A stretch of 64,000 nucleotides of DNA from Solwaraspora sp. WMMA2056 (lineage in GTDB: Bacteria > Actinomycetota > Actinomycetes > Mycobacteriales > Micromonosporaceae): assembly GCF_030345095.1 (NCBI RefSeq), contig NZ_CP128360.1:434001-498000 (forward strand). Reading direction: 5' to 3'. Under the pieces are notes generated by a model, which had not been told where the DNA came from, made no database searches, and saw only the letters and a list, made by a program, of their open reading frames with translations. This document shows, in pieces, positions 1-64,000 of the stretch. The position numbers and the translations under genes were made by a program. Numbering within the stretch: the first letter of the stretch is position 1; the number at the start of each line of letters is the position of its first letter.

Positions 1-1
1 C

Positions 2-1141
2 CTGGTGGCCCGGCTGACCGCGCCGGAGAGCCTCACCGCCGAGCTACGCCGGTCCGCGTCGGCCGCCACCGCCGCGACGATCGCCTTCGGCCACTTCCTG
101 CGTACCGAACTGGCCCCGCACGGGCGCGACACCGAGGCGGCCGGCCGGGACCGCTACGAACTGGCCTCCCAGTACTTCCTCGGTGCCCGTGTCGACCTGG
201 AAGAGACGTACGCCTGGGGCTTCTTCGAGCTGGACCGCATCGAGCAGGAGATGCGCCGGACGGCGGCCGAGATCGCCGGGCACGGTGCCCGGGTCGACGA
301 CGCGGTGCGGCTGCTCGACGCGGACCCGGCCCGCACCGTCGCCGGCGGCGAGGCGTTCCGCGACTGGATGCAGGCGCTGGCCGACACCGCGATCAGCGAA
401 CTGCACGGCACCCATTTCGACATCCCGGAGCAGGTCCGGCGGATCGAGTGCTGCCTGGCACCGACCAGCGACGGCAGCATCTACTACACCGGACCCTCCG
501 AGGACTTCTCCCGGCCGGGCCGGATGTGGTGGGCGGTGCCGCAGGGGCTCACCGAGTTCTCGACCTGGCGGGAGGTCACCACCGTCTACCACGAAGGTGT
601 CCCCGGCCATCACCTGCAGATCGGCCAGACCCAGGTCCGGGCCGACCGGCTCAACCGCTGGCAGCGGCTGCTCTCCTGGTGCTCCGGGCACGGCGAAGGC
701 TGGGCGTTGTACGCCGAGCGGTTGATGGACGAACTGGGGTACCTGGCCGACCCCGGTGACCGGCTCGGGATGCTCGACGGGCAGGCGTTGCGGGCCGCCC
801 GGGTGATCGTCGACATCGGCATGCACCTGGAGCTGACCATCCCGCCGAACTCGTTCAACTTCCATCCGGGCGAGCGGTGGACGCCCGCGCTGGGTTGGGA
901 GTTCCTCCGGGCGCACTGCCGGGTGCCGGACGAGATCCTGCGCTTCGAGTTGGACCGCTACCTGGGGTGGCCGGGGCAGGCACCGGCGTACAAGGTCGGT
1001 GAGCGGATCTGGCTGCAGGCGCGGGCGGACGCCCAGGCCCGCAAGGGTGCGGCGTTCGATCTGAAGGAGTTCCACCGGTCCGCGCTCGATCTCGGGGTGC
1101 TGGGCCTCGATCCGTTGCGCACCGCCCTGGACCGGTTGTGA
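2..1141 (+). CDS. DUF885 family metallopeptidase-like protein, C-terminal part
   Basis: The reading frame is open at the left edge, so the true start lies outside the window. The GTG at base 5 is only the first start-like codon. About 378 residues are visible, and DUF885 proteins are usually longer, so an N-terminal part is missing. The diagnostic sequence is HEGVPGHHLQIGQ near residue 198, preceded by TTVY; it is an HExxxxHH-type zinc-ligand motif of this family. A second conserved stretch, GHGEGWALYAERL near residue 232, also fits. These proteins are presumed zinc peptidases of unknown substrate. The stop overlaps the start of the next gene (GTGA), which suggests translational coupling. Confidence 0.85.
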   Translation: MVARLTAPESLTAELRRSASAATAATIAFGHFLRTELAPHGRDTEAAGRDRYELASQYFLGARVDLEETYAWGFFELDRIEQEMRRTAAEIAGHGARVDDAVRLLDADPARTVAGGEAFRDWMQALADTAISELHGTHFDIPEQVRRIECCLAPTSDGSIYYTGPSEDFSRPGRMWWAVPQGLTEFSTWREVTTVYHEGVPGHHLQIGQTQVRADRLNRWQRLLSWCSGHGEGWALYAERLMDELGYLADPGDRLGMLDGQALRAARVIVDIGMHLELTIPPNSFNFHPGERWTPALGWEFLRAHCRVPDEILRFELDRYLGWPGQAPAYKVGERIWLQARADAQARKGAAFDLKEFHRSALDLGVLGLDPLRTALDRL

Positions 1142-2424
1142 CCGTCCGGTCGGGCGGGCTGTTGCGCGCCGGGCCGGCGGTGGCGTTGGCCGGCGTGCTG
1201 GCCAACGGTCTGGCGTACCTGGCGCCGATGCTCGGTGGCCGGACGCTGCCGGCGGCCGGCCTCAGCGCGTTGGCGACCGTGCTGGCGCTCGGCGCGATCG
1301 GCTCGGTGCCCGGCCTCGGGCTGCAGATCGCGGTCGCGGTGCACCGGGCGCGTGGTGGCACCGATCCGGCCGGGCGACTGGCCTGGATCGCCGCCGGGAT
1401 CTGCGCGGCTGCCGTGCTGGCCGCCGGGCCGGTGCTGGTCGGCGCGCTGGACCTGTCGCTGGCGATGGTCGGACTGCTCGCCGCCGCGACCGGTACGGCA
1501 GTGCTCGGTTGCCGCTGGTTGGGCGAGTTGCAGGGCGATCAACGGTTCCTGCGGCTCGCGGCCGCGATGACGGTACTCGCGGTGACCCGCTACGGCGGCG
1601 TGATCGCCGGCCTGCTGGTCGGTCTGGACGCGACCGGTGCGCTGCTGGCCGGGGTGCTGGTCGGCGTGGCGACCCTGCCGGTGCTGGCCTGGTTGGCCCG
1701 GCCGGCCGGGCGACGGGCCGCCTCGACGGCCGACGCCGCAACCGCAGCGGGGCCGGCGGCCGACGCAGTGCCGGGCCCGGACCCGGTGCCGGGCCCGGTG
1801 ACCGGTCGGCTGACCGCCGCCGCCGTGCTCACCGCGAGCAGCGCCACCCTGGCGATGCTGGTGCTCTCGTACGCCGATCTGATCATGGCGCGGTACCTGT
1901 TGTCCCCGGTGGACTCCGGCGGCTATGCGATCGGCGCGGTGCTGACGAAGGGGGCCATCTGGGCTCCGCAGGTGGTCACCATCGTCGCGTTGCCCCGGCT
2001 GGCCCGGGGCGACCGGCGGGCCCGGGGAGTGGCGCTCGCCCTGGTGGCCGGCTGTGGCGCGCTGCTGGTGCTGGCGTCGGTGCTCGCCGGCGGCCTGGCG
2101 TTTCGGCTCGCCGGCGGCCCGGACTACGTGCCGCTGGGGCGGTACGCGCCGTACTTCGCCGCCGTCGGCGCGCTCTACGCGCTGGTGTACGTCATGGTGA
2201 ACGCGCAGGTCGCGGCGGGCGCCCGACGGCCGGCGGCGCCACTGTGGATCACCACGGTCGGGCTGCTCGGCTGGTTGCTGGCGACCCGTCCGGAGTCGAT
2301 CCTGGCGGTGGTGGTCGCCGCGCTGGTGGCGGCGGCGTTCGCCACCGCCGCCACGGCGGTGGCGATGCGGCGTACCCCAGTGCCGGTGCCGGTCGCCGAG
2401 GCCGCGCCGACGGCGACCGGGTGA
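1138..2424 (+). CDS. Multi-pass membrane protein, polysaccharide flippase-like
   Basis: This 428-aa protein is almost entirely hydrophobic, with roughly twelve membrane segments and a short Pro/Ala-rich loop around residues 200-225. The layout resembles the MOP/Wzx flippase superfamily (lipopolysaccharide or teichoic-acid exporters), but I see no decisive motif. The substrate cannot be named. The GTG start overlaps the stop of the upstream DUF885 gene by one codon frame, so the two are probably co-translated. The downstream gene runs convergently, with only about 14 bases between stops. A generic transporter is the main alternative. Confidence 0.6.
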   Translation: MTVRSGGLLRAGPAVALAGVLANGLAYLAPMLGGRTLPAAGLSALATVLALGAIGSVPGLGLQIAVAVHRARGGTDPAGRLAWIAAGICAAAVLAAGPVLVGALDLSLAMVGLLAAATGTAVLGCRWLGELQGDQRFLRLAAAMTVLAVTRYGGVIAGLLVGLDATGALLAGVLVGVATLPVLAWLARPAGRRAASTADAATAAGPAADAVPGPDPVPGPVTGRLTAAAVLTASSATLAMLVLSYADLIMARYLLSPVDSGGYAIGAVLTKGAIWAPQVVTIVALPRLARGDRRARGVALALVAGCGALLVLASVLAGGLAFRLAGGPDYVPLGRYAPYFAAVGALYALVYVMVNAQVAAGARRPAAPLWITTVGLLGWLLATRPESILAVVVAALVAAAFATAATAVAMRRTPVPVPVAEAAPTATG

Positions 2425-2437
2425 CCGGGGCCGGACG

Positions 2438-2845
2438 TCAGCCGAGGGCGGCCATCAGCTGCCGGCACGCCTGTTCGCACCGCTGGCAGGCCTCGGCGCA
2501 GACCCGGCAGTGCTCGTGCGTGTCGGCGTGCGCCATGCACTCCTCGGCGCACGACCGGCAGGCCTGGATACAGGCCTGCAGGATGGTACGGGTGGTGTTG
2601 GCGTCGTAGCCGGTGTGCCGGGACAGCACCCGACCGGTCGACGCGCAGATGTCGGCACAGTCGAGGTTGGTACGGATGCACTTGACCAGGTCGGCGACCA
2701 TGTCTTCACTCAGGCACGCGTCGGCGCAGGCGGTGCAGGTCTGGGCGCAGTCGAAACAGGCGTCGATACAGTCGGCGAGCGCCTGCCGGTCGACGTGGCC
2801 CAGGTCGAGCGGGTACGTGTCGAGCATCGCGGTTGCTTGGGTCAT
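2438..2845 (-). CDS. Cys-rich four-helix-bundle protein (DUF326), probable cytosolic copper storage protein
   Basis: The protein has 135 residues, of which 18 are cysteines, mostly in CxxxC and CxxC spacing on predicted helices (for example CIDACFDCAQTC and CRVCAEACQRC), plus several histidines. This is the DUF326 family, which includes the Csp3 copper storage proteins; those bind many Cu(I) ions inside a four-helix bundle. No signal peptide is visible, so the cytosolic Csp3 type is more likely than exported Csp1. The start at 2845 is chosen because the longer frame upstream is a shadow of the next gene, and a GGAGG-like site lies before this ATG. Copper binding is inferred from family and cysteine count. 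Confidence 0.85.
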   Translation of the reverse strand: MTQATAMLDTYPLDLGHVDRQALADCIDACFDCAQTCTACADACLSEDMVADLVKCIRTNLDCADICASTGRVLSRHTGYDANTTRTILQACIQACRSCAEECMAHADTHEHCRVCAEACQRCEQACRQLMAALG

Positions 2846-2907
2846 GGCTACCTCCAGAGATTCGACCTGTCGGAGGGCGTACCCACGGTGGCACGAAGTT
2901 AACGCCG

Positions 2908-3654
2908 TCAGTCGGGCAGCCGCAGCGCCGCCCAGACCGACTTGCCGTCCGGCATCGCGGCGTAGCCCCAGTCGTTGGCCAGCGCCTCGATGATCGCCAA
3001 GCCGCGACCACGGCGGCCGGTGTGCGCCGATCCCGTCCGGTTCACCGGCCTCGGCAACTGGGCGGCACGGTCCCGGACACTGATCCGGATCGCCCCGGCC
3101 TGGCGGGTGGTGGTGACGTCCAGCTCGGTTCCGGCGTGTTCGACGGCGTTGCCGACCAGCTCCGAGCCGATCACCATGGCCTCGTCGAGCAGCGCGGTGA
3201 GCTGCCAGGATCGGCAGGCCGCCTCGATGAGGCGGCGGGCCGTCCCCGGGGTCCGCGGATGGGGGGCGAGGTGCTGATGCCAGCGGTACGGCGACCGCGG
3301 CCCACTCTCGATCAGCTTGACCGCGTCGATGACGCTGTCCTGCACACTCACCAGATCGCTGATGCTGCGTCGGGCCAGCAGGCCGGCGGGGGTGCCCGGG
3401 TGGGCGCACAGGTGCATCGCCGGCCGGTGCCCGGCCCCGCCGCCGGCGAGGATGGCGAAGACCCGCAGCCCGATCGGACTGGCCACGGTGACCTCGCCGA
3501 GCTCCACGATCAGACCCAGCGGCTCCTCGACCAGGCAGCGTCGCAGCACCGGGGCGAGCCGGACCAGCTCGGTGTCGGTGAGCGCACCGGTGAGTCGGAC
3601 CTGGGTGACACCGCTGGCGAAGTCACGGCTCACCTGCCAGGTGAGGGTGTTCAC
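2908..3654 (-). CDS. STAS domain fused to an RsbW-like HATPase, anti-sigma regulator
   Basis: The 248-aa protein has an N-terminal STAS-like half (about residues 5-110) and a C-terminal HATPase_c_2 half (about 120-245). The second half shows the N-box-like GSELVGNAVEHA and a GRRGRGLAIIEAL glycine motif, as in RsbW/SpoIIAB serine kinases. In the family such proteins bind and phosphorylate anti-sigma antagonists or sequester sigma factors. The GTG start overlaps the stop of the STAS gene before it (GTGA), so both are one operon. The fusion of antagonist and kinase folds in one chain, beside a separate STAS protein, suggests a partner-switching module. The target sigma factor is not in the window. 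Confidence 0.85.
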   Translation of the reverse strand: MNTLTWQVSRDFASGVTQVRLTGALTDTELVRLAPVLRRCLVEEPLGLIVELGEVTVASPIGLRVFAILAGGGAGHRPAMHLCAHPGTPAGLLARRSISDLVSVQDSVIDAVKLIESGPRSPYRWHQHLAPHPRTPGTARRLIEAACRSWQLTALLDEAMVIGSELVGNAVEHAGTELDVTTTRQAGAIRISVRDRAAQLPRPVNRTGSAHTGRRGRGLAIIEALANDWGYAAMPDGKSVWAALRLPD

Positions 3655-4061
3655 CCGGCGTTCCCGGCGCCGGCGGCACCACTACCGGGCCCGGTACCCG
3701 CCTGGTCGGGCCCGGTGCCCGGCTGGCCGTACACGGTGCCCGGTTGGTCGGCCGGCGCGATGCCGAGCACCGCCGCGACACCGGTTACCCGCAGTACCCG
3801 AAGGACGATCGGCCGGGCGTTGCGGACGAGCAGGATCTGACCCCGCTCGGCGGCGGCATGGTGAGCGTCGACCAGTTCCTTGATCGCACTGGAGTCGATC
3901 AGTGTCACGCCGGCCAGGTCGACGATGATCCACTCTGCCTGGCGGGGATCGATCGTGGCGACGGCCCCGCAGAGGTCCCCGGTGGCCGCCATGTCGAGCT
4001 CGCCGGAGGCCTCGACCACGCAGTGCCGGGCTTCCGGCGGCGACACCCGGATCTCGTGCAT
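3651..4061 (-). CDS. STAS domain anti-sigma factor antagonist
   Basis: This 136-aa protein carries a STAS fold in residues 1-105 with the conserved phosphoserine region DLAGVTLIDSSAIKEL near residue 48; S57 or S58 is the expected phosphorylation site. The last 30 residues are a low-complexity Gly/Pro/Thr/Gln tail built on repeated QPGT and AGTGP units. The start at 4061 has GGAG just upstream; longer frames lack this. It is the first gene of a two-gene partner-switching operon with the STAS/HATPase protein. The tail is not part of the known fold and may be species-specific. Confidence 0.85.
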   Translation of the reverse strand: MHEIRVSPPEARHCVVEASGELDMAATGDLCGAVATIDPRQAEWIIVDLAGVTLIDSSAIKELVDAHHAAAERGQILLVRNARPIVLRVLRVTGVAAVLGIAPADQPGTVYGQPGTGPDQAGTGPGSGAAGAGNAG

Positions 4062-4323
4062 GCTGCTCTCCGTATGGCGAGTCGCTTCTCTCCGACCGGT
4101 GCGGTCCAGTGCGGCGCGGACGGGGGTGGGGCTGCTCGAAGGGACCAGCGTACGCGACGTTGCCGACGGACGGGTGGGTGGATCGGCGGCCGACGACCGA
4201 CGATGGCGCAACGCCTAGAGTATGCTGACAGCGCGTGACAAAATATTGACTAGTTTTGATTACTGTCGTTACGCTCCTCTCGCCGTGGGACCCGAATTTC
4301 CCCGATGTACGAGGAGTCCCTCC

Positions 4324-4755
4324 ATGTCCCCAACTGAACGCCTGCCCGAGATCGTCACCGCGCTGTTCCGGGTGGTCGTCGGACTGCTGTTCACGCTGCA
4401 CGGCGCTGCCACGCTGTTCGGAGTCTTCGGAGGCCACCGCGGCAGCGGTGAAGCCGCAGCCATCGGTTCCTGGCCCGGCTGGTGGGCCGCGTTGATCCAG
4501 TTCGTCGGTGGGCTCCTGGTCCTCACCGGACTCGGGACCCGGATCGCGGCGATCATCTGCTCCGGCTCGATGGCCTACGCGTACTTCGTCATGCACCAGC
4601 CGTCAGCGCTGCTGCCGCTGAACAACGGTGGCGAACTCGCCGCCCTGTTCTGCTGGTCGTTCCTGCTGGTCGCGGCGCTCGGGCCGGGCCGCTACTCGCT
4701 CGACGCCCTGCTGCGCGGGCGTCGGGAACAGGTGTCGGCACCGGAGCCGGTCTGA
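4324..4755 (+). CDS. DoxX family membrane protein
   Basis: The 143-aa protein has four membrane segments and the DoxX pattern: RVVVGLLFTLHGAATLFG near the N terminus, FVGGLLVLTGLGTR in the second segment and AYAYFVMHQP after the third. DoxX proteins are small membrane subunits linked to redox or thiol-stress complexes in actinobacteria; the exact role here is not known. The ATG at 4324 is chosen over the longer frame because GAGGAG lies about ten bases upstream. The 260 bases before it are unusually AT-rich around 4240-4270, with a TTGACT hexamer at 4246 that could be a -35 element. A strong terminator follows at once. Confidence 0.85.
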   Translation: MSPTERLPEIVTALFRVVVGLLFTLHGAATLFGVFGGHRGSGEAAAIGSWPGWWAALIQFVGGLLVLTGLGTRIAAIICSGSMAYAYFVMHQPSALLPLNNGGELAALFCWSFLLVAALGPGRYSLDALLRGRREQVSAPEPV

Positions 4756-4777
4756 TCCCACCCCCTGCACGACGAGA

Positions 4778-4817
4778 GCCGCGGCCCGGTGGACCATCTG
4801 GTCCACCGGGCCGCGGC
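4778..4817. terminator. Perfect 18-bp stem bidirectional terminator
   Basis: Bases 4778-4795 and 4800-4817 form a perfect 18-bp inverted repeat with a 4-base loop (ATCT). It lies between the convergent doxX and exeM-like genes. There is no clear U-run, as is usual in actinomycetes. It likely stops transcription from both sides. Confidence 0.85.
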
Positions 4818-4856
4818 CTGTTGCGTCACCTGTCGGTACGCACGCTCAGCTCAATC

Positions 4857-7800
4857 TCACAGCTTCGCGCACTGCCCGGAGGCCGGACCCTGCACCGTGT
4901 TCGCCCGGCCCTCGTCGACCGGCTTCGGGCTGTTGCCCTGGCAGTGGAGCGGGCCACGGACCGTGGTCCCGGCCACCACCACCGGCAGCTCGTCGTGCTT
5001 GTTGTTGACCAGGCTCACCGGGCCGGAAATGTCGGCACCGTCGAGACGCAGGCCACCGTCACCGCCAGTCACCTCCAGCGGACCCCGGATCGTCACCCCG
5101 GTGAGGGTCACCGACCCGGTCGCCCGCAGCAGCGCCAGCGGACCGGCGAAGGTGGTGCCGGTGAAGGTCAGCGCCGCCGGCCGGTTCGCCGTCAGCGGAC
5201 CGTTGACCGCCCCGTCGGTGGCGATCAGCGTCGCACCGGGCCGGACCGTGACCGGGCCGTTGACCGTCGCCGCCGTCAGGCAGTAGGTCATCCCGGCCTT
5301 GACGATCAGTTCACCGGAGTGGGTACCGGTGACGGTCACGTCGCAGGTCGGTTCCGGCTGACCGATCGCCGACCGCGACGCGGTGTCCGCGGTCACCGGC
5401 GAGTTCGCCGCGAAGTACGCGATCAGCATCGTCAGGTCGTTGTCGCCGGTGGTCATGGTGTCCGTGCCGGCGGCCAACGTGGTGAAGTTGTCCCCACCAG
5501 AGGCCAGGAACGAGTTGACCGTGACCCGGTAGGTGCCGGTCGGTGAGATCGGCTGCCCGTTGAGCCGCATCGAGGTGATCCGCTCACCCTGGGCCGCCGT
5601 CGGGTCGTACGTGTAGAAGAAGCCCTCCGACACGCCCAGCCAGAGCACCGGACGGGACGCCCCGGCCGGCTGCCACTGCTGCTCGAGCACCTCCTTGACC
5701 TGCGCCCCGGTGTAGGTGCGGGTCACCATGTCGTTGGCGAACGGCTGGACCGAGAACGCCTCCGCGTAGGTGATCACCCCGTCCTCGCCGTACAGCAGGT
5801 CGGAACGCAGCCCGCCCGGGTTCATGAAGGCGATCTGCGCACCACCGCGACCCGGCTCCCGGGTGCCGGCGAGCTGGACGTCGGCGATGAAGTTGCCCAG
5901 CGCCGACTCCTTGCCCCGGTCCTCGTTACCGTCGGTGTAGGCCCGACGGATGTCGGCGGTGATCGACCCCAGCGGCTGCTGGCCGAGCACCTCGGCCTCG
6001 GCCTTGGCCGCCGCGACGATGTCGGCCACCTCCTGGTTGACCGGCGTGCCCACCACGTCGACCAGCTCGACCAGCTCGGTGTCGATCTCCCCGGACTCGA
6101 CGTCCACCTGGAGCACCACCCGGCCGACCTTCTTGCCGTAGTCCTCGGCCTGCACGACCGGCCGGGTCTCGTCGGTGCCGGGTACCGGCACCTCGAAGGC
6201 GTACGGCTGGTGGGTGTGGCCACTGAAGATGACGTCGATCTCGGGCACCGTACGGGTGAACGGGCCGAACACCGGGTCGGCCATCAGCGCCTCGGGCGAA
6301 CCGATGTTCTGGGTGGCCGCCCCCTCGTGGGTGAGCAGCACCACCACGTCGGCCTCGCCGTTGGCCTCGTTGCCGTCCTTGAGCTGCTCGGCGACCATGC
6401 TGGCCTCGGCCGCCGCCGGGCGGAAGGTGATCCCGACGATGCCGTCCGGGCTGACCATCGCGGCGGTCTGCTCGGTGACCACACCGATGTAGCCGACGCG
6501 GATCCCGTCGATCTCCTGGACGTGGTACGCCGGCAGCGCCCGCTCGTCACCCCGGTAGACGTTGGCACCCAGGTGCGGGAAGTCCGACCGGGGGATGACC
6601 CGGTCGGTCAGATCGGTCATGCCCTTGTCGAACTCGTGGTTGCCGACCGCCGAGACGTCCAGCCCGGCGGCGTTGAGCACGTCCAGGGTCGGGTTGTCGT
6701 CGGCAATCGCCGACACGAAGGTCGACGCACCGATGTTGTCCCCGGCGGAGACGAACGCGGTGTTCGGGTGCGCCGCCCGCAGCTGGTCGACCAGCCCGGC
6801 GACCTGCGCCGCGCCGCCGACCGGCTGGCCGTTCGAGGTGCCCACCGACTCGAGCCGACCGTGGAAGTCGTTGATGCTCAGCAGCTGCAGCTCGACCGGA
6901 CCGGCCTCGCCGGTGGCCAGGCCGATCACCATCGGGTTGTGGTCGCTGGCCCGGTACGGACCGGCGTCGTAGAAGGCCGGGAAGCCGTCGTACTGGAAGG
7001 CGTACGACTCGACGGCGTTGATCTGCCAGACGTCGGCACCGGTGACCCGGGCCGCCAGCGACGGCGACGCCAGCGCGTGGTCCAGCGAGCCGGACTCACC
7101 GCCGAAGACGTAGGTGCTGCGTCCGGTGTCGTTGAGGTTGACGTAGTCGGCGTCGTAGAGGATCCGCATCGGATCCTCCTGGGTGTACGAGTTGAAGTCG
7201 CCGAGCAGCAGCACGTCGTCGCTGCCGGTGGCCTCGGTCAGCCCGGTCACGAACGCGGCCAGGGCAGCCGCCTGCCGGGTCCGGTCACCGTTGTACGCGC
7301 CCTGACCGTCACCGGCGTCGGCGTTGTCACCGGTGGGCGACCCGGAGGCGCTCTTGGACTTGAAGTGGTTCACCACCACGGTGAAGGTGAGGTCGTCGGC
7401 GGTGAACGTCTGCGCGATCGGCTCGCGGGCGTTGAACCAGACCGTCTCGTCGTCGATCGACCGGGACGGACCGGCGGGCGTCACCGCGGCCGGCTTGAAG
7501 ATGATCGCGTTGCTGATGAAGTCCTGCTGTGCCGCGCCCGGCAGGTCGCCCGGCGAGCGGACGTAGTCCCAGGTGCCGGCCCCGTCGACGGCGTTCAGCG
7601 CGGCGACCAGCCGCTTGAGCGCCTTCTCCGGGTCGCTCGGCGCGAACCGCACCGAGTTCTCGATCTCCTGCAGGCCGACCACGTGCGCGTCCAGCGCGGA
7701 GATCGCCGAGACGATCTTGGCTTCCTGCTTGGCCAGGCCCGCCTCGTCGGCCGCGCCGCGGGCGTCGCCGCCGAAGTGGACGAAGTAATTCAGCACGTTG

Positions 7801-9233
7801 AAGCTGGCCACCCGGATGTCGCCACCCACCTCGGCGGGTGCGGCGGTACGGGGGTTGGCCACCTTGAAGGTGGTCCGCTCGGCGGCCGGGGTGTCGGCGT
7901 CGACCGGTCGGGTCGGCTGCAGCCGCCACTCGTCGAAGCCGTACGACAGCACGCTCGGCCCGAACGCCTCGACCGCGTCACCGACCCGCAGCGGCTGTGC
8001 CGGCGAGACGTACGGCGGGGCGAGCCCGGCGCTGGCCAGGTTGGTGGTCCGGCCGTCGTCGACCAGGATCCGGGCCAGCCGGTTCGCGGCGGCGAGCTGC
8101 TGGGCCTGGTCACTGCCCGGCGCGGCGACATCGGTCGGGATGACCGCCGGTGCGTCCCCGGCGGCGAGCACGACCTCGCCGTACCGGTTGGTGTTGTAGA
8201 CCTCGGACACGGCGTAGGCGCCGACCGGGGCGACCAGCATCGACTCGACCGACTCGCGGGCGGCGGCGTCCAGCGGCAGGGTCAGCGCGACCGGCTCGGG
8301 CAGCGGGTTGTCCTGGTCGCAGACCTGGACGCCGGCCTTGCCGGCGATGCTGACCTGGGTGAGGCCGAAGTACTCGCTGGCGGTGCCGCTGACCCGGACC
8401 CGGTCACCGATGGCGACGCTCGGGTGGTTGGCGGCGTTGCTGGTCAGGTAGACGAAGATGCCGTCGCTGGCGGTGCCGGCGCCGACGGTCCGCTCGCCAC
8501 CGGTCCCCGGGGTCTGCAGGTAGATGCCGTTGTAGCCGCCCGTGCGGTGGTCGGCGACGACGATGCCCTCGATGGTGACGGCGACACCGGCCAGCGGCGT
8601 GGCGTCACCGGTGCCCTGCACCTGGGCGATGCTGTGGGTCACCGCGACGTCGCAACCCGGCGCGGGGTCGGGGTCGGGGTCGGTGCCGTTGACCACACCG
8701 AAGGTGTGCGGCGCCGGCGCCTGCCAGCTGTCGCCGATCTTCTGCAGCGAGTGGCCGGCCGGGGTGCTGGCGGTCTCGGCGACGCCGATGTCGACACTGG
8801 TCGCGCCGTCCGCCGGGCCGCCGGCCGCGGTCAGGGTGCCTTCGTAGCTGAGGAACTCCACGACAGTGGTCGCGGGGTCGACCAGGGCCACGCCGTCCGG
8901 CGATCCGTTCTGGATGCCGTCGGTGGGGTACTCGGCGACGAGGACCCCGGCCGCCGGCACCGCGCCGGACAACGTACGGGTGCCGTAGACCGCGCCGTTT
9001 GCACCGTTGTAGAGGACGATCTGCCAACCGGTCAGGTCGAACCCGGCCGGGGCGGTGATCTCGATCGCCTCACCGGTGTCGGTGCCCGCGTTGTCGTAGT
9101 GGATCTCGCTGATGAACGGGTCGTCGGAGGCCGGTGCTGCCACAGCGGCCGTGCCGCCGGTGACACCGAGTACACCGGCTCCCACGACCGCAGTGATCAA
9201 TTTCCAGGTTGCTATGCGTCTGTGCTGGCGCAT
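4857..9233 (-). CDS. Secreted ExeM/NucH-type endonuclease fused to 5'-nucleotidase
   Basis: The 1458-aa protein should degrade extracellular nucleic acid and then remove phosphate from the nucleotides. It starts with a basic signal peptide ending in VAAPAS. In order it has a lamin-tail-like domain (LSGAVPAAGVLVAEYP), a central OB-like region, an endonuclease/exonuclease/phosphatase domain with VGLQEIEN, LLGDFNSY and RASDHNPMVIGL, a metallophosphatase domain with INDFHG, GNHEFDKG and FSGHTHQPY, and the 5'-nucleotidase C-terminal domain with NPGGLRSDL. About 140 C-terminal residues form a Gly/Thr/Val-rich repeat-like region I do not recognise. The start at 9233 follows GGAGGAA, which rules out the longer frame. 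It is divergent from a phosphatase gene, pointing to phosphate scavenging. Confidence 0.9.
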   Translation of the reverse strand: MRQHRRIATWKLITAVVGAGVLGVTGGTAAVAAPASDDPFISEIHYDNAGTDTGEAIEITAPAGFDLTGWQIVLYNGANGAVYGTRTLSGAVPAAGVLVAEYPTDGIQNGSPDGVALVDPATTVVEFLSYEGTLTAAGGPADGATSVDIGVAETASTPAGHSLQKIGDSWQAPAPHTFGVVNGTDPDPDPAPGCDVAVTHSIAQVQGTGDATPLAGVAVTIEGIVVADHRTGGYNGIYLQTPGTGGERTVGAGTASDGIFVYLTSNAANHPSVAIGDRVRVSGTASEYFGLTQVSIAGKAGVQVCDQDNPLPEPVALTLPLDAAARESVESMLVAPVGAYAVSEVYNTNRYGEVVLAAGDAPAVIPTDVAAPGSDQAQQLAAANRLARILVDDGRTTNLASAGLAPPYVSPAQPLRVGDAVEAFGPSVLSYGFDEWRLQPTRPVDADTPAAERTTFKVANPRTAAPAEVGGDIRVASFNVLNYFVHFGGDARGAADEAGLAKQEAKIVSAISALDAHVVGLQEIENSVRFAPSDPEKALKRLVAALNAVDGAGTWDYVRSPGDLPGAAQQDFISNAIIFKPAAVTPAGPSRSIDDETVWFNAREPIAQTFTADDLTFTVVVNHFKSKSASGSPTGDNADAGDGQGAYNGDRTRQAAALAAFVTGLTEATGSDDVLLLGDFNSYTQEDPMRILYDADYVNLNDTGRSTYVFGGESGSLDHALASPSLAARVTGADVWQINAVESYAFQYDGFPAFYDAGPYRASDHNPMVIGLATGEAGPVELQLLSINDFHGRLESVGTSNGQPVGGAAQVAGLVDQLRAAHPNTAFVSAGDNIGASTFVSAIADDNPTLDVLNAAGLDVSAVGNHEFDKGMTDLTDRVIPRSDFPHLGANVYRGDERALPAYHVQEIDGIRVGYIGVVTEQTAAMVSPDGIVGITFRPAAAEASMVAEQLKDGNEANGEADVVVLLTHEGAATQNIGSPEALMADPVFGPFTRTVPEIDVIFSGHTHQPYAFEVPVPGTDETRPVVQAEDYGKKVGRVVLQVDVESGEIDTELVELVDVVGTPVNQEVADIVAAAKAEAEVLGQQPLGSITADIRRAYTDGNEDRGKESALGNFIADVQLAGTREPGRGGAQIAFMNPGGLRSDLLYGEDGVITYAEAFSVQPFANDMVTRTYTGAQVKEVLEQQWQPAGASRPVLWLGVSEGFFYTYDPTAAQGERITSMRLNGQPISPTGTYRVTVNSFLASGGDNFTTLAAGTDTMTTGDNDLTMLIAYFAANSPVTADTASRSAIGQPEPTCDVTVTGTHSGELIVKAGMTYCLTAATVNGPVTVRPGATLIATDGAVNGPLTANRPAALTFTGTTFAGPLALLRATGSVTLTGVTIRGPLEVTGGDGGLRLDGADISGPVSLVNNKHDELPVVVAGTTVRGPLHCQGNSPKPVDEGRANTVQGPASGQCAKL

Positions 9234-9566
9234 GTATGTGTTCCTCCGGTCAGAGGGTGAGTCAGGTAAATCTAGGAGACGTCGGTGTCGAAGCACAGAC
9301 GACGCGGGGGTGGCCCGTTAAACATTCGGGTCACGTGACCTCATCGTGACAACGGCCACGCAGAAGGCTCCCCGACTGCGGACACCGATCGTTCATCCGC
9401 AGGTCGCCGGGCGTCCGTGTGCGCGTTCGGTGGTGGTCGTGGTCGGCAGCCTACGGTCCCGGTGCCAGCGGCCGGTGTTCCAGCTCGGACCGTCGATCAG
9501 GGGCGGTACGCAGCCGGCGCCGGTGCGCCGTGGAGCGGCCGGCCGCTCGACCGAATGAGGATCGAC
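9234..9566. promoter_or_regulatory. Divergent promoter region of the nuclease and phosphatase genes
   Basis: This 333-base gap separates two outward-facing secreted phosphoesterase genes. I see a perfect 12-bp palindrome, GGTCACGTGACC, at 9329-9340. There is also a possible degenerate PHO-box pair (GTTCATCCGC then AGGTCGCCGG) at 9391-9411, similar in style to PhoP direct repeats of the GTTCACC type. Control by PhoP is inference from the repeat and from the gene functions. No open frame here looks coding. Confidence 0.45.
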
Positions 9567-11573
9567 ATGTCACTCGACCATGACAGGCACGTTCCCGTCG
9601 ACCCGGACGAGATCAGTTCCAACCCGTCAGGCAACCGGCCGATGCGCGAGGTCATGGCGGCCCGCGCGGCCCGCCGCGACGTGGTGCGTGGCGGTACGGT
9701 GATCGCCGCCGCGGCGTTCCTCGGGCTGGCCGGCGCGGTCGGCGCAGCCGACCCGGCCACCGCCGGCAAGGGCCACGGTGGCTCCGGCGACGGCCACGGC
9801 GGTGGCTCCGGCCACGGCCCCGGCAAGCCGGACCGCCCCGGTAGGCCCGGCCGCCGGCCGCTGCTCGGCTTCACTGCGGTGGCGCCGAACACCGACGACC
9901 GGATCACCGTGCCGCCCGGCTACACCGCCCAGGTGCTGATCCCGTGGGGCACCCCCCTGCACCGCAGGGGTCCGGCCTGGCGCCGCGACGCCTCCAACAC
10001 CGCCGCCGAGCAGGCGCAGCAGGTCGGCAGCCACCACGACGGGATGCACTTCTTCCCGCTGGGCAAGGGCCCGCTGGGCAACCGTCGCGGTCTGCTGGTG
10101 CTCAACCACGAGTACATCGACCAGACGCTGCACTACACCGACGGCGACGCGATCATGACCAAGGAGAAGGTCGACAAGGGTCTCGCCGGGCACGGGGTGA
10201 CGGTCATCGAGATCGAACAGGCCGGCGACCAGTGGCGCCAGGTCGACTCGAGGTTCAACCGGCGGGTCACCGGCACCACCCCGGTGGCGTTCTCCGGGCC
10301 GGTCGGCGCCCGGCATCCGGCGCTGCGGGCCGACAACCCCGCCATGGGTACGTTGAACAACTGCTCGCACGGGTACACCCCGTGGGGCACGTACGTGGCC
10401 TGTGAGGAGAACTGGAACGGCTACTTCGGCACCGAGGACCCGACCTGGACGCCGACGGTGGAACAGGCCCGGTACGGGGTGAACGCCACCGGGTTCGACT
10501 ACCGCTGGCACCTGGCCGACCCCCGGTTCGACGTCGCCGAGAACCCCAACGAGCTGAACCGTTTCGGGTGGCTGGTCGAGATCGACCCGATGAACCCGAG
10601 GTCGACGCCGGTGAAGCGGACCGCGCTCGGTCGGTTCAAGCACGAGGGTGCCACGTTCTGCGAGTCGCGCGGCCGGGTCGTCGTCTACTCCGGTGACGAC
10701 CAGGACGGCGAGTACGTCTACAAGTTCGTCGGCGACGGATCGTGGCGGATGCAGCGGGCCCTCGGCCGCGACCCGCTCGACCACGGCACCCTGTACGTGG
10801 CCCGCTTCGACGACGACGGCCGGGGCGCGTGGCTGCCGCTGACCTTCGGCAAGGGGGCGTTGACCCGGGCCAACGGCTGGCGTGACCAGGCCGACGTCCT
10901 GCTGCGCACCCGGCAGGCGGCGGACGCGGTCGGGGCCACCCCGCTGGACCGCCCGGAGTGGGTGGCGGTCAACCCGGTCAACGACGACGTCTACCTGACC
11001 CTGACCAACGGCACCGGCTGGCCCGGCGAGGTCAACCCGCGTACGCCGAACCCGTACGGGCACATCGTCCGGTGGCGGGAGCGGGGCGGCGACCACACGG
11101 CGACCAGCTTCGAGTGGGACGTCTTCGTGCTGGCCGGTGACCCGGCGTACGACCCGCAGGTGCAGCTGGACGAGACGAACATCTTCGGCTCGCCGGACGG
11201 CATCTGGTTCGACGGCGACGGCCGGCTGTGGATCCAGACCGACGTCTCCAACTCCACCCAGAACCGGGCCGACCGGGGCCACGACAACCTGGGCAACAAC
11301 GCGATGCTGGCCGCCGACCCGCACACGGGTGAGATCCGCCGGTTCCTGGTCGGGCCGCGTGGCGCGGAGATCACCGGGGTGGTCACCACGCCGGATCAGC
11401 GGACGATGTTCGTCAACGTGCAGCATCCGGGTGAGTCGACGACGTTCTGGGGCGATCCCACCCCGGAGAACCCGCGCGCGGTGAGCAACTGGCCGGACTT
11501 CGATCCGGCCGGTCGTCCCCGCTCGGCGACGGTGGTGATCCGCAAGGTCGACGGTGGCGTGATCGGCACCTGA
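9567..11573 (+). CDS. PhoX-type secreted alkaline phosphatase (DUF839), Tat-exported
   Basis: This 668-aa protein belongs to the PhoX/DUF839 family of calcium- and iron-dependent phosphatases. The N-terminal region has a twin-arginine signal (RRDVVRGG) followed by a hydrophobic stretch and a Gly/His-rich linker. Family landmarks include NNCSHGYTPWGTYVACEENW near residue 253, the ESRGRVVVYSGDDQDGEYVYKF block near 366, LDETNIFGSPDGIWFD and GEITGVV-like C-terminal motifs. The ATG at 9567 is preferred because GAGGA precedes it; an in-frame ATG at 9555 is the alternative. With the divergent nuclease it would release phosphate from DNA and other esters outside the cell. Confidence 0.88.
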   Translation: MSLDHDRHVPVDPDEISSNPSGNRPMREVMAARAARRDVVRGGTVIAAAAFLGLAGAVGAADPATAGKGHGGSGDGHGGGSGHGPGKPDRPGRPGRRPLLGFTAVAPNTDDRITVPPGYTAQVLIPWGTPLHRRGPAWRRDASNTAAEQAQQVGSHHDGMHFFPLGKGPLGNRRGLLVLNHEYIDQTLHYTDGDAIMTKEKVDKGLAGHGVTVIEIEQAGDQWRQVDSRFNRRVTGTTPVAFSGPVGARHPALRADNPAMGTLNNCSHGYTPWGTYVACEENWNGYFGTEDPTWTPTVEQARYGVNATGFDYRWHLADPRFDVAENPNELNRFGWLVEIDPMNPRSTPVKRTALGRFKHEGATFCESRGRVVVYSGDDQDGEYVYKFVGDGSWRMQRALGRDPLDHGTLYVARFDDDGRGAWLPLTFGKGALTRANGWRDQADVLLRTRQAADAVGATPLDRPEWVAVNPVNDDVYLTLTNGTGWPGEVNPRTPNPYGHIVRWRERGGDHTATSFEWDVFVLAGDPAYDPQVQLDETNIFGSPDGIWFDGDGRLWIQTDVSNSTQNRADRGHDNLGNNAMLAADPHTGEIRRFLVGPRGAEITGVVTTPDQRTMFVNVQHPGESTTFWGDPTPENPRAVSNWPDFDPAGRPRSATVVIRKVDGGVIGT

Positions 11574-11585
11574 TCGGCCGGCGGT

Positions 11586-11612
11586 CCGCGAGGGACCGGC
11601 GGTCCCTCGCGG
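11586..11612. terminator. 12-bp hairpin terminator between convergent genes
   Basis: Bases 11586-11597 and 11601-11612 form a perfect 12-bp stem (CCGCGAGGGACC) with a 3-base loop. It lies just after the phosphatase stop and before the end of the convergent regulator gene, so it can serve both. Confidence 0.8.
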
Positions 11613-11635
11613 GCCGTCAGGGTCGCGGGAAGGAG

Positions 11636-12511
11636 CTATTCCAGGTCGCGCAGGATCCGGTGCAACAGATCCTGGGTACGGGCGGGAGGCTCGGCCTCGA
11701 TGCAGAGCCGTTCCATGGCGGCGGCGTAGTGGTCGACGTCCTCCCGCTTGTCCAGGTAGATCGCGCTGGTCAGCTGCTCGATGTAGATGATGTCGGGCAG
11801 GTCCTGGTCGGCGAAGCGCAGGATGGTGAAGGCGCCGCCGGCGGCGGCGTGGCCGCCCGCGTCGAACGGCACGATCTGCAGCCGTACGTTCGGCAGCTTC
11901 GTCGCCTCGATCAGTGTCTGGATCTGCTCGCGCATCACGTCGGCACCGCCGATCGGGCGCCGCAGCACGGCTTCGTCGATCACCGCCCACAGGTACGGCG
12001 GCTGCGCCCGGCGGAGCAGCTCCTGGCGCTCCATCCGGAGCTCGACACGGCGTTCGATCTCGTCGGCGGGTGCCCGGCCGTGACCGAGCAGGACGACCGC
12101 CCGGGCGTACTCACGGGTCTGCAACAGCCCCGGCACGAACTGGACCTCGTAGCTGCGGATCATCCGGGCGGCGGCTTCCAGGCCGAGGTAGGACTGGAAC
12201 CAGGTGGGCAGGACGTCGCCGTAGCGGTGCCACCAGCCGGGGGTGTTCGCCTCCCGGGCGAGCCCGAGCAACGCGGTCCGCTCCCGGCTGTCGGTGACGC
12301 CGTAGAGGGTGAGCAGGTCGGTGACGTCCCGCTCCTTGAAGCCGACCCGGCCGAGCTCCATCCGGCTGATCTTGGACTCGGAGGCCCGGATGTGCCAGCC
12401 GGCGGCCTCCCGGCTCACCCCCTGACTCTCCCGCAGCCGGCGCAGCTGGGCGCCGAGCAGCATGCGCAGCACGGTCGGGCCCGTGGCCGAGCCTTCTGGT
12501 TGGGCCGTCAT
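11636..12511 (-). CDS. Scr1-type helix-turn-helix regulator (XRE + DUF5753)
   Basis: The protein of about 291 aa has an N-terminal XRE helix-turn-helix (LRRLRESQGVSREAAG and ASESKISRMELGR) followed by the DUF5753 domain, with FVPGLLQTREYARA and DGGHAAAGGAFTILRF. This architecture is the Scr1 family, abundant in actinomycetes and generally linked to development or antibiotic control. The ATG at 12511 is used; a GTG six bases upstream (12517) is nearly as good because GGAGGT sits better before it. The gene is on the same strand as a DUF397 gene about 195 bases upstream, the usual partner of this family. Confidence 0.9.
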   Translation of the reverse strand: MTAQPEGSATGPTVLRMLLGAQLRRLRESQGVSREAAGWHIRASESKISRMELGRVGFKERDVTDLLTLYGVTDSRERTALLGLAREANTPGWWHRYGDVLPTWFQSYLGLEAAARMIRSYEVQFVPGLLQTREYARAVVLLGHGRAPADEIERRVELRMERQELLRRAQPPYLWAVIDEAVLRRPIGGADVMREQIQTLIEATKLPNVRLQIVPFDAGGHAAAGGAFTILRFADQDLPDIIYIEQLTSAIYLDKREDVDHYAAAMERLCIEAEPPARTQDLLHRILRDLE

Positions 12512-12706
12512 CGTCACCCACCGACCTCCGGACACCCTCGCGTTGCACGACATCCCGCTGCTGGCGAGTAAGCATGCCATGACCTGAGGGTGATCAGTTA
12601 CTTCAGCCGGTCCGATTCCGATCTGTGGACGGCGATGTCCGGCAGGCGGTGGACGACGGCGGCACGTCGGGGCCCTGCAGACGGGCCGGGCTCGCCGCCA
12701 TCGATG

Positions 12707-12946
12707 CTAACTGATCAGGTCGTCGAAGTCACCGTCCCGAGCACCCAGGATGAACGCCTCGATCTCCGCGAGCGTGTAGATCAGCGCCGGACCCTCCGGG
12801 TGCCGGGAGTTACGCAGCGCGACCGCGTCGCCGCCGGGCAACCGGGCGAGTTCCACACAGTTGCCGCTGGGGTTGCTCCGGCCGCTCTTTCGCCATCGGA
12901 GGGTTGGCAACTGGGCGCCGGAAACGCCATTGTCAGGCTTATGCAT
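12707..12946 (-). CDS. DUF397 domain small protein
   Basis: The 79-aa protein shows the DUF397 signature: RWRKSGRSNPSGNCVELA, then VALRNSRHPEGPALIYT and a final AEIEAFILGARDG. DUF397 proteins are encoded next to Scr1-type regulators and are thought to act with them; the mechanism is not settled. Here the DUF397 gene is upstream of the regulator on the same strand, whereas the regulator usually comes first. No strong ribosome binding site is visible before the ATG. Confidence 0.9.
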   Translation of the reverse strand: MHKPDNGVSGAQLPTLRWRKSGRSNPSGNCVELARLPGGDAVALRNSRHPEGPALIYTLAEIEAFILGARDGDFDDLIS

Positions 12947-13257
12947 CCATTTAATCCAAATCGGACATTATTCGCGATGGCTGTCGGAATCCACCCTGAG
13001 CCGCGCCTCGTCGCGGAGCGATCAAATGCACGTGCATCTGCTCTTGCGCCTGCAAGGTATAGCGAGCATGATAGCGCACGTGAAGTTGTATCCGGCGGTT
13101 TACCGATCGTGATGGAAAATCGGGCATATGGTGTCCAGGGCATCGATAACCTCGAGGCCCGGGTGGAGACAGGCACACACAGAGTGAGCATTTTGCGGAC
13201 TCCACCACCGCCCAACGGCCCATCCGACGACCCCGCGCACGACGAGTCAGGAGGGCG
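12947..13257. promoter_or_regulatory. Divergent intergenic region with a 12-bp palindrome
   Basis: This 311-base gap between the DUF397 gene and a rightward small gene is lower in GC than its flanks. It holds a perfect 12-bp palindrome, ATGCACGTGCAT, at 13026-13037, which could be an operator for the nearby Scr1-type regulator. The frames found here look non-coding. Confidence 0.4.
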
Positions 13258-13524
13258 ATGAGCATGCCGGCTCCCATCCTCAAACCCAGCCAACGCGATC
13301 CCGACGACGTCTACCCGACCGATCGCTACCAGCCCGCCGACCCGGTCTGGGTCTACCGAGGCGGCACCTGGTGCGCCGGCGTGATCGAGGCGGCCTCCGC
13401 CGGCGCGGCGACGGTCACGTACCGCCCGACCGGCTCCCGTGGGACAGGCGTGGACACCATCACCGCCCCCTACGTACTCCCCCGGGCGGAGACCGACCCG
13501 ATGCTGGACGCCGCGCGACGCTGA
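13258..13524 (+). CDS. Small conserved-looking protein, function unknown
   Basis: I do not recognise this 88-aa protein. It has a compact, beta-strand-like core (DPVWVYRGGTWCAGVIEAAS, then ATVTYRPT) that recalls small SH3- or Tudor-like barrels and no membrane segment. An excellent ribosome binding site, AGGAGGGCG, precedes the ATG, and a strong hairpin follows the stop, so it is very probably a real single-gene unit. It is divergent from the DUF397/Scr1 pair and may share their control; that is inference from position. Confidence 0.75.
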   Translation: MSMPAPILKPSQRDPDDVYPTDRYQPADPVWVYRGGTWCAGVIEAASAGAATVTYRPTGSRGTGVDTITAPYVLPRAETDPMLDAARR

Positions 13525-13527
13525 ATC

Positions 13528-13556
13528 GGCGTGGCACCGCTCAGCGGTGCCACGCC
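13528..13556 (+). terminator. Hairpin terminator after the small gene
   Basis: The sequence GGCGTGGCACCGCT and its complement form an inverted repeat spanning 13528-13556 with almost no spacer, giving about a 12-bp stem and short loop. It starts three bases after the TGA of the 88-aa gene. Confidence 0.8.
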
Positions 13557-13745
13557 CGCCGGCACGACCTGCGGAAAGGCGACTGCAGGTCGCCGATCGA
13601 CCACTCAGGGATTGACAGCCCTCACTTCTGGCGCGAGAATTTCCGGCATTGTTGATCCGACGACTCGGGCACATCGGCGAGTCGGTCGGTGCAGTGACCC
13701 GACACCGTACCCATGCCCGGAAATCCGCCAGAAGGGCAATTCCCT

Positions 13746-14801
13746 GTGTCTGTCGGCAGCCTCGACCTTCCGTATCCGGAACTACTGCCCGCAAGCAGGG
13801 GCGAAATTCACCAGGCGATCGCCGACTACGCGCCGGCAGGGCCGCAGGCGTACGCCGTACCGCCTGAACTGACGCCGGATCGGACGGACCCGGCCGAGGT
13901 CGATTTCCAGGAACACGACCGGTACTTTCAGATCCGCCGCACCCGTCTTTCACCTGGCCCCACTTTCCTCACCGCCCTTGCGTGCGCAGGCCAATCGGTT
14001 TCGGAAGATGCAGCTCGGCACCATCTTTCGGAACTCGGGAAGAGCGATTTCCCGCAGCTCTGGACAGGCGCGAAAAGGCTGTTCGAGTACGCCGGGACCG
14101 ACCCGACGGCAGCCACCACCGCAGCGACATCGGCAGCCGACGGTGGTGCCGACGCCGACGCACCGGCGGGCGCGTCGGCGGCCGCCGACCGGTGGCTGGT
14201 CGGTCACCAACTCTTCTTCGTCCTGATCCAGGGCACGATCACCGGGCTCAACTGCTTCCTGCGGGCGAGCGCCGCCGGGGACAGCGACGACGCCCGCGCC
14301 GCACTGTCGGTCGCCGCTGGCTTCATGCGCAGCTCGGCCGCGGCCTTCCGCTTCACCTGTGACTTCACCCCGGTGGACTACACGCAGCTGATCCGTCCCG
14401 CGATGGCGCCGCCGGCCGTCCGTGCCGGCTTCAGCGGCCTGCAGACCCGCGACCACGCCCACCTGACCGCAATGTTCGCCGAGGTCCGGGTGATGCGGGC
14501 CAAACTCGGCCCGGCGCGACTCGGCAGCGCGTTCGAGGAGTTCGTCGAGGCGACGGTGGCGGCGTACGAGGCCCACCAGCTGATCTGCGCGCGGTTCGGC
14601 GGCGACGTGCTGCCCAGCCTGCGGATGGCGGCCCGCTCCGCCGGCCGGGCCGCCGCCCCGGGCACCCAGGTGGTACGCCAGTTGATGCGGGCCCGGCTGT
14701 TCGCCCTCGACGGCGGCTCCCGCGACGACGGCTCCCGGCCGGCCGGTCCCGACGACGGCTCCCGGCCGGCAGCACCGGACGCGGGCGGTGCCCAGTGGTG
14801 A
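13746..14801 (+). CDS. Putative heme enzyme resembling the tryptophan 2,3-dioxygenase superfamily
   Basis: No family is obvious at first sight for this roughly 351-aa protein. Its middle and C-terminal parts follow the order of tryptophan 2,3-dioxygenase landmarks: a helix HQLFFVLIQGTITGLN (compare the HQxxELW helix), FTPVDYTQLIRP followed by GFSGLQTRDH (compare TPLDF...GFQSxQFR), and EAHQLICARFGGD, where the His could be the heme ligand. The superfamily also contains peptide- and amino-acid hydroxylases of natural-product pathways. The GTG at 13746 is chosen for the GAAGGG upstream; ATG 13713 is the alternative. It overlaps a flavin monooxygenase gene, so the pair probably modifies one aromatic compound. 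The assignment is from pattern only. Confidence 0.4.
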   Translation: MSVGSLDLPYPELLPASRGEIHQAIADYAPAGPQAYAVPPELTPDRTDPAEVDFQEHDRYFQIRRTRLSPGPTFLTALACAGQSVSEDAARHHLSELGKSDFPQLWTGAKRLFEYAGTDPTAATTAATSAADGGADADAPAGASAAADRWLVGHQLFFVLIQGTITGLNCFLRASAAGDSDDARAALSVAAGFMRSSAAAFRFTCDFTPVDYTQLIRPAMAPPAVRAGFSGLQTRDHAHLTAMFAEVRVMRAKLGPARLGSAFEEFVEATVAAYEAHQLICARFGGDVLPSLRMAARSAGRAAAPGTQVVRQLMRARLFALDGGSRDDGSRPAGPDDGSRPAAPDAGGAQW

Positions 14802-15967
14802 CCGACCGGACCCAGGTCGGCGTGATCGGGGCCGGGCCGGCCGGGATGTTGCTGGCGGTGCTGCTGCGCCGGGCCGGGGTGGACTGCGTCGTGCTGGAGC
14901 GGCGGGACCGGGAGTACATCTCGCACCGGGCGCGCGGGGCCACCGTCGAGCACCGGGTGGTGCAGCTGCTGCGCCGGCACAGCCTGGCCGACAACCTGCT
15001 GCGTACCGGCGCGGTCGAGGACGCCGTGGAGTTCCGGTTGGGCGGCCGGCGCTACCCGGTCCGCTACGAGCCGTTGGCCGCCGGCCGCAGCCACTACATC
15101 TACCCGCAGCAGTTCCTGGTACGTGACCTGGTCGAGGCGTACCTCGGCGACGGTGGCGACCTGCGGTTCGAGACGGCGGCGGCGGGGATCGTCGACCTGA
15201 CCGGTCAGCCGCGCATCCAGCTGGCCGACGGCGGTGAGCTGCGCTGTGACGTGGTCGTCGGCTGCGACGGCGAGTACGGCGTCGCCCGGGGCGCCGTCCC
15301 GGCCGGGGCGCTGCGCAGCACCGGATACCAGTACGACTACGCCTGGCTGTCGGTGCTCGCCGACGCCCCGCCGTCGAGCGACTGTGTGATCAACGCCCTG
15401 CACGAGTCCGGAGCCTGCGTGCACGTACGGCGTACCCCCACGGTGAGCCGGTTCTACCTGCAGTGCGCCCGGACCGAGACAGCGGCGGACTGGCCGGACG
15501 AGCGGATCTGGAAGGAGATCGGGATCCGGCTGGCCCTGGACGAGCCGTGGACGCTGCACACCGGACCGATCACCGCCACCGGCACGGTCCGGATGCGCAG
15601 CCTGGTCTGCGAGCCGATGCGGTACGGAGCTCTCTTTCTCGCCGGCGACGCGGCGCACATCGTGCCACCGGTCGGCGGCAAGGGCTTCAACCTGGCCCTG
15701 GCCGACGCGCAGGAGCTGGCCCTCGGACTGATCGACCGGTTCACCGCCGGTGACGACCGTCGGCTCGACGGCTACTCGGCGACCCGACTGGCCCGCGTCT
15801 GGCGGGCCCAGGAGTTCGTGCACTGGATGATGAACCTGGTCAACACCCCTGGCTACGGCACCGCCGACGCGCCGTTCCGGCACCGGGTGCAGGCGGCCCG
15901 GCTGGCCCGGCTGGTGGACTCACCGGCCTACCTGGCCGCGTTCCTCGAGGACTACGTCGGGTGGTGA
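14795..15967 (+). CDS. PHBH-type FAD-dependent aromatic hydroxylase
   Basis: The 390-aa protein is a class A flavin monooxygenase of the 4-hydroxybenzoate 3-hydroxylase type. It has the N-terminal Rossmann motif GVIGAGPAGM, the CDVVVGCDGEYG DG motif near residue 150 and the C-terminal GDAAHIVPPVGGKGFNLAL motif that binds FAD and gates the flavin. The expected reaction is NADPH-dependent ortho-hydroxylation of a phenolic substrate. The start (GTG at 14795 or 14798) overlaps the stop of the previous gene, so the two form a coupled pair. Its 3' end overlaps the convergent methyltransferase by 16 bases. The true substrate is unknown. Confidence 0.85.
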   Translation: MVTDRTQVGVIGAGPAGMLLAVLLRRAGVDCVVLERRDREYISHRARGATVEHRVVQLLRRHSLADNLLRTGAVEDAVEFRLGGRRYPVRYEPLAAGRSHYIYPQQFLVRDLVEAYLGDGGDLRFETAAAGIVDLTGQPRIQLADGGELRCDVVVGCDGEYGVARGAVPAGALRSTGYQYDYAWLSVLADAPPSSDCVINALHESGACVHVRRTPTVSRFYLQCARTETAADWPDERIWKEIGIRLALDEPWTLHTGPITATGTVRMRSLVCEPMRYGALFLAGDAAHIVPPVGGKGFNLALADAQELALGLIDRFTAGDDRRLDGYSATRLARVWRAQEFVHWMMNLVNTPGYGTADAPFRHRVQAARLARLVDSPAYLAAFLEDYVGW

Positions 15968-16902
15968 CGCAGGATGTTCGTCGCCCGCCAGGGCGCGCCA
16001 GCGGTGAACGTCAACTCCTGGCCCTCGGCGACCAGCTGCGGTACGGCCACCGGGCTGTACGACTCGCTGGTCCACACCGGTGTCCCCGCGTAGCGCAGCT
16101 GCTGGGTCCAGATCACGCCGGTGAGCCGACCGGCGGCGGTGGCGGTCAGCCGGACCTGGTCGGGGAAGCCGGCGAAGGTCGGTGCCTGGTAGTCGACCGT
16201 CACCCACTCCGCGGCGTCGGTCAGCAGGCGTACGTCGCCGCGCGGGAACCGCAGGGCCCCGGAGCGGGTCGGCGACCGCCAGACCGGGGCCACCGCCTTG
16301 GCCGGGCGCGCGGCCGGCACGGCGACACCGCCGCGGACCGCATCGAGCAAGGGCTGGAAGTCCCAGCCGTACGCCCCCCGCAGCGCCTCGCCTGCGGACG
16401 CCAGATCGGTCAGCTCGGTCGGCAGGTCCCAGTCCCGCCGCTCGCAGCCGGTCGCCTGGTAGCGCACCTCGCCGGGCACCACCCGACACCCGGGTACGCC
16501 GAACCGCCGACGCAGGTCGACGACGAGCCGGGAACGCTCCTCGTCGATCAGCGGGTCGTTCGTGTGGATCATGGCGATCAGTACGTCGAACCGGCCACCG
16601 AGGTCGGCCGGGTCGAGGTCGGCGAGGTCGGACTCGACGAACGCGATCCGGTCGGTGAGCCCGTTGTGTGCGGCTATCCGCTGCGCCATCGCGACGTGGT
16701 GGCGGTCGACGGCGACCACCTCGGCACCGGCGTCGGCCGCGATCATCGCGAGCAGGCCGCTGCCGGTGCCGGCGTCGAGCACCCGGTCGCCGGGCCGGAC
16801 CGCGGCCCGTACGGCGCGCTGCACGTTGTGCCCACGGTCGATGCTCAGCAGCAGACGTAGGTGCAGCTCAGGGGTGAACGGAACGTCCATCGGCCGGGCC
16901 AT
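15952..16902 (-). CDS. Class I SAM methyltransferase, PRMT-like
   Basis: About 316 aa. The N-terminal half is a SAM-binding fold with motif I VLDAGTGSGLLAM, the acidic loop VVAVDRHH and motif with FDVLIAMIHTND. The C-terminal half is beta-rich (about residues 180-316), as in protein arginine methyltransferases, where a beta barrel follows the Rossmann domain. The double-E loop of true PRMTs is not clear, so the substrate may be a small molecule or peptide. ATG 16902 is chosen with GGAG upstream; 16935 and 16890 are alternatives. It is convergent with the flavin hydroxylase and divergent from a glycosyltransferase, which suggests one small biosynthetic locus. Confidence 0.7.
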   Translation of the reverse strand: MARPMDVPFTPELHLRLLLSIDRGHNVQRAVRAAVRPGDRVLDAGTGSGLLAMIAADAGAEVVAVDRHHVAMAQRIAAHNGLTDRIAFVESDLADLDPADLGGRFDVLIAMIHTNDPLIDEERSRLVVDLRRRFGVPGCRVVPGEVRYQATGCERRDWDLPTELTDLASAGEALRGAYGWDFQPLLDAVRGGVAVPAARPAKAVAPVWRSPTRSGALRFPRGDVRLLTDAAEWVTVDYQAPTFAGFPDQVRLTATAAGRLTGVIWTQQLRYAGTPVWTSESYSPVAVPQLVAEGQELTFTAGAPWRATNILRHHPT

Positions 16903-16996
16903 CGCGCGGTCTCCGCTCCTCGGACCGGTCGCCAAAACCGGATCAATGCCGATAAATTATCCATTGTCGATCGAATTGTCAACGGGGGGTCCGCCG

Positions 16997-18256
16997 GTGC
17001 GCGTGCTGATCACCAGTCCGCCCGGGGCCGGGCACCTCTTCCCACTCGTACCGCTGGCCTGGGCGTTGCGCGCCGCCGGCCACGACGTACTGGTCGCCAC
17101 CACGGCCGAAGGGCTCGCCGGCGCGGCCCACGCCGGCCTGCCCACGGTGGACGTCGCGCCCGGCGCCCCGGTCGCCGGGGTCTTCGGCACCGGCACCCCG
17201 GCCGAATGGACCGAGCGGATGCGCCGACGCGGGCTGCGGATCGCCGCCGCCGGCAGCCGGATCGACCCGCTGCTGCTGGAGACCTTCGGCCGGATCGCCG
17301 ACCTGATGGCCGACGGCACCCTGGCGGTGGCCCGCTGGTGGCGGCCGGACCTGATCGTCCACTCCCGGCTGCACCCGGTCGGACCGTTGGTCGCGCGGGC
17401 GCTGCGGGTGCCGGCCGTCGAGCACGGATTCAACCTGCTCCGCGAGCAGACCCTGGCCACCCGGTTCCTGCCCTGGCTGGCGGCGGCGTACCGCCGACTC
17501 GGCGTACCGCTGGAACTGCCCGAGCGGGTGGTCCTGCACCTCGCGCCGGCCGAGCTGATGATCGGCGACGGCGACGGCTGGCCGATGCGGTACGTGCCGT
17601 ACAACGCCGGCGGGACGCTGCCCGACTGGCTGCGCCGGCCAGCCGACCGACCCCGCGTCCTGATCACCCTGGGCACCGTGGTGCCCGCCCTGGCCGGTCT
17701 GTCCGGGCTGCGCCGCACCATCGACGCCGCCGCCGACGTCGACGCCGAGTTCGTACTCACCGTCGCCGAGGGTGACGCGCCAGGAGACGGCGGCCGGGGC
17801 GACGACACCGACCCGGTCGGGCTCGGGCCGCTGCCGGGCAACGTCCGGGTCACCGGCTGGCTGCCGCTGGCCCCCGCCCTCGCCGCCTGCGCCGCCGTCG
17901 TGCACCACGGTGGCTCCGGGACCATGATGACCGCGCTCGGCGGCGGCGTACCGCAGCTCGTCCTGCCGCACGGCGCCGACCAGTTCGTCAACGCCGCGCT
18001 GGTGGTCCGGCACCGGCTCGGCCTGCGCGCCGACCCCGACGCGGTCACCGCCGACCTGCTCGCCGCGCTGCTCGCCGGTGGCCCGGCGACCAGCGGCGTC
18101 GACCGGGCGGCCCGGTTGATGGCGGCGCTGCCGCCGCCGGCCGTGACCGCCGCCCAACTGACCGACCCGGTCGCCGCCGGCACCACCGCACCGGCACCCG
18201 CCGCGACCGGCACCACCGCACCGGCACCCGCCGTCACCTCGGCGCAGGTGCTTTGA
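16997..18256 (+). CDS. Family 1 glycosyltransferase (EryCIII/UGT-like)
   Basis: The 419-aa protein has the GT-B fold of macrolide-type glycosyltransferases. The N terminus reads VRVLITSPPGAGHLFPL, the family's acceptor-domain opening. The C-terminal donor motif is VVHHGGSGTMMTALGGGVPQ followed by LPHGADQ, which binds the nucleotide sugar. The last 40 residues are a Pro/Ala/Thr repeat tail (TTAPAPA). The GTG at 16997 has a GGGGGGT site seven bases before it. Bases 16903-16996 are AT-rich and form a shared promoter with the divergent methyltransferase. Acceptor and sugar are unknown. Confidence 0.85.
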   Translation: MRVLITSPPGAGHLFPLVPLAWALRAAGHDVLVATTAEGLAGAAHAGLPTVDVAPGAPVAGVFGTGTPAEWTERMRRRGLRIAAAGSRIDPLLLETFGRIADLMADGTLAVARWWRPDLIVHSRLHPVGPLVARALRVPAVEHGFNLLREQTLATRFLPWLAAAYRRLGVPLELPERVVLHLAPAELMIGDGDGWPMRYVPYNAGGTLPDWLRRPADRPRVLITLGTVVPALAGLSGLRRTIDAAADVDAEFVLTVAEGDAPGDGGRGDDTDPVGLGPLPGNVRVTGWLPLAPALAACAAVVHHGGSGTMMTALGGGVPQLVLPHGADQFVNAALVVRHRLGLRADPDAVTADLLAALLAGGPATSGVDRAARLMAALPPPAVTAAQLTDPVAAGTTAPAPAATGTTAPAPAVTSAQVL

Positions 18257-18263
18257 TTGCCAG

Positions 18264-19922
18264 GTGACCAACCCGGCGATCCTCACCGTCGACGACGACC
18301 CCAACGTCTCCCGTGCCGTCGCCCGCGACATCCGCCGCCGGTACGGCGACCGCTACCGCGTCGTACGGGCCGGCTCGGGCGCCGAGGCGCTCACCGCCCT
18401 GCGGGAGTTGAAACTCCGCGCCGAGCAGGTGGCCCTGCTGCTGGCCGACTACCGGATGCCGGAGATGAACGGCATCGAGTTCCTCGAAGCCGCGATGGAC
18501 CTGTACCCGCAGGCCCGGCGGGTGCTGCTGACCGCCTACGCCGACACCGACGCCGCCATCGACGCCATCAACATCGTCGACCTCGACCACTACCTGCTCA
18601 AACCCTGGCACCCGCCGGAGGAGAAGCTCTACCCGGTCTGCGACGCGCTGCTCGAGTCGTGGCAGCGCACCCCGGTCGCCGCCGCCGACGAGCTGCGGGT
18701 CGTCGGCCACCGCTGGTCGGCCCCGTCGTTCGAGGTCCGCGACTTCCTCGCCCGCAACCTGGTGCCGTACCGGTGGCTGCTCGCCGACGACCCCGAGGCG
18801 CAGCGGCTGCTCGCCGCCGCCGACGCCGGGCCGGCCGACATCCCGGTGGTGATCTGCCCGGACGGCACGGTGCTGCGCAACCCCGACCGGGCCGCGCTGG
18901 CCGCCCAGGTCGGTCTGCGCACCGAACCCGCCCGGGACTTCTACGACCTGGTCGTGGTCGGTGCCGGCCCGGCCGGCCTCGGCGCCGCCGTGTACGGCGC
19001 GTCCGAGGGTCTGCGGACCGTCCTCGTCGAGCGCCAGGCCACCGGCGGCCAGGCCGGACAGAGCAGCCGGATCGAGAACTACCTCGGCTTCCCCGACGGC
19101 GTCTCCGGTGCCCAGTTGACCGACCGGGCCCGGCGGCAGGCGTTGAAGTTCGGCACCGAACTGCTGACCACCCGCGACGTGGTCGGCCTGAGCACCGCCG
19201 GCGCGACCCGGCTGCTGCACTTCGCCGACGGCAGCACCATCGCGGGACACACCGTCGTGCTCGCCACCGGGGTGGCGTACCGGCAACTCGACGCCCCCGG
19301 CCTGGCGGAGCTGACCGGCCGGGGGGTCTTCTACGGTTCGGCGGCGACCGAGGCACCACACTGCGTCGGCCAGGACGTCTACATCGTCGGCGGGGCGAAC
19401 TCGGCCGGACAGGCGGCGGTCTACTTCGCCCGGCACGCCGACCGGGTGCACCTGCTGATTCGAGGAGCCGACCTGACCCAGTCGATGTCCCGGTACCTGA
19501 TCGAACAGATCGAACGAATCGACACCATCCAGGTGCATCCGAACTCGGAGGTCGTCGCAGCGACCGGCGAGGACCATCTGGAACGGCTCACGGTGCGCGA
19601 CACCCGCACCGGCGACACCCGCGACGTCGACACCTCGTGGCTGTTCGTCTTCATCGGCGCACAGCCGCGCACCGACTGGCTCGACGGGACGGTGGTGCGC
19701 GACGGCCGTGGCTTCGTCGTCACCGGACCCGACCTCACCACCGGTGGGCGCCGACCGCCCGGCTGGTCGTTGCCCCGGGACCCGTACCTGCTGGAGTCGA
19801 GCGTCCCCGGCGTGTTCGCGGCCGGCGACGTACGGGCCGAGTCGGTGAAACGGGTCGCCTCCGCCGTCGGCGAAGGCGCCCTGGTGGTCACCCTGGCGCA
19901 CCGCTACCTGGCGGCGCAGTGA
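18264..19922 (+). CDS. Response regulator receiver fused to a thioredoxin-reductase-like flavoprotein
   Basis: 552 aa. Residues 5-125 are a CheY-like receiver with acidic DDD at 10-12, phospho-acceptor D62 in LLLADYRMPEMNG and K of LLKPW. A linker follows, then an FAD/NAD(P) thioredoxin-reductase fold from about residue 228 (LVVVGAGPAGLGAA, GGQAGQSSRIENYLGFP, YIVGGANSAGQAA). The redox CxxC of thioredoxin reductases is absent: the matching place reads YGSAATEAPHC. It may thus act as an NADPH oxidase-like or signalling flavoprotein. The GTG start is seven bases after the glycosyltransferase stop, and its stop overlaps the kinase start, so the cognate kinase is next door. Confidence 0.9.
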   Translation: MTNPAILTVDDDPNVSRAVARDIRRRYGDRYRVVRAGSGAEALTALRELKLRAEQVALLLADYRMPEMNGIEFLEAAMDLYPQARRVLLTAYADTDAAIDAINIVDLDHYLLKPWHPPEEKLYPVCDALLESWQRTPVAAADELRVVGHRWSAPSFEVRDFLARNLVPYRWLLADDPEAQRLLAAADAGPADIPVVICPDGTVLRNPDRAALAAQVGLRTEPARDFYDLVVVGAGPAGLGAAVYGASEGLRTVLVERQATGGQAGQSSRIENYLGFPDGVSGAQLTDRARRQALKFGTELLTTRDVVGLSTAGATRLLHFADGSTIAGHTVVLATGVAYRQLDAPGLAELTGRGVFYGSAATEAPHCVGQDVYIVGGANSAGQAAVYFARHADRVHLLIRGADLTQSMSRYLIEQIERIDTIQVHPNSEVVAATGEDHLERLTVRDTRTGDTRDVDTSWLFVFIGAQPRTDWLDGTVVRDGRGFVVTGPDLTTGGRRPPGWSLPRDPYLLESSVPGVFAAGDVRAESVKRVASAVGEGALVVTLAHRYLAAQ

Positions 19923-21391
19923 ACGCCGACCCGGCTCCGGCCGCCGACGAGGCGCCGGCCAGCGACCAGGCGCCGGCCGCCGACCGACTCGACCCCGCCG
20001 ACCTGCGCGACCTGTTCCTGTTCGAGTCGCTCACCGGCGACCAGCTCGCCGAGATCAGTCGGCTCGGCCGGGTCCGCCACTGGCCACCGGGAGCCGACGT
20101 GTACGCCGAGGGGGACCCGGCGGAGTGCTTCTTCGTGCTGCTCGACGGCGCGATCGCGCTGACCCGTCGGGTCCGCGGCGCCGACGTCGAGGTGACCCGC
20201 AGCGACCAGCGTGGCGCGTACGCCGGGGCCACCCAGGCGTACGCCGGTGAACGGATGGAGCAGGTCTACCCCAACACGATGCGGGCATTGACCGACGTCG
20301 CCCTGCTGGCGCTGCCCGCGCCGGAGTTCGCCGCCGTCATCCGGCAGTGGTTCCCGATGGCGATGCACCTGCTGGACGGGCTGTTCGTCGCGATGCGGAC
20401 CACGCAGACGGTGGTCGGTGAACGGGAGCGGCTGGTCGCGCTCGGCTCGCTCACCGCCGGGCTGACCCACGAGCTGAACAACCCGGCCGCGGCGGCGGTG
20501 CGGGCGACCGCCGTACTGCGGGAACGGCTCGCCGGAATGCGACAGAAGCTCGCCATGGTCGCCGACGGCCGGCTCGACGGGGCGCAGCTGCACAGACTGG
20601 TCGAACTGCAGGAGACCGCGGTGCGCCGGGCCACGACGGCCCCCTTACGCACCCCGTTGCAGGTCACCGACGCGGAGGACGCACTGGCCGACTGGCTCGA
20701 CGCGCACGGCGTACCCGATGGGTGGGAGCTGGCCGCCACCCTGGTCGCCGGCGGCTTCGACGACGACGCCCTCGACGAGGTGGCCGGCGCGGTCCTTGCC
20801 TCGGACCTGACGGCGGCGGTGCGCTGGCTGGCGTACACCGTCGAGACCGAGCTGCTGCTCGGTGAGATCGACGACGCGGTCCGCCGGATCTCGTCGCTGG
20901 TCGGTGCCGCCAAGCAGTACTCGCAGCTGGACCGGGCCCCGCACCAGACGGTCGACGTGCACGAACTGCTCGACGCCACCCTCGCCATGTTCACCGGCAA
21001 GATCCCGGCCGAGGTACGGGTGGTCCGCGACTACGACCGGACGCTGCCGGCGGTGCCGGCCTACCCGGCGGAGCTCAACCAGGTCTGGACCAACCTGATC
21101 GACAACGCGCTGGGGGCGATGGGACCGGCCGGGACCCTCACGGTGCGCACCGGCACCACCGGCGACCAGCTGTCGGTGGAGATCACCGACACCGGGCCCG
21201 GGATCCCGCCGGAGGTGCGGCCCCGGATCTTCGAGCCGTTCTTCACCACCAAACCGATCGGCGAAGGTACCGGGCTGGGGCTCGACATCTCCTACCGGAT
21301 CGTCGTCAAGAAACACGGTGGGGACATCCGGGTGGATTCGGCCCCCGGGGCGACCAGCTTCCGCGTGCTGCTCCCATTGACCGCTGGTTGA
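19919..21391 (+). CDS. Histidine kinase with N-terminal cyclic-nucleotide-binding-like domain
   Basis: 490 aa. Residues 30-150 form a cNMP-binding (CRP-like) sensor: LFLFESLTGDQLAEI, PGADVYAEGDPAECFFVLLDG. The kinase core has the H box GLTHELNNPAAAA with H184, an N box LNQVWTNLIDNALGAM, the G1 box ITDTGPGIPPEV and the G2 box GEGTGLGLDISYRIV. There is no membrane segment, so it senses a cytosolic signal. The GTG overlaps the TGA of the receiver-reductase gene, implying a coupled two-component operon. The long frame upstream in the same phase is a shadow. Confidence 0.92.
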   Translation: MNADPAPAADEAPASDQAPAADRLDPADLRDLFLFESLTGDQLAEISRLGRVRHWPPGADVYAEGDPAECFFVLLDGAIALTRRVRGADVEVTRSDQRGAYAGATQAYAGERMEQVYPNTMRALTDVALLALPAPEFAAVIRQWFPMAMHLLDGLFVAMRTTQTVVGERERLVALGSLTAGLTHELNNPAAAAVRATAVLRERLAGMRQKLAMVADGRLDGAQLHRLVELQETAVRRATTAPLRTPLQVTDAEDALADWLDAHGVPDGWELAATLVAGGFDDDALDEVAGAVLASDLTAAVRWLAYTVETELLLGEIDDAVRRISSLVGAAKQYSQLDRAPHQTVDVHELLDATLAMFTGKIPAEVRVVRDYDRTLPAVPAYPAELNQVWTNLIDNALGAMGPAGTLTVRTGTTGDQLSVEITDTGPGIPPEVRPRIFEPFFTTKPIGEGTGLGLDISYRIVVKKHGGDIRVDSAPGATSFRVLLPLTAG

Positions 21392-21406
21392 CCGCACACT
21401 GGGTGG

Positions 21407-21889
21407 GTGAACGACGTCGCCGCGGTGCTGCTGGTCGATCCGGCGGGTGCCGTCCTGCTGCAACTGCGCGACGGCCGGGCACCCAGCCATCCGCACACCT
21501 GGTGCGTGCCCGGCGGGCACTGCGAGCCCGGCGAGACGCCCGAGCAGACCGCGCTGCGGGAGCTGTGGGAGGAGACCGGCCTGCGGCCCGAGCACGGGCT
21601 GCGGTTGTTCTGCCGCCGGGAGCTGGCCGACGACCGGACGGCGCACTACTTCTTCGGCACCACCCGGGCCCGCCAGCGCGACGTCGTGCTCGGCGAGGGC
21701 GCGGCCATGACGTTCCTGCAGCCGGCCCAGATCGTCGACGGCCGCCCGCTGTCGCCCGGCTCGGCCAGCCTGCTCGCCGAGTTCCTGGCCTCGCCGCACT
21801 ACGCCTGGGGTGCCACCGGCGCCGCGTACGATTCGCCGCATGATCCGGACCGACGCCAGTTCCGCGCGCTCCACCGGGCCGACGGGTAG
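21407..21889 (+). CDS. Nudix hydrolase
   Basis: The 160-aa protein contains a complete Nudix box: [20 protein letters not shown] followed by ETGL, with the REUxEE metal-binding glutamates. Nudix enzymes hydrolyse nucleoside diphosphates linked to another moiety; the substrate here is not predictable. It begins with GTG 15 bases after the kinase stop. Its last 50 bases overlap the start of the adenine methylase in another frame, so the C-terminal 15 residues may be unimportant for function. Confidence 0.88.
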
Positions 21890-22736
21890 GTCGACGGGGA
21901 CGGGTAGGCCGACGGGCAGGTCGTTCCTCAAGTGGGCGGGCGGCAAGACGCGGTACGCGGCGACCATCGTCAGCGCCGCGCCGCCGTTCACCGGCACCTA
22001 CCGGGAGCCGTTCCTGGGTAGCGGCGCGGTCTTCTTCGAGCTGGCACCCGAACGGGCGGTGCTCAGCGACGCCAACCCGGAGCTGATCGTCTGCTTCCAG
22101 GTGGTGGCCGCCGACCCGGCGGCGGTGATGCGACTGCTCGACGAGCAGCCCAACACCGCCGAGCACTTCGCGGCGATGCGCCGCCGGTCGCCCGCCGACT
22201 GCTCCGACCTGGAACGCGCGGTCCGGGTCGTCTATCTGAACAAGACCGCGTTCCGGGGGCTGTGGCGGGTCAACCGACGAGGCGAGTTCAACACGCCGTA
22301 CGGCGCCTACGACCGGCCGTACTACGACCGGCGGGTGCTGCTCGACGCCGCCCGCACGCTGCGCCGGGCCGAGCTGCGTACGGGCGACTTCGTCGACGAG
22401 CTCGACGCGGCACAGGCCGGCGACTGGGTGTACCTGGACCCGCCGTACGTGCCGCTCGGTGGTTGGGCCGACTTCAAGCGGTACACCTCGGCGCAGTTCG
22501 GCCCGCACGACCACGTCCGGCTGCGGGACGCGATGGTACGGGCCGCCGGACGCGGTGTCTGGTTGACGCTGACCAACAGCGACACCCCGTTCGTCCGGGA
22601 TCTGTTCGGCCCGGACTTCTCGATCGCCCGGATGGCCACCCGCCGGGACATCAACCTGCAGGCGGCCAACCGGCGCAGCTGGGACCTGCTGATCACCAAC
22701 TACGAGCTGCCGGTGCCGGTCGGGCCGCCGGGCTGA
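21840..22736 (+). CDS. D12-class DNA adenine N6-methyltransferase (Dam family)
   Basis: 298 aa. It has the Dam/D12 motifs in order: KWAGGKTR (motif X) near residue 32, [14 protein letters not shown] (motif I) near 56, a middle target-recognition region with [14 protein letters not shown] and the catalytic DPPYVPL (motif IV) near 202, which methylates adenine N6. The start at 21840 has an unusual Ser/Thr/Gly/Arg-rich lead of about 25 residues before the core, so translation might begin further in. No restriction enzyme gene is adjacent, so it appears to be an orphan methylase. GATC or another target cannot be told by eye. Confidence 0.9.
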
Positions 22737-22804
22737 CGTTCCGCCTGCCCGGCGGCTGTGACCAGCGGTCGCCCGTCTGGCGGGGTGCGGGTCCCGCTGT
22801 CCAC

Positions 22805-23677
22805 CTACCCGGCGGCGACGGCGGCCCGGACCGCCGACGCGAGGGTGGTGGTGGGCCGGCCGATGAGTCGGCGCAGGTCACCGCTGTCGGTGGTCAGGTC
22901 GCCCTGGCTGATCCCGACGTCGGAGGCGGCCAGCACGGCGGCGAACTCCGCCGGCACGCCCGCGTCGGTCAGCGCCTTGGCGTACACGTCCTCAGGCAAG
23001 TCCTGGTAGTCGACCGGACGTCCGCTGGCCTGGCTGATCTCGGCAGCCAGTTCGGCGAGGGTGAACGGGTGGTCGCCGCCGAGTTCGTACACGACCCCGG
23101 CCGGGTCGGCGGCGGCCGGATCGGTCAGCACCGCGGCTGCGGCGGCGGCGAAGTCGGCGCGGGTCGCCGCGGCCACCCGGCCGTCGCCGGCGGACCCGAA
23201 GACACTGCCGGTGGCCAGCGCCTGCGGCAGTGCCGCTTCGGTGTAGTTCTCCAGGTACCAACCGTTGCGGAGCAGGACGAACGGCAGCCCACTGGCGCGG
23301 ACCAGCTCCTCGGTGGCGAGGTGCTCGGCGGCCAGCGGGACGCTGCTGGTGTCGGCGCGCAGGATGCTCGTGTAGACGATCAGCTCGACCCCGGCCGAGG
23401 TGGCGGCGTCGATCACGTTGCGGTGCTGCGGTACCCGCTTGCCGACCTCGCTGCCGGAGACCAGCAGCAGCCGACGGGTGCCGGCGAGGGCCGGGCCGAG
23501 GGTCTCCGGTCGGTCGTAGTCGCCGACCCGGACCTGCACGCCCCGGGCGGCGAGGTCGGCGGCCTTGGCCGGGTCGCGGACGACGGCGACGATCTCGCCG
23601 GCCGGTACGCCGCGGTCCAGCAGGTCGGTGACGACGAGACGACCGAGATGGCCGGATGCGCCGGTGACAGTGATCAT
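22805..23677 (-). CDS. NmrA-like NAD(P)H:quinone oxidoreductase (QorB family)
   Basis: 290 aa with an extended SDR fold. The N terminus reads MITVTGASGHLGRLVV, the NAD(P)-binding glycine motif, followed by SGSEVGKRVPQHRNVIDAA and LVYTSILRAD-type segments typical of QorB/YtfG. The C-terminal half has FTLAELAAEISQASGRPV. ATG 23677 is chosen because AGGAG lies upstream. It is divergent from an HxlR regulator, the classical arrangement in which electrophile or quinone stress relieves repression; regulation is inferred from that layout. Confidence 0.9.
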   Translation of the reverse strand: MITVTGASGHLGRLVVTDLLDRGVPAGEIVAVVRDPAKAADLAARGVQVRVGDYDRPETLGPALAGTRRLLLVSGSEVGKRVPQHRNVIDAATSAGVELIVYTSILRADTSSVPLAAEHLATEELVRASGLPFVLLRNGWYLENYTEAALPQALATGSVFGSAGDGRVAAATRADFAAAAAAVLTDPAAADPAGVVYELGGDHPFTLAELAAEISQASGRPVDYQDLPEDVYAKALTDAGVPAEFAAVLAASDVGISQGDLTTDSGDLRRLIGRPTTTLASAVRAAVAAG

Positions 23678-23730
23678 GTCTGCTCCTGGGTCTTGTGGGT
23701 GGCGACCCGGCGGGCCGCCACCCACAAGAG

Positions 23731-23753
23731 TGCACTAACTTTTCGAAAGTGCA
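23731..23753. promoter_or_regulatory. Putative HxlR operator in the divergent promoter
   Basis: An inverted repeat, TGCACT (23731-23736) and AGTGCA (23748-23753), flanks a TTCGAA core between the quinone oxidoreductase and HxlR genes. It is the clearest dyad in the 130-base gap, and its position suits an autoregulatory operator. Confidence 0.55.
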
Positions 23754-23809
23754 ACCTATCGGTGAGCGCTGTCACTGACTTCGTACCCGATCGGGGTTAA
23801 CCTGGGTCC

Positions 23810-24238
23810 ATGGCCACCCGGTCCCCGACCACGCCGCACCCCGACCACGTCGGGGCCACCACCGACGACCCGATGGCGCAACTGATCGCCGACGTGTTCG
23901 CGCGGGCCTGCCCGTCCCGGGAGACCCTGGAGCACGTTTCCAGCAAATGGGGCATCCTGGCGCTCGTCGCACTGCTGGACGGCAACTACCGCTTCAACGC
24001 GCTGCGCCGCCGGGTCGATGGCATCAGCGAGAAGATGCTGGCCCAGACCCTGCAGGCGCTGGAGCGCGACGGGATGGTCAACCGTGACGTCCAGGCCACC
24101 ATCCCGCCGCGCGTCGAGTACAGCCTCACCCCGCTCGGGCAGTCCGTCGCGACCGCTCTGATGGGGCTGATCGAGCTCGTGGAAGGCGCGATGCCGACCG
24201 TACTCGCGGCCCGCGCCCGGTTCGACGCCGCCAGCTGA
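23810..24238 (+). CDS. HxlR/MarR-type winged-helix regulator
   Basis: 142 aa with the HxlR signature: a cysteine near the start of the domain (RACPSRETLEHVSSKWGIL), the recognition segment FNALRRRVDGISEKMLAQTL and the wing VEYSLTPLGQS. C34 could be the redox or electrophile sensing residue, as in QsrR/YodB relatives. It is divergently transcribed from the quinone reductase, which it most likely controls together with itself through the dyad in the shared promoter. Confidence 0.92.
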   Translation: MATRSPTTPHPDHVGATTDDPMAQLIADVFARACPSRETLEHVSSKWGILALVALLDGNYRFNALRRRVDGISEKMLAQTLQALERDGMVNRDVQATIPPRVEYSLTPLGQSVATALMGLIELVEGAMPTVLAARARFDAAS

Positions 24239-24276
24239 GGGTCTCAGCCGGCGGCCGTTCTCAGCCCGGCGGCCGG

Positions 24277-24350
24277 TCACCGCAGCAGGCTGCCGACCCG
24301 CTACCGCAACAGGCTGCCGACCGGTTACTGCAGCAGGCTGCCGACCGGGG
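24277..24350. repeat. Three tandem 24-25 bp copies at the end of the DUF5995 gene
   Basis: Three imperfect copies sharing CAGGCTGCCGACC start at 24277, 24302 and 24326. The third encodes the last residues of the DUF5995 protein. The other two lie just past its stop, and each begins with a potential stop codon in the minus direction (TTA, CTA, TCA on the plus strand). It looks like slippage duplication of the gene's 3' end. Confidence 0.75.
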
Positions 24351-25089
24351 ACAGCAACGCCCAACCCAGGAACGCGGTGTGCCGGTCCAGCCGGATCCGC
24401 TCGCTCTCCATCGCCGCCGCATCGTCGCGCAGCGTCCACATCCGCGCGGCGTCACGCCAGGCGATGTCCCGGGTGAACTCGACCAACCGGTTCTGGTACC
24501 AGTCGTCGATGCGTCCGTTCAGCCGGTCGATGCAGATCTGCCAGGTGCTCAGATAGCTACGCCGCAGCTCGGGGATCCGGTCGAAGAAGATCTCGTTGAT
24601 GTACAGGTAGTCGCGGTGCTGGGCGTCGTTCTCCGGCCCCGACCCCAACTTCGCCCAGGTGTTCAGCAACGCGAACGGCAGGTCGTAGTTGATGTGAGCG
24701 TTCACCCCGGCGGCCGCCGACGGCAACGACCGTACGCTCTCGTCCCGCAGCCGACGGAACAGGACCTGCCAGGCCGCCGGGGTGTCGGCCCGGTTGCCCC
24801 AGCAGCGCAACGCCTCGAAGTAGCGCTCGGCGAACTCGATGTCCAGCAGGGTGAGGAACTCCGGGTCGGCGAACGCGCCCGCCTCGAGTCGCTCCTGAAT
24901 GGTCCGGGTGATGACCCAGTAGAGATGGTTGAAGTCGGCGACCGGGTTCTCCGGGTCGTCCGGCGTGGCCTCGGTCAGCAGCAGTTGCAGCGCGGCCAGA
25001 TCCTCGACCACGCCGGCGACGTCGGTCGGCCGATGGCAGAGAATCTCCATGATCTGGTCGTGCACGTGACCCCAGCGAAGTTCCGGCAT
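24325..25089 (-). CDS. DUF5995 family protein, function unknown
   Basis: 254 aa, soluble and helix-rich, with the pattern of DUF5995: DFNHLYWVITRTIQE, FAERYFEALRCW, GVNAHINYDLPFALL and a final RHTAFLGWALLSP. The GVNAHINYDL motif with its His/Asn/Asp is the best conserved part and might be an active or metal site, but no activity is known to me. The start at 25089 has GGAGGTG five bases upstream; the longer frame has none. It stands alone between an HxlR gene and a LuxR regulator. Confidence 0.8.
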   Translation of the reverse strand: MPELRWGHVHDQIMEILCHRPTDVAGVVEDLAALQLLLTEATPDDPENPVADFNHLYWVITRTIQERLEAGAFADPEFLTLLDIEFAERYFEALRCWGNRADTPAAWQVLFRRLRDESVRSLPSAAAGVNAHINYDLPFALLNTWAKLGSGPENDAQHRDYLYINEIFFDRIPELRRSYLSTWQICIDRLNGRIDDWYQNRLVEFTRDIAWRDAARMWTLRDDAAAMESERIRLDRHTAFLGWALLSPVGSLLQ

Positions 25090-25309
25090 CGGACACCTCC
25101 AGTCTGCAGTGGCCCCTGTTCTTTCGAGACAGTCGATCCCTACAGTGGCAGGGCCTGCCAAGTCGCAGGTATCCGCGCAACGACGGGTGTGCACTGGCCG
25201 AACCCGGCAGACACCGACGCGGTCGCCCGGCAGACACCGTCGACCGGCCGGGTCCGGCCGGCCGGTCGGTGTCCGCCGTCAGCCGGACTGGCAGGTCTAC
25301 AGTCGGGTT

Positions 25310-28300
25310 TCAGGCACGTGGCTGATTGCGCATGAACACCCGGGTTGCCTCGACCCGCGTCTTGACCTGCAGCTTGTTCAGAATGTTCGACACATGTACG
25401 CCCACCGTGCGTTCACTGATGAACAGCGCCTCGGCGGTGGCCCGGTTGGTCCGCCCCTCCGCCACCAGCTCCAGCACCTGCCGTTCCCGGTCGGTCAGCA
25501 CCGCCAACTCGTCCGCCGTACGCGGCGACAGGGTCCGGCTGGTCCGCTCGGTCACCGACGACCGGCCGGAACGCTCGTTGCCCAGCGCGCGGGCCACCCG
25601 GTCACCGACGCTGGGCGGGCTGGTCAACCCGGCCCGTAGGGTGACCGGCTCCTGACTGTCCACCTCGGGCATCGGCTCGGACTCCCCGGGGTGCAGGGCG
25701 ATCCGGGCCCGCTTCGCCAACGCCTGGATCTCCTCGGTGAACGGCCGGGCACCGAGCCGCCGGGCGGTCCGGTACGCCGACTGCAGCGCCCGGGTCGCCT
25801 CGGCGTTACGGGTACGGATCGCGTACAGCGCCTCCGCCTGCCGCAGCCGGGCGTACGCCGCCGGGTACGGGTGGCTACGCCGCTCCCACACCTGCGCGGC
25901 CCGGTCCCACAGCGCCGGATCGGACCGTCCGTCGATGCGGCTGATCTCCGCCGCGCACAGCTCCCGGTAGCCGATCACCGCGTCCCGTACCGGAGCAGCG
26001 GTGTCCGTGGTGCTGCTGCGCTCCATCCGCTCGACCACCCCGACCAGCCGCTGCACCACCTTCGGGCAGGGCGGCGCGCCGGCCGACCGGGCCTCCGCCT
26101 CCGCCCGCAGCCCGTGCCAGACCAGCGGCGCCTGCAGCCAGACGTCGTCGGATCGGCTCTCCGCCAGGTCGATCCCCTGCCCGACCGCGTCCCGGGCCTC
26201 CCGGTGCCGGCCACGCCACATCGCCAGCCCGGCCCGCAGCGTCAGCAGCGGCAGCATGTACCGGACCCCACCACCGGCGGCGAGCAGCGTCTCGATCGCC
26301 TCCAGATCGGCCTCGGCGCCGTCGAGCCGCCCGAAGCCGACATGGATCCGGCAGCGGGCGAGCAGCAGCTCGACCGCGTCCGCGCCGGACGGGCGGTGCC
26401 GCAGGGCAGCGGCGATCAGCTCCTCGGCCTCGGCCCACCGGCCCAGCCGGAACAGACCGTTCGCCGCGACCGACAGCAGCCGGGTGCCGTACGTACGGGC
26501 CAACCCCACCCGTTCGGCCCGCTCGGCACCCTGGCGGGCCACCGCGACGCCGTCCTCCAGCTCGTTCAACGGGCCGCTGAGCAACTCGGCCAGCTGCAGG
26601 TCGGCGACGGCGACGTCCTCCGGGCCGCCGAACGACTCGGCGGTACGCCGGGCCTCGCGGACCGCCTCCTTGCCGGCCGCCGGGTCGTTGAGGTACGCCT
26701 GGCTGTAGCCCAGAGTCACCCCGGCCAGCACCATCGCCGAGGCGGCGTCGGGCACCCCGGCGGCCAGGTCGAGGGCCTCACGGGCGCGCCGACCGGCGTC
26801 GGCGTACCGGCACAGCTGCAGCAGCAGGTCGGCCGAGTGCGCGGCGGCGGCGACCCGTTCACTCGGGGCGACGTCGGCGGCGGCGAGCGTCCGGTCGTAC
26901 TCGCGCTCGGCGGCGGCCAGCTGCCCGACCGCCGTGAGGTACCGGGCCCGCAACGTGTACAGCCAGGACGGCGGCGGACCGAACAGGTTGGTCGCCAACT
27001 GCTCCAGCAACGCCAGGGCGCGCTCGTGCTCCCCGCTGCGGTGCGCCGCCTCCGCCGCCCGACGCCCCAGCGTGGTCACGTCGAACTCCATCAGCCAGGC
27101 GGGCGGCACCTGGTTGGCCAGGTCCACCGCGCTGGCCCAGTGCTCGAACGCCTCGGCGAAGCCGTACAGCCGCTCGGCCTCCTCGGCCGCGGCGACCACC
27201 GCCGGCAACGCCCGCGTCGTCTCGCCGGCCTCCCGCCAGTGGTACGCCAACCGGGCGTGCTGCAGGTCACCGGAGGGTACGGCGGCGAGGGTCTCGGCGT
27301 ACCGGCGGTGCCAGCGGGTCCGCTCACCCGGCAGCAGCCGGGGTTGCAGCACCTCCCTGATCAGCGGATAGCGGAACCGGTAGCCGTCCGGCTCGGACAG
27401 CAGCACCCGCTGGCCGACCGCGTCCCGTACCGCCTGCAGCAACCGGTCCTCGGCCAACTGCACCACCCCGGCCAGCAGGTCGTGCGCGACCGGCTCCACA
27501 CCGGCTGCGACGGCGTGGGACACCAGCTGCGCGTCGGCGGGCAGCGCGTCCACGTGGGCCAGGGTGATCTCCCGCAGCGTCTCGGAGAGCCCGACCCGGC
27601 CGTCGCGGGCGTCGCGGGCCAGCTCCTCGGCCACGAACGGCACACCGCCGCTGCGCCGCCACACCGACTCGGCGAGCTCGGGGTCGGGTGGGCCGCCGAC
27701 CACCTCGGCCACCAGTTCGGCGGTCTCGGCCCGGTCCAGCGGGGTCAGCTCCAGCACGTGCACCGCCCCGGAGCGAGCCCGGGAGCGGCGGAGTTCCAGG
27801 ACCATCCGACGGATCGGGTCGTCGGCCTGCAGCGTCTCGGAGCGGGCGGCGGCGAGCAGCAGCAGCCGTACGTCGCTCAACCCGGCGATCAGGTACAGCA
27901 GCAGGTGCCGGGTGGTCAGGTCGGCCCACTGCAGATCGTCGACGGCGAGGACCAGGGTGCGTCCGGCGGCGACGCCACCCAGCCCGCGGGAGACCCGCTC
28001 CAGCACCGCACCGGCCCCGTCGGGGTCGCGGGCGTCACCGTCGAGCACCGCGAGCAGGTCGCGGGCGGCGGCGCTGGCGACGGCACCGGAGTGGCCCGGC
28101 TCCGGACGGTAACGTCGCAACGCCTGGCGCAGCGGATGCAATGGCGATGAATCCCCAATGTCCAGACATGCGCCGGTAAGGACCAGTGCACCGGCGGTCC
28201 GCAACCGGTCGCTGGCCGCACTGAGCAGCCGCGTCTTGCCGATGCCGCTCTCGCCCATGACGAAGACTGCGGCCGTGTCCCCCCGCTCGACCCTACGTAA

Positions 28301-28411
28301 CGACTCGTGCAGCACCCGCAGCTGATCCCGGCGCCCGACGAAGGGAACATCGTCGGCGCCCCAGGCCAGCGAGCTGGCTTCGCGTGACTGTGTCAATCCG
28401 ATCACCGACAT
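25310..28411 (-). CDS. LAL-type LuxR family transcriptional regulator (AAA ATPase + TPR + HTH)
   Basis: 1033 aa. The N terminus has FVGRRDQL and a Walker A motif GESGIGKT at about 53-60, then Walker B LVLAVDDLQWAD, which define the STAND-like ATPase of MalT/LAL regulators. The middle (about 380-900) is alpha-helical TPR-like repeats. The C terminus has a LuxR helix-turn-helix with LTDRERQVLELVAEGRTN and ISERTVGVHVSNIL. Such proteins activate transcription after binding an inducer and ATP. It is divergent from the nucleotide cyclase gene, with 157 bases between them. Its regulon is unknown. Confidence 0.93.
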   Translation of the reverse strand: MSVIGLTQSREASSLAWGADDVPFVGRRDQLRVLHESLRRVERGDTAAVFVMGESGIGKTRLLSAASDRLRTAGALVLTGACLDIGDSSPLHPLRQALRRYRPEPGHSGAVASAAARDLLAVLDGDARDPDGAGAVLERVSRGLGGVAAGRTLVLAVDDLQWADLTTRHLLLYLIAGLSDVRLLLLAAARSETLQADDPIRRMVLELRRSRARSGAVHVLELTPLDRAETAELVAEVVGGPPDPELAESVWRRSGGVPFVAEELARDARDGRVGLSETLREITLAHVDALPADAQLVSHAVAAGVEPVAHDLLAGVVQLAEDRLLQAVRDAVGQRVLLSEPDGYRFRYPLIREVLQPRLLPGERTRWHRRYAETLAAVPSGDLQHARLAYHWREAGETTRALPAVVAAAEEAERLYGFAEAFEHWASAVDLANQVPPAWLMEFDVTTLGRRAAEAAHRSGEHERALALLEQLATNLFGPPPSWLYTLRARYLTAVGQLAAAEREYDRTLAAADVAPSERVAAAAHSADLLLQLCRYADAGRRAREALDLAAGVPDAASAMVLAGVTLGYSQAYLNDPAAGKEAVREARRTAESFGGPEDVAVADLQLAELLSGPLNELEDGVAVARQGAERAERVGLARTYGTRLLSVAANGLFRLGRWAEAEELIAAALRHRPSGADAVELLLARCRIHVGFGRLDGAEADLEAIETLLAAGGGVRYMLPLLTLRAGLAMWRGRHREARDAVGQGIDLAESRSDDVWLQAPLVWHGLRAEAEARSAGAPPCPKVVQRLVGVVERMERSSTTDTAAPVRDAVIGYRELCAAEISRIDGRSDPALWDRAAQVWERRSHPYPAAYARLRQAEALYAIRTRNAEATRALQSAYRTARRLGARPFTEEIQALAKRARIALHPGESEPMPEVDSQEPVTLRAGLTSPPSVGDRVARALGNERSGRSSVTERTSRTLSPRTADELAVLTDRERQVLELVAEGRTNRATAEALFISERTVGVHVSNILNKLQVKTRVEATRVFMRNQPRA

Positions 28412-28568
28412 AAAGGGTGGGAGTATCTGACATACGTCGTTCTACAGATCCTAGGGCTGCGCCGTGCTGGGACCGTTTCAGCCATCCGTTCCATACGTCG
28501 GTCCGCACGGACCGGATCACGTCCACCTCGGAGCGGACCGAAGCACCATCACCGCGCAGGAGGCGATC

Positions 28569-30155
28569 ATGAGGACGCTCCGTCGCAACCCCAGCCGTCG
28601 CGCCGGACTCGCCACCGTGCGGGTCGTCGCCGATGCCCACCGCTGTCCCTCCGGCGAACACCAGCGGCCCACCGCCATGGGCCCGAACTGCCCGAGCTGC
28701 ACTGCTTCGGACCGGTCCACCCACCGCTACTGTGCCGACTGCGGTCGGCGACGTGTACCGCCGACCGGGTGGATCGGACCAACCGTGTGTACCCAGCGAC
28801 GCACCGTCACTGTCCTCTTCGTCGACATGGTCGGCTTCACCAGGCTGTCCGCCCGGCTCGACCCTGAGGACGTCCGTCAGATACAGCTCCGCTACTTCCA
28901 CGCGGTGCGGTCGGTGATCCACCGCCACGCCGGCATCGTGGAGAAGTACATCGGCGACGCGGTGATGGCCGTCTTCGGCACCGGGAGCGAACCCGGTGTC
29001 GGCGACCCTGGCGGTGCGGACGGCCCCGCCGATGAGGCAGACCCGACCGGCGCTGCGGGCGAAGCTGCCCTCCGGGCGGTCCGGGCCGCCACCGAACTGG
29101 CCGAGGCGGTACGGCGTACCGAGTTCCCGCACGGCGTACGGCCGACGCTGCGGGTCGGTGTGGCCACCGGCACCGCCGTCGTCGACCCGGCCGAGGCGGT
29201 CGACGGCGGCGTCGGTTTCCTCACTGGTGACGTGATCAACATCGCGGCCCGGCTCCAGGCACACACCGCACCCGGCACGGTGGCCGTTGCCGGCGGCACC
29301 TACCGCCTGATCCGGGCCCGGATGACCTTCCGACGGCTGGCCCCGATGTCGATAGCCGGCCGGGACGAGCCCGTCGAGGTGTGGCAACCGCTGTGCGGGG
29401 TGCCGACCGGCACCCCGCACCCGGGCCGGACGGGTCGCCCCGCCCGCGCCGACAGCTACTCAGACACCGGCCACCGAGGCGATCCAGCTTCGGCTGGCGG
29501 CAACCGATCCGTAGTTCTGGTAGGTCGAACCGTTGCCCGTCGAGCAGACGCCGACCTGCTGTCCGTTGTAGAACTGCGGACCGCCGGAATCGCCCCGCCA
29601 GGCGACGCCGTTGACCCCGGTGCTGCGGATCGCCGGGCCGCCGTACGCGTCACTGGCGCCGTTCGTGGTGGTCCGGACCGACGCGGTCTTGAGCTGCGGC
29701 GACGCGTCGCAGGTGCTGCAGGTCCGACCCCAGCCGAAGATCGTGTTCGTCGATCCGACCGGCGGGTTGCTCGAAGCCAGCGTGACGTAGGTGGTGGAGA
29801 CCGACGAGCTCAGGTAGAGCAGGCCGAGGTCGTAGCGGCTGTACGTGGCACTGACCGAGCGGGTCGTGCCGCCGGAGGAACGGTAGACACTGCCCACCCG
29901 TACGGACATCGTGCCGCCGATGCAGTGCCGCGCGGTCAGCACCCAGCGCGGCGCGATGATCGAGCCCGAGCAGGCAAACGAGCCGTTCTGGAAAACGGCC
30001 GCCGCCCAGGGCGCCGAGGAAACGGTACTGCCGCCAATGATCGGCTCTGGCGCCGCAGCCGCTGCGGACGGCGCGACGAATACGCCGACGAGAGCTGTCG
30101 CGGCGATCGCCAAGGTGAGTCGGATACGCAAGTCTGGCTCCTTACCGAGGGGTGA
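28569..30155 (+). CDS. Zinc-ribbon class III nucleotide cyclase with an anomalous 3' reading frame
   Basis: The frame encodes 528 aa. The N-terminal third has a zinc ribbon (CPSCTA and YCADCGRR), then a class III adenylate/guanylate cyclase domain: TVLFVDMVGFTRLSARLDPE with metal-binding Asp, IVEKYIGDAVMAVFG and GDVINIAARLQ. After about residue 300 the sequence becomes Arg/Gly-rich and non-domain-like, because the frame runs antisense through the whole S1 protease gene. Class III cyclases of this type are often fused to an AAA module, which is missing here. Most likely the functional cyclase is truncated or its real end differs. AGGAGG precedes ATG 28569. Confidence 0.75.
   Translation: MRTLRRNPSRRAGLATVRVVADAHRCPSGEHQRPTAMGPNCPSCTASDRSTHRYCADCGRRRVPPTGWIGPTVCTQRRTVTVLFVDMVGFTRLSARLDPEDVRQIQLRYFHAVRSVIHRHAGIVEKYIGDAVMAVFGTGSEPGVGDPGGADGPADEADPTGAAGEAALRAVRAATELAEAVRRTEFPHGVRPTLRVGVATGTAVVDPAEAVDGGVGFLTGDVINIAARLQAHTAPGTVAVAGGTYRLIRARMTFRRLAPMSIAGRDEPVEVWQPLCGVPTGTPHPGRTGRPARADSYSDTGHRGDPASAGGNRSVVLVGRTVARRADADLLSVVELRTAGIAPPGDAVDPGAADRRAAVRVTGAVRGGPDRRGLELRRRVAGAAGPTPAEDRVRRSDRRVARSQRDVGGGDRRAQVEQAEVVAAVRGTDRAGRAAGGTVDTAHPYGHRAADAVPRGQHPARRDDRARAGKRAVLENGRRPGRRGNGTAANDRLWRRSRCGRRDEYADESCRGDRQGESDTQVWLLTEG
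29460..30131 (-). CDS. Secreted trypsin-like S1 serine protease
   Basis: 223 aa with a signal peptide (MRIRLTLAIAATALVGVFVA ending in AAAA) and the mature start IIGG. The catalytic triad is complete: His in LTARHCIG, Asp in RYDLGLLYL and Ser in GDSGGPQF. Six cysteines fit disulfides. The TTG start at 30131 has AAGGAG six bases upstream. It lies entirely antisense within the 3' part of the cyclase reading frame. The protease's conserved domain makes it the real coding strand in that stretch. Confidence 0.9.
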   Translation of the reverse strand: MRIRLTLAIAATALVGVFVAPSAAAAAPEPIIGGSTVSSAPWAAAVFQNGSFACSGSIIAPRWVLTARHCIGGTMSVRVGSVYRSSGGTTRSVSATYSRYDLGLLYLSSSVSTTYVTLASSNPPVGSTNTIFGWGRTCSTCDASPQLKTASVRTTTNGASDAYGGPAIRSTGVNGVAWRGDSGGPQFYNGQQVGVCSTGNGSTYQNYGSVAASRSWIASVAGV

Positions 30156-30621
30156 ACCCGTTTCCGGGTCGGCCGGGCCGAGGCGTCCTGCTGCGGGTCA
30201 CGCCGCAGGAACGCCCGTGGTGTGCGGCACCGGGCAGGTGCCACGCCAGCGCGCCGATCGCACGCTGGTGAGGCCAGAGGCTAGGGGCAACAGGTTTCAC
30301 GAACAAGCATCAGTGACAATTATTTCTGATAGCGTGCGACAATCACCTGGCGCACGTAGATGATATGACGTCGGCAATATGTATTGTCGCCTATGATCGC
30401 GTTGCGGCAGCCGTGCGGCCCGGCAGGGCCCGCACTCCGCCAGCCAGCGGTACGCACCGCGTTGTGACCCGTCACACCGTTGGACGCATCGGGAATGCCG
30501 GGCAGGTCGGCCACCTTGACACCGGGTGCTGCGCGGCAGTCCCGCAGCACCCGTACGTACCCGGGCCGGTCGGCCCGCACCGGCACGCGCGCGACGACGC
30601 GCCCCTCGCGGAAGAGGCACC
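30156..30621. other. Intergenic stretch without a supported gene
   Basis: This 466-base gap between the protease and the exporter has an AT-rich core around 30298-30400 that likely holds promoters in both directions. A minus-strand frame of 88 codons exists, but its codon use and composition do not support it. I see no hairpin or repeat of note. Confidence 0.5.
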
Positions 30622-31932
30622 ATGACAGCGCTCGCCCAACGCCCGGACGCGCCGGCTCCCGCCACCGCGTCGACTCCTGCGGCGGGGCCGACCCCAGGTG
30701 AGCTGCTCACCACGTGGCAACGGGTCCGGTTGATCCTGGTGCTCGGCACGCTCATCGCGGTCGGCCCGCTGACGATCGACATGTACCTGCCCGCGCTGCC
30801 GGCGATCGGTGACGACCTCCAGACGACCGCCGCCGGGGTCCAGTTGACCCTGACCGGCACCCTTGCCGGACTCGCCGTCGGGCAGCTCATCATTGGCCCG
30901 CTCTCCGACGTGTGGGGCCGGCGGCGACCGTTGCTCGCCGGAACCGCACTACACGTACTCGCGTCGGTACTCTGCGTCGTAGCGCCCAACATCGCGGTGC
31001 TCGGCGGCCTCCGGGTGGTGCAGGGCTTCGGCGCCGCAGCAGCGTCGGTGATCGCGATGGCGGTCGTCCGTGACCTGTTCACCGGCATCGCGTTCGCCCG
31101 GGTGTTGTCCCGGCTGCTGCTGGTGATGGGGGTGGCGCCGGTGCTCGCGCCCACGCTCGGCAGCGCCCTGCTGAACTGGACCCAGTGGCGCGGGGTGTTC
31201 GCCGCGCTCGCCGTACTGGGGGTCGCGCTGTTCGCGGTGACCATGTTCGGCCTGCCGGAGACGCTCCCGCCGCACCACCGTCGCCCAGCGCGGGTGCTGG
31301 ACACCCTGCGCGTGTACGGCAGCCTGCTGCGCGACCGGGTCTTCGTCGGCCTCGTGCTGGTCGCCGGCTTCGCCATGGCGGCACTTTTCGCGTACGTCGC
31401 CGGCTCGTCGTTCGTGCTGCAGGACCAGTACGGGCTGGACGAGCAGCAGTTCGGCATCGCCTTCGGGGCCGGCGCGATCGGCATGATCACCGCAACCCAA
31501 CTGAACGTCCGACTCCTGCGCCGCTACTCCCCGCAGCAGATCCTGCTGACCTCCCTGATCGCCGCCCTGACGTGCGGCATCGTGCTCCTCGGCTTCGCCG
31601 TCACCAATTTCGGCGGACTCGCCGGGGTGCTGATCCCGCTCTGGGCCGTGCTCGCCGCCACCGGCTTCGCCCTGCCGAACGCACCGGCCCTGGCCCTCGC
31701 GGGCCACGGCGAAGCCGCCGGCACCGCCTCCGCGCTGCTCGGCGCCGTACAGTTCGGGGTCGGCGCACTCGCCGCACCGGCCGTGGGCATGCTCGGCACG
31801 GGCAGCAGCGCGATGGCGACGGTGATCGCCGGCGGCATGCTGGCTGCGGTCGTCGTGCTGGTGGTCGTCGTACGGCCGGGCAGGTTGCCGGTCCCGGACC
31901 GGAAGGGGTCGATCCCGCTGGCGGCGCACTGA
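30622..31932 (+). CDS. Bcr/CflA family drug-resistance MFS exporter
   Basis: 436 aa with twelve membrane segments. The Bcr/CflA features are present: IAVGPLTIDMYLPALPAIGD in the first segment, then GQLIIGPLSDVWGRRRPLL (MFS motif A) and VVQGFGAAAASVIAMAVVRD. This subfamily exports chloramphenicol-, bicyclomycin- or sulfonamide-like compounds by proton antiport. ATG 30622 is chosen because GAAGAGG lies before it and the upstream extension is Arg-rich shadow. It is the last chromosomal gene before the two tRNAs. Confidence 0.92.
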   Translation: MTALAQRPDAPAPATASTPAAGPTPGELLTTWQRVRLILVLGTLIAVGPLTIDMYLPALPAIGDDLQTTAAGVQLTLTGTLAGLAVGQLIIGPLSDVWGRRRPLLAGTALHVLASVLCVVAPNIAVLGGLRVVQGFGAAAASVIAMAVVRDLFTGIAFARVLSRLLLVMGVAPVLAPTLGSALLNWTQWRGVFAALAVLGVALFAVTMFGLPETLPPHHRRPARVLDTLRVYGSLLRDRVFVGLVLVAGFAMAALFAYVAGSSFVLQDQYGLDEQQFGIAFGAGAIGMITATQLNVRLLRRYSPQQILLTSLIAALTCGIVLLGFAVTNFGGLAGVLIPLWAVLAATGFALPNAPALALAGHGEAAGTASALLGAVQFGVGALAAPAVGMLGTGSSAMATVIAGGMLAAVVVLVVVVRPGRLPVPDRKGSIPLAAH

Positions 31933-31975
31933 CCGATCCCTGAGTCGCATCCCGGGATCCCTCGGGCGATACGAC

Positions 31976-31999
31976 CCGGGGCAGGGTGCTTTGCCCCGG
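31976..31999 (+). terminator. Hairpin after the MFS exporter gene
   Basis: CCGGGGCA (31976-31983) and TGCCCCGG (31992-31999) form an 8-bp GC-rich stem with an 8-base loop, about 45 bases after the exporter stop and ahead of the tRNA genes. Confidence 0.6.
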
Positions 32000-32050
32000 C
32001 AGCACCCCGCCCTGTATCCTCGGTCGGCGGTGGTCTGCAGCGGCCGCCGA

Positions 32051-32141
32051 GGAGACTTCGCCTAGTCTGGTCTATGGCGCCGCACTGCTAATGCGGTTGG
32101 GGTCTTACCGCCCCTCCCGGGTTCGAATCCCGGAGTCTCCG
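32051..32141 (+). tRNA. tRNA-Ser (GCT anticodon)
   Basis: The acceptor arms GGAGACT and AGTCTCC pair, with discriminator G at 32141. The anticodon loop CTGCTAA gives anticodon GCT. A long variable arm (GGTTGGGGTCTTACCGCCCC region) and the TPsiC sequence GGTTCGAATCC are present. The 91-nt length fits a class II serine tRNA. CCA is not encoded. Confidence 0.95.
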
Positions 32142-32177
32142 CGCTTCGGCAGGGTGTGTATGCTTGCCGGGCAGCCT

Positions 32178-32250
32178 GCGCCCGTAGCTCAACGGATAGA
32201 GCATCTGACTACGGATCAGAAGGTTAGGGGTTCGAGTCCCTTCGGGCGCG
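32178..32250 (+). tRNA. tRNA-Arg (ACG anticodon)
   Basis: The acceptor arms GCGCCCG and CGGGCGC pair, discriminator G at 32250. The anticodon loop CTACGGA gives anticodon ACG, and GGTTCGAGTCC is the T arm. 73 nt. It marks the left border of an apparently mobile region, a common integration target, although I could not find a second copy of its 3' end in the window. Confidence 0.95.
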
Positions 32251-32262
32251 CAAGATCAACAG

Positions 32263-32294
32263 GGACCTGACCTGCCGAAACGGCAGCCAGGCCC
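32263..32294 (+). terminator. Hairpin after tRNA-Arg
   Basis: CTGCCG (32272-32277) and CGGCAG (32281-32286) around AAA, extended by outer CCTG and CAGG pairs, form a stem-loop. It is followed by CCTTCGCTTTT, which gives a T-rich end. It starts about twelve bases after the tRNA. Confidence 0.65.
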
Positions 32295-32517
32295 CTTCGC
32301 TTTTCCATCCCCTGTGGTCGGTTGGGTGCTCGGTGGGTGCTCGTACGACGAGCATCCCTCACGTCCCGGCCCGTCCAGCGGCGACCCGTCCTGTCCCGAT
32401 GGGTTTTGATCATGGTTACCCGCGCCGGGCCGAAAATCCAGATAGTGGGACGCGCTTCCATGGTGAGGTGCTGCTCTCCCCGACCGGATTCGCGGTGCTG
32501 GAGGCGCAGCCGACGAA

Positions 32518-32645
32518 ACCTACCGCCGGCGGATCGTCCGACAGCTCAACAAGGGCGAAAACCTGCACGCCCTGCGTCGCCCCCTCGGGTACGCCGGCGA
32601 GGGTTGGCTGCGGCGTCGGCGCCACGAGCAGGAGATCAATCGTCG
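32518..32645 (+). pseudogene. Tn3-family transposase fragment
   Basis: One frame here reads TYRRRIVRQLNKGENLHAL and continues RRPLGYAGEGWLRRRRHEQE. This matches the conserved C-terminal block of Tn3 transposases (RxLNKGE, LHALRR, EGxLRRRHxEQ). Only about 43 codons remain, with no start, catalytic core or stop of its own. It is a decayed scrap inside the 430-base gap between tRNA-Arg and the TIR-STAND gene; the rest of that gap shows nothing I can name. Confidence 0.7.
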
Positions 32646-32686
32646 ACATCGACGGCAAGCTCGCCCGGCTCGACACCGAAGGCAGT

Positions 32687-35239
32687 TCACCCTCCCCCTG
32701 CCGAGGGCTGATCGCGACCGGGTCCGGCCCAGTCGGGGCGGGGCAGGGGGACCGATTCCAGGGCATCGGGCCTCAGGGCGAAGCTGAGTAGGGTGTGGCG
32801 GTGCCGCAGCATCGCGGCAGTGGCGCTGATGCTGTTGCACTCGGCTGTGACATATAGGATCGCGAGCATCAGGGTGTTGTACAACTGGCTGGTTTCTGCA
32901 AATGCCTGAGCAGCTTCCTCGTAGCGGTTCACGGCAGACCAGGCGTGGCCCAGCGACCACACAGACTGGGCGAGATCCTCGGCCAGTAGCCGCGCGACCC
33001 ATCCCGCTCCGGTGCGGGGCGACAGCCCACTCGCCCCGGTCGGGGTGGGATACCCGGGGCCGGGCAAGGGGTGCCGCCGGCTGAGTTCGCGTCGGATGGA
33101 GACCGCCTCTTGGATCGCCGTGACAGCCGACTCGCGGGCCCCGGTGAGGAGCAGGCAGTCGCCCCAGACCGACACGGCGTGGCCGAGTGCTCGGCGCGAC
33201 GCGAGATCGCCAGGCTCGGAGCAGTGCCGAAGCTGTTCGACGAGCTCGGCGGCCTCGGGCAGGACGTCCCGAGCTCCACCCTGCGCCGCCCGGCGTACCA
33301 GACCGCGCAACCTGTCAGTGGCGATGCGCGCGGTCTGGTCGGCCCGGGCCGCCGGGCCGGCAGTGGCGGCTAGGTCGAGCAGGCGGGAATCGGTGGGGTG
33401 GCCGGCGGAGAAGGGCCAGCGCCCGTTGAGGAAAGCGGCGGTGTCGGGATCTCCGGCTCGGAGCACTGTCTCGACGACTGCGGCCCGCAACATGGGCTGG
33501 TCGAGTTGATCGGCGACCCACATGCCGACCGATGCCAGTCCGGCCGCGTCGGTGCTCAGGAACTCGGTTACGTACCGAAGCAGGTGCGGATGACGTGGCG
33601 CGGCACGGCCGAGAACCAGCAACGTCCGCAACGCCTGGGTTGGGGAGAGCAGCGGCCAGGCGGGCGTTGCCAGGCCGGGCTGGCTCGCAAGCACCATCGC
33701 GACAAGTTCCTCGCCGACCAGGTCGGGACGCAGGGCACTGGGCGCGATCTGACCTTCCGCCCCGCCTGCGGGTGGCTGCATGTGCCTTACCCAGCGCAGG
33801 TAACGGTCAATGACATGGCCGCGCTCACCACGCATGGTAGGCAGGGCCGCGAGGACCGCCTCTGCCTCGTCTGGGTGCTCGCCCCCGAACAGGGTCGCCG
33901 CGCAGACCACGGCGTCGAGGCGGTCGATGTATGGGTCGGGAAGTTCGAAGGGCTGCGCGCTACGACGCCAGTAGCGGCGCTCGTGTGCCAGCATATGGCG
34001 GACCGTGTCGCGATCCGCTCGGGATGTGCTCGGCCCACCGTCGCCAAGGGACCGGATCGGGTACACGTTGTCGAGCAGGCCGTTCAACGCGGTGGTGTGG
34101 AGCGCGAGCATGCTCTCGGCTTGGGCGAGGACGTTCTGGTGCGTGGCGTTCCAGATCCTTAGTGCCTCGGATTCAGGTACCTGCAGGTGGGCGGCGAGGG
34201 CCAGGAGCGCGCGCCGGAGTTCCTGGCGGGGATCTCGGGTGAGCGCCTCCGGTGGGCCCAGCGTGATCGTCTCGACCTCAGACAGGGTGACCGGGCCCTG
34301 CTCGGCATACGACAGCGTCTCCAGCCACAGTCCGGGCGATCTTGCCACCATCAGCACGCGTGTGCTCGACGACCGCGGGGCACGGCCGGCCAGGGCGGCC
34401 AGCATGGAACCCACCCGAACGGCCTCGCCCTCGGCGTTGTCCACGACGATCAGCAGACGGCCGTGTAGTTCACGCAGGCGTCGCACGTCCTCGTCGTCAG
34501 CGGCGGGATGCAGGAAGCCGGCCACCCAGCCCGCCCGACTCATCGACTCCGCGAACTGCCGTGCCAGCCGGCTCTTGCCTTGGCCGGCGGGGCCGGTGAC
34601 CAGGCAGACGGCGGTGTCAGTTCCCGTGGTGGCCCAGCTGTGCAACCGCCTCAGCTCGTCGACCCGCCCGTGGAACGGCACAGCCGCTCGCTCCGGCCGT
34701 AACAGCACGCTGGGCGGCTCCTCCTCGTCCGGGCCGGGTGGTGGCGTGAACACACGGTGTGCGGTGAGTGCCGGCGCCACCTGCCAGAGCTTGCCGACCA
34801 GGTACGGCAGGTCCGGATCGATGTGCCGGCTGCGCAGATACACCGCCTGGCAGTCCGCGAGTCCGGCGATGTCCCCAGGCAGGGCGTCTGCGGCAGGACG
34901 TTGCGTGTCGTCCAGCAGCACCGGGATCACCGGTATCCTGGCCTTCAGCGCGGTCGCGATCTCCGCTCGGACCCAGTCGCCGTCCTGGTCGATCAGTCGC
35001 CGGCCGTCCTCGCCCCGGCGTAGCCAGTCAGGGCCGATGACGGCGAGCAGCACGCAACTCTGGTCCAGCGCGGCTCGCAGAACTTCGGGAAACGTCGCGC
35101 CGGGCGGGATGCTCCGGCTTGAGCGGAACACGTGCTCGTCGCCGAAGATCCGGGTGAGTTCCCCATCGAGTAGCGCGGCAGGATATCCGCCGTCCCTGCT
35201 CCGGAAGTTGAGGAAGATGCCGTGCCGCTTAACGGTCAT
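32687..35239 (-). CDS. TIR-STAND ATPase, candidate conflict/defence protein
   Basis: 850 aa. Residues 1-155 are a TIR-like domain: HGIFLNFRSRDGGYPAALLD, HVFRSSRSIPPG, LLAVIGPDWL and RIPVIPVLLDD. Residues 185-360 are a STAND/NACHT-type NTPase with Walker A GPAGQGKSR at about 216 and Walker B RLLIVVDNAEG at about 261. The rest is helical repeat without a named motif. TIR domains of such bacterial proteins often act as NAD-degrading effectors or signal makers, released when the STAND module senses a trigger; that role is inference. The ATG overlaps the stop of the XRE-TPR gene, so the two are one operon. Confidence 0.82.
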   Translation of the reverse strand: MTVKRHGIFLNFRSRDGGYPAALLDGELTRIFGDEHVFRSSRSIPPGATFPEVLRAALDQSCVLLAVIGPDWLRRGEDGRRLIDQDGDWVRAEIATALKARIPVIPVLLDDTQRPAADALPGDIAGLADCQAVYLRSRHIDPDLPYLVGKLWQVAPALTAHRVFTPPPGPDEEEPPSVLLRPERAAVPFHGRVDELRRLHSWATTGTDTAVCLVTGPAGQGKSRLARQFAESMSRAGWVAGFLHPAADDEDVRRLRELHGRLLIVVDNAEGEAVRVGSMLAALAGRAPRSSSTRVLMVARSPGLWLETLSYAEQGPVTLSEVETITLGPPEALTRDPRQELRRALLALAAHLQVPESEALRIWNATHQNVLAQAESMLALHTTALNGLLDNVYPIRSLGDGGPSTSRADRDTVRHMLAHERRYWRRSAQPFELPDPYIDRLDAVVCAATLFGGEHPDEAEAVLAALPTMRGERGHVIDRYLRWVRHMQPPAGGAEGQIAPSALRPDLVGEELVAMVLASQPGLATPAWPLLSPTQALRTLLVLGRAAPRHPHLLRYVTEFLSTDAAGLASVGMWVADQLDQPMLRAAVVETVLRAGDPDTAAFLNGRWPFSAGHPTDSRLLDLAATAGPAARADQTARIATDRLRGLVRRAAQGGARDVLPEAAELVEQLRHCSEPGDLASRRALGHAVSVWGDCLLLTGARESAVTAIQEAVSIRRELSRRHPLPGPGYPTPTGASGLSPRTGAGWVARLLAEDLAQSVWSLGHAWSAVNRYEEAAQAFAETSQLYNTLMLAILYVTAECNSISATAAMLRHRHTLLSFALRPDALESVPLPRPDWAGPGRDQPSAGGG

Positions 35240-36627
35240 CCGTAGCTGGGCCCACGCAAGGCGACGACCAGTCTGTGCTGGATCGCGGACACGGGCTCGC
35301 GCGCATGCCAGCGGTTGATGGTACGGGCGAAGGCGTGCAGGTCGGTCCGTATGGTCGCGGAGCTCACGCGCATCACATCAGCGAGCACATCGTCGATGAT
35401 GGCGCATGAATGCTCGACGTTGCCAGCCGCGGCGTGGGCGAGCGCCCGCCGTACGGCGAACCGGGCCCGGGCACGGGGCGACGTGTCCGGGATCCGCGCC
35501 ACCTCCCGATCCAGCAGCTTCGTCGCCTCATCCAACGCGCCGAGGTCGTACATACACCAACCGGCGACGAGATCGGTCAGGTTGATGGACGTGCTCGGAC
35601 CAAGGGCCTGCTCGCACGGCGCGGCGTCGACCGAAACCTGATCCGCAACCGCGAAGGCGCGGTCCAGCGCGCGCAGGCAACTGGACCGGTCGCCGGCCAG
35701 CGCCTGCCCCTGCGCCTCGCGCTGCGCCGCCAGCCATCTAATCCGTGGCGACATCCCGGAGCTGTGGTAGGCCCGTTGAGCGAGTTGGATGGTCTGTGCC
35801 GCGTTCCCACGGTAGAGCGCCATGAGACCCCTTCGTACCAGTGCGTATGCGGACAACTCCCGATCACCGGTAGACAGCGCCAGGTCGACCGCATGATCGG
35901 TCCACCACAACGCGGCCCGGTCATCACCTGCCTCCTGGGTCATCCAACCGACCATCTCCGCGACCCTGGAGGCGAGTAGCACCAGGTGGCGCCGGTCCCG
36001 GTCGGCGGCAGTGGAGGCGGTGGCACGGACGGTGTGTAGATGGGCAAGTGCGATCGGCAGCACCACGGACGGGTTGGCCGCCCGAGCAAGCTTACGGATG
36101 CCGGCGAACAGGGCCGACAGATCCGCCGGCGCGGCGGCGTGCGCAACCGGGGACGACCAGCCCAGCATGCCCGGGTCGTCAAGGAACTCGCTGCCCAGCC
36201 GGCCCGGCGCGAGGAAGTGGCCCGATCCGTCGGCGCGCAGGCGGATGACCCAGTCGCTCTCTGCGGCGTGTACCCGATGGTGCGGGTCGTCGTGGTCACT
36301 CGTTGGAACACCTCCGGTATCCGCAGCCACCGTTGGGCCGGCAGGATATCCAAACGGGTCGGCGGAACGACGACCTGCACGCGCTGGCGAGGGGGCGGGT
36401 ACCAGCGGGGTAAGGGCATCGGAGGCATCCAACGCCGTCTCGCAGCGCCGCGCCAACGCGACACTCGGGGGTTTGTCGTCCCGTTCGACCTTGCTCAGGT
36501 AGCCCTTGCTGTAGTGGACCCGGTCGGCTAGCTCGGTCAAGGAAAGGCCCGACGCCAGGCGAAGACGCCGCAGCTCCGCGCCAAAGGATGTAGTCCGCAC
36601 GTCCCTCTCCGGCCTCGGCGGTTTCAC
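35236..36627 (-). CDS. XRE helix-turn-helix protein with TPR-like C terminus
   Basis: 463 aa. Residues 12-75 form an XRE helix-turn-helix: GAELRRLRLASGLSLTELAD and VHYSKGYLSKVERDDKPP. A disordered Pro/Ala stretch follows, then helical TPR-like repeats from about 175 to 450 (for example LARAANPSVVLPIALAHLHT and AYALVRRGLMALYRGNAAQT). It resembles actinomycete XRE-TPR regulators. The GTG start has AGGAAT upstream. It is the first gene of the TIR-STAND operon and is divergent from the GTPase gene, so it is placed to control both arms from the 36628-36750 spacer. Confidence 0.85.
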   Translation of the reverse strand: MKPPRPERDVRTTSFGAELRRLRLASGLSLTELADRVHYSKGYLSKVERDDKPPSVALARRCETALDASDALTPLVPAPSPARAGRRSADPFGYPAGPTVAADTGGVPTSDHDDPHHRVHAAESDWVIRLRADGSGHFLAPGRLGSEFLDDPGMLGWSSPVAHAAAPADLSALFAGIRKLARAANPSVVLPIALAHLHTVRATASTAADRDRRHLVLLASRVAEMVGWMTQEAGDDRAALWWTDHAVDLALSTGDRELSAYALVRRGLMALYRGNAAQTIQLAQRAYHSSGMSPRIRWLAAQREAQGQALAGDRSSCLRALDRAFAVADQVSVDAAPCEQALGPSTSINLTDLVAGWCMYDLGALDEATKLLDREVARIPDTSPRARARFAVRRALAHAAAGNVEHSCAIIDDVLADVMRVSSATIRTDLHAFARTINRWHAREPVSAIQHRLVVALRGPSYG

Positions 36628-36977
36628 GTTGCCTATTCCTCAGGGTAGCGGGCAACGTTGGAACGTGTGCCGGGCTCGTGTCCATACTGAACCTGGCCGA
36701 AGGGCGTGGCCAGGATCAGCCACCCCGGCATCCACATGAGAAGGGAGCGGAGAAATCATCCCTTTCATCCTGCTGGGCGGCGTCGTGATTTCCGCATTTG
36801 TCGCTTGGCGGCTACGGCGCAAGAAATTCCGAATCGCCGTCCTGGGTGCGAGATACACCGGAAAGACCACCCTCATCAACTCCTGGCGCGGAGAGTGGGT
36901 GGCGGACGAGCATGATCCCGGACGCACGCATGCGCCAGACTTCTACTTGAGGTCCCCCCGCTTTCGTGGAGCGGTGG

Positions 36978-37904
36978 TTACCTGACGCCGGTCGGCGCCG
37001 GGATGGTTCCGTTCGAGTCTGGCTGATCGATTCGTGTCGACGCCCAGGCGGTCTCGTACTCGTCCGGGCTGAGGTAGCCGAGGTCACGCTGGATCCGACG
37101 AGGGTTGTACCACCCGTCGATGTAGGTGAAGATCGCGTTCTCGGCCTCGTCGCGGGTCCGCCACGACGTCCGGTACACCAACTCGGTCTTCAACGTCGAG
37201 AAGAAGTTCTCCATCAGAGCGTTGTCATAACTATCCCCAGTGGAACCCATCGACGGCAGAATCCCGTTGTCCGCCAACCGTTGCCCGAACCGGAACGACG
37301 TATAGTTCGACCCCTTGTCGCTGTGGTGGATCAACTCCTGATCCCGCACATCCCGCGACCAGATCCCGTACTCCAACGCGCCGAGGATCAGGTCGGTGTC
37401 GCACCGATCGGAGGTCTTCCACCCCACGATCCGGTTCGAGAACGCGTCCCGGACCGCCGCCAGCCAGAACACACCCTGACCGCACGGGATCCGGGTCGCG
37501 TCGGCAACCCACAACCGGTTCGGCGCCGACGCGGTGAAGTCCCGGTTGACCAGGTCCGGTGCCGGAGTGTGCCGCGGGTCCTGCTTCGTGGACCCGCCCC
37601 GCCAGCCACGTCGCAGGAACGCCCCCTGCCAACCCTGGCCGGCCATCAGCCGCTCCACCCGCTTACGGCCGACCCGGACACCGTCCCGCGCCAACCGCCG
37701 ATGCACCCGGTCCGCGCCATAGGTGTGCCCCGACGCGACCCAGATCTCGTGGATGTTGGACAACAACGCCCGGTCGACCTCAGCCCGATCACACGGCCGG
37801 ACCGTCTTGTCGCGCCAGCCGTAGTACGTCGACGCGGTGATGTTCAGGACCCGTAGCAGGAGCGCGACCGCGTAACGGCCACGATGTTCGTCAACGAACC
37901 TCAT
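36978..37904 (-). CDS. IS3-family transposase OrfB (DDE integrase core)
   Basis: 308 aa. N-terminal HTH-21-like region (MRFVDEHRGRYAVALLLRVL), then an rve core: LWVADATRIP with the first Asp, HHSDKGSNYTSFRF with the second and NALMENFFSTLKTEL with Glu. It overlaps OrfA by four bases (ATGA), so it may be made by coupled translation or by -1 frameshifting as an OrfAB fusion. It looks intact. Confidence 0.95.
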   Translation of the reverse strand: MRFVDEHRGRYAVALLLRVLNITASTYYGWRDKTVRPCDRAEVDRALLSNIHEIWVASGHTYGADRVHRRLARDGVRVGRKRVERLMAGQGWQGAFLRRGWRGGSTKQDPRHTPAPDLVNRDFTASAPNRLWVADATRIPCGQGVFWLAAVRDAFSNRIVGWKTSDRCDTDLILGALEYGIWSRDVRDQELIHHSDKGSNYTSFRFGQRLADNGILPSMGSTGDSYDNALMENFFSTLKTELVYRTSWRTRDEAENAIFTYIDGWYNPRRIQRDLGYLSPDEYETAWASTRIDQPDSNGTIPAPTGVR

Positions 37905-38212
37905 GACCGACGCCGGGTCGGGTCGAGCTCCTGGGCGAAATACACCGACGCGGCCTTCAAGATCTCGTTCGCCCTGCGCAACTCGGTGTTCTCCCGCCGC
38001 AACCGCCGGTTCTCCTCAACCATGTCCGTCGTCGGCCGATCACCGCGCTGACCCTGGTCGGCCTCGTCCTGACGGATCCAGTTGCGCAGCGCCTCGTGAT
38101 GCACGCCGAGCTGGTCAGCCAGCCGACGGATCACCGGCTTCGGATCCGACTCCCGATACAACCGGACAGCACGAGCACGCAGCTCATCGGGGTACTTCTT
38201 CGGTGCTGGCAC
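37901..38212 (-). CDS. IS3-family transposase OrfA (helix-turn-helix)
   Basis: 103 aa. It has the transposase_8 HTH: KYPDELRARAVRLYRESDPK and LADQLGVHHEALRNWIRQDE. A leucine-zipper-like helix (VEENRRLRRENTELRRANEI) follows and ends KAASVYFAQELD. It binds the element ends in the family. It is the upstream partner of OrfB and looks intact. Confidence 0.93.
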   Translation of the reverse strand: MPAPKKYPDELRARAVRLYRESDPKPVIRRLADQLGVHHEALRNWIRQDEADQGQRGDRPTTDMVEENRRLRRENTELRRANEILKAASVYFAQELDPTRRRS

Positions 38213-38747
38213 GAATGCCTCCTCCCATGGCCATCAGACCACGATCAGAAGCTCCGTGAAACCGGGGGGACCTCAACTCGAAGACCAAACTCACGGTGGA
38301 CGGCCTGCGCCTGACCTTCACCAAGTTGGCCGACGTCAGCGGCACCAGTGACGCCTGGCCCATCTGGAAGGACCGCACCGCGGAGAGCCGTTACGTCCTC
38401 TATCTGATCGACGCGCGGGCGCTCACCGGCGAGCTCGACGCCGAACCGGCCCGCAGTTGGCTCCGGCTGGAGGACGACACCGGGCAGATCGGGAGCTGGC
38501 TCAAGGACGGGCACGCTCATCTGTGCGTGCTGGTGCTGACCCACAGCGACCAGGACCCACGGCTGACCGCCTCGAATCCAGACAAGTATCGGGAGCAGAT
38601 CGCCGAACAGATCGAGCCGCTGGTCCTGAGGCTCGGCGGCCCGGAGAAGACCCGCCTCGCGGTCGGCAGCCTGAAGACGCAGGCGCAGGCCGAGACCCTT
38701 ACCTCGCAGATCATTCAGCACATCGTCGGCTGGGAGAAGGGCAAGAA

Positions 38748-39287
38748 GTGACTGCTGTCGAGATCGTGTATGCCGAGTCGTTCGGCGGCCGGGAGGCGTT
38801 CGTCTGGCGCGTCGGGCAGGTGATCGAGGAGGGGCGGGCGAGCGAGCGCGCACAACTCCATCGGGACCTCGCCAGCCTTGTCGCAACCGGGGCCTCGCGG
38901 CGACTTCCTACAGGTCGGACGGTGTGGAATCGCGACCGGCTCCTGCTGGAGGTCGATATCGGCCCGCAAGGCAGCGGTCCCGCCGGGACAGACTCTGGCC
39001 GGGCAGAGGCTGATGACCGGCCATCCGGTCGAGTCAAGGTGACGATCGTGACGCGAGTCGCGGACCGGGACCGGCAGTGGGTGCCTGCCGCCGCCGAGCA
39101 GGTGGTGGAGATCCTCGGACAGGAAGGCCTGACCGTCGACGTACGGCGTTTGATCCAGGCGTTCCACGGCGGACTGGACCATCGCCGCCCTTTCTCGGGC
39201 GGCGGCCCGGTCCTGGCCGCGATCGGATGCGTCGTATTCATGATGATCTGGGCGCTTCGGCGCTTGCTACGACGGAAGGGGAGATGA
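38748..39287 (+). CDS. Unrecognised protein with C-terminal membrane anchor, GTPase operon
   Basis: I do not recognise this 179-aa protein. The soluble part opens with VEIVYAESFGGREAFVWRVG, then has a stretch with many acidic and Gly residues (about 80-100) and VKVTIVTRVADRD. The last 35 residues form one membrane helix (GPVLAAIGCVVFMMIWALRR) with a basic tail, so the protein should sit on the inner face of the membrane. The GTG overlaps the GTPase stop and its stop overlaps the next start (ATGA), so it is the second gene of a tightly coupled operon. It may be a membrane partner of the GTPase. Confidence 0.75.
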   Translation: MTAVEIVYAESFGGREAFVWRVGQVIEEGRASERAQLHRDLASLVATGASRRLPTGRTVWNRDRLLLEVDIGPQGSGPAGTDSGRAEADDRPSGRVKVTIVTRVADRDRQWVPAAAEQVVEILGQEGLTVDVRRLIQAFHGGLDHRRPFSGGGPVLAAIGCVVFMMIWALRRLLRRKGR

Positions 39288-40042
39288 TGCCGGAAAAGCC
39301 GGTGGAACGACGGCGGCGGATCGTCCTGCTCGGCCGTGACGACTACAATCGGGCGCGCATGGTAAGTCCGGAACTGCTGATCGATCCGCTTACCACAGTA
39401 ATCGCCATCCCGCTACGCCCACCGCTGGATGACGACCCGGAGATCCGCGCCATTGTGAACCGGTTCCACCCCGGAACCCTGCTGATCCGCAACGTCTGGG
39501 AAAGCGGGTCCTACGTGGATGCCGCCGCCGCGTACGAACGGATATCGGTAGCCAAATTCACCGTTTTTGCCAACGTCTGTCAACGACTGGGCGCGACCCG
39601 CCTCGAGATAAAGGAAATCAGGGAAGTCACCGACCAGGGCGAGGTGTCCGCCTCCGTCACCTTCCAGGCCGGGGCCGCAGCGGGAAACACCTCAGCGGGC
39701 TCGACGTCCCTCCGTCGGGTGGCGCAGTCACTGCATGCCTCATGGGTCTGGGAAAGCGGCCCCGGCGACGCTGACGCCGCCACAGCCTACGCCACCGAGC
39801 AGGGCATCCAGGACGACCCAGCGGTCGGTGACCTGATCCGGCAGCGCGGTTACGAGCAGAACAGAATCCGCGAACACCAGCTCGAGCTCGACATCACGGC
39901 CGAGGCGCGCAACGAGATCCAGGGCGCACTAAATCTCGAATCGGTCCTGCGCAAACTCGGGCCATCCTTCGACGGTGAGTTCAAATCCATGAAGGCGGCC
40001 TCCCAGCAACTTTCGCTGCGGGTCCAGGTCGAATTCCGGTAG
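39284..40042 (+). CDS. Unrecognised soluble protein, GTPase operon
   Basis: 252 aa, no membrane segment and no family I can name. The N-terminal half has short hydrophobic strands (RRRIVLLGRDDYNRARM and TTVIAIPLRPPLDDDPEI). A middle Gly/Ala/Ser linker lies near residues 125-140. The C-terminal half is charged helix (RQRGYEQNRIREHQLELDI), possibly coiled coil. The ATG overlaps the stop of the previous gene, and the lipase gene follows nine bases later. The position suggests a subunit or adaptor of the GTPase-lipase system. Confidence 0.72.
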   Translation: MMPEKPVERRRRIVLLGRDDYNRARMVSPELLIDPLTTVIAIPLRPPLDDDPEIRAIVNRFHPGTLLIRNVWESGSYVDAAAAYERISVAKFTVFANVCQRLGATRLEIKEIREVTDQGEVSASVTFQAGAAAGNTSAGSTSLRRVAQSLHASWVWESGPGDADAATAYATEQGIQDDPAVGDLIRQRGYEQNRIREHQLELDITAEARNEIQGALNLESVLRKLGPSFDGEFKSMKAASQQLSLRVQVEFR

Positions 40043-40830
40043 CGCCGGAGATGAGTGGAGTCCTGTCCTACGGGTGGCGCCTGGCGCGGCACCGCCCTCT
40101 GCCGCTCTTGGCGGCCCTACAAGAGGCACACACCAATGCGGTCCTGTGCAAGCACGTCTACGACCGCGATCTCGCCCATCTCGGCGAACAGCTGCGGCAC
40201 ACCACCGGTGTGCCGTGGGATGTCGAACTGATCCAGGTAGAGGAGTCCGCCGCGCACTGGCGCACCGTCGTGTTCCGTGCCAACGGGTGCTGTTTCATCA
40301 TCTTCCGGGGATCTCTGCCGATACGGTGGCGGGGCGCGGCGGACGAGGACCACGCGGAGGCGCTGGCCGGATGGCTGGACAACATCCTCGGGGTCCTGTC
40401 CCGGCAGGACCACCACTCCGCCTACGCCGACGCGGCCCGACGGGTCACCGAACCCGTCGCGGCGGCTGCCAGAACGGCGGCGAGCCGGGGCGACCGTTTA
40501 ATCCTGGCGGGCCACAGCGCGGGTGGGGCGATCGCGGTGCTGACCGCCTTGCTGCTCGCCCAGCGCCGGATCTGGATCGATCAGGTCTATACCTTCGGCG
40601 CACCCATGCCGGGCACCCTCAACGTGCTGCTGGGCTATCCCGTGCCCACGGCCCGCTTCGAACTGGGCCGGGATCCGGTGCCGTGGCTGCCCGGGCGGTA
40701 CGCCTACATCCTGGCACCGGCCGTCGAGACGGTCGCGGATGCCGTCGGTACGCTGACCGGCAGATGGGTGCCCTACGCCTGGCGACATGAGGGGCCTCGC
40801 GTTTTCCGGACAGTGGTTCGGCCGGTTCTT

Positions 40831-41715
40831 TCACGCCGCGATTTGAAGGTTCTCGAACTCTGCGTGGACTTCCCGGGGAGGTCGGTAGCCCACCGCTGAA
40901 TGCAGACGCTGACGATTGTACCAGAATTCGATGTAGGCAGTAACGTCCCGGCGTGCCGCCTCACGAGTGGGATACTTCACACGCGACACGCGTTCGTTCT
41001 TCAGCGCACCGAAGAACGATTCCGCCATCGCATTGTCGAAACAAGTTCCGGTCCGGCCAGCAGATCGCCGCAACCTCAGATCCCGCAGCGTTCTGCCGTA
41101 GTCGTCCGACATGTAGTTGCTGCCCCGGTCCGAATGAAAGATGGCGTTCTTCCTGAGTTCGCGATTCCGGGCGGCGTTACGGATGGCGCGGGATATCAAC
41201 GGCGTCTGGTAGTGGTCGTCCATCGCGTATCCGATGACTTCCTTCGTGCAGCAGTCGATGACGGTCGCCAGATACAGCCACCCCTCGCCGGTCGGGATGT
41301 ACGTGATGTCGCCGACGAGCTTCTCGCCAGGCGCGTCGGCGGTGAACTCCCGGCCGACGAGGTCAGGCACCGTGCCGGACGACGACTGGGTGAGACCCCA
41401 CCGCCTCGGGCGGGGCTGGCACGGCACGAGCCCGAGCTCGCGCATCAGCTGGCGGACGAGTTCCGGCCCGGCGGACACGCCCTGGCGCCGCAGTTGCGCG
41501 TGGACACGTCGATGCCCGTAGGTGCCGTCGGACGCGGCGAACACCTCCTCGATGGCCGATCGAAGGTGGGCGCGGCGGGTGGCGGTCGCGGAGTCGGGGC
41601 GGGTTCGCCATTCGTAGTATCCGGACCTGGACACGCCGAGTTGTTCGCACATGAAGTCGACGGGGTAGGCGTACTTCGCGGTGTCGAGTCGCATCGTCTC
41701 GATGAACTCGTACAA
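40831..41715 (-). CDS. IS3-family transposase OrfB
   Basis: 294 aa with an rve DDE core: LVGDITYIPTGEG (first Asp), FHSDRGSNYMSDDYG (second Asp) and DNAMAESFFGALKNE (Glu). The only start of this frame is TTG, and OrfA ends six bases before it, so expression is likely by -1 frameshift from OrfA. The domain is full length, ending in FENLQIAA. Confidence 0.93.
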   Translation of the reverse strand: MYEFIETMRLDTAKYAYPVDFMCEQLGVSRSGYYEWRTRPDSATATRRAHLRSAIEEVFAASDGTYGHRRVHAQLRRQGVSAGPELVRQLMRELGLVPCQPRPRRWGLTQSSSGTVPDLVGREFTADAPGEKLVGDITYIPTGEGWLYLATVIDCCTKEVIGYAMDDHYQTPLISRAIRNAARNRELRKNAIFHSDRGSNYMSDDYGRTLRDLRLRRSAGRTGTCFDNAMAESFFGALKNERVSRVKYPTREAARRDVTAYIEFWYNRQRLHSAVGYRPPREVHAEFENLQIAA

Positions 41716-41720
41716 GCTCG

Positions 41721-42014
41721 TTACCGAGGGTCCTTCGCGAAGTACGCCGCGGCTTTTTTCAGGAAGCTGTTCTCCATTTCGAGTTCCCGGTTGCGACGTT
41801 CGAGTTCCTTCAGTCGAGCGCGCTCGTCGACGCCGATCGGTGGGCTGTCCTGGGCGCCGCTGTTTTCCCGCCGGTACTGGCGGACCCAGGAACGGAGCGT
41901 CTCCGGGTGAACGTCGATCTCCCGGGCAACCTGCGACACTGGCTTGTTCGACTGTAGAACGAGTTGCACTGCTTCTTCACGGAACTCTGGGGTGTATGAG
42001 CTTATGCGTGCCAT
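41721..42014 (-). CDS. IS3-family transposase OrfA
   Basis: 97 aa. HTH of the transposase_8 type (SSYTPEFREEAVQLVLQSNK and VHPETLRSWVRQYRREN), then a charged coiled coil (RLKELERRNRELEMENSFL) and the ending KKAAAYFAKDPR typical of IS3 OrfA proteins near the frameshift window. Confidence 0.93.
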   Translation of the reverse strand: MARISSYTPEFREEAVQLVLQSNKPVSQVAREIDVHPETLRSWVRQYRRENSGAQDSPPIGVDERARLKELERRNRELEMENSFLKKAAAYFAKDPR

Positions 42015-42298
42015 CGCGCTTCTTCCCTCGACTTTCCTTACAGGGTAACCTTATTGGCTCCCTGTCCGGAATCCTCGGGGCACCTCAACATGTTGGCGAA
42101 CTCTGGTACCTGCATACGCCGGATTCACACGTGCCGGCGCGTCGGCTGCGCACCGCCACGAACTACGGACTGTCAATCGGCGAGGAGCGGGAACTGATCG
42201 CGGCCCGCGACCGCGAGCACGCCAAGAACCGATGGTCCATTAGCGACCACGCTATCGGGACGTACCAGGAGGCGCTGGAACACTTGATCGCTGGTGCC

Positions 42299-42784
42299 TC
42301 AACCTCCACTGGTGGCCAGGACTCCTCTCACGGCCAGTAGGTGTGGTCCGACAACGGCGGGTGGCCGCCTGTTTCGTCGCCTCGTCGGCGGCATTGGCCG
42401 CGTCAGAGCGATGGCGAGCAGGCCAATGATAGAGACCACCAATCCTACGCCACTTGTCTGAATCTGCGAGCTAATACCGAAGCCTTCGATGGTCCAGTCG
42501 ACTGCCGCACTCAGCCCAAGTATCAACACAACGATACCGCCCACCATAACACCGCCGCCGATAATCAGCCCGACGATGGAACGAATGCGTTCAGTGTTGA
42601 TCGCCTCTAGCATTACGGTCTCGGGGACACCTGGGTCAACGGCGGCCTCTTCGACGGACTCGTCATCACCATCGCCAGCAGCAAATGAAGGTCGTTCATC
42701 AACCACGTTGCCCCCTGACTGCTCGACGCCTTGTATATTAGCCGCTGCGGACGGAACAGGGGCCTGTTTGGCTGGATGCGCCAC
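42299..42784 (-). CDS. Small two-pass membrane protein, function unknown
   Basis: 161 aa starting at GTG 42784. The first 65 residues are acidic and hydrophilic (SVEEAAVDPGVPETVMLEAI). Two membrane helices follow, SIVGLIIGGGVMVGGIVVLI and GVGLVVSIIGLLAIAL, and then a basic Arg-rich tail. No family is recognised. It runs convergent to the lipase remnant and overlaps its last 42 bases. Codon use is somewhat less GC-rich than its neighbours, in line with foreign origin. The 225 bases upstream (42785-43009) hold no gene I can support. Confidence 0.6.
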   Translation of the reverse strand: MAHPAKQAPVPSAAANIQGVEQSGGNVVDERPSFAAGDGDDESVEEAAVDPGVPETVMLEAINTERIRSIVGLIIGGGVMVGGIVVLILGLSAAVDWTIEGFGISSQIQTSGVGLVVSIIGLLAIALTRPMPPTRRRNRRPPAVVGPHLLAVRGVLATSGG

Positions 42785-43009
42785 GACGGCATGTCCCCGA
42801 GGGTGTGTACAACTAACGGCCCTGGCTCACATTCGGTGGTGACGTTCGGTAACTGTACCGCGGAGGGCTCGCATGAGCTGCGCCCTGCTGGAACTTTCCC
42901 ACCGTCCTCTTGGTGTACGTGACGTCCGCGAGTGTCCGGACTGTTGATCCTTCCGCACGACTAACCTTTCATGATCTCTACGTTCGGGACGTAGGGGATG
43001 TGAGCGTGC

Positions 43010-44194
43010 GTGGGCCGCAGACGGGTTGTCGGGCAGATACGTGTCCAGGAGATCTTCCTCACCGGCAGTCGGCGGTCATGGACGATTCTGTGGCCGGAGG
43101 GTGCGGTCCACGAGGAGGCGGACCGGTTCCTGTGCCGGTACGACGGTGAGCCGGGCACGCAGCGGACGTACGCCTACCTGCTGGTGGATCATCTGCGGTG
43201 GCTCGAGCGGGAGGCGTTACACCTCGCCGCGGTACGGCTACGGGATCTCCAGCGGTACATGGGCATCGTCGGCGCGGAGGTCCGGATTCCGCTAGGGGAA
43301 CCGTGGCGGGTCGGGAAGCGCCCGTACGGCACGGCGACGTTGGGAACTGCGGCGTCGGTGCTGAAGGCGTTCTACCTCGGGCTGAGCAACGAGCACCGCA
43401 GCGCCGAGCTGCGCCGGGATCTGGATCGGGTTCGGTTGCCGTCGAAGGCGGACCGCGACCGGGCGCTGCTGGGGCATGTCAAGTCGACGATGTCGGCCAA
43501 TCCCCTCGCGCCGCGCCACAGCGGCCGGCGGCATCCGAAGATGCTGCCGGACGACGGCCGCGGTCGCCTGCTCAAGAAGGTGAGCACCGCCCGGGACCGC
43601 ATGATCGTCACCTGGTTGTACGACGGCGGGTTCCGCATTGGCGAGATGTGCGGTCTTCACCTGGCGGACCTGCACCTGCGGGAGAACACCGAGTGCGCCC
43701 AGGCGCGCGCCGCGCATGTGCACATCTGTCACCGCGAGGCCAACGCCAACAAGGCCCGGGCGAAGACGAAGCACCCGTGGGAGTTGGTGAACGGTGTCGT
43801 CCACGGTGGGCTGATCCGGCGGGTCAGCCCGGAGATGGTCCACACCTACTTCGCGTACATGACCACGGAGTATCCGCGCGCCGCGGCGACAGGTCACGGC
43901 ATGCTGCTGGTGCAGCTCGCCGGCGAGGAGTACGGGCAGCCGCTGTCGACTGCGGGCGCGCGTAGCATGTTCCGCCGGGCTGGACTGCGGGCCGGGCTCG
44001 GCCGGGTGCATCCGCACCAGGCCCGGCACAACTTCGCCACCGCGGTCCTGGACGCCTCGGGCGGCAACCTCACGATCGCCCGCGACGCCGGCGGGTGGGC
44101 GTCCAGCGCCACGGTGGACGAGATCTACGGGCACACCGACATCCACGCACCGCAGTTCGACGCGGCGCTGCGCAAGGTTTGGGGTGAGCAGTGA
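43010..44194 (+). CDS. Tyrosine recombinase/integrase
   Basis: 394 aa. The N-terminal core-binding region is about 40-150 (RTYAYLLVDHLRWLEREA). The catalytic domain has Arg I in WLYDGGFRIGEMCGLHLADL, the HxxR pair in HPHQARHNFATAV and the C-terminal GHTDIHAP; the Tyr is probably in VDEIYGHT. GTG 43010 is used, with a near-by GTG at 43005 as an alternative. Its stop overlaps a second gene, so it is part of the multi-recombinase operons found on actinomycete mobile elements. It looks intact. Confidence 0.88.
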   Translation: MGRRRVVGQIRVQEIFLTGSRRSWTILWPEGAVHEEADRFLCRYDGEPGTQRTYAYLLVDHLRWLEREALHLAAVRLRDLQRYMGIVGAEVRIPLGEPWRVGKRPYGTATLGTAASVLKAFYLGLSNEHRSAELRRDLDRVRLPSKADRDRALLGHVKSTMSANPLAPRHSGRRHPKMLPDDGRGRLLKKVSTARDRMIVTWLYDGGFRIGEMCGLHLADLHLRENTECAQARAAHVHICHREANANKARAKTKHPWELVNGVVHGGLIRRVSPEMVHTYFAYMTTEYPRAAATGHGMLLVQLAGEEYGQPLSTAGARSMFRRAGLRAGLGRVHPHQARHNFATAVLDASGGNLTIARDAGGWASSATVDEIYGHTDIHAPQFDAALRKVWGEQ

Positions 44195-44369
44195 CCGCCG
44201 CCGCGCAGCTCACCGTGGTCCGCCCAGACCGCCAGCACCGCGACCGGCTCGCGATCCTGACGGCCCTGATCGCCGGGCCGGGTTTCGACCCGGTGTTCCG
44301 CGACGATGTTATCCGCGTGCCCAAGAACCACCCGGCGCTGCACTGGAACTGCCTGATCGACGGCTGCAA
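44191..44369 (+). pseudogene. Truncated partner gene of the recombinase operon
   Basis: The frame starts with GTG in a 4-base overlap with the recombinase stop. It reads TVVRPDRQHRDRLAILTALI, then FDPVFRDDVIRVPKNHP and CLIDGC. This looks like the N terminus of the second protein of tandem recombinase operons. After about residue 60 the frame turns into unrelated Pro/Arg-rich sequence that belongs to the element lying in the other direction. The gene is thus cut off; the breakpoint near 44370 is approximate. Confidence 0.55.
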
Positions 44370-44997
44370 CTCACCTGGCTCACGTCAGCCCGGTTTCCCG
44401 TCCGGGAACGTGCCCGGTATCCAGGTGGTTATCGCTACGGCAACTGCTTGGAGGAGCAGCCGCGTGCCGCGCGTTTCCCAGTGCCTTTCGACGTCCTGGC
44501 ATTCGCTTCTTGAGCCATCCTGTTCCCGCCGCGCACGTCAACGCCCCTTACGGGCACGTCCACCGGATCAACCGGCGCGTGACGGGGTTTCCGTGTTCCA
44601 CACCCTTCAGATACGACCTGGCAGGGCGCCGTCTATCCCCCGAGGGCAGTGGTGTCCTCGCACCGAGACCCTTACCTCTCTCGTGCCACCTGCCGGACCT
44701 TCCCCGGCCGGCCCTTGCCACCCCCGCCACCTGCCAGCAAAGGGGCTAAACGTTAACGAGGGGTCGACGACGGTTCACTTGCGTTCGCCCATCCAGGTCT
44801 TCCCCTTGCCTGCTCGCCGTCGGCAGACTGACCGCGCGCTTTGGCTTCTCCCGCGGGCTTCGCACCCCGTCGTTGCCGACGACGCACGCCACGGTGGGGA
44901 CGGGCCGATGGACACTGACCCGAACTACATGCAGCTCCCGTAAGGGCGCCACCTCCAAACCATGCAGTTACTGAAGCGGTGCGACCTCACGTCGCAC
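44370..44997 (-). mobile_element. Probable group II intron 5' fragment
   Basis: Read on the minus strand, the segment starts at 44997 with GTGCGACGTGAGGTCGCAC. GTGCG is the conserved 5' end of group II introns. Further in it has GTGGAACACGGAAACCCC and AAGAAGCGAATGCC, which recall the domain I sequences ahead of intron-encoded reverse transcriptases. No reverse transcriptase and no domain V hairpin are present, so only the 5' part remains. It cuts an IS1634-like transposase gene on one side and a recombinase partner on the other. The call rests on memory of motif style. Confidence 0.45.
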
Positions 44998-45379
44998 GAA
45001 GGGCTATGTCACCAACCTCACGACCAGCCCGGACGGGGCACCGGTCACCGCCGGGTTCGTGATCGACGCCTACCACCGGCTGTTCCAGATCGAGAAGTCG
45101 TTCCGGATGTCCAAGCACGACCTCGCGGCCCGGCCGATCTACCACCACAAACGCGAGTCCATCGAGGCGCACCTGACGATCGTGTTCGCCGCCCTGGCCA
45201 TCGCCAGATGGATCGAGGACCGCACCGGCTGGTCGATCAAGAAATTCGTGCGGACCGCCCGCCGCTACCGCACCATCCGCATCCAGGCCGGCGACCACAC
45301 CCTCACCGCAGCCGACCCCCTACCCGACGACCTCCGCCACGCCCTCAAGACCATCCACGCCCAACCAGGTGCGCACTAA
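44998..45379 (+). pseudogene. IS1634-like transposase, C-terminal remnant
   Basis: About 126 codons remain, opening KGYVTNL at the boundary with the intron-like fragment. The rest reads IDAYHRLFQIEKSFRMSKHD, ARPIYHHKRESIEAHLTIVF and KKFVRTARRYRTIRIQ, which fits the end of IS1634-type DDE transposases (final Glu in EKSFRMSK). The stop at 45377-45379 is natural. Everything N-terminal is missing, so it is inactive. Confidence 0.7.
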
Positions 45380-45382
45380 TTT

Positions 45383-45719
45383 GGTAAGACTCGGGATCGA
45401 AGAATCGTTCCAGGCCGCGAAGACCGGCCTCGGCCTGGACCAGCACCAACACCGCCGCTGGACATCCTGGCACCGCTGGACGACCCTGGCGATCCTCGCC
45501 CACGCCTTCCTCGCCGCCGCCACCACACACCGCAGCCGCCCCGACCCGGCCGGGTTGATCGCACTGACCGTCAACGAACTACGTCACCTGTTCAACGTCC
45601 TGATCATCGAACCCACCCGCCGCCACCGCGACCCGCTGCTCTGGTCCATACGCCGACGCCGCCACCAGGCACGAGCCAGAACCAGCCACTACGCCCGACA
45701 AGCACTCACCGAGCCATGA
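45383..45719 (+). pseudogene. IS701-like transposase, C-terminal remnant
   Basis: About 110 codons read IEESFQAAKTGLGLDQHQHR, RWTSWHRWTTLAILAHAFLA and LRHLFNVLIIEPTRRHRDPL. This is the last part of an IS701-type DDE transposase. It abuts the IS1634-like remnant directly and ends 40 bases before the peptide cluster. With its N terminus missing it is inactive. It marks the left edge of the cluster. Confidence 0.72.
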
Positions 45720-45759
45720 TCACGATCCCCGGCTGGAGTACTAAACGAGCTGCATTTTG

Positions 45760-46587
45760 TCACCTCTGTCCAATGGCGGTCCTATCGCAGGCTTCATCAC
45801 GGTCACATGTCGTCATGGACACCGACCCCAGGACGCCGAATGAGGCATGCACCTCATGACCTGCCGCCAAATCGACCGCAGCCGACCACGAGCCGGCCAG
45901 CACGAGATCACCGGCACTGATCCCGCTGCCAAAACCCGCCAGGATACGGACCAAGCACGCCACCGACTCGGCAGGATGCCCCATGACCGCAGAACCGTTT
46001 CCCGTGTACTCGGCATTGCCGCTAAGCAACACCATCCGCGCTGCGGCAAGGTCGACCGTATCCGGCGAGACGCCTGCGCCGACAACGACCGCTGCGGAGG
46101 ACGCATTGTCTGCGACCGTGTCTACCAGGCCAATCTGCCATGCCTCGATCCGGCTATCGAGTACTTCCAGGACCGGGCAGACCTCGGTGGCCGCGTCAAG
46201 AACGTCTTGTGCCGTGACGGACTGGCCGCTGAGATCCCTCGCCATCCGGAAGGCGATCTCGCCCTCGACCTTCGGTGCGATGAACCTGCGCACGTCCAGA
46301 GCGACGCCGTCGGGCAGCAGCATGCGATCGGTCAGATAGCCGAAGTCAGGATGATCGATGCCGAACATCTTCTGGATCGCCTCGCTGGTGGCGCCGATCT
46401 TCAGGCCGGCGATCCGGGCCCCACCGGCCAGTTCGAGCGCCCGGGTCTCGCTCTGGATCGCATACGCGTCCGCCAGGTCGAGTCGCGGGTGCCTGACCGA
46501 CAGCGGCGGCACCGGCCGACGGGTTCGGGCGGCCTCCCAGAGCTCCACGGCGAGTTCGCGGTGCAACGTCCGCGCGACGGCCGTCAT
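45760..46587 (-). CDS. cymH: 2-keto-4-pentenoate hydratase-like enzyme, probable CymH
   Basis: 275 aa of the MhpD/hydratase family: HPRLDLADAYAIQSETRALE, IAGLKIGATSEAIQKMFG, FIAPKVEGEIAFRMARDL (metal-binding Glu residues) and NGSAVMGHPAESVACLV. The family adds water to a dienol or runs the reverse dehydration. In the cyclomarin pathway the last enzyme of the set is thought to dehydrate the aldol product to the 4-enoic acid precursor of 2-amino-3,5-dimethylhex-4-enoic acid (ADH). ATG 46587 overlaps the methyltransferase stop by four bases. It is the last gene of the operon. The cym name rests on gene order and content. Confidence 0.82.
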   Translation of the reverse strand: MTAVARTLHRELAVELWEAARTRRPVPPLSVRHPRLDLADAYAIQSETRALELAGGARIAGLKIGATSEAIQKMFGIDHPDFGYLTDRMLLPDGVALDVRRFIAPKVEGEIAFRMARDLSGQSVTAQDVLDAATEVCPVLEVLDSRIEAWQIGLVDTVADNASSAAVVVGAGVSPDTVDLAAARMVLLSGNAEYTGNGSAVMGHPAESVACLVRILAGFGSGISAGDLVLAGSWSAAVDLAAGHEVHASFGVLGSVSMTTCDRDEACDRTAIGQR

Positions 46588-47567
46588 CTGGTCGCCACGA
46601 AGAGCCGACCGCCGGGCAGGCCGATCGGAACGACCTTGGTCTGCGAGAAGCCAGCCGCCGCGAACTTGTCCAGCCACTCCTGCTCGGTGGGGAGGGTGAC
46701 GCTCATGAAGGTGGCGTGCAGGTAGGTGAAGAGGGCGCTGAACTTGCGCTCCTCCGGCCGCCGCGCGTAGGAGACCGCGTCGGCCACGGCGAGGATCCCG
46801 CCTGGGGCCAGCGCGTCGCGCAGGGCTCCCAGGACATCCAGGGCGATACCGTCATCGGCCACGATGTCGTGTATGACATAGCTCGCGAGAACGGCTTCCG
46901 CGCCCGCGACCGGTTCGGGGTTGTCGACCAACGACTCGATTGGCCGCTCGAAGACCGTCAGCCGGTCGTGCACCCCGGCGGCGAGGGCGGCCTGCCGCGC
47001 CGCAGCACAGGCCGCGCCGTTGCTGTCGACCGCCGTGCCGGTACGGGCCGGGTCCTCCTGCAGCAGCTTGATGAGCAGTCCGCCGGCGCCGGCGCCGAGG
47101 TCCGACACCTGCAGCGCCCCGGCTGCCGCCACCTGCTCGATGAGCTGCGGGTAGAAGGCGCGCTGGCCGATCCACCGCGAGCTGACCGCGACCCGCCGCC
47201 CGTTGCGTCGGTGGACATGGGCGGCCGCGGCCGGGTCCGTGAGGAACGCGCGGGCGTTGTCCAGGAAGGGGCCGTTCGCGTTCATCGCCCAGGACACGTA
47301 CCCGGCCTGGTAACGAAGGCCGGGGTAGTCGGCGGCCACCTGGAAGGTGCCCGGAACCTCGGTGTCGACGATTAGGCCGGCGGCGAGCAATGCCCCCAGG
47401 TACGCGGTTATGCCGGCGACCGGGACGTCAACGGCCTTGGCCACGTCCGCGGCGCTGAACGGCTCGCCCGCGTCCAGAACCTGATCGGCTCCGATCTCGG
47501 CGCCGATCAGAAGCAGCGCGGCGACCGCAGCCGCATCGGCCACGGCTTCCGAATCTTTCCGTTCCAT
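46584..47567 (-). CDS. cymG: SAM-dependent methyltransferase, probable CymG
   Basis: 327 aa. An N-terminal winged-helix dimerisation region (residues 10-90, AADVAKAVDVPVAGITAYLG) precedes a class I fold with motif I VSDLGAGAGGLLIKLL and LASYVIHDIVADDG, the O-methyltransferase family layout. In the cyclomarin cluster a methyltransferase at this place is assigned to C-methylation of the keto-acid intermediate of ADH. ATG 47567 has GAGGGTGAG upstream and lies 19 bases after the aldolase stop. It sits between aldolase and hydratase genes, which supports a role between the two steps. Confidence 0.82.
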   Translation of the reverse strand: MERKDSEAVADAAAVAALLLIGAEIGADQVLDAGEPFSAADVAKAVDVPVAGITAYLGALLAAGLIVDTEVPGTFQVAADYPGLRYQAGYVSWAMNANGPFLDNARAFLTDPAAAAHVHRRNGRRVAVSSRWIGQRAFYPQLIEQVAAAGALQVSDLGAGAGGLLIKLLQEDPARTGTAVDSNGAACAAARQAALAAGVHDRLTVFERPIESLVDNPEPVAGAEAVLASYVIHDIVADDGIALDVLGALRDALAPGGILAVADAVSYARRPEERKFSALFTYLHATFMSVTLPTEQEWLDKFAAAGFSQTKVVPIGLPGGRLFVATR

Positions 47568-47585
47568 GATTCTCACCCTCACCCG

Positions 47586-48631
47586 TCAGATGTGGTCAGC
47601 AAAGGCGTGCGTCAGGTCCGCGGACGCCCGCTCGGCGGCCAGGGCCATAGCGACCTCGATGATGGTGTCCTCCTGGCCGGCCACCACCCGCCGCCTGCCC
47701 AATTCGAGCAGGATCTCGCGGGGATCGACGCCGAAGCGCCGGCTGGCGCGCCGCACCGGAGCCGCGAACCCGGAGAACACCCCGGCGATGCCGCTGGCGA
47801 TGGTGACGCTGTCGTTGGTCGGCACGTGTTTCACGAACCGTTCCTCGGCGGTGTCCGCCGCGTCCAGCGCGCCGAAAAGCTTGATCCGCGCCTCGATCTG
47901 CTCGACGTGCAGGTTGGCGGCGACCAGTTCGATCGGTGCGTTCCCCGCCCCGGCGCCGAATCCACGCGCCGTCACGTCCACGATGGATGCACCCGCGCGG
48001 ATTGCGGTGATGCTGTTGATCACCGAGAGGCCCAGGTTGTTGTGGGCGTGGAAACCGATCGCGATGTCGAGCTTCTCGACCAGCTCGCCGACCTTCTCCC
48101 GGACCATCTCCGGGGTGTACGCGCCGGCGGAGTCCATCAGCACGACCGCCTCGGCGCCGTAGTCTTGCATGAGCCCCGCCTGCTCGGCCAGCTTCCCGGC
48201 CGACGCCATGTGGCTCATCAGCAGCAGGCCCTTCACGCGTACGCCCATCGACCGCAGCATCGTGACCTGCTGACAGGTGACGTCGGCCTCGGTGCAGTGC
48301 GCGCCCACCCGGACCTCGTCAACGCCGCAGTCGAGGGCGGGCTTGAGGTCACGTTCGACGCTGGCGAAGCCGGGGATGGAGAGCACACCCAGCCGCGAGT
48401 TGCGCAGCTCGGCCTTCGCGGCGCGCAGCATCTCCACGTCGCTGATGGCGGCGATGCCGACCTGAATGGACGAGGCGCCGAGCCCGTTGCCGTGCCCGAC
48501 CTCCAGGACGTCCACCCCGGCTGCCTCGGCCGCCCGAGCGTAGGCGCCGATGTCCGCCCGGCCGAGCTGGTGGGCGACGGCGTGGTTGCCGTCGCGCAGC
48601 GTCGAGTCACAGATCTGCAGTTTCACGCCCA

Positions 48632-48632
<1 letters not shown>
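47586..48632 (-). CDS. cymF: 4-hydroxy-2-oxovalerate aldolase-like enzyme, probable CymF
   Basis: 348 aa of the DmpG/MhpE family: QICDSTLRDGNHAVAHQLG (metal-binding Asp), DVLEVGHGNGLGASS, SHMASAGKLAEQ, VLMDSAGAYTP and IGFHAHNNLGLSVINS with two metal-binding His. In catabolism it splits 4-hydroxy-2-oxovalerate. Here the likely use is the reverse, joining pyruvate with isobutyraldehyde for ADH. The start overlaps the stop of the dehydrogenase (ATGA); these two proteins form a channelling complex in the family. A TTG one codon earlier is not preferred. Confidence 0.88.
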
Positions 48633-50652
<2,020 letters not shown>

Positions 50653-50682
50653 TCAGAATCCACGTCGAGGCGCGGGGGTGGC

Positions 50683-51273
50683 TCAGCGCCACGCGTCCAG
50701 ATGAAGGTCTGCGACACGTCCCGTCTCGGCGACGCGTCCGAACACGGCCGGGAACCACACCGAGAACTCCAGCCGATCCCGCATGTCACGCAGTTGGCCG
50801 GGTGCGACCAGCGTCCACTCCGCGACCTCCGCGGGATCGGGTCGCGGCTCGTCCCAGAATCGGCCCACGAACACGTGGTTGTACTCGCGCTCGATCAGGC
50901 CCGACTTCGGGTCCGGCAACTCGTACAGCACGGTCCCGGCGGCCGCGAGACCGACCGGCGTCGTGCCCAGCTCCTCCCGGACCCGACGGGCGGCCGCAGC
51001 GTCCGGCGCCTCCCCGGGGAAGGGGTGGCCGCAGCAGGTGTTGGACCACACACCCGGCGAGTGGTACTTGCCCAGCGCCCGCCGCTGTAGTAGCAGGCGC
51101 CCCTCGTCGTCGAAGAGGAACACGGAGAACGCCCGGTGCAGATGGCCGGGACTCGTGTGGGCGGTCAGCTTGTCGAGCACCCCGACGGTCTGTCCTGTGG
51201 TGTCCACTAGCTCGAGCAGGTCCCGCCCGGGTTCCGGGGCGTCCGTCCCGCTCACGTCGTTGGTTGCGAGCAA
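50683..51273 (-). CDS. idi: Type I isopentenyl-diphosphate isomerase
   Basis: 196 aa, Nudix-fold type I Idi. Landmarks are HLHRAFSVFLFDDEGRLLLQ (metal ligands), the catalytic Cys in VWSNTCCGHPFPGEAP, and RRVREELG with REYNHVFVGRF (catalytic Glu region). It converts IPP to DMAPP, the prenyl donor of the adjacent transferase. The start is TTG 51273, three bases after the MbtH stop, so it is coupled. In cym order it would be cymC. It is a pathway-dedicated copy, inferred from position. Confidence 0.93.
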   Translation of the reverse strand: MLATNDVSGTDAPEPGRDLLELVDTTGQTVGVLDKLTAHTSPGHLHRAFSVFLFDDEGRLLLQRRALGKYHSPGVWSNTCCGHPFPGEAPDAAAARRVREELGTTPVGLAAAGTVLYELPDPKSGLIEREYNHVFVGRFWDEPRPDPAEVAEWTLVAPGQLRDMRDRLEFSVWFPAVFGRVAETGRVADLHLDAWR

Positions 51274-51276
51274 GGC

Positions 51277-51492
51277 TCAGGACTCCTCAGCCATGGCGCG
51301 AACAAGGCTCCGCGGGCGCATGTCGGTCCAGTTCTGCTCGACGTAGTCGAGGCACGCCTGATGGCTGTCCTCGGGGTGGGCGACGGTCCACCCTGCCGGC
51401 ACGTCGATCGCCGCTGGCCACATCGAGTACTGACCCTCGTCGTTGACCAGCACCAGGAACCGGCCCTCGGTGTCGTCGAATGGGTTACCCAT
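51277..51492 (-). CDS. MbtH-like NRPS chaperone
   Basis: 71 aa with the full MbtH signature: [35 protein letters not shown] and [11 protein letters not shown]. MbtH proteins bind adenylation domains and are needed for their solubility and activity. Its ATG overlaps the NRPS stop (ATGA), so it is made together with the synthetase. In cym order it would be cymB. Confidence 0.95.
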
Positions 51493-54400
51493 CAGTTCTC
51501 CTCCTTGGTCGTGGCGTTGCCGGCGATGACGGCCCGCAGGTGCTGCTCGAGAATCGGGCCGATCACCTGGAGCGCCTCCGGCGCCATGATCGTGCTGTGA
51601 CTGGTCGCAATCGGGTGGTAGGTGATCTCGCCGACGAACTCCCGCCAAACCTCGGGGTCGAGCACCCGCTCCCGTTCCTGGGCCGCGCCGAAGATCAGCA
51701 TGTCGGCCTCGACCCGTTCCGTGCGGTGCCTGGTAGCGATCGAGATGTTGCGGTGCAAAATCGCCATGAGTAGCTGGAACTCCTCCTCGGCGACGTTGCC
51801 CAGGACCGTGTTGGTGGTCCGGGCCAGTTCGGAGAACTGTGCGAAGGTGAGGTTGCCGTTCGGCAAAGCTGCCGGGTCGACGCCCAGCACCTCCAGGATG
51901 CCGGTGTAGACCTTGCCGGTAGCCTCGATGACCTGCGCCTGCTCCTCCTCGCTCAGCGGCCGGGCAGGCTCAGAGTCAAGCGCCACGATCAACCCGACCT
52001 GCTCCCCGGCGGCCTCCAGCCGGGCGGCCATGGCCTGCGCCACGACCCCGCCGAACGACTGCCCGAGCAGGTAGTACGGGCCGGTCTTCTGCACCTGACG
52101 CATCTCCTCGATGCAGTCGTCGGCCACCTGGATCAAGCTCTCCGGGAGCTCGTCGGGGTGGCTGAGCGCGCGGGACTGCAGCCCGTACACCGGGAAGTCG
52201 GGGCTCAGGTGCAACAGCAGATCCGAGTACGCCCAGCAGATCGCTGCCCCCGGGTGGACGCAGAACAGCGGTGGCAGGGTGCCCCCGGTGCGCAACGGCA
52301 GCAGCACGTCGAACGCCCGGCCGGCACCGTCGGAGCCGAGCTGCTCGGCGAGCTGCGCGACGGTAGGACCGGCGAAGAACGTCCGGATCGGGATCTCCGT
52401 GCCCATCACCTCGGCGATCCGGGCGATTAGCTTGTTCGCCAGCAGCGAATGGCCGCCCAGGTCGAAGAAGTTGTCCTCGACGCCGATCTGGCCCAGGCCC
52501 AGCACCTCGGCGAACAGGCCGCAGAGGATTTCCTCCTGCGGCGTACGCGGCCCGCGGCCTACCAGCGCCGTGACGTGCGGGGCCGGCAGCGCTTCCCGGT
52601 CCACCTTGCCGTTCGGCGTGAGCGGGAAGTCCGTCATCGCCGTCACCACCGCCGGCACCAGATGCTCGGGCAGCGACCGGCGCAGGTCCTCGCGGATACC
52701 GCTGACGTCGGCGCCAGGCTGGGCCGGGATGACGTACCCGAACAGGGCCAGGTCGCCCTGACGGTCGGCCCGTACGGCCACCGCGGTCCGCGTCACCGCC
52801 GGATGCTCGGCCAGCGCGGCCTCCACCTCGCCCAGCTCGACCCGCATCCCGCGAATCTTCACCTGTTCGTCGGTACGGCCGGCGTACTCCAGCTCGAATG
52901 CGTAGTTGAGCCGGCCGAGGTCGCCGGTACGGTACATCCGTGAGCCAGGCGGGCCGTACGGGTCGGCGACGAACCGCTCGGCGGTCAGGCCGGACCGGTG
53001 CAGGTATCCGCGCCCGACGGCGGGTCCCGCCACATACAGCTCACCCTCGGCGCCGGGCGGCACGATACGCAGATCGGCGTCGAGGACGTACACCCGCATG
53101 CCCGCGTTGGGTCGGCCGACCGTGACGCGCTCACCGTCCAGCGGGCCGGTCATCGTGCAGGCGATGGTCGTCTCGGTCTGGCCGTACACGTTGACCATGC
53201 GTCGGCCCGGCGACCAGCGCGCGGCGAGATCGGGTGTCAGCACCTCGCCGCCGAGCAGCAGGCCGCGCAGGTCGGCGAGCCGGCCCGCCGCGTCGACCGG
53301 CATGCTGGCCAGCACCGACGGCAGGGTCACCAGGTGCGTAATCCGCTTCTCGGCCAGCACCCGGGCCAGCGCGTCACCCACGATCAGTCCCGGCTCCGGC
53401 AGGACGAGCGTTCCCTGCGTGGCGAACGCCACGATGAAGTCCATGATCGAGGCGTCGAAGCTCGGCGAGGAGAGCTGCAGGACACGGCTGCCCGGCTCCA
53501 CACCCCAGCGCTGCCGCCAGGACTCCGCCGCATCGGCCAGCCCGGCGTGGGTGATCACCGCCCCCTTGGGCCGGCCGGTCGACCCGGAGGTGTAGATGAC
53601 GTAGGCCGGGTGGTCGAGGCCGAGGGCAGTCGTGCGGTCGCGATCGGTCGGGTCGTTGTCCGGCCAGCTCTCCCACTGCGCCACGGTCGCCGGGTCGTCG
53701 ACGTCGATCACCGGCTGGTTCACGCCGAAGCGGGCCACCCCGGCGGCGTCCGTCACGACCAGCTTCGGCCGGGCATCCGCGCAGAGATACGCCACCCGGT
53801 CGGCCGGGTAGGTCGGGTCGATCGGCAGGTACGCCGCCCCGCTCTTGGCGATGGCCAGAATCGTGACGACCTGCCGGATGCTGCGCGGCAGCAGCACGGC
53901 GACGAGATCCTCCGGGCCGGCCCCACGGTCGATCAGCGCCCGCGCCATCCGGTTGGCCCGGCTGTTCAGCTCGGCGTACGTGGTGTCGGCCGCGCCGTCG
54001 GTCACGGCGATCGCGGACGGCGCAGCGGCAGCCCAGGCTTCGAAGAGCTGCGGCAGAGTTCCCGGCACCGGCGCGGCGATGTTGTCCAATTCGAGTCCTC
54101 CGATGGGTTGGTCGGGCGAGTCGACGACCTCGTGCAGCAGCTGGCCGAACTCGTCGAGGAAGGCGTCGACCGTCGCACTGTCGTAGAGGTCGGTGGCGTA
54201 CTCGACGACGAGGATCAGCCCGGCGGGCGCGCCGTGGTCGTCGAACGTCTCGATCGCGTTGACGGACAGGTCCACCCGCGACACCCCGGTCTCGACCCCG
54301 TCCAGCTGCGGCCGTGCGGTCAGCCCGGCCAGCTCGAACTCGGCGTCCGGCGTGTTCTGCAGCACCAGCTGGACCTGGAAGAGCGGGTGCTGCCCGGGCG

Positions 54401-57400
54401 ACCGGTCGGGGTTGAGCTTCTCCACCAAGTGGTCGAAGGGCATGTCCTGATGGGCGTACGCGGCCAGGCTGGTGTCCCGCACCTGCTCCAGCAGCCGGGT
54501 GAAGCTGGGGCGGCCGGAGGTGTCGATCCGCAGCACGAGCGTGTTGATGAAGAAGCCGACCAGGTCCTCGATGGCGTCGTCGGCGCGTCCCGCGGTCGGC
54601 GCGCCGACCGGGATGTCTGTGCCGGCACCGCTGCGACTCAGCTGCGCGCCGAGCGCCGCCTGCAACGCCATGAACAGGGTGGATCCGTGGCGCCGGGCCA
54701 GCACGCGCAGAGCCCGGTGCAGCTCCGCGTCGAGGTTGCGGGTCAGCGTGGCACCCCGGTGGCTGGCCTCGGCCGGGCGGGGCCGATCGGCCGGCAACGT
54801 CACCAGTCGCGGCAGACCGGCCAGCTGGTCGCGCCAGTAGGCGAGCTGGCGGCTGAGCCGGCTGTCCGGGTCAGCCTCGTCGCCCAGCATTCGGCGCTGC
54901 CAGAGGGCGAAGTCGGCGTACTGGACCCGCAGCGGCGCCCAGTCCGGGGCGTGACCGGCCGCGCGTTGCTCGTACGCCGTGGTCAGGTCCCGGGCCAGCG
55001 GCCGCATCGACCAGCCGTCCACCGCGACGTGGTGCACGACCAGCAGCAGCACCCATTCGTCGCCTCCGGTGGTAAACAGCGACGCCCGCACCGGGATCTC
55101 CCGGGACAGGTCGAACTCGTGCCGGGAGGCGTCGCGGAGCACCTGGGTCAAGTCGCCCTCGGCCACCGCACGTACTGGCAGGTCGATCTCGACGGCGTCC
55201 AGGATCCGCTGGTGAGGCTCCCCGCGCCGTTCGCCGAAGACGGTGCGCAGCACCTCGTGCCGGGCCAGCACGTCGCCGAGGGCGGCGCGCATCGCGGCCA
55301 CGTCGAGCGCGCCGGACAAGCGCACCGCCAGCGGCGAGTTGTACGTCGCCGACGGCCCCTCCAGCTTCTGCATGAACCAGAGGCGCTGCTGCGCGAACGA
55401 CAACGGGAGGACCTCCGGCCGTGGCGCCTGCTCCAGCGCGGGCCCCGCACGGCCCGACCCCTGTGCCAGCACCGCGGCGAGCTGGGCGGGCGTCGACGCG
55501 GCGAACACCTGCTGCAGCGGCACCTCGATGCTGAGCACGGCACGGATCCGGCTGGTCAACCTGGTGGCGAGCAGCGAGTGCCCGCCGAGGTCGAAGAAGC
55601 TCTCGTCGACCCCGACGCGGGGCAGTCCGAGCAGGTCGGCGTACAGCTCGCAGAGGATTTCCTCGTACGGGTCGCGCGGCCCGCGCTCCTCGGCCGTGGT
55701 GGTGACGATCTCGGGTTCCGGCAGCGCCCGGCGGTCGATCTTGCCGTTCGGGGTGAGCGGGATCCGCTCGATCGGCGTGATCGTGGCCGGCACCATGTGG
55801 TCGGGCAGCAACGACTTGATCGTGCCGCGCAGCTCGGAGACGTGCTCACCGGCGGTGCGGGCGACCGCGGGCACGTTGGCGACCACCTCCGGAGTGCCCG
55901 GTCGGCAGACGTCCGTGAGCGGCTCGTCCTCGCCGGCGGCGAGGAGCACCACGTCGTACATGTCCCAGTTCCGCGGCGACCAAGTGGGCACCGCCCGCCA
56001 GCCGCGCTCCGCGGCCCGCCGGCGTACCTGCTCCGGGTGCAGCCGGGGTTCGGTGGTGCCGGCCAGTCGCGGGTTCGGTATCCGGGTCAGGCGTACCGGC
56101 GCCTTCACGTCGGCCAGGTCCGTGACGTCACGGCCCCAGACCAGCTCCGGCAGGTCCCCGACCGGCCGGGTCGCGCCGGTGTGCAGCACCACCTCGTACC
56201 TGTAAGCGGTCAGCTCGTTGTCCGCGCTGCCCCGCTTGAGCAGCACCTCGACGCCGGTTGCCCGCGGATGCCGGAAGGCGGTGAAGAATTCGGGCGCGAG
56301 CAGCAGTTCCTTCTCGATCGCCACGGCGTGGTCCACTGCCGACGAGCCGGATCCGGGGTTGCGGAACTCGTGTACAGCGGCGTGCATCGCCCGCAGCAGG
56401 CCGTGGTGGCGCACGTCGCCGACGATCAGCCGGCCACCGTCGGCCAGCAGGTCGAGCGCTTTGCCCAGCACGTCGCGCAGGTAATCCGCGCTCGGGAAGT
56501 ACTGGACCACCGAGTTCAGCACGATGGTGTCGAAGTGGCCGCGGGGCAGCCTCGACACGTCGTGGGCCGGTTGGCATCGCAGGTGCGCATGCTCCCAGCC
56601 GCGTTCCCGGGCGTACTCCCGTAGCCGCTCGACGGCGGCCGCCGAGAAGTCCGTCGCCCAGTACTCCTCGGTCCGCTCGATCAGCGGGACCATCAGGAGG
56701 CCGGAGCCCGCACCGATCTCCAGGACCCGGCGAGGGCCGAACCGGGCCACCTGCTCCACCGCGGACCGCTGCCACTCCCGCATCTGCTCGATCGGGATCG
56801 GCGCGCCGGTGAACGAACTGTTCCAACCCGCGAAGTCGGCGCCCGGCTCGCGCGCCAGTCCGCTGTAAACCTCGTGGTAGATGCTGCGCCACTCGTCCAG
56901 CTGATCGTCGAAGTCGGTTGCCGGACCCTGGTCGGCCAGTACGACGTACGCGGCGAGCGAGACGGCGCCGGAGCGGTCCGGCCGCGGCACCACGACGGCC
57001 CGCGCCACTGACGGTTGCGCGGCGAGGACGCGTTCCACCTCGCCGGGCTCCACCCGGAAGCCGCGGATCTTCACCTGCTCGTCGGAGCGGCCGAGGTACT
57101 CCAGGTCCCCGTCGGCGTTCCAGCGGACCATGTCGCCGGTGCGGTACATCCGCGTGCCGGCGGGCCCGTAGGGATCGGCCAGGAACCGGGTCGCGGTCAG
57201 ACCGGCACGGCCCCGATAACCCCGGGCCAGGCCTTCGCCGACGATGTACAGCTCGCCCGGGACCCCGGGAGCGGCCAGCCCGAGCCTTTCGTCCAGCACG
57301 TACAGCCGGGTGCCGAGCGCCGGCTTGCCGATCGACACCGGGGGTTCGTGCAGGTCACCGGTCTGGCTGGCGACGACGGTCGCCTCGGTCGGCCCGTACG

Positions 57401-60400
57401 CGTTCACCATCCGCCGGCCGGGCGCCCACCTCCGCAGCAGCTCGGGCGGGCATGCCTCGGCACCGACGATGAGGGTACGGAAGTCGGTCAGGGTCTGCGG
57501 CGCGTCGGCCGGTAGGGTGCTCAGCACCGACGGAGGGATCAGCGCGTGGGTGATCCGGTGGTGGGCGAGGGCCCGCGCCAGCTCGTCGCCGGCCAGCCGG
57601 TCCGCCGAGGCGATCACCAGGGCGGCGCCGGAATCCCAGGCCCAGACCAGCTCCAGCACAGCGGCATCGAAACTCGGCGACGAAGCCTGCAGGATCCGGC
57701 TGTCCACGTCGGCCGCGCAGCGCTGGCGCAGGGTGGCGGCGAGGCCGCTGAGCCCGCGGTGGGTCACCACGACACCCTTGGGCTGCCCCGTCGAACCCGA
57801 CGTATAGATCACATACGCGGCAGCGTCCACCGGCAACGGACACACCGGGTCATGCTCCGGCTGCCCGTCGAAGACATCCCCCTCACCGATCACCAACGCC
57901 GGAGCAGCATCCCGCAACAAATACTCCACCCGAGCCCGCGGATAACCCGGATCCACCGGCAGATACGCCGCACCCGCCTTCACGACCCCCAACACCGTCG
58001 CGACCTGCACCGCGCCGCGCGGCAGCACCACAGCCACCACATCCTCGACACCCACACCGCGCTCGATCAACGACCAGGCAACCCGATTCGCGTACGCATT
58101 CAGCTGCGCATACGACCAGCTCAGCTCCCCCTCGACAACCGCCACCGCATCCGGCGTGGCCGCCACCCGACGCTCGAACAACTCCGCCAGCGTCACCGCC
58201 GCCACCGGACCCGACGCCGCCCCCCACCGCTGCAACAACCGATCCCGCTCATCGACCCCCAGCAGCTGCACCCCACTCAACCGCGACCCCGGCGCCACCA
58301 CCATCGCCCGCAACACCCGCACCCACCGAGCCGCGAACGCCTCGATCGTCGCCCGGTCATACAGATCAGTGGAGAACTCGACGACGCCGGTGACACCCGC
58401 GGGGCGCCCGTCGGCCGTGGTGGTCTCGGTCAGACTGAGCGACAGGTCGAACCGGGATGTGCCGGTGCCACGGCCCTCCTGCCACACCCGCACGCCGGAG
58501 AGGTCGAAGTTGGCCTCGGCGTTGTTTTGCAGCACCACGGCGATCTGGAACAGCGACTGATGCGACGCCGACCGCAGCGGATTGATCTTCTCGACCAGGT
58601 ACTCGAACGGGATGTCCTGGTGCGCGTACGCGGCGAGGCTGCTGGCGCGTACCCGCTGAAGGAGCTCGACGAACGTCGGATCGTCGGACGTGTCGGTGCG
58701 CAGCACCACCATGTTGACGAAGAAGCCGACGAGGTCGTCGAGGCGTTCGTCGGTGCGACCGGCCACGCCGGCGCCGACTACCACGTCGGTGCCGGCACCG
58801 GAGCGGGTCAGCAGCGCCGACAGCGCGGTCTGCAGCACCATGAACAGCGTCGAACCGGTCCGCCGGGCCAGCGCCATCAGCCCCGCGTGCAGCTCCGCGT
58901 CCACCTGGAAGGTGCTTACGTCGCCCCGGTAGCTGGCCATCCTCGGCCGCGGGCGGTCGGTCGGCAGGGTCACCTGCTCGGGCAGGTCGGCAAGCCGGTC
59001 CCGCCAGAACGCGAGCTGGCGACCGAACGTGCTGTCCGGATCCGCGTCGTCGCCGAGCAACTCCCGGTGCCACAGTGTGTAGTCGGCGTACTGCACCGGC
59101 AGCGGTGCCCAGTCCGGGGCCCGGCCGGCCGCGCGCGCCGCATACGCCGTCGCCAGGTCCCGCGCCAGCGGCCGCAGCGACCACCCGTCGGCGACGATGT
59201 GGTGCAGTACCAGCATCAACACCCACTCGCCCGGACCGGCCGCGTACAGCGACACCCGTAGCGGGATTTCCCCGGCCAGGTCGAACCGGTGGCGCGCGGC
59301 GGCCTGCAGCGCTTCGTCCGAGGCGGCGTCGTGCACCGGCAATTCGATCTCGACCGGGTCCAGGATCCGCTGGTACGCCTGGCCGTCGTGCTCGGCGAAG
59401 ACGGTGCGCAAGGCCTCGTGCCGGCCCACCACGTCGGTCAGCGCGGCCTGGAGCGCCGGTACGTCGAGCGGCCCCGACAGCCGCAGCGTGAGCGGCATGT
59501 TGTAGGTCGGCGACGGTCCTTCCAGCTTGTGCAGGAACCACAGGCGCTGCTGGGCGAACGACAGCGGCAGGAGCTCCGGTCGCGGCACCGGCTCCAGTGC
59601 CGTCCGGGCCGGGGCATTCGCCGCCAGGATCGCCCGGGCCAGCGCGGACGGCGTGGACGCCTCGAACAGGGTCAGCAGCCGCACCTCGAAGCCGAGCTTT
59701 GCCCGGATCCCGCTGATCAGGCGGGTACCCAGCAGCGAGTGTCCGCCCAGGTCGAAGAAGTCGTCCTCGGCGCCGACCTGCTCCAGGCCGAGGACCTCGG
59801 CGAAGAGTCCGCACAGGATCTCTTCCTCGGGGGTACGTGGGTCGCGTCCCCGCGAGGTCTCGAACTCCGGATCCGGCAGCGCGTCTCGGTCGAGCTTGCC
59901 GTTCGGCGTCAGCGGGATCTCCGGCAGCACGACGATCGCGACCGGCACCAGGTGATCGGGCAGGATCCGGCGCAGATCCTCGCGGACGGCCGCGGGGTCG
60001 GCGCCGGGCCGCTCGGGCACCATGTAACCAACCAGCGCGGGGTCACCTTGCCGATCGTCGCGGAACGCGACGACCGCGCGAGCCACATCCGGATGCGCCG
60101 TCAGCGCGGCCTGCACCTCGCCCGGCTCGACGCGGATACCCCGGATCTGGACCTGGTGGTCGGAACGGCCCAGGTATTCGAGTTCCCCGTCGGCGTTCCA
60201 CCGGACCACGTCACCGGTGCGGTACATCCGCGCACCGGCCGGGCTGAAAGGATCGGCCACGAACCGCGACGCCGTCAGGCCGGCCCGGCGCAGGTAGCCC
60301 CGGGTCAGGCCGACGCCGCCGATGTACAGTTCGCCCCGCGACCCGGGCGGCGCCAGATGCAGGTTCGAGTCCAGCACGTACACCCGCCATCCGGGCAGCG

Positions 60401-63400
60401 GGGCGCCGATCGGATGCGCCTCCCCGGACAACGGGCGGCTGACCGTCGTCGCCACCGTGGTCTCCGTCGGGCCGTAGAGGTTCGTCATCCTCCGGCCCGC
60501 CGACCAGCGGCGCGCCAGGTCGGGCGAACACGCCTCGCCGCCGACCACAAGGCCCTGGAACGCCGGCAGCTGTCCGGTGGTCGCACTGGGCAAGGTCGCC
60601 AGCACTGACGGCGGCACGAACGCGTGCGTGACCCGCGCCTCCGCGATCAGCGTGGCCAACTCCTCGCCGGCCAGTCGCGACTCGCGGGAGACGACCAGGG
60701 CCGCACCGGCGCCGATGGCCATCATCAGTTCGAGGACCGAGGCGTCGAAGCTCGGCGACGCCATCAGCAGCACCCGGCTGTTGTCGGCGACGGCGTTGCG
60801 GCCGACCGTTCCGGAGGCGAGCGCGGCGAGGCCGCGGTGGGTCACCACGACACCCTTGGGCTGCCCCGTCGAACCCGACGTATAGATCACATACGCGGCA
60901 GCGTCCACCGGCAACGGACACACCGGGTCATGCTCCGGCTGCCCGTCGAAGACATCCCCCTCACCGATCACCAACGCCGGAGCAGCATCCCGCAACAAAT
61001 ACTCCACCCGAGCCCGCGGATAACCCGGATCCACCGGCAGATACGCCGCACCCGCCTTCACGACCCCCAACACCGTCGCGACCTGCACCGCGCCGCGCGG
61101 CAGCACCACAGCCACCACATCCTCGACACCCACACCGCGCTCGATCAACGACCAGGCAACCCGATTCGCGTACGCATTCAGCTGCGCATACGACCAGCTC
61201 AGCTCCCCCTCGACAACCGCCACCGCATCCGGCGTGGCCGCCACCCGACGCTCGAACAACTCAGACAGGGTGGTCGGCTCCACCTCCGGCTCGGCGTACG
61301 CCCAGCCGGTCAGCCGCTCCCGCTCGCCGTCGAGTAGCAGGTCCACCGACCCGATGCGCTGCTCCGGATCGTGCGCGACGGCGGCCAGGAATCGCAGCCA
61401 GCGGCCGACGAAAGCTTCGACCGTCGCGGCGTCGTACAGGTCGGTGGCGTACTCGACGGCCCCGATCACACCGCCGGCATCCGGCTGCTCTGCGAGGCTG
61501 ATGAACAGGTCCACACGGGACAGCCCGGTGCTGACCCCCTCCAGCCTTGTTCGCAGGCCGGGCAGGTGGAAACCGGTGTCCGGGTTGTTCTGAAACGCCA
61601 GCAGCACCTGGAACAACGGATTATGCGCGGTACTGCGATGCGGATTGAGCTTCTCCACCAAAAACTCGAACGGCACATCCTGATGCGCATACGCCTCCAA
61701 CGACGTATCCCGCACCCGCTCCAACAACTCACCAAAACCCGGATTCCCGGACGTGTCAGCCCGCAACACCAACGTGTTCACGAAAAACCCAACCAGATCG
61801 TCCAACGCATCATCGCTACGACCAGCAATCGGACTACCGATCGGCACATCCTCACCCGCACCCAGCCGCGTCAGCACCGCCGCCAACGCCGCCTGCAACA
61901 CCATGAACAACGTCGCCCCCGACGCCCGGGCAAGCCGCAACAGATCCGCGTGCAACCCCGCATCCAACCGGAACATCCACACGTCACCGGCATACGACGC
62001 CGCCTGCGGCCGAGGCCGATCAGCCGGCAACGTCACCTGCTCCGGCAAACCCGCCAACCGCCCACGCCAATACGCCAACTGACGCCCGAACACACTGCCC
62101 GGATCAGCCTCCTCACCAAGCAACCGCCGCTGCCACAACGTGTAATCCGCGTACTGCACCGGCAACGGCGACCACGACGGACCACGACCCACCCGACGAT
62201 CCGCATACGCCGTCGCCAAATCCCGCGCCAACGGCCCCAACGACGCACCATCAGCCGCGATGTGATGCAACACCAGCATCAACACCCACTCACCCGGACC
62301 AGCCACGAACAACCACGCCCGCACCGGAATCTCCCGAGCCAAGTCGAACTCGTACCGAGCCGCCTGCCGCAACGCACCCGGCAACTCACCCGCAGACACC
62401 TCACGCACCGGCAACCCGACATCCACCGCGTCCAACACCCGCTGACACGGCACACCATCCACCTCCGCGAACACCGTCCGCAGAGCCTCATGCCGGCCCA
62501 CCACATCACCCAACGCAGCCCGCAACGCGCCCACATCCAACGAGCCCGAAAGCCGCAACGCCAACGGCGAGTTATACGTCGCCGACAACCCCTCCAACTT
62601 GTGCAAGAACCACAAACGCTGCTGAGCAAACGACAACGGCAACACCTCCGGCCGCACCACCGGCTCCAGCGCCCGCTGCACCCGACCCTGCTCCTCGCCC
62701 AACACCACCGCCAACTCGGCCGGCGACGGCGCGGCGAACAGCGCGCGCGGCGGCAGCTCGCAGCGGAACGCCTTGCGGATCCGAATGATCAGCCGGGTGG
62801 CCAACAGCGAATGCCCGCCCAGATCGAAGAAGCTGTCGTCCGGGTCCACCTGCGGCACGTCGAGCACTTGCGCGAACAGGACGCATAGCAGCTCCTCCTG
62901 CGGCGTACGCGGTGCGCGCCCCCGGCCGCCGGCCTGCTCGGGGTCCGGCAGCGCCCGCTGGTCGACCTTCCCGTGCGAGGTGCGGGGAATCTCGTCGAGG
63001 AGGACGACCGCCGATGGAACCATGTGCTCCGGCAGCTCGTCCTGCAGGTACGCGCGCAGCACTCCGTCGCGGACCGCCCGCCCGGAGGCCGGAACGGCGT
63101 ACGCGAGAAGCTGGTCCAGCCGGACGATGACGGCGGCCTGGGCAACCGCAGGATGGCGCAGCAGCACGGACGCCACCTCGCCGGGCTCCACCCGGAAGCC
63201 GCGGATCTTCACCTGCTCGTCGGAGCGGCCGAGGTACTCCAGGTCCCCGTCGGCGTTCCAGCGGACCATGTCGCCGGTGCGGTACATCCGCGTGCCGGCG
63301 GGCCCGTAGGGATCGGCCAGGAACCGGGTCGCGGTTAGACCGGCACGGCCCCGATAACCCCGGGCCAGGCCCTCGCCGACGATGTACAGCTCGCCCGGGA

Positions 63401-64000
63401 CCCCGGACGCCACCGGTTGAAGCGCGTCATCCAGCACGTAGAGCCGGGTGTTCAGCACCGGACGGCCGATCGGCGCCGGGCCGGGTGAAAGCTCCGCGCT
63501 GATCGATGCGCAGACGGTCGACTCGGTCGGGCCGTACGCGTTGAACATCCGGCGTCCGGGCGACCACCGCGCGGTCAGTTCGGGCGGGCACGCCTCCCCG
63601 GCGACCACCAGGGTGCCGAGGTCGGGCAGCCGGTCGGCCGGCACCGTCGCCAGCACGGTCGGCGGCAGCGTGAGGTGGGTGATGCGCTGCTCGTGCAGGA
63701 CGGCCGCCAGGTCCTCCCCGGCCAGCCGGTCGGCCTCGGGCACCACCAGAACGGCGCCGGCGCCGAGGGCCATCACCAGCTCCCACACCGTGGCGTCGAA
63801 GCCGAGCGCGGCGAACTGCAGCACCCGCGAGCCCTCGCCCGCCCCGAGTCGCTGCTGCGTCGCGGCCATGCTCGCGAGCCCGCGGTGGGTCACCACGACA
63901 CCCTTGGGCTGCCCCGTCGAACCCGACGTATAGATCACATACGCGGCAGCGTCCACCGGCAACGGACACACCGGGTCATGCTCCGGCTGCCCGTCGAAGA
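51492..64000 (-). CDS. cymA: Nonribosomal peptide synthetase, last four modules (probable CymA), cut by the window edge
   Basis: At least 4159 residues are visible and the 5' part lies beyond the right edge. Domain order from the edge, with rough bases: A1 (64000-62920), T1 (62900-62700), C2 (62660-61290), A2 (61270-59880), T2, C3 (59580-58200), A3 (58190-55740) with an inserted methyltransferase (about 56900-56000, [14 protein letters not shown]), T3, C4 (55430-54080), A4 (54080-52590), T4, TE (52290-51530, GQSFGG). T sites read LGGHSLL; C motifs are HHIAADG, HHIVADG and HHVAVDG. My by-eye A1 pocket is DAWTVAAVC, a Phe code. A2 reads DALFVGLVA, A3 DALLIGAVV and A4 DAMVLGVIA, without firm assignment. 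No epimerase is seen. The layout fits a Phe-Val-N-MeLeu-ADH terminus of cyclomarin. Confidence 0.93.
57035..57268. repeat. 234-bp NRPS repeat, A-domain C-terminal part of module 3
   Basis: It is nearly identical to 63173-63406 (offset 6138) with only a few mismatches. It encodes the A7-A8 region from [16 protein letters not shown] to [12 protein letters not shown]. The partner lies in module 1, not in module 2, so exchange affected different pairs at the two ends of the A domain. Confidence 0.85.
57754..58184. repeat. 431-bp intragenic NRPS repeat, copy in module 3
   Basis: The sequence is, by eye, identical to 60832-61262 (offset 3078). It covers the start of the A domain, from the SGSTGQPKG motif back to the C-A linker ([13 protein letters not shown]). 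A third copy starts at 63880 and runs off the window. Confidence 0.88.
60832..61262. repeat. 431-bp intragenic NRPS repeat, copy in module 2
   Basis: This copy matches 57754-58184 over its whole length and is flanked by diverged sequence on both sides. Identity at this level between paralogous modules points to recent gene conversion or duplication. Confidence 0.88.
63173..63406. repeat. 234-bp NRPS repeat, A-domain C-terminal part of module 1
   Basis: Partner of 57035-57268, with differences such as GGTTAGACC against GGTCAGACC. Beyond the ends the two A domains diverge. Confidence 0.85.
63880..64000. repeat. Third copy of the NRPS repeat, cut by the window edge
   Basis: The 121 bases to the window end match the left ends of the copies at 57754 and 60832, so the repeat occurs at least three times in this synthetase gene. 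Confidence 0.85.

Follow-up and report, generated by a model that had tools for sequence, protein, structure and literature searches.

The window, the whole 64,000-nucleotide stretch of Solwaraspora sp. WMMA2056 DNA analysed here, carries at its right-hand end a run of eight genes, listed in Table 1 together with two features of the left flank; positions beyond 64000 are given in extended numbering, in which the window coordinates simply run on. Open reading frames and profile matches bear out the original prediction that these eight genes lie in this order on a single strand. They had also been said to follow one another with overlaps, which is true of four of the seven joints, by 1–4 bp (NRPS/MbtH, where MbtH begins with an ATG at 51492 that runs into the NRPS stop, prenyltransferase/aldehyde dehydrogenase, aldehyde dehydrogenase/aldolase and methyltransferase/hydratase), but not of the other three, which have gaps of 3–45 bp. 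The cassette for the residue ADH is complete, as aldehyde dehydrogenase, aldolase, methyltransferase and hydratase are all open frames. The methyltransferase shows weak kinship to alpha-keto-acid C-methyltransferases (8ftr, 267 bits; MppJ, 4kib, 40 bits), and the hydratase scores 230 bits with the NCBIfam model TIGR03220, under that model's cut-off of 408.8, and had no Pfam match at 0.001.

Table 1. Features of the cluster and of its left flank (window coordinates)
Feature	Position	Strand	Support or remark
tRNA-Arg(ACG), island left border	32178..32251	+	
Tyrosine recombinase inside the putative island, adjoins cluster	43010..44194	+	PF00589 3e-18
2-oxo-enoate hydratase/dehydratase, cymH-type, DmpE family	45760..46587	-	TIGR03220 E 3e-68
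SAM methyltransferase, cymG-type	46584..47567	-	alternative upstream GTG start 47582 possible
4-hydroxy-2-oxovalerate aldolase, cymF-type	47586..48632	-	TIGR03217 350.6 bits, cut-off 286; DmpG communication domain
Acylating acetaldehyde dehydrogenase, cymE-type, DmpF family	48632..49519	-	TIGR03215 331.8 bits, cut-off 282.25
CymD-type tryptophan N-reverse-prenyltransferase, DMATS fold	49516..50637	-	PF11991 1.7e-13
Isopentenyl-diphosphate isomerase, cymC-type	50683..51273	-	NF002995 196.9 bits, cut-off 127
MbtH-like protein, cymB-type	51277..51492	-	PF03621 1.2e-27
Heptamodular NRPS, cymA-type	51492..64000 (gene starts 74870, extended numbering)	-	3' part in window

The NRPS is composed of 7792 amino acids in seven modules, with an A-T start, N-methyltransferases in modules 2 and 6 and a C-terminal TE. 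The window holds most of A4 (Phe code), module 5, module 6 with its N-methyltransferase, module 7 and the TE; to the right lie, as anticipated, three further complete modules and the C domain and A-domain start of module 4, and they begin with an A-T module. The A-domain codes, nine letters each, were taken by aligned extraction. That of module 1, DVWTHGGVA, is identical in all seven clusters compared, and that of module 4 is DAWTVAAVC. Modules 2 and 6 both provide N-Me-Leu; the code of module 2, DALHSGAVA, describes a polar pocket and that of module 6, DALLIGAVV, a hydrophobic one. The codes of modules 3 and 5 (DVFFVGLVA and DALFVGLVA) have the last six of nine letters in common, so that Ala and Val are not distinguishable at residue 3 from the code. 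Upstream of the NRPS are three P450s (P450a, b and c), a dioxygenase, an FkbM methyltransferase, a type II TE, regulators and an exporter, among which the cyclomarin tailoring set is recognized by homology only: an epoxidase-type P450, a Phe beta-oxidation P450 with its methyltransferase, and the Trp/Leu oxidases.

The cluster also occurs in six named actinomycetes: Pseudosporangium ferrugineum, a relative of the host within the same family, Streptomyces speibonae, S. humidus, S. abikoensis, S. sp. CHD11 and GESEQ-4. Sixteen of the 19 non-NRPS cluster proteins are matched in all six, the exceptions being a histidine phosphatase (5/6), the IPP isomerase (3/6, one at 21% coverage) and a BTAD regulator that is full length in P. 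ferrugineum alone. The cymB-H-type order is the same in P. ferrugineum and GESEQ-4, and also in the other four save for cymC, which is absent in three of them and a 21% fragment in one. Cluster DNA is 91.6% identical to that of P. ferrugineum over 14177 bp and 90.2% over 10275 bp, to be compared with 88.3% over 3612 bp, 93.6% over 405 bp and 87.2% over 180 bp at the rpoB locus; measured with this single yardstick, the comparison is suggestive at most of horizontal transfer.

DNA homology with all six related clusters stops at 45794–45817 (blastn, at least 75% identity, pieces longer than 400 bp), in agreement with the claim that the left edge of the cluster lies here. Farther out, an att-like core of 58 bp (32207–32264) is repeated exactly at 92764 (extended numbering), in a copy of the 3' part of the tRNA-Arg gene. 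The cluster looks as if it were part of a putative island of about 60.5 kb, inserted at the tRNA-Arg(ACG) gene and bounded by the att-like copy. No tRNA was found beside the relatives' clusters in the 18 loci scanned, so this border is known for the present genome only. Identical copies of a 1301-bp IS3-type element flank the cluster, but a composite transposon was rejected because at least nine full-length copies were counted genome-wide when 40 of 178 candidates had been scored, and the flanking pair is therefore not special. A group II intron match at 44836–44922 covers 87 bases against a model of 151 positions and is treated as doubtful; the gene next to it, at 43010–44194, encodes the tyrosine recombinase, and a scan of ten frames of the left flank gave no reverse transcriptase match.

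Among solved enzymes, CymD is the closest to the prenyltransferase, with 353 of 372 residues identical and 814.6 bits, the next one reaching only 99.7 bits; a best hit in this comparison to another prenylated-peptide cluster, which would have spoken against the cyclomarin-type reading, was not seen. Membership of the cyclomarin family and the domain order of the NRPS are computational results, and we estimate at about 97% the probability that positions 45760 to about 90142 (extended numbering) constitute a complete cyclomarin/cyclomarazine gene cluster of about 44 kb. Cyclomarin is a known compound, and the present cluster adds another member without making a new class. Production by this host is predicted from the genes, and an intact cluster in a single-contig genome, on a mobile-looking island, makes a usable cyclomarin source. 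Cyclomarins kill Mycobacterium tuberculosis via ClpC1 and also inhibit a Plasmodium hydrolase (PMC8401383). A search for Clp_N domains, as the mark of a ClpC-type self-resistance gene, gave six locations genome-wide but none within the cluster; the closest of them lies to the left of the window, its end about 120 kb away.

The enzymatic steps proposed here either follow what has been published for the known cluster or are our inference. The IPP isomerase would supply DMAPP, with which the CymD orthologue would N-prenylate Trp to p-Trp. The aldehyde dehydrogenase–aldolase pair would condense a CoA-thioester-derived aldehyde with pyruvate to a hydroxy-oxo acid that, once dehydrated by the hydratase, C-methylated by the methyltransferase and transaminated, would give ADH. 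The NRPS would then join p-Trp, N-Me-(OH)Leu, Ala, Phe, Val, N-Me-Leu and ADH, and the TE would macrocyclise the heptapeptide chain. P450c matches the solved structures 4l0e and 3mgx, those of P450sky and OxyD, which beta-hydroxylate residues bound to a carrier, and with the FkbM methyltransferase it would produce beta-methoxy-Phe. P450a is probably the CymV-type epoxidase: its identity to a P450 from the rufomycin-type cluster of genome G767 is 51.2%, and the published identity of RufS and CymV is 51% (PMC8577248).

By our own reading, a GriE-like dioxygenase would make free 5-hydroxyleucine for module 2, and P450b (CymS-type) would be left for beta-hydroxylation of Trp. We think it fairly probable that the delta-hydroxyl of residue 2 is placed on free Leu by this GriE-type 2-oxoglutarate dioxygenase, that module 2 picks ready-made (2S,4R)-5-hydroxyleucine through its His/Ser-lined pocket, and that the CymS-type P450 acts on Trp and so decides between cyclomarin and the dipeptide cyclomarazine. 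This would reverse both published assignments found in the open literature, and we favour the reversal with the same moderate confidence. The PhyH-type dioxygenase, at 74899–75747 in extended numbering, is 58.4% identical to GriE over 262 amino acids without a gap. GriE is the free L-leucine 5-hydroxylase of griselimycin biosynthesis (structure 5nch), described as accepting L-Leu and leaving D-Leu, L-Val and L-Ile unconverted (PMC5676206); MypE, the other tested enzyme of this kind that was found, likewise takes free aliphatic amino acids (PMC10817943). At C4, the configuration deduced for the cyclomarin residue agrees with that of the GriE product, whereas ilamycin has the opposite one. In a tree, GriE, three other dioxygenases and the seven of the cym clusters form a candidate group whose support of 94/91 falls slightly short of the 95/80 set by the tool; two of these three other dioxygenases lie beside a Zn-ADH motif. 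The Fe(II) triad His110/Asp112/His210 and the Leu-carboxylate ligand Arg242 of GriE are kept in all seven cym orthologues (Val170 of the lid is Ile in the present enzyme), but the 21 other homologues all have them as well, including two with just 37% identity to GriE; these residues permit the Leu reading without discriminating Leu from Trp and were dropped as evidence. Rarity of the dioxygenase was likewise abandoned as a cyclomarin marker: the family was found in one of 396 genomes of a phylum sample at 1e-60, the host itself, but in 39 of 392 genomes of a Streptomyces sample at 1e-40, and is thus not restricted to cyclomarin clusters. The resemblance to GriE extends over identity, Fe ligands, Arg242 and C4 configuration; unlike in griselimycin biosynthesis, the scan of the cluster proteins gave no alcohol dehydrogenase, so that hydroxyleucine would be used directly and not made into methylproline.

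The published scheme has p-Trp beta-hydroxylated on the NRPS by the dioxygenase and Leu hydroxylated by the CymS-type P450b; we consider it rather doubtful, although it has several observations in its favour. The best solved relative of P450b is P450 sb21 (6m4s), which hydroxylates the N-methyl-leucine of cyclosporin, and this counts for the scheme. P450b shares 41% identity with a P450 of G767, and CymS, called a putative leucine hydroxylase, has a published identity of 44% with RufM, which oxidises a leucine (PMC8577248). Section 3.2 of PMC8401383 assigns the dioxygenase to Trp and the P450 to Leu, and inactivation of the beta-hydroxylation gene, unnamed in that review, gave cyclomarazine, which has an oxidised leucine. 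Against it stand the gap-free identity to a free-Leu enzyme, the substrates of MypE, the polar pocket of module 2 and a C4 stereochemistry that fits GriE and not the ilamycin/rufomycin P450. Should the dioxygenase prove to be the leucine hydroxylase, delta-OH-Leu would become a building block that can be fed or replaced, and the choice of cyclomarin over cyclomarazine would be gated by a P450.

Compared with other systems, the cluster resembles that of metamarin (met, soil DNA) in its methyltransferases in modules 2 and 6 and in p-Trp, beta-OMe-Phe and delta-OH-Leu (PMC8068612). A metamarin- or M10709-type cluster, with Val replacing ADH at position 7, would have the same core and tailoring logic, but is very improbable and was ruled out on gene content: the four ADH-cassette genes, open here, are missing from the metamarin cluster according to PMC8401383, and the met clusters are described in PMC8068612 as having neither ADH genes nor a close epoxidase relative, both of which are present here. 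A rufomycin/ilamycin-type cluster, which would share with this one the heptamodular NRPS, the CymD-like prenyltransferase (p-Trp, 44% to that of G767, compared with 95% to CymD), the RufS/CymV-type P450 (51%) and the exporter, is refuted by gene content and retains a negligible probability, since no PKS was found among the proteins scanned from 45760 to 90142 (a trimodular AHA PKS being expected) and no nitration gene, the three P450s reaching 105–116 bits with the nitrating TxtE model (cut-off 500), and since the module codes differ (the motif was recovered in six of the seven G767 A domains, the first missing) and the N-methyltransferases lie in modules 2 and 5 there (PMC11934086; G767). Conversely, the dioxygenase, the FkbM methyltransferase and the ADH cassette had no match in 80 kb of G767. 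With the cym cluster of Salinispora arenicola CNS-205, as known from the literature, the present one has in common the heptamodular NRPS, the ADH genes, the P450s and dioxygenase and the epoxidase type; the sole direct comparison, with crystallised CymD (6os3/6os5/6os6), gives 94.9% identity for the prenyltransferase, and the two differ in their flanks, which here are those of a tRNA-Arg island.

All eight genes that the original prediction had assigned to the left edge of a cyclomarin-type cluster were confirmed on the minus strand, arranged as it stated; the overlaps it claimed are present at four of the seven joints (1-4 bp) and absent at the other three. The cyclomarin assignment itself was borne out by a prenyltransferase identical to crystallised CymD (6os3) at 353 of 372 positions and by a seven-module NRPS with methyltransferase domains in modules 2 and 6 and a thioesterase, and this is almost certainly a complete, ordinary, newly found member of the cyclomarin family. 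Beyond this, the analysis offers a concrete reassignment of two oxidases that can be put to the test, together with evidence that the cluster lies on an inserted element. The window runs from base 434001 to base 498000 of one 7.01-Mb contig, and in 6/6 related clusters homology reaches leftward as far as 45794-45817.

Features of the cluster and its surroundings; positions past 64000 are numbered on from the window along the same contig (extended numbering), and the genes from the PhyH-type dioxygenase to the histidine phosphatase lie upstream of the NRPS
Feature	Position	Strand	Remarks
tRNA-Arg(ACG)	32178-32251		left border of island
Tyrosine recombinase	43010-44194		inside island
Methyltransferase	46584-47567	minus	matches 8ftr (267 bits), weakly MppJ (40 bits), 2-ketoarginine methyltransferase model (30 bits)
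NRPS	51492-74870	minus	one open frame, 7792 aa
PhyH-type dioxygenase	74899-75747
P450a	75772-76980
LuxR-type regulator	between P450a and P450b
P450b	79938-81290	plus
163-aa protein	81287-81778		no Pfam match; kept at 71-86% in 6/6 related clusters
Type II TE, then FkbM methyltransferase	between 163-aa protein and P450c
P450c	83295-84515
BTAD regulator	between P450c and exporter pair	plus
ABC exporter pair	between BTAD regulator and histidine phosphatase
Histidine phosphatase	89540-90142		58-86% in 5/6 related clusters; 57% near G767 rufomycin-type cluster
Tyrosine recombinases, two more	95848-96825 and 97747-98970		beyond right border

Within the family to which the host belongs, a prenyltransferase match at 1e-20 is present in 43 of 354 genomes; it reaches 95% or more only in the host and Pseudosporangium ferrugineum (identified as such by its placement and identity) and is 26-36% in the others listed. 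In a sample of 392 genomes from the genus of GESEQ-4, one of the relatives named below, there are five matches at 1e-60, two at 83-84% and three at 41-45%. Six named actinomycetes have the gene set (P. ferrugineum, S. speibonae, CHD11, GESEQ-4, Streptomyces humidus and S. abikoensis), split over two contigs in the first three. CB02959 (a hit at 41%) was rejected as a seventh, there being no heptamodular NRPS within the 47 kb compared. Cluster DNA of P. ferrugineum is 91.6% identical to that found here over 14177 bp and 90.2% over 10275 bp. Within the stretches compared, 16 of the 19 non-NRPS cluster proteins match in all six relatives, the histidine phosphatase in five and the IPP isomerase in three (one over only 21% of its length; S. 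humidus, S. abikoensis and CHD11 gave none); a full-length match to the BTAD regulator is confined to P. ferrugineum. In P. ferrugineum and GESEQ-4 the IPP isomerase gene sits next to that of the prenyltransferase. The genes for the exporter and the histidine phosphatase are here at the end opposite to the hydratase, but in S. humidus, S. abikoensis, GESEQ-4 and S. speibonae they are found past the hydratase end, a rearrangement between lineages.

The last 45 bases of the tRNA-Arg(ACG), from the anticodon arm on, are repeated 45/45 at 92764 (extended numbering), within an att-like repeat that has an exact core of 58 bp and continues to 274 bp at 90.5%. These are the only two strong copies in the genome, the third match being 74% over 80 bases, and the island between them, about 60.5 kb (32178-93037, extended numbering), includes the cluster. 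Integrative elements that target tRNA genes are typically built in this way, and the island is a putative element of this type. No tRNA was found beside the relatives' clusters in the 18 loci scanned. Just inside the tRNA border lies an 850-aa protein with a TIR domain and an NTPase (32687-35239, minus) that resembles defence-type STAND proteins. An IS3-type element of 1301 bp (40787-42087) has at least nine full-length genome copies at 100%, one of which lies on the other side of the cluster. An Rfam match to group II intron D1D4-7 (44836-44922, minus; 40.8 bits, gathering score 34) is perhaps a remnant or chance; no reverse transcriptase was found among the neighbours scanned around it.

The NRPS carries seven A3, seven PCP and six condensation motifs, two N-methyltransferase domains, placed in modules 2 and 6 by A-to-PCP distances, and a C-terminal thioesterase. 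The window contains it from about residue 3624, within A4, onward, and the further modules predicted to the right are there (modules 1-3, C4 and the start of A4). Specificity codes, extracted by alignment with module 4 as anchor, are DVWTHGGVA (M1), DALHSGAVA (M2), DVFFVGLVA (M3), DAWTVAAVC (M4), DALFVGLVA (M5), DALLIGAVV (M6) and DAMVLGVIA (M7); M4 departs by two conservative changes from DAWTIAAIC, which we take to be the GrsA Phe code. An exact direct repeat of 1187 bp (gene nucleotides 5923-7109 and 12133-13319) spans part of the C domains in modules 3 and 5, and another of 635 bp the A-domain beginnings of modules 4 and 6, the outcome of recent gene conversion inside one megasynthase. The cyclomarin-type NRPS of S. 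humidus (5811 aa, five A domains) lacks two modules, with its junction within the module 3/5 similarity, and reflects either a natural two-module deletion, hence a shortened peptide, or assembly collapse.

The matches of the methyltransferase fit an enzyme that C-methylates a 2-oxo acid. The solved structures nearest to P450c are 8vxi, then 4l0e and 3mgx, the latter two presumably P450sky and OxyD, beta-hydroxylases acting on carrier-bound residues. P450a is 51.2% identical to one P450 of the rufomycin-type cluster in the comparison genome G767 and P450b 41.4% to another, resembling the published values for RufS/CymV (51%) and RufM/CymS (44%) (PMC8577248), and on this resemblance P450a is taken as CymV-type and P450b as CymS-type.

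In the review PMC8401383, 'a dioxygenase' is held responsible for Trp beta-hydroxylation and a P450 for Leu delta-hydroxylation; CymS is named a putative leucine hydroxylase, on leucine or carrier-bound leucine (PMC8577248), and carrier-bound residues are thought to be the substrates of these oxidations (PMC8068612). The scan of the cluster proteins showed no dioxygenase other than the PhyH one, and we take it as the one meant. We propose, with a probability of roughly two in three, that this dioxygenase would instead act on free Leu, giving 5-hydroxyleucine, and P450b on Trp as beta-hydroxylase; the published division seems to us less likely. Our proposal is weakened in that PMC8401383 implies an inactivation experiment on Trp beta-hydroxylation, that the best solved relative of P450b is P450 sb21, and that the dioxygenase active-site residues tested do not discriminate inside the family. 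Several observations argue for the reassignment. Modules 2 and 6 both take leucine, with 70% identity between their A domains, yet at positions 278/299 module 2 has His and Ser where module 6 has Leu and Ile/Val (6/6 readable clusters each). The rufomycin leucine is oxidised post-assembly (PMC8577248), and the three Leu-type modules found in the G767 NRPS share one hydrophobic code, DALFAGAVA, a weak control since they are 91-96% identical to each other. Oxidised leucine already present in cyclomarazine (PMC8577248) suggests early oxidation, an argument weakened by the analogous rufomyazine, found to be a breakdown product of the linear peptide (PMC11934086).

The reassignment to free leucine is also favoured by comparison with GriE, the L-leucine 5-hydroxylase of griselimycin biosynthesis, to which the dioxygenase is identical at 153/262 positions (58.4%) without gaps; the single dioxygenase match in G767 reaches 33%. 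The titles and abstracts searched, most subscription papers being outside full-text reach, held no GriE-cyclomarin link; in three papers containing both words, 'grie' proved to be the name of an author. GriE accepts L-Leu and leaves D-Leu, L-Val and L-Ile unconverted, and its product is (2S,4R)-5-hydroxyleucine (PMC5676206). The cyclomarin residue was synthesised from (S)-Roche ester (PMC8401383), from which by CIP rules we deduce 4R, as in the GriE product; its methyl configuration is opposite to that of ilamycin (PMC8401383), whose carbon is S (PMC5577134). Free L-Leu is likewise a substrate of MypE of the mycoplanecin pathway, as is L-allo-Ile (PMC10817943). A tree of 29 sequences places the seven cym dioxygenases together with GriE and three Streptomyces enzymes, at a support of 94/91 that falls marginally short of the 95/80 mark. 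For two of these three, and for 5/20 loci examined overall, a Zn-dehydrogenase motif, as expected for a GriF neighbour, lies no more than 300 bases from the dioxygenase gene.
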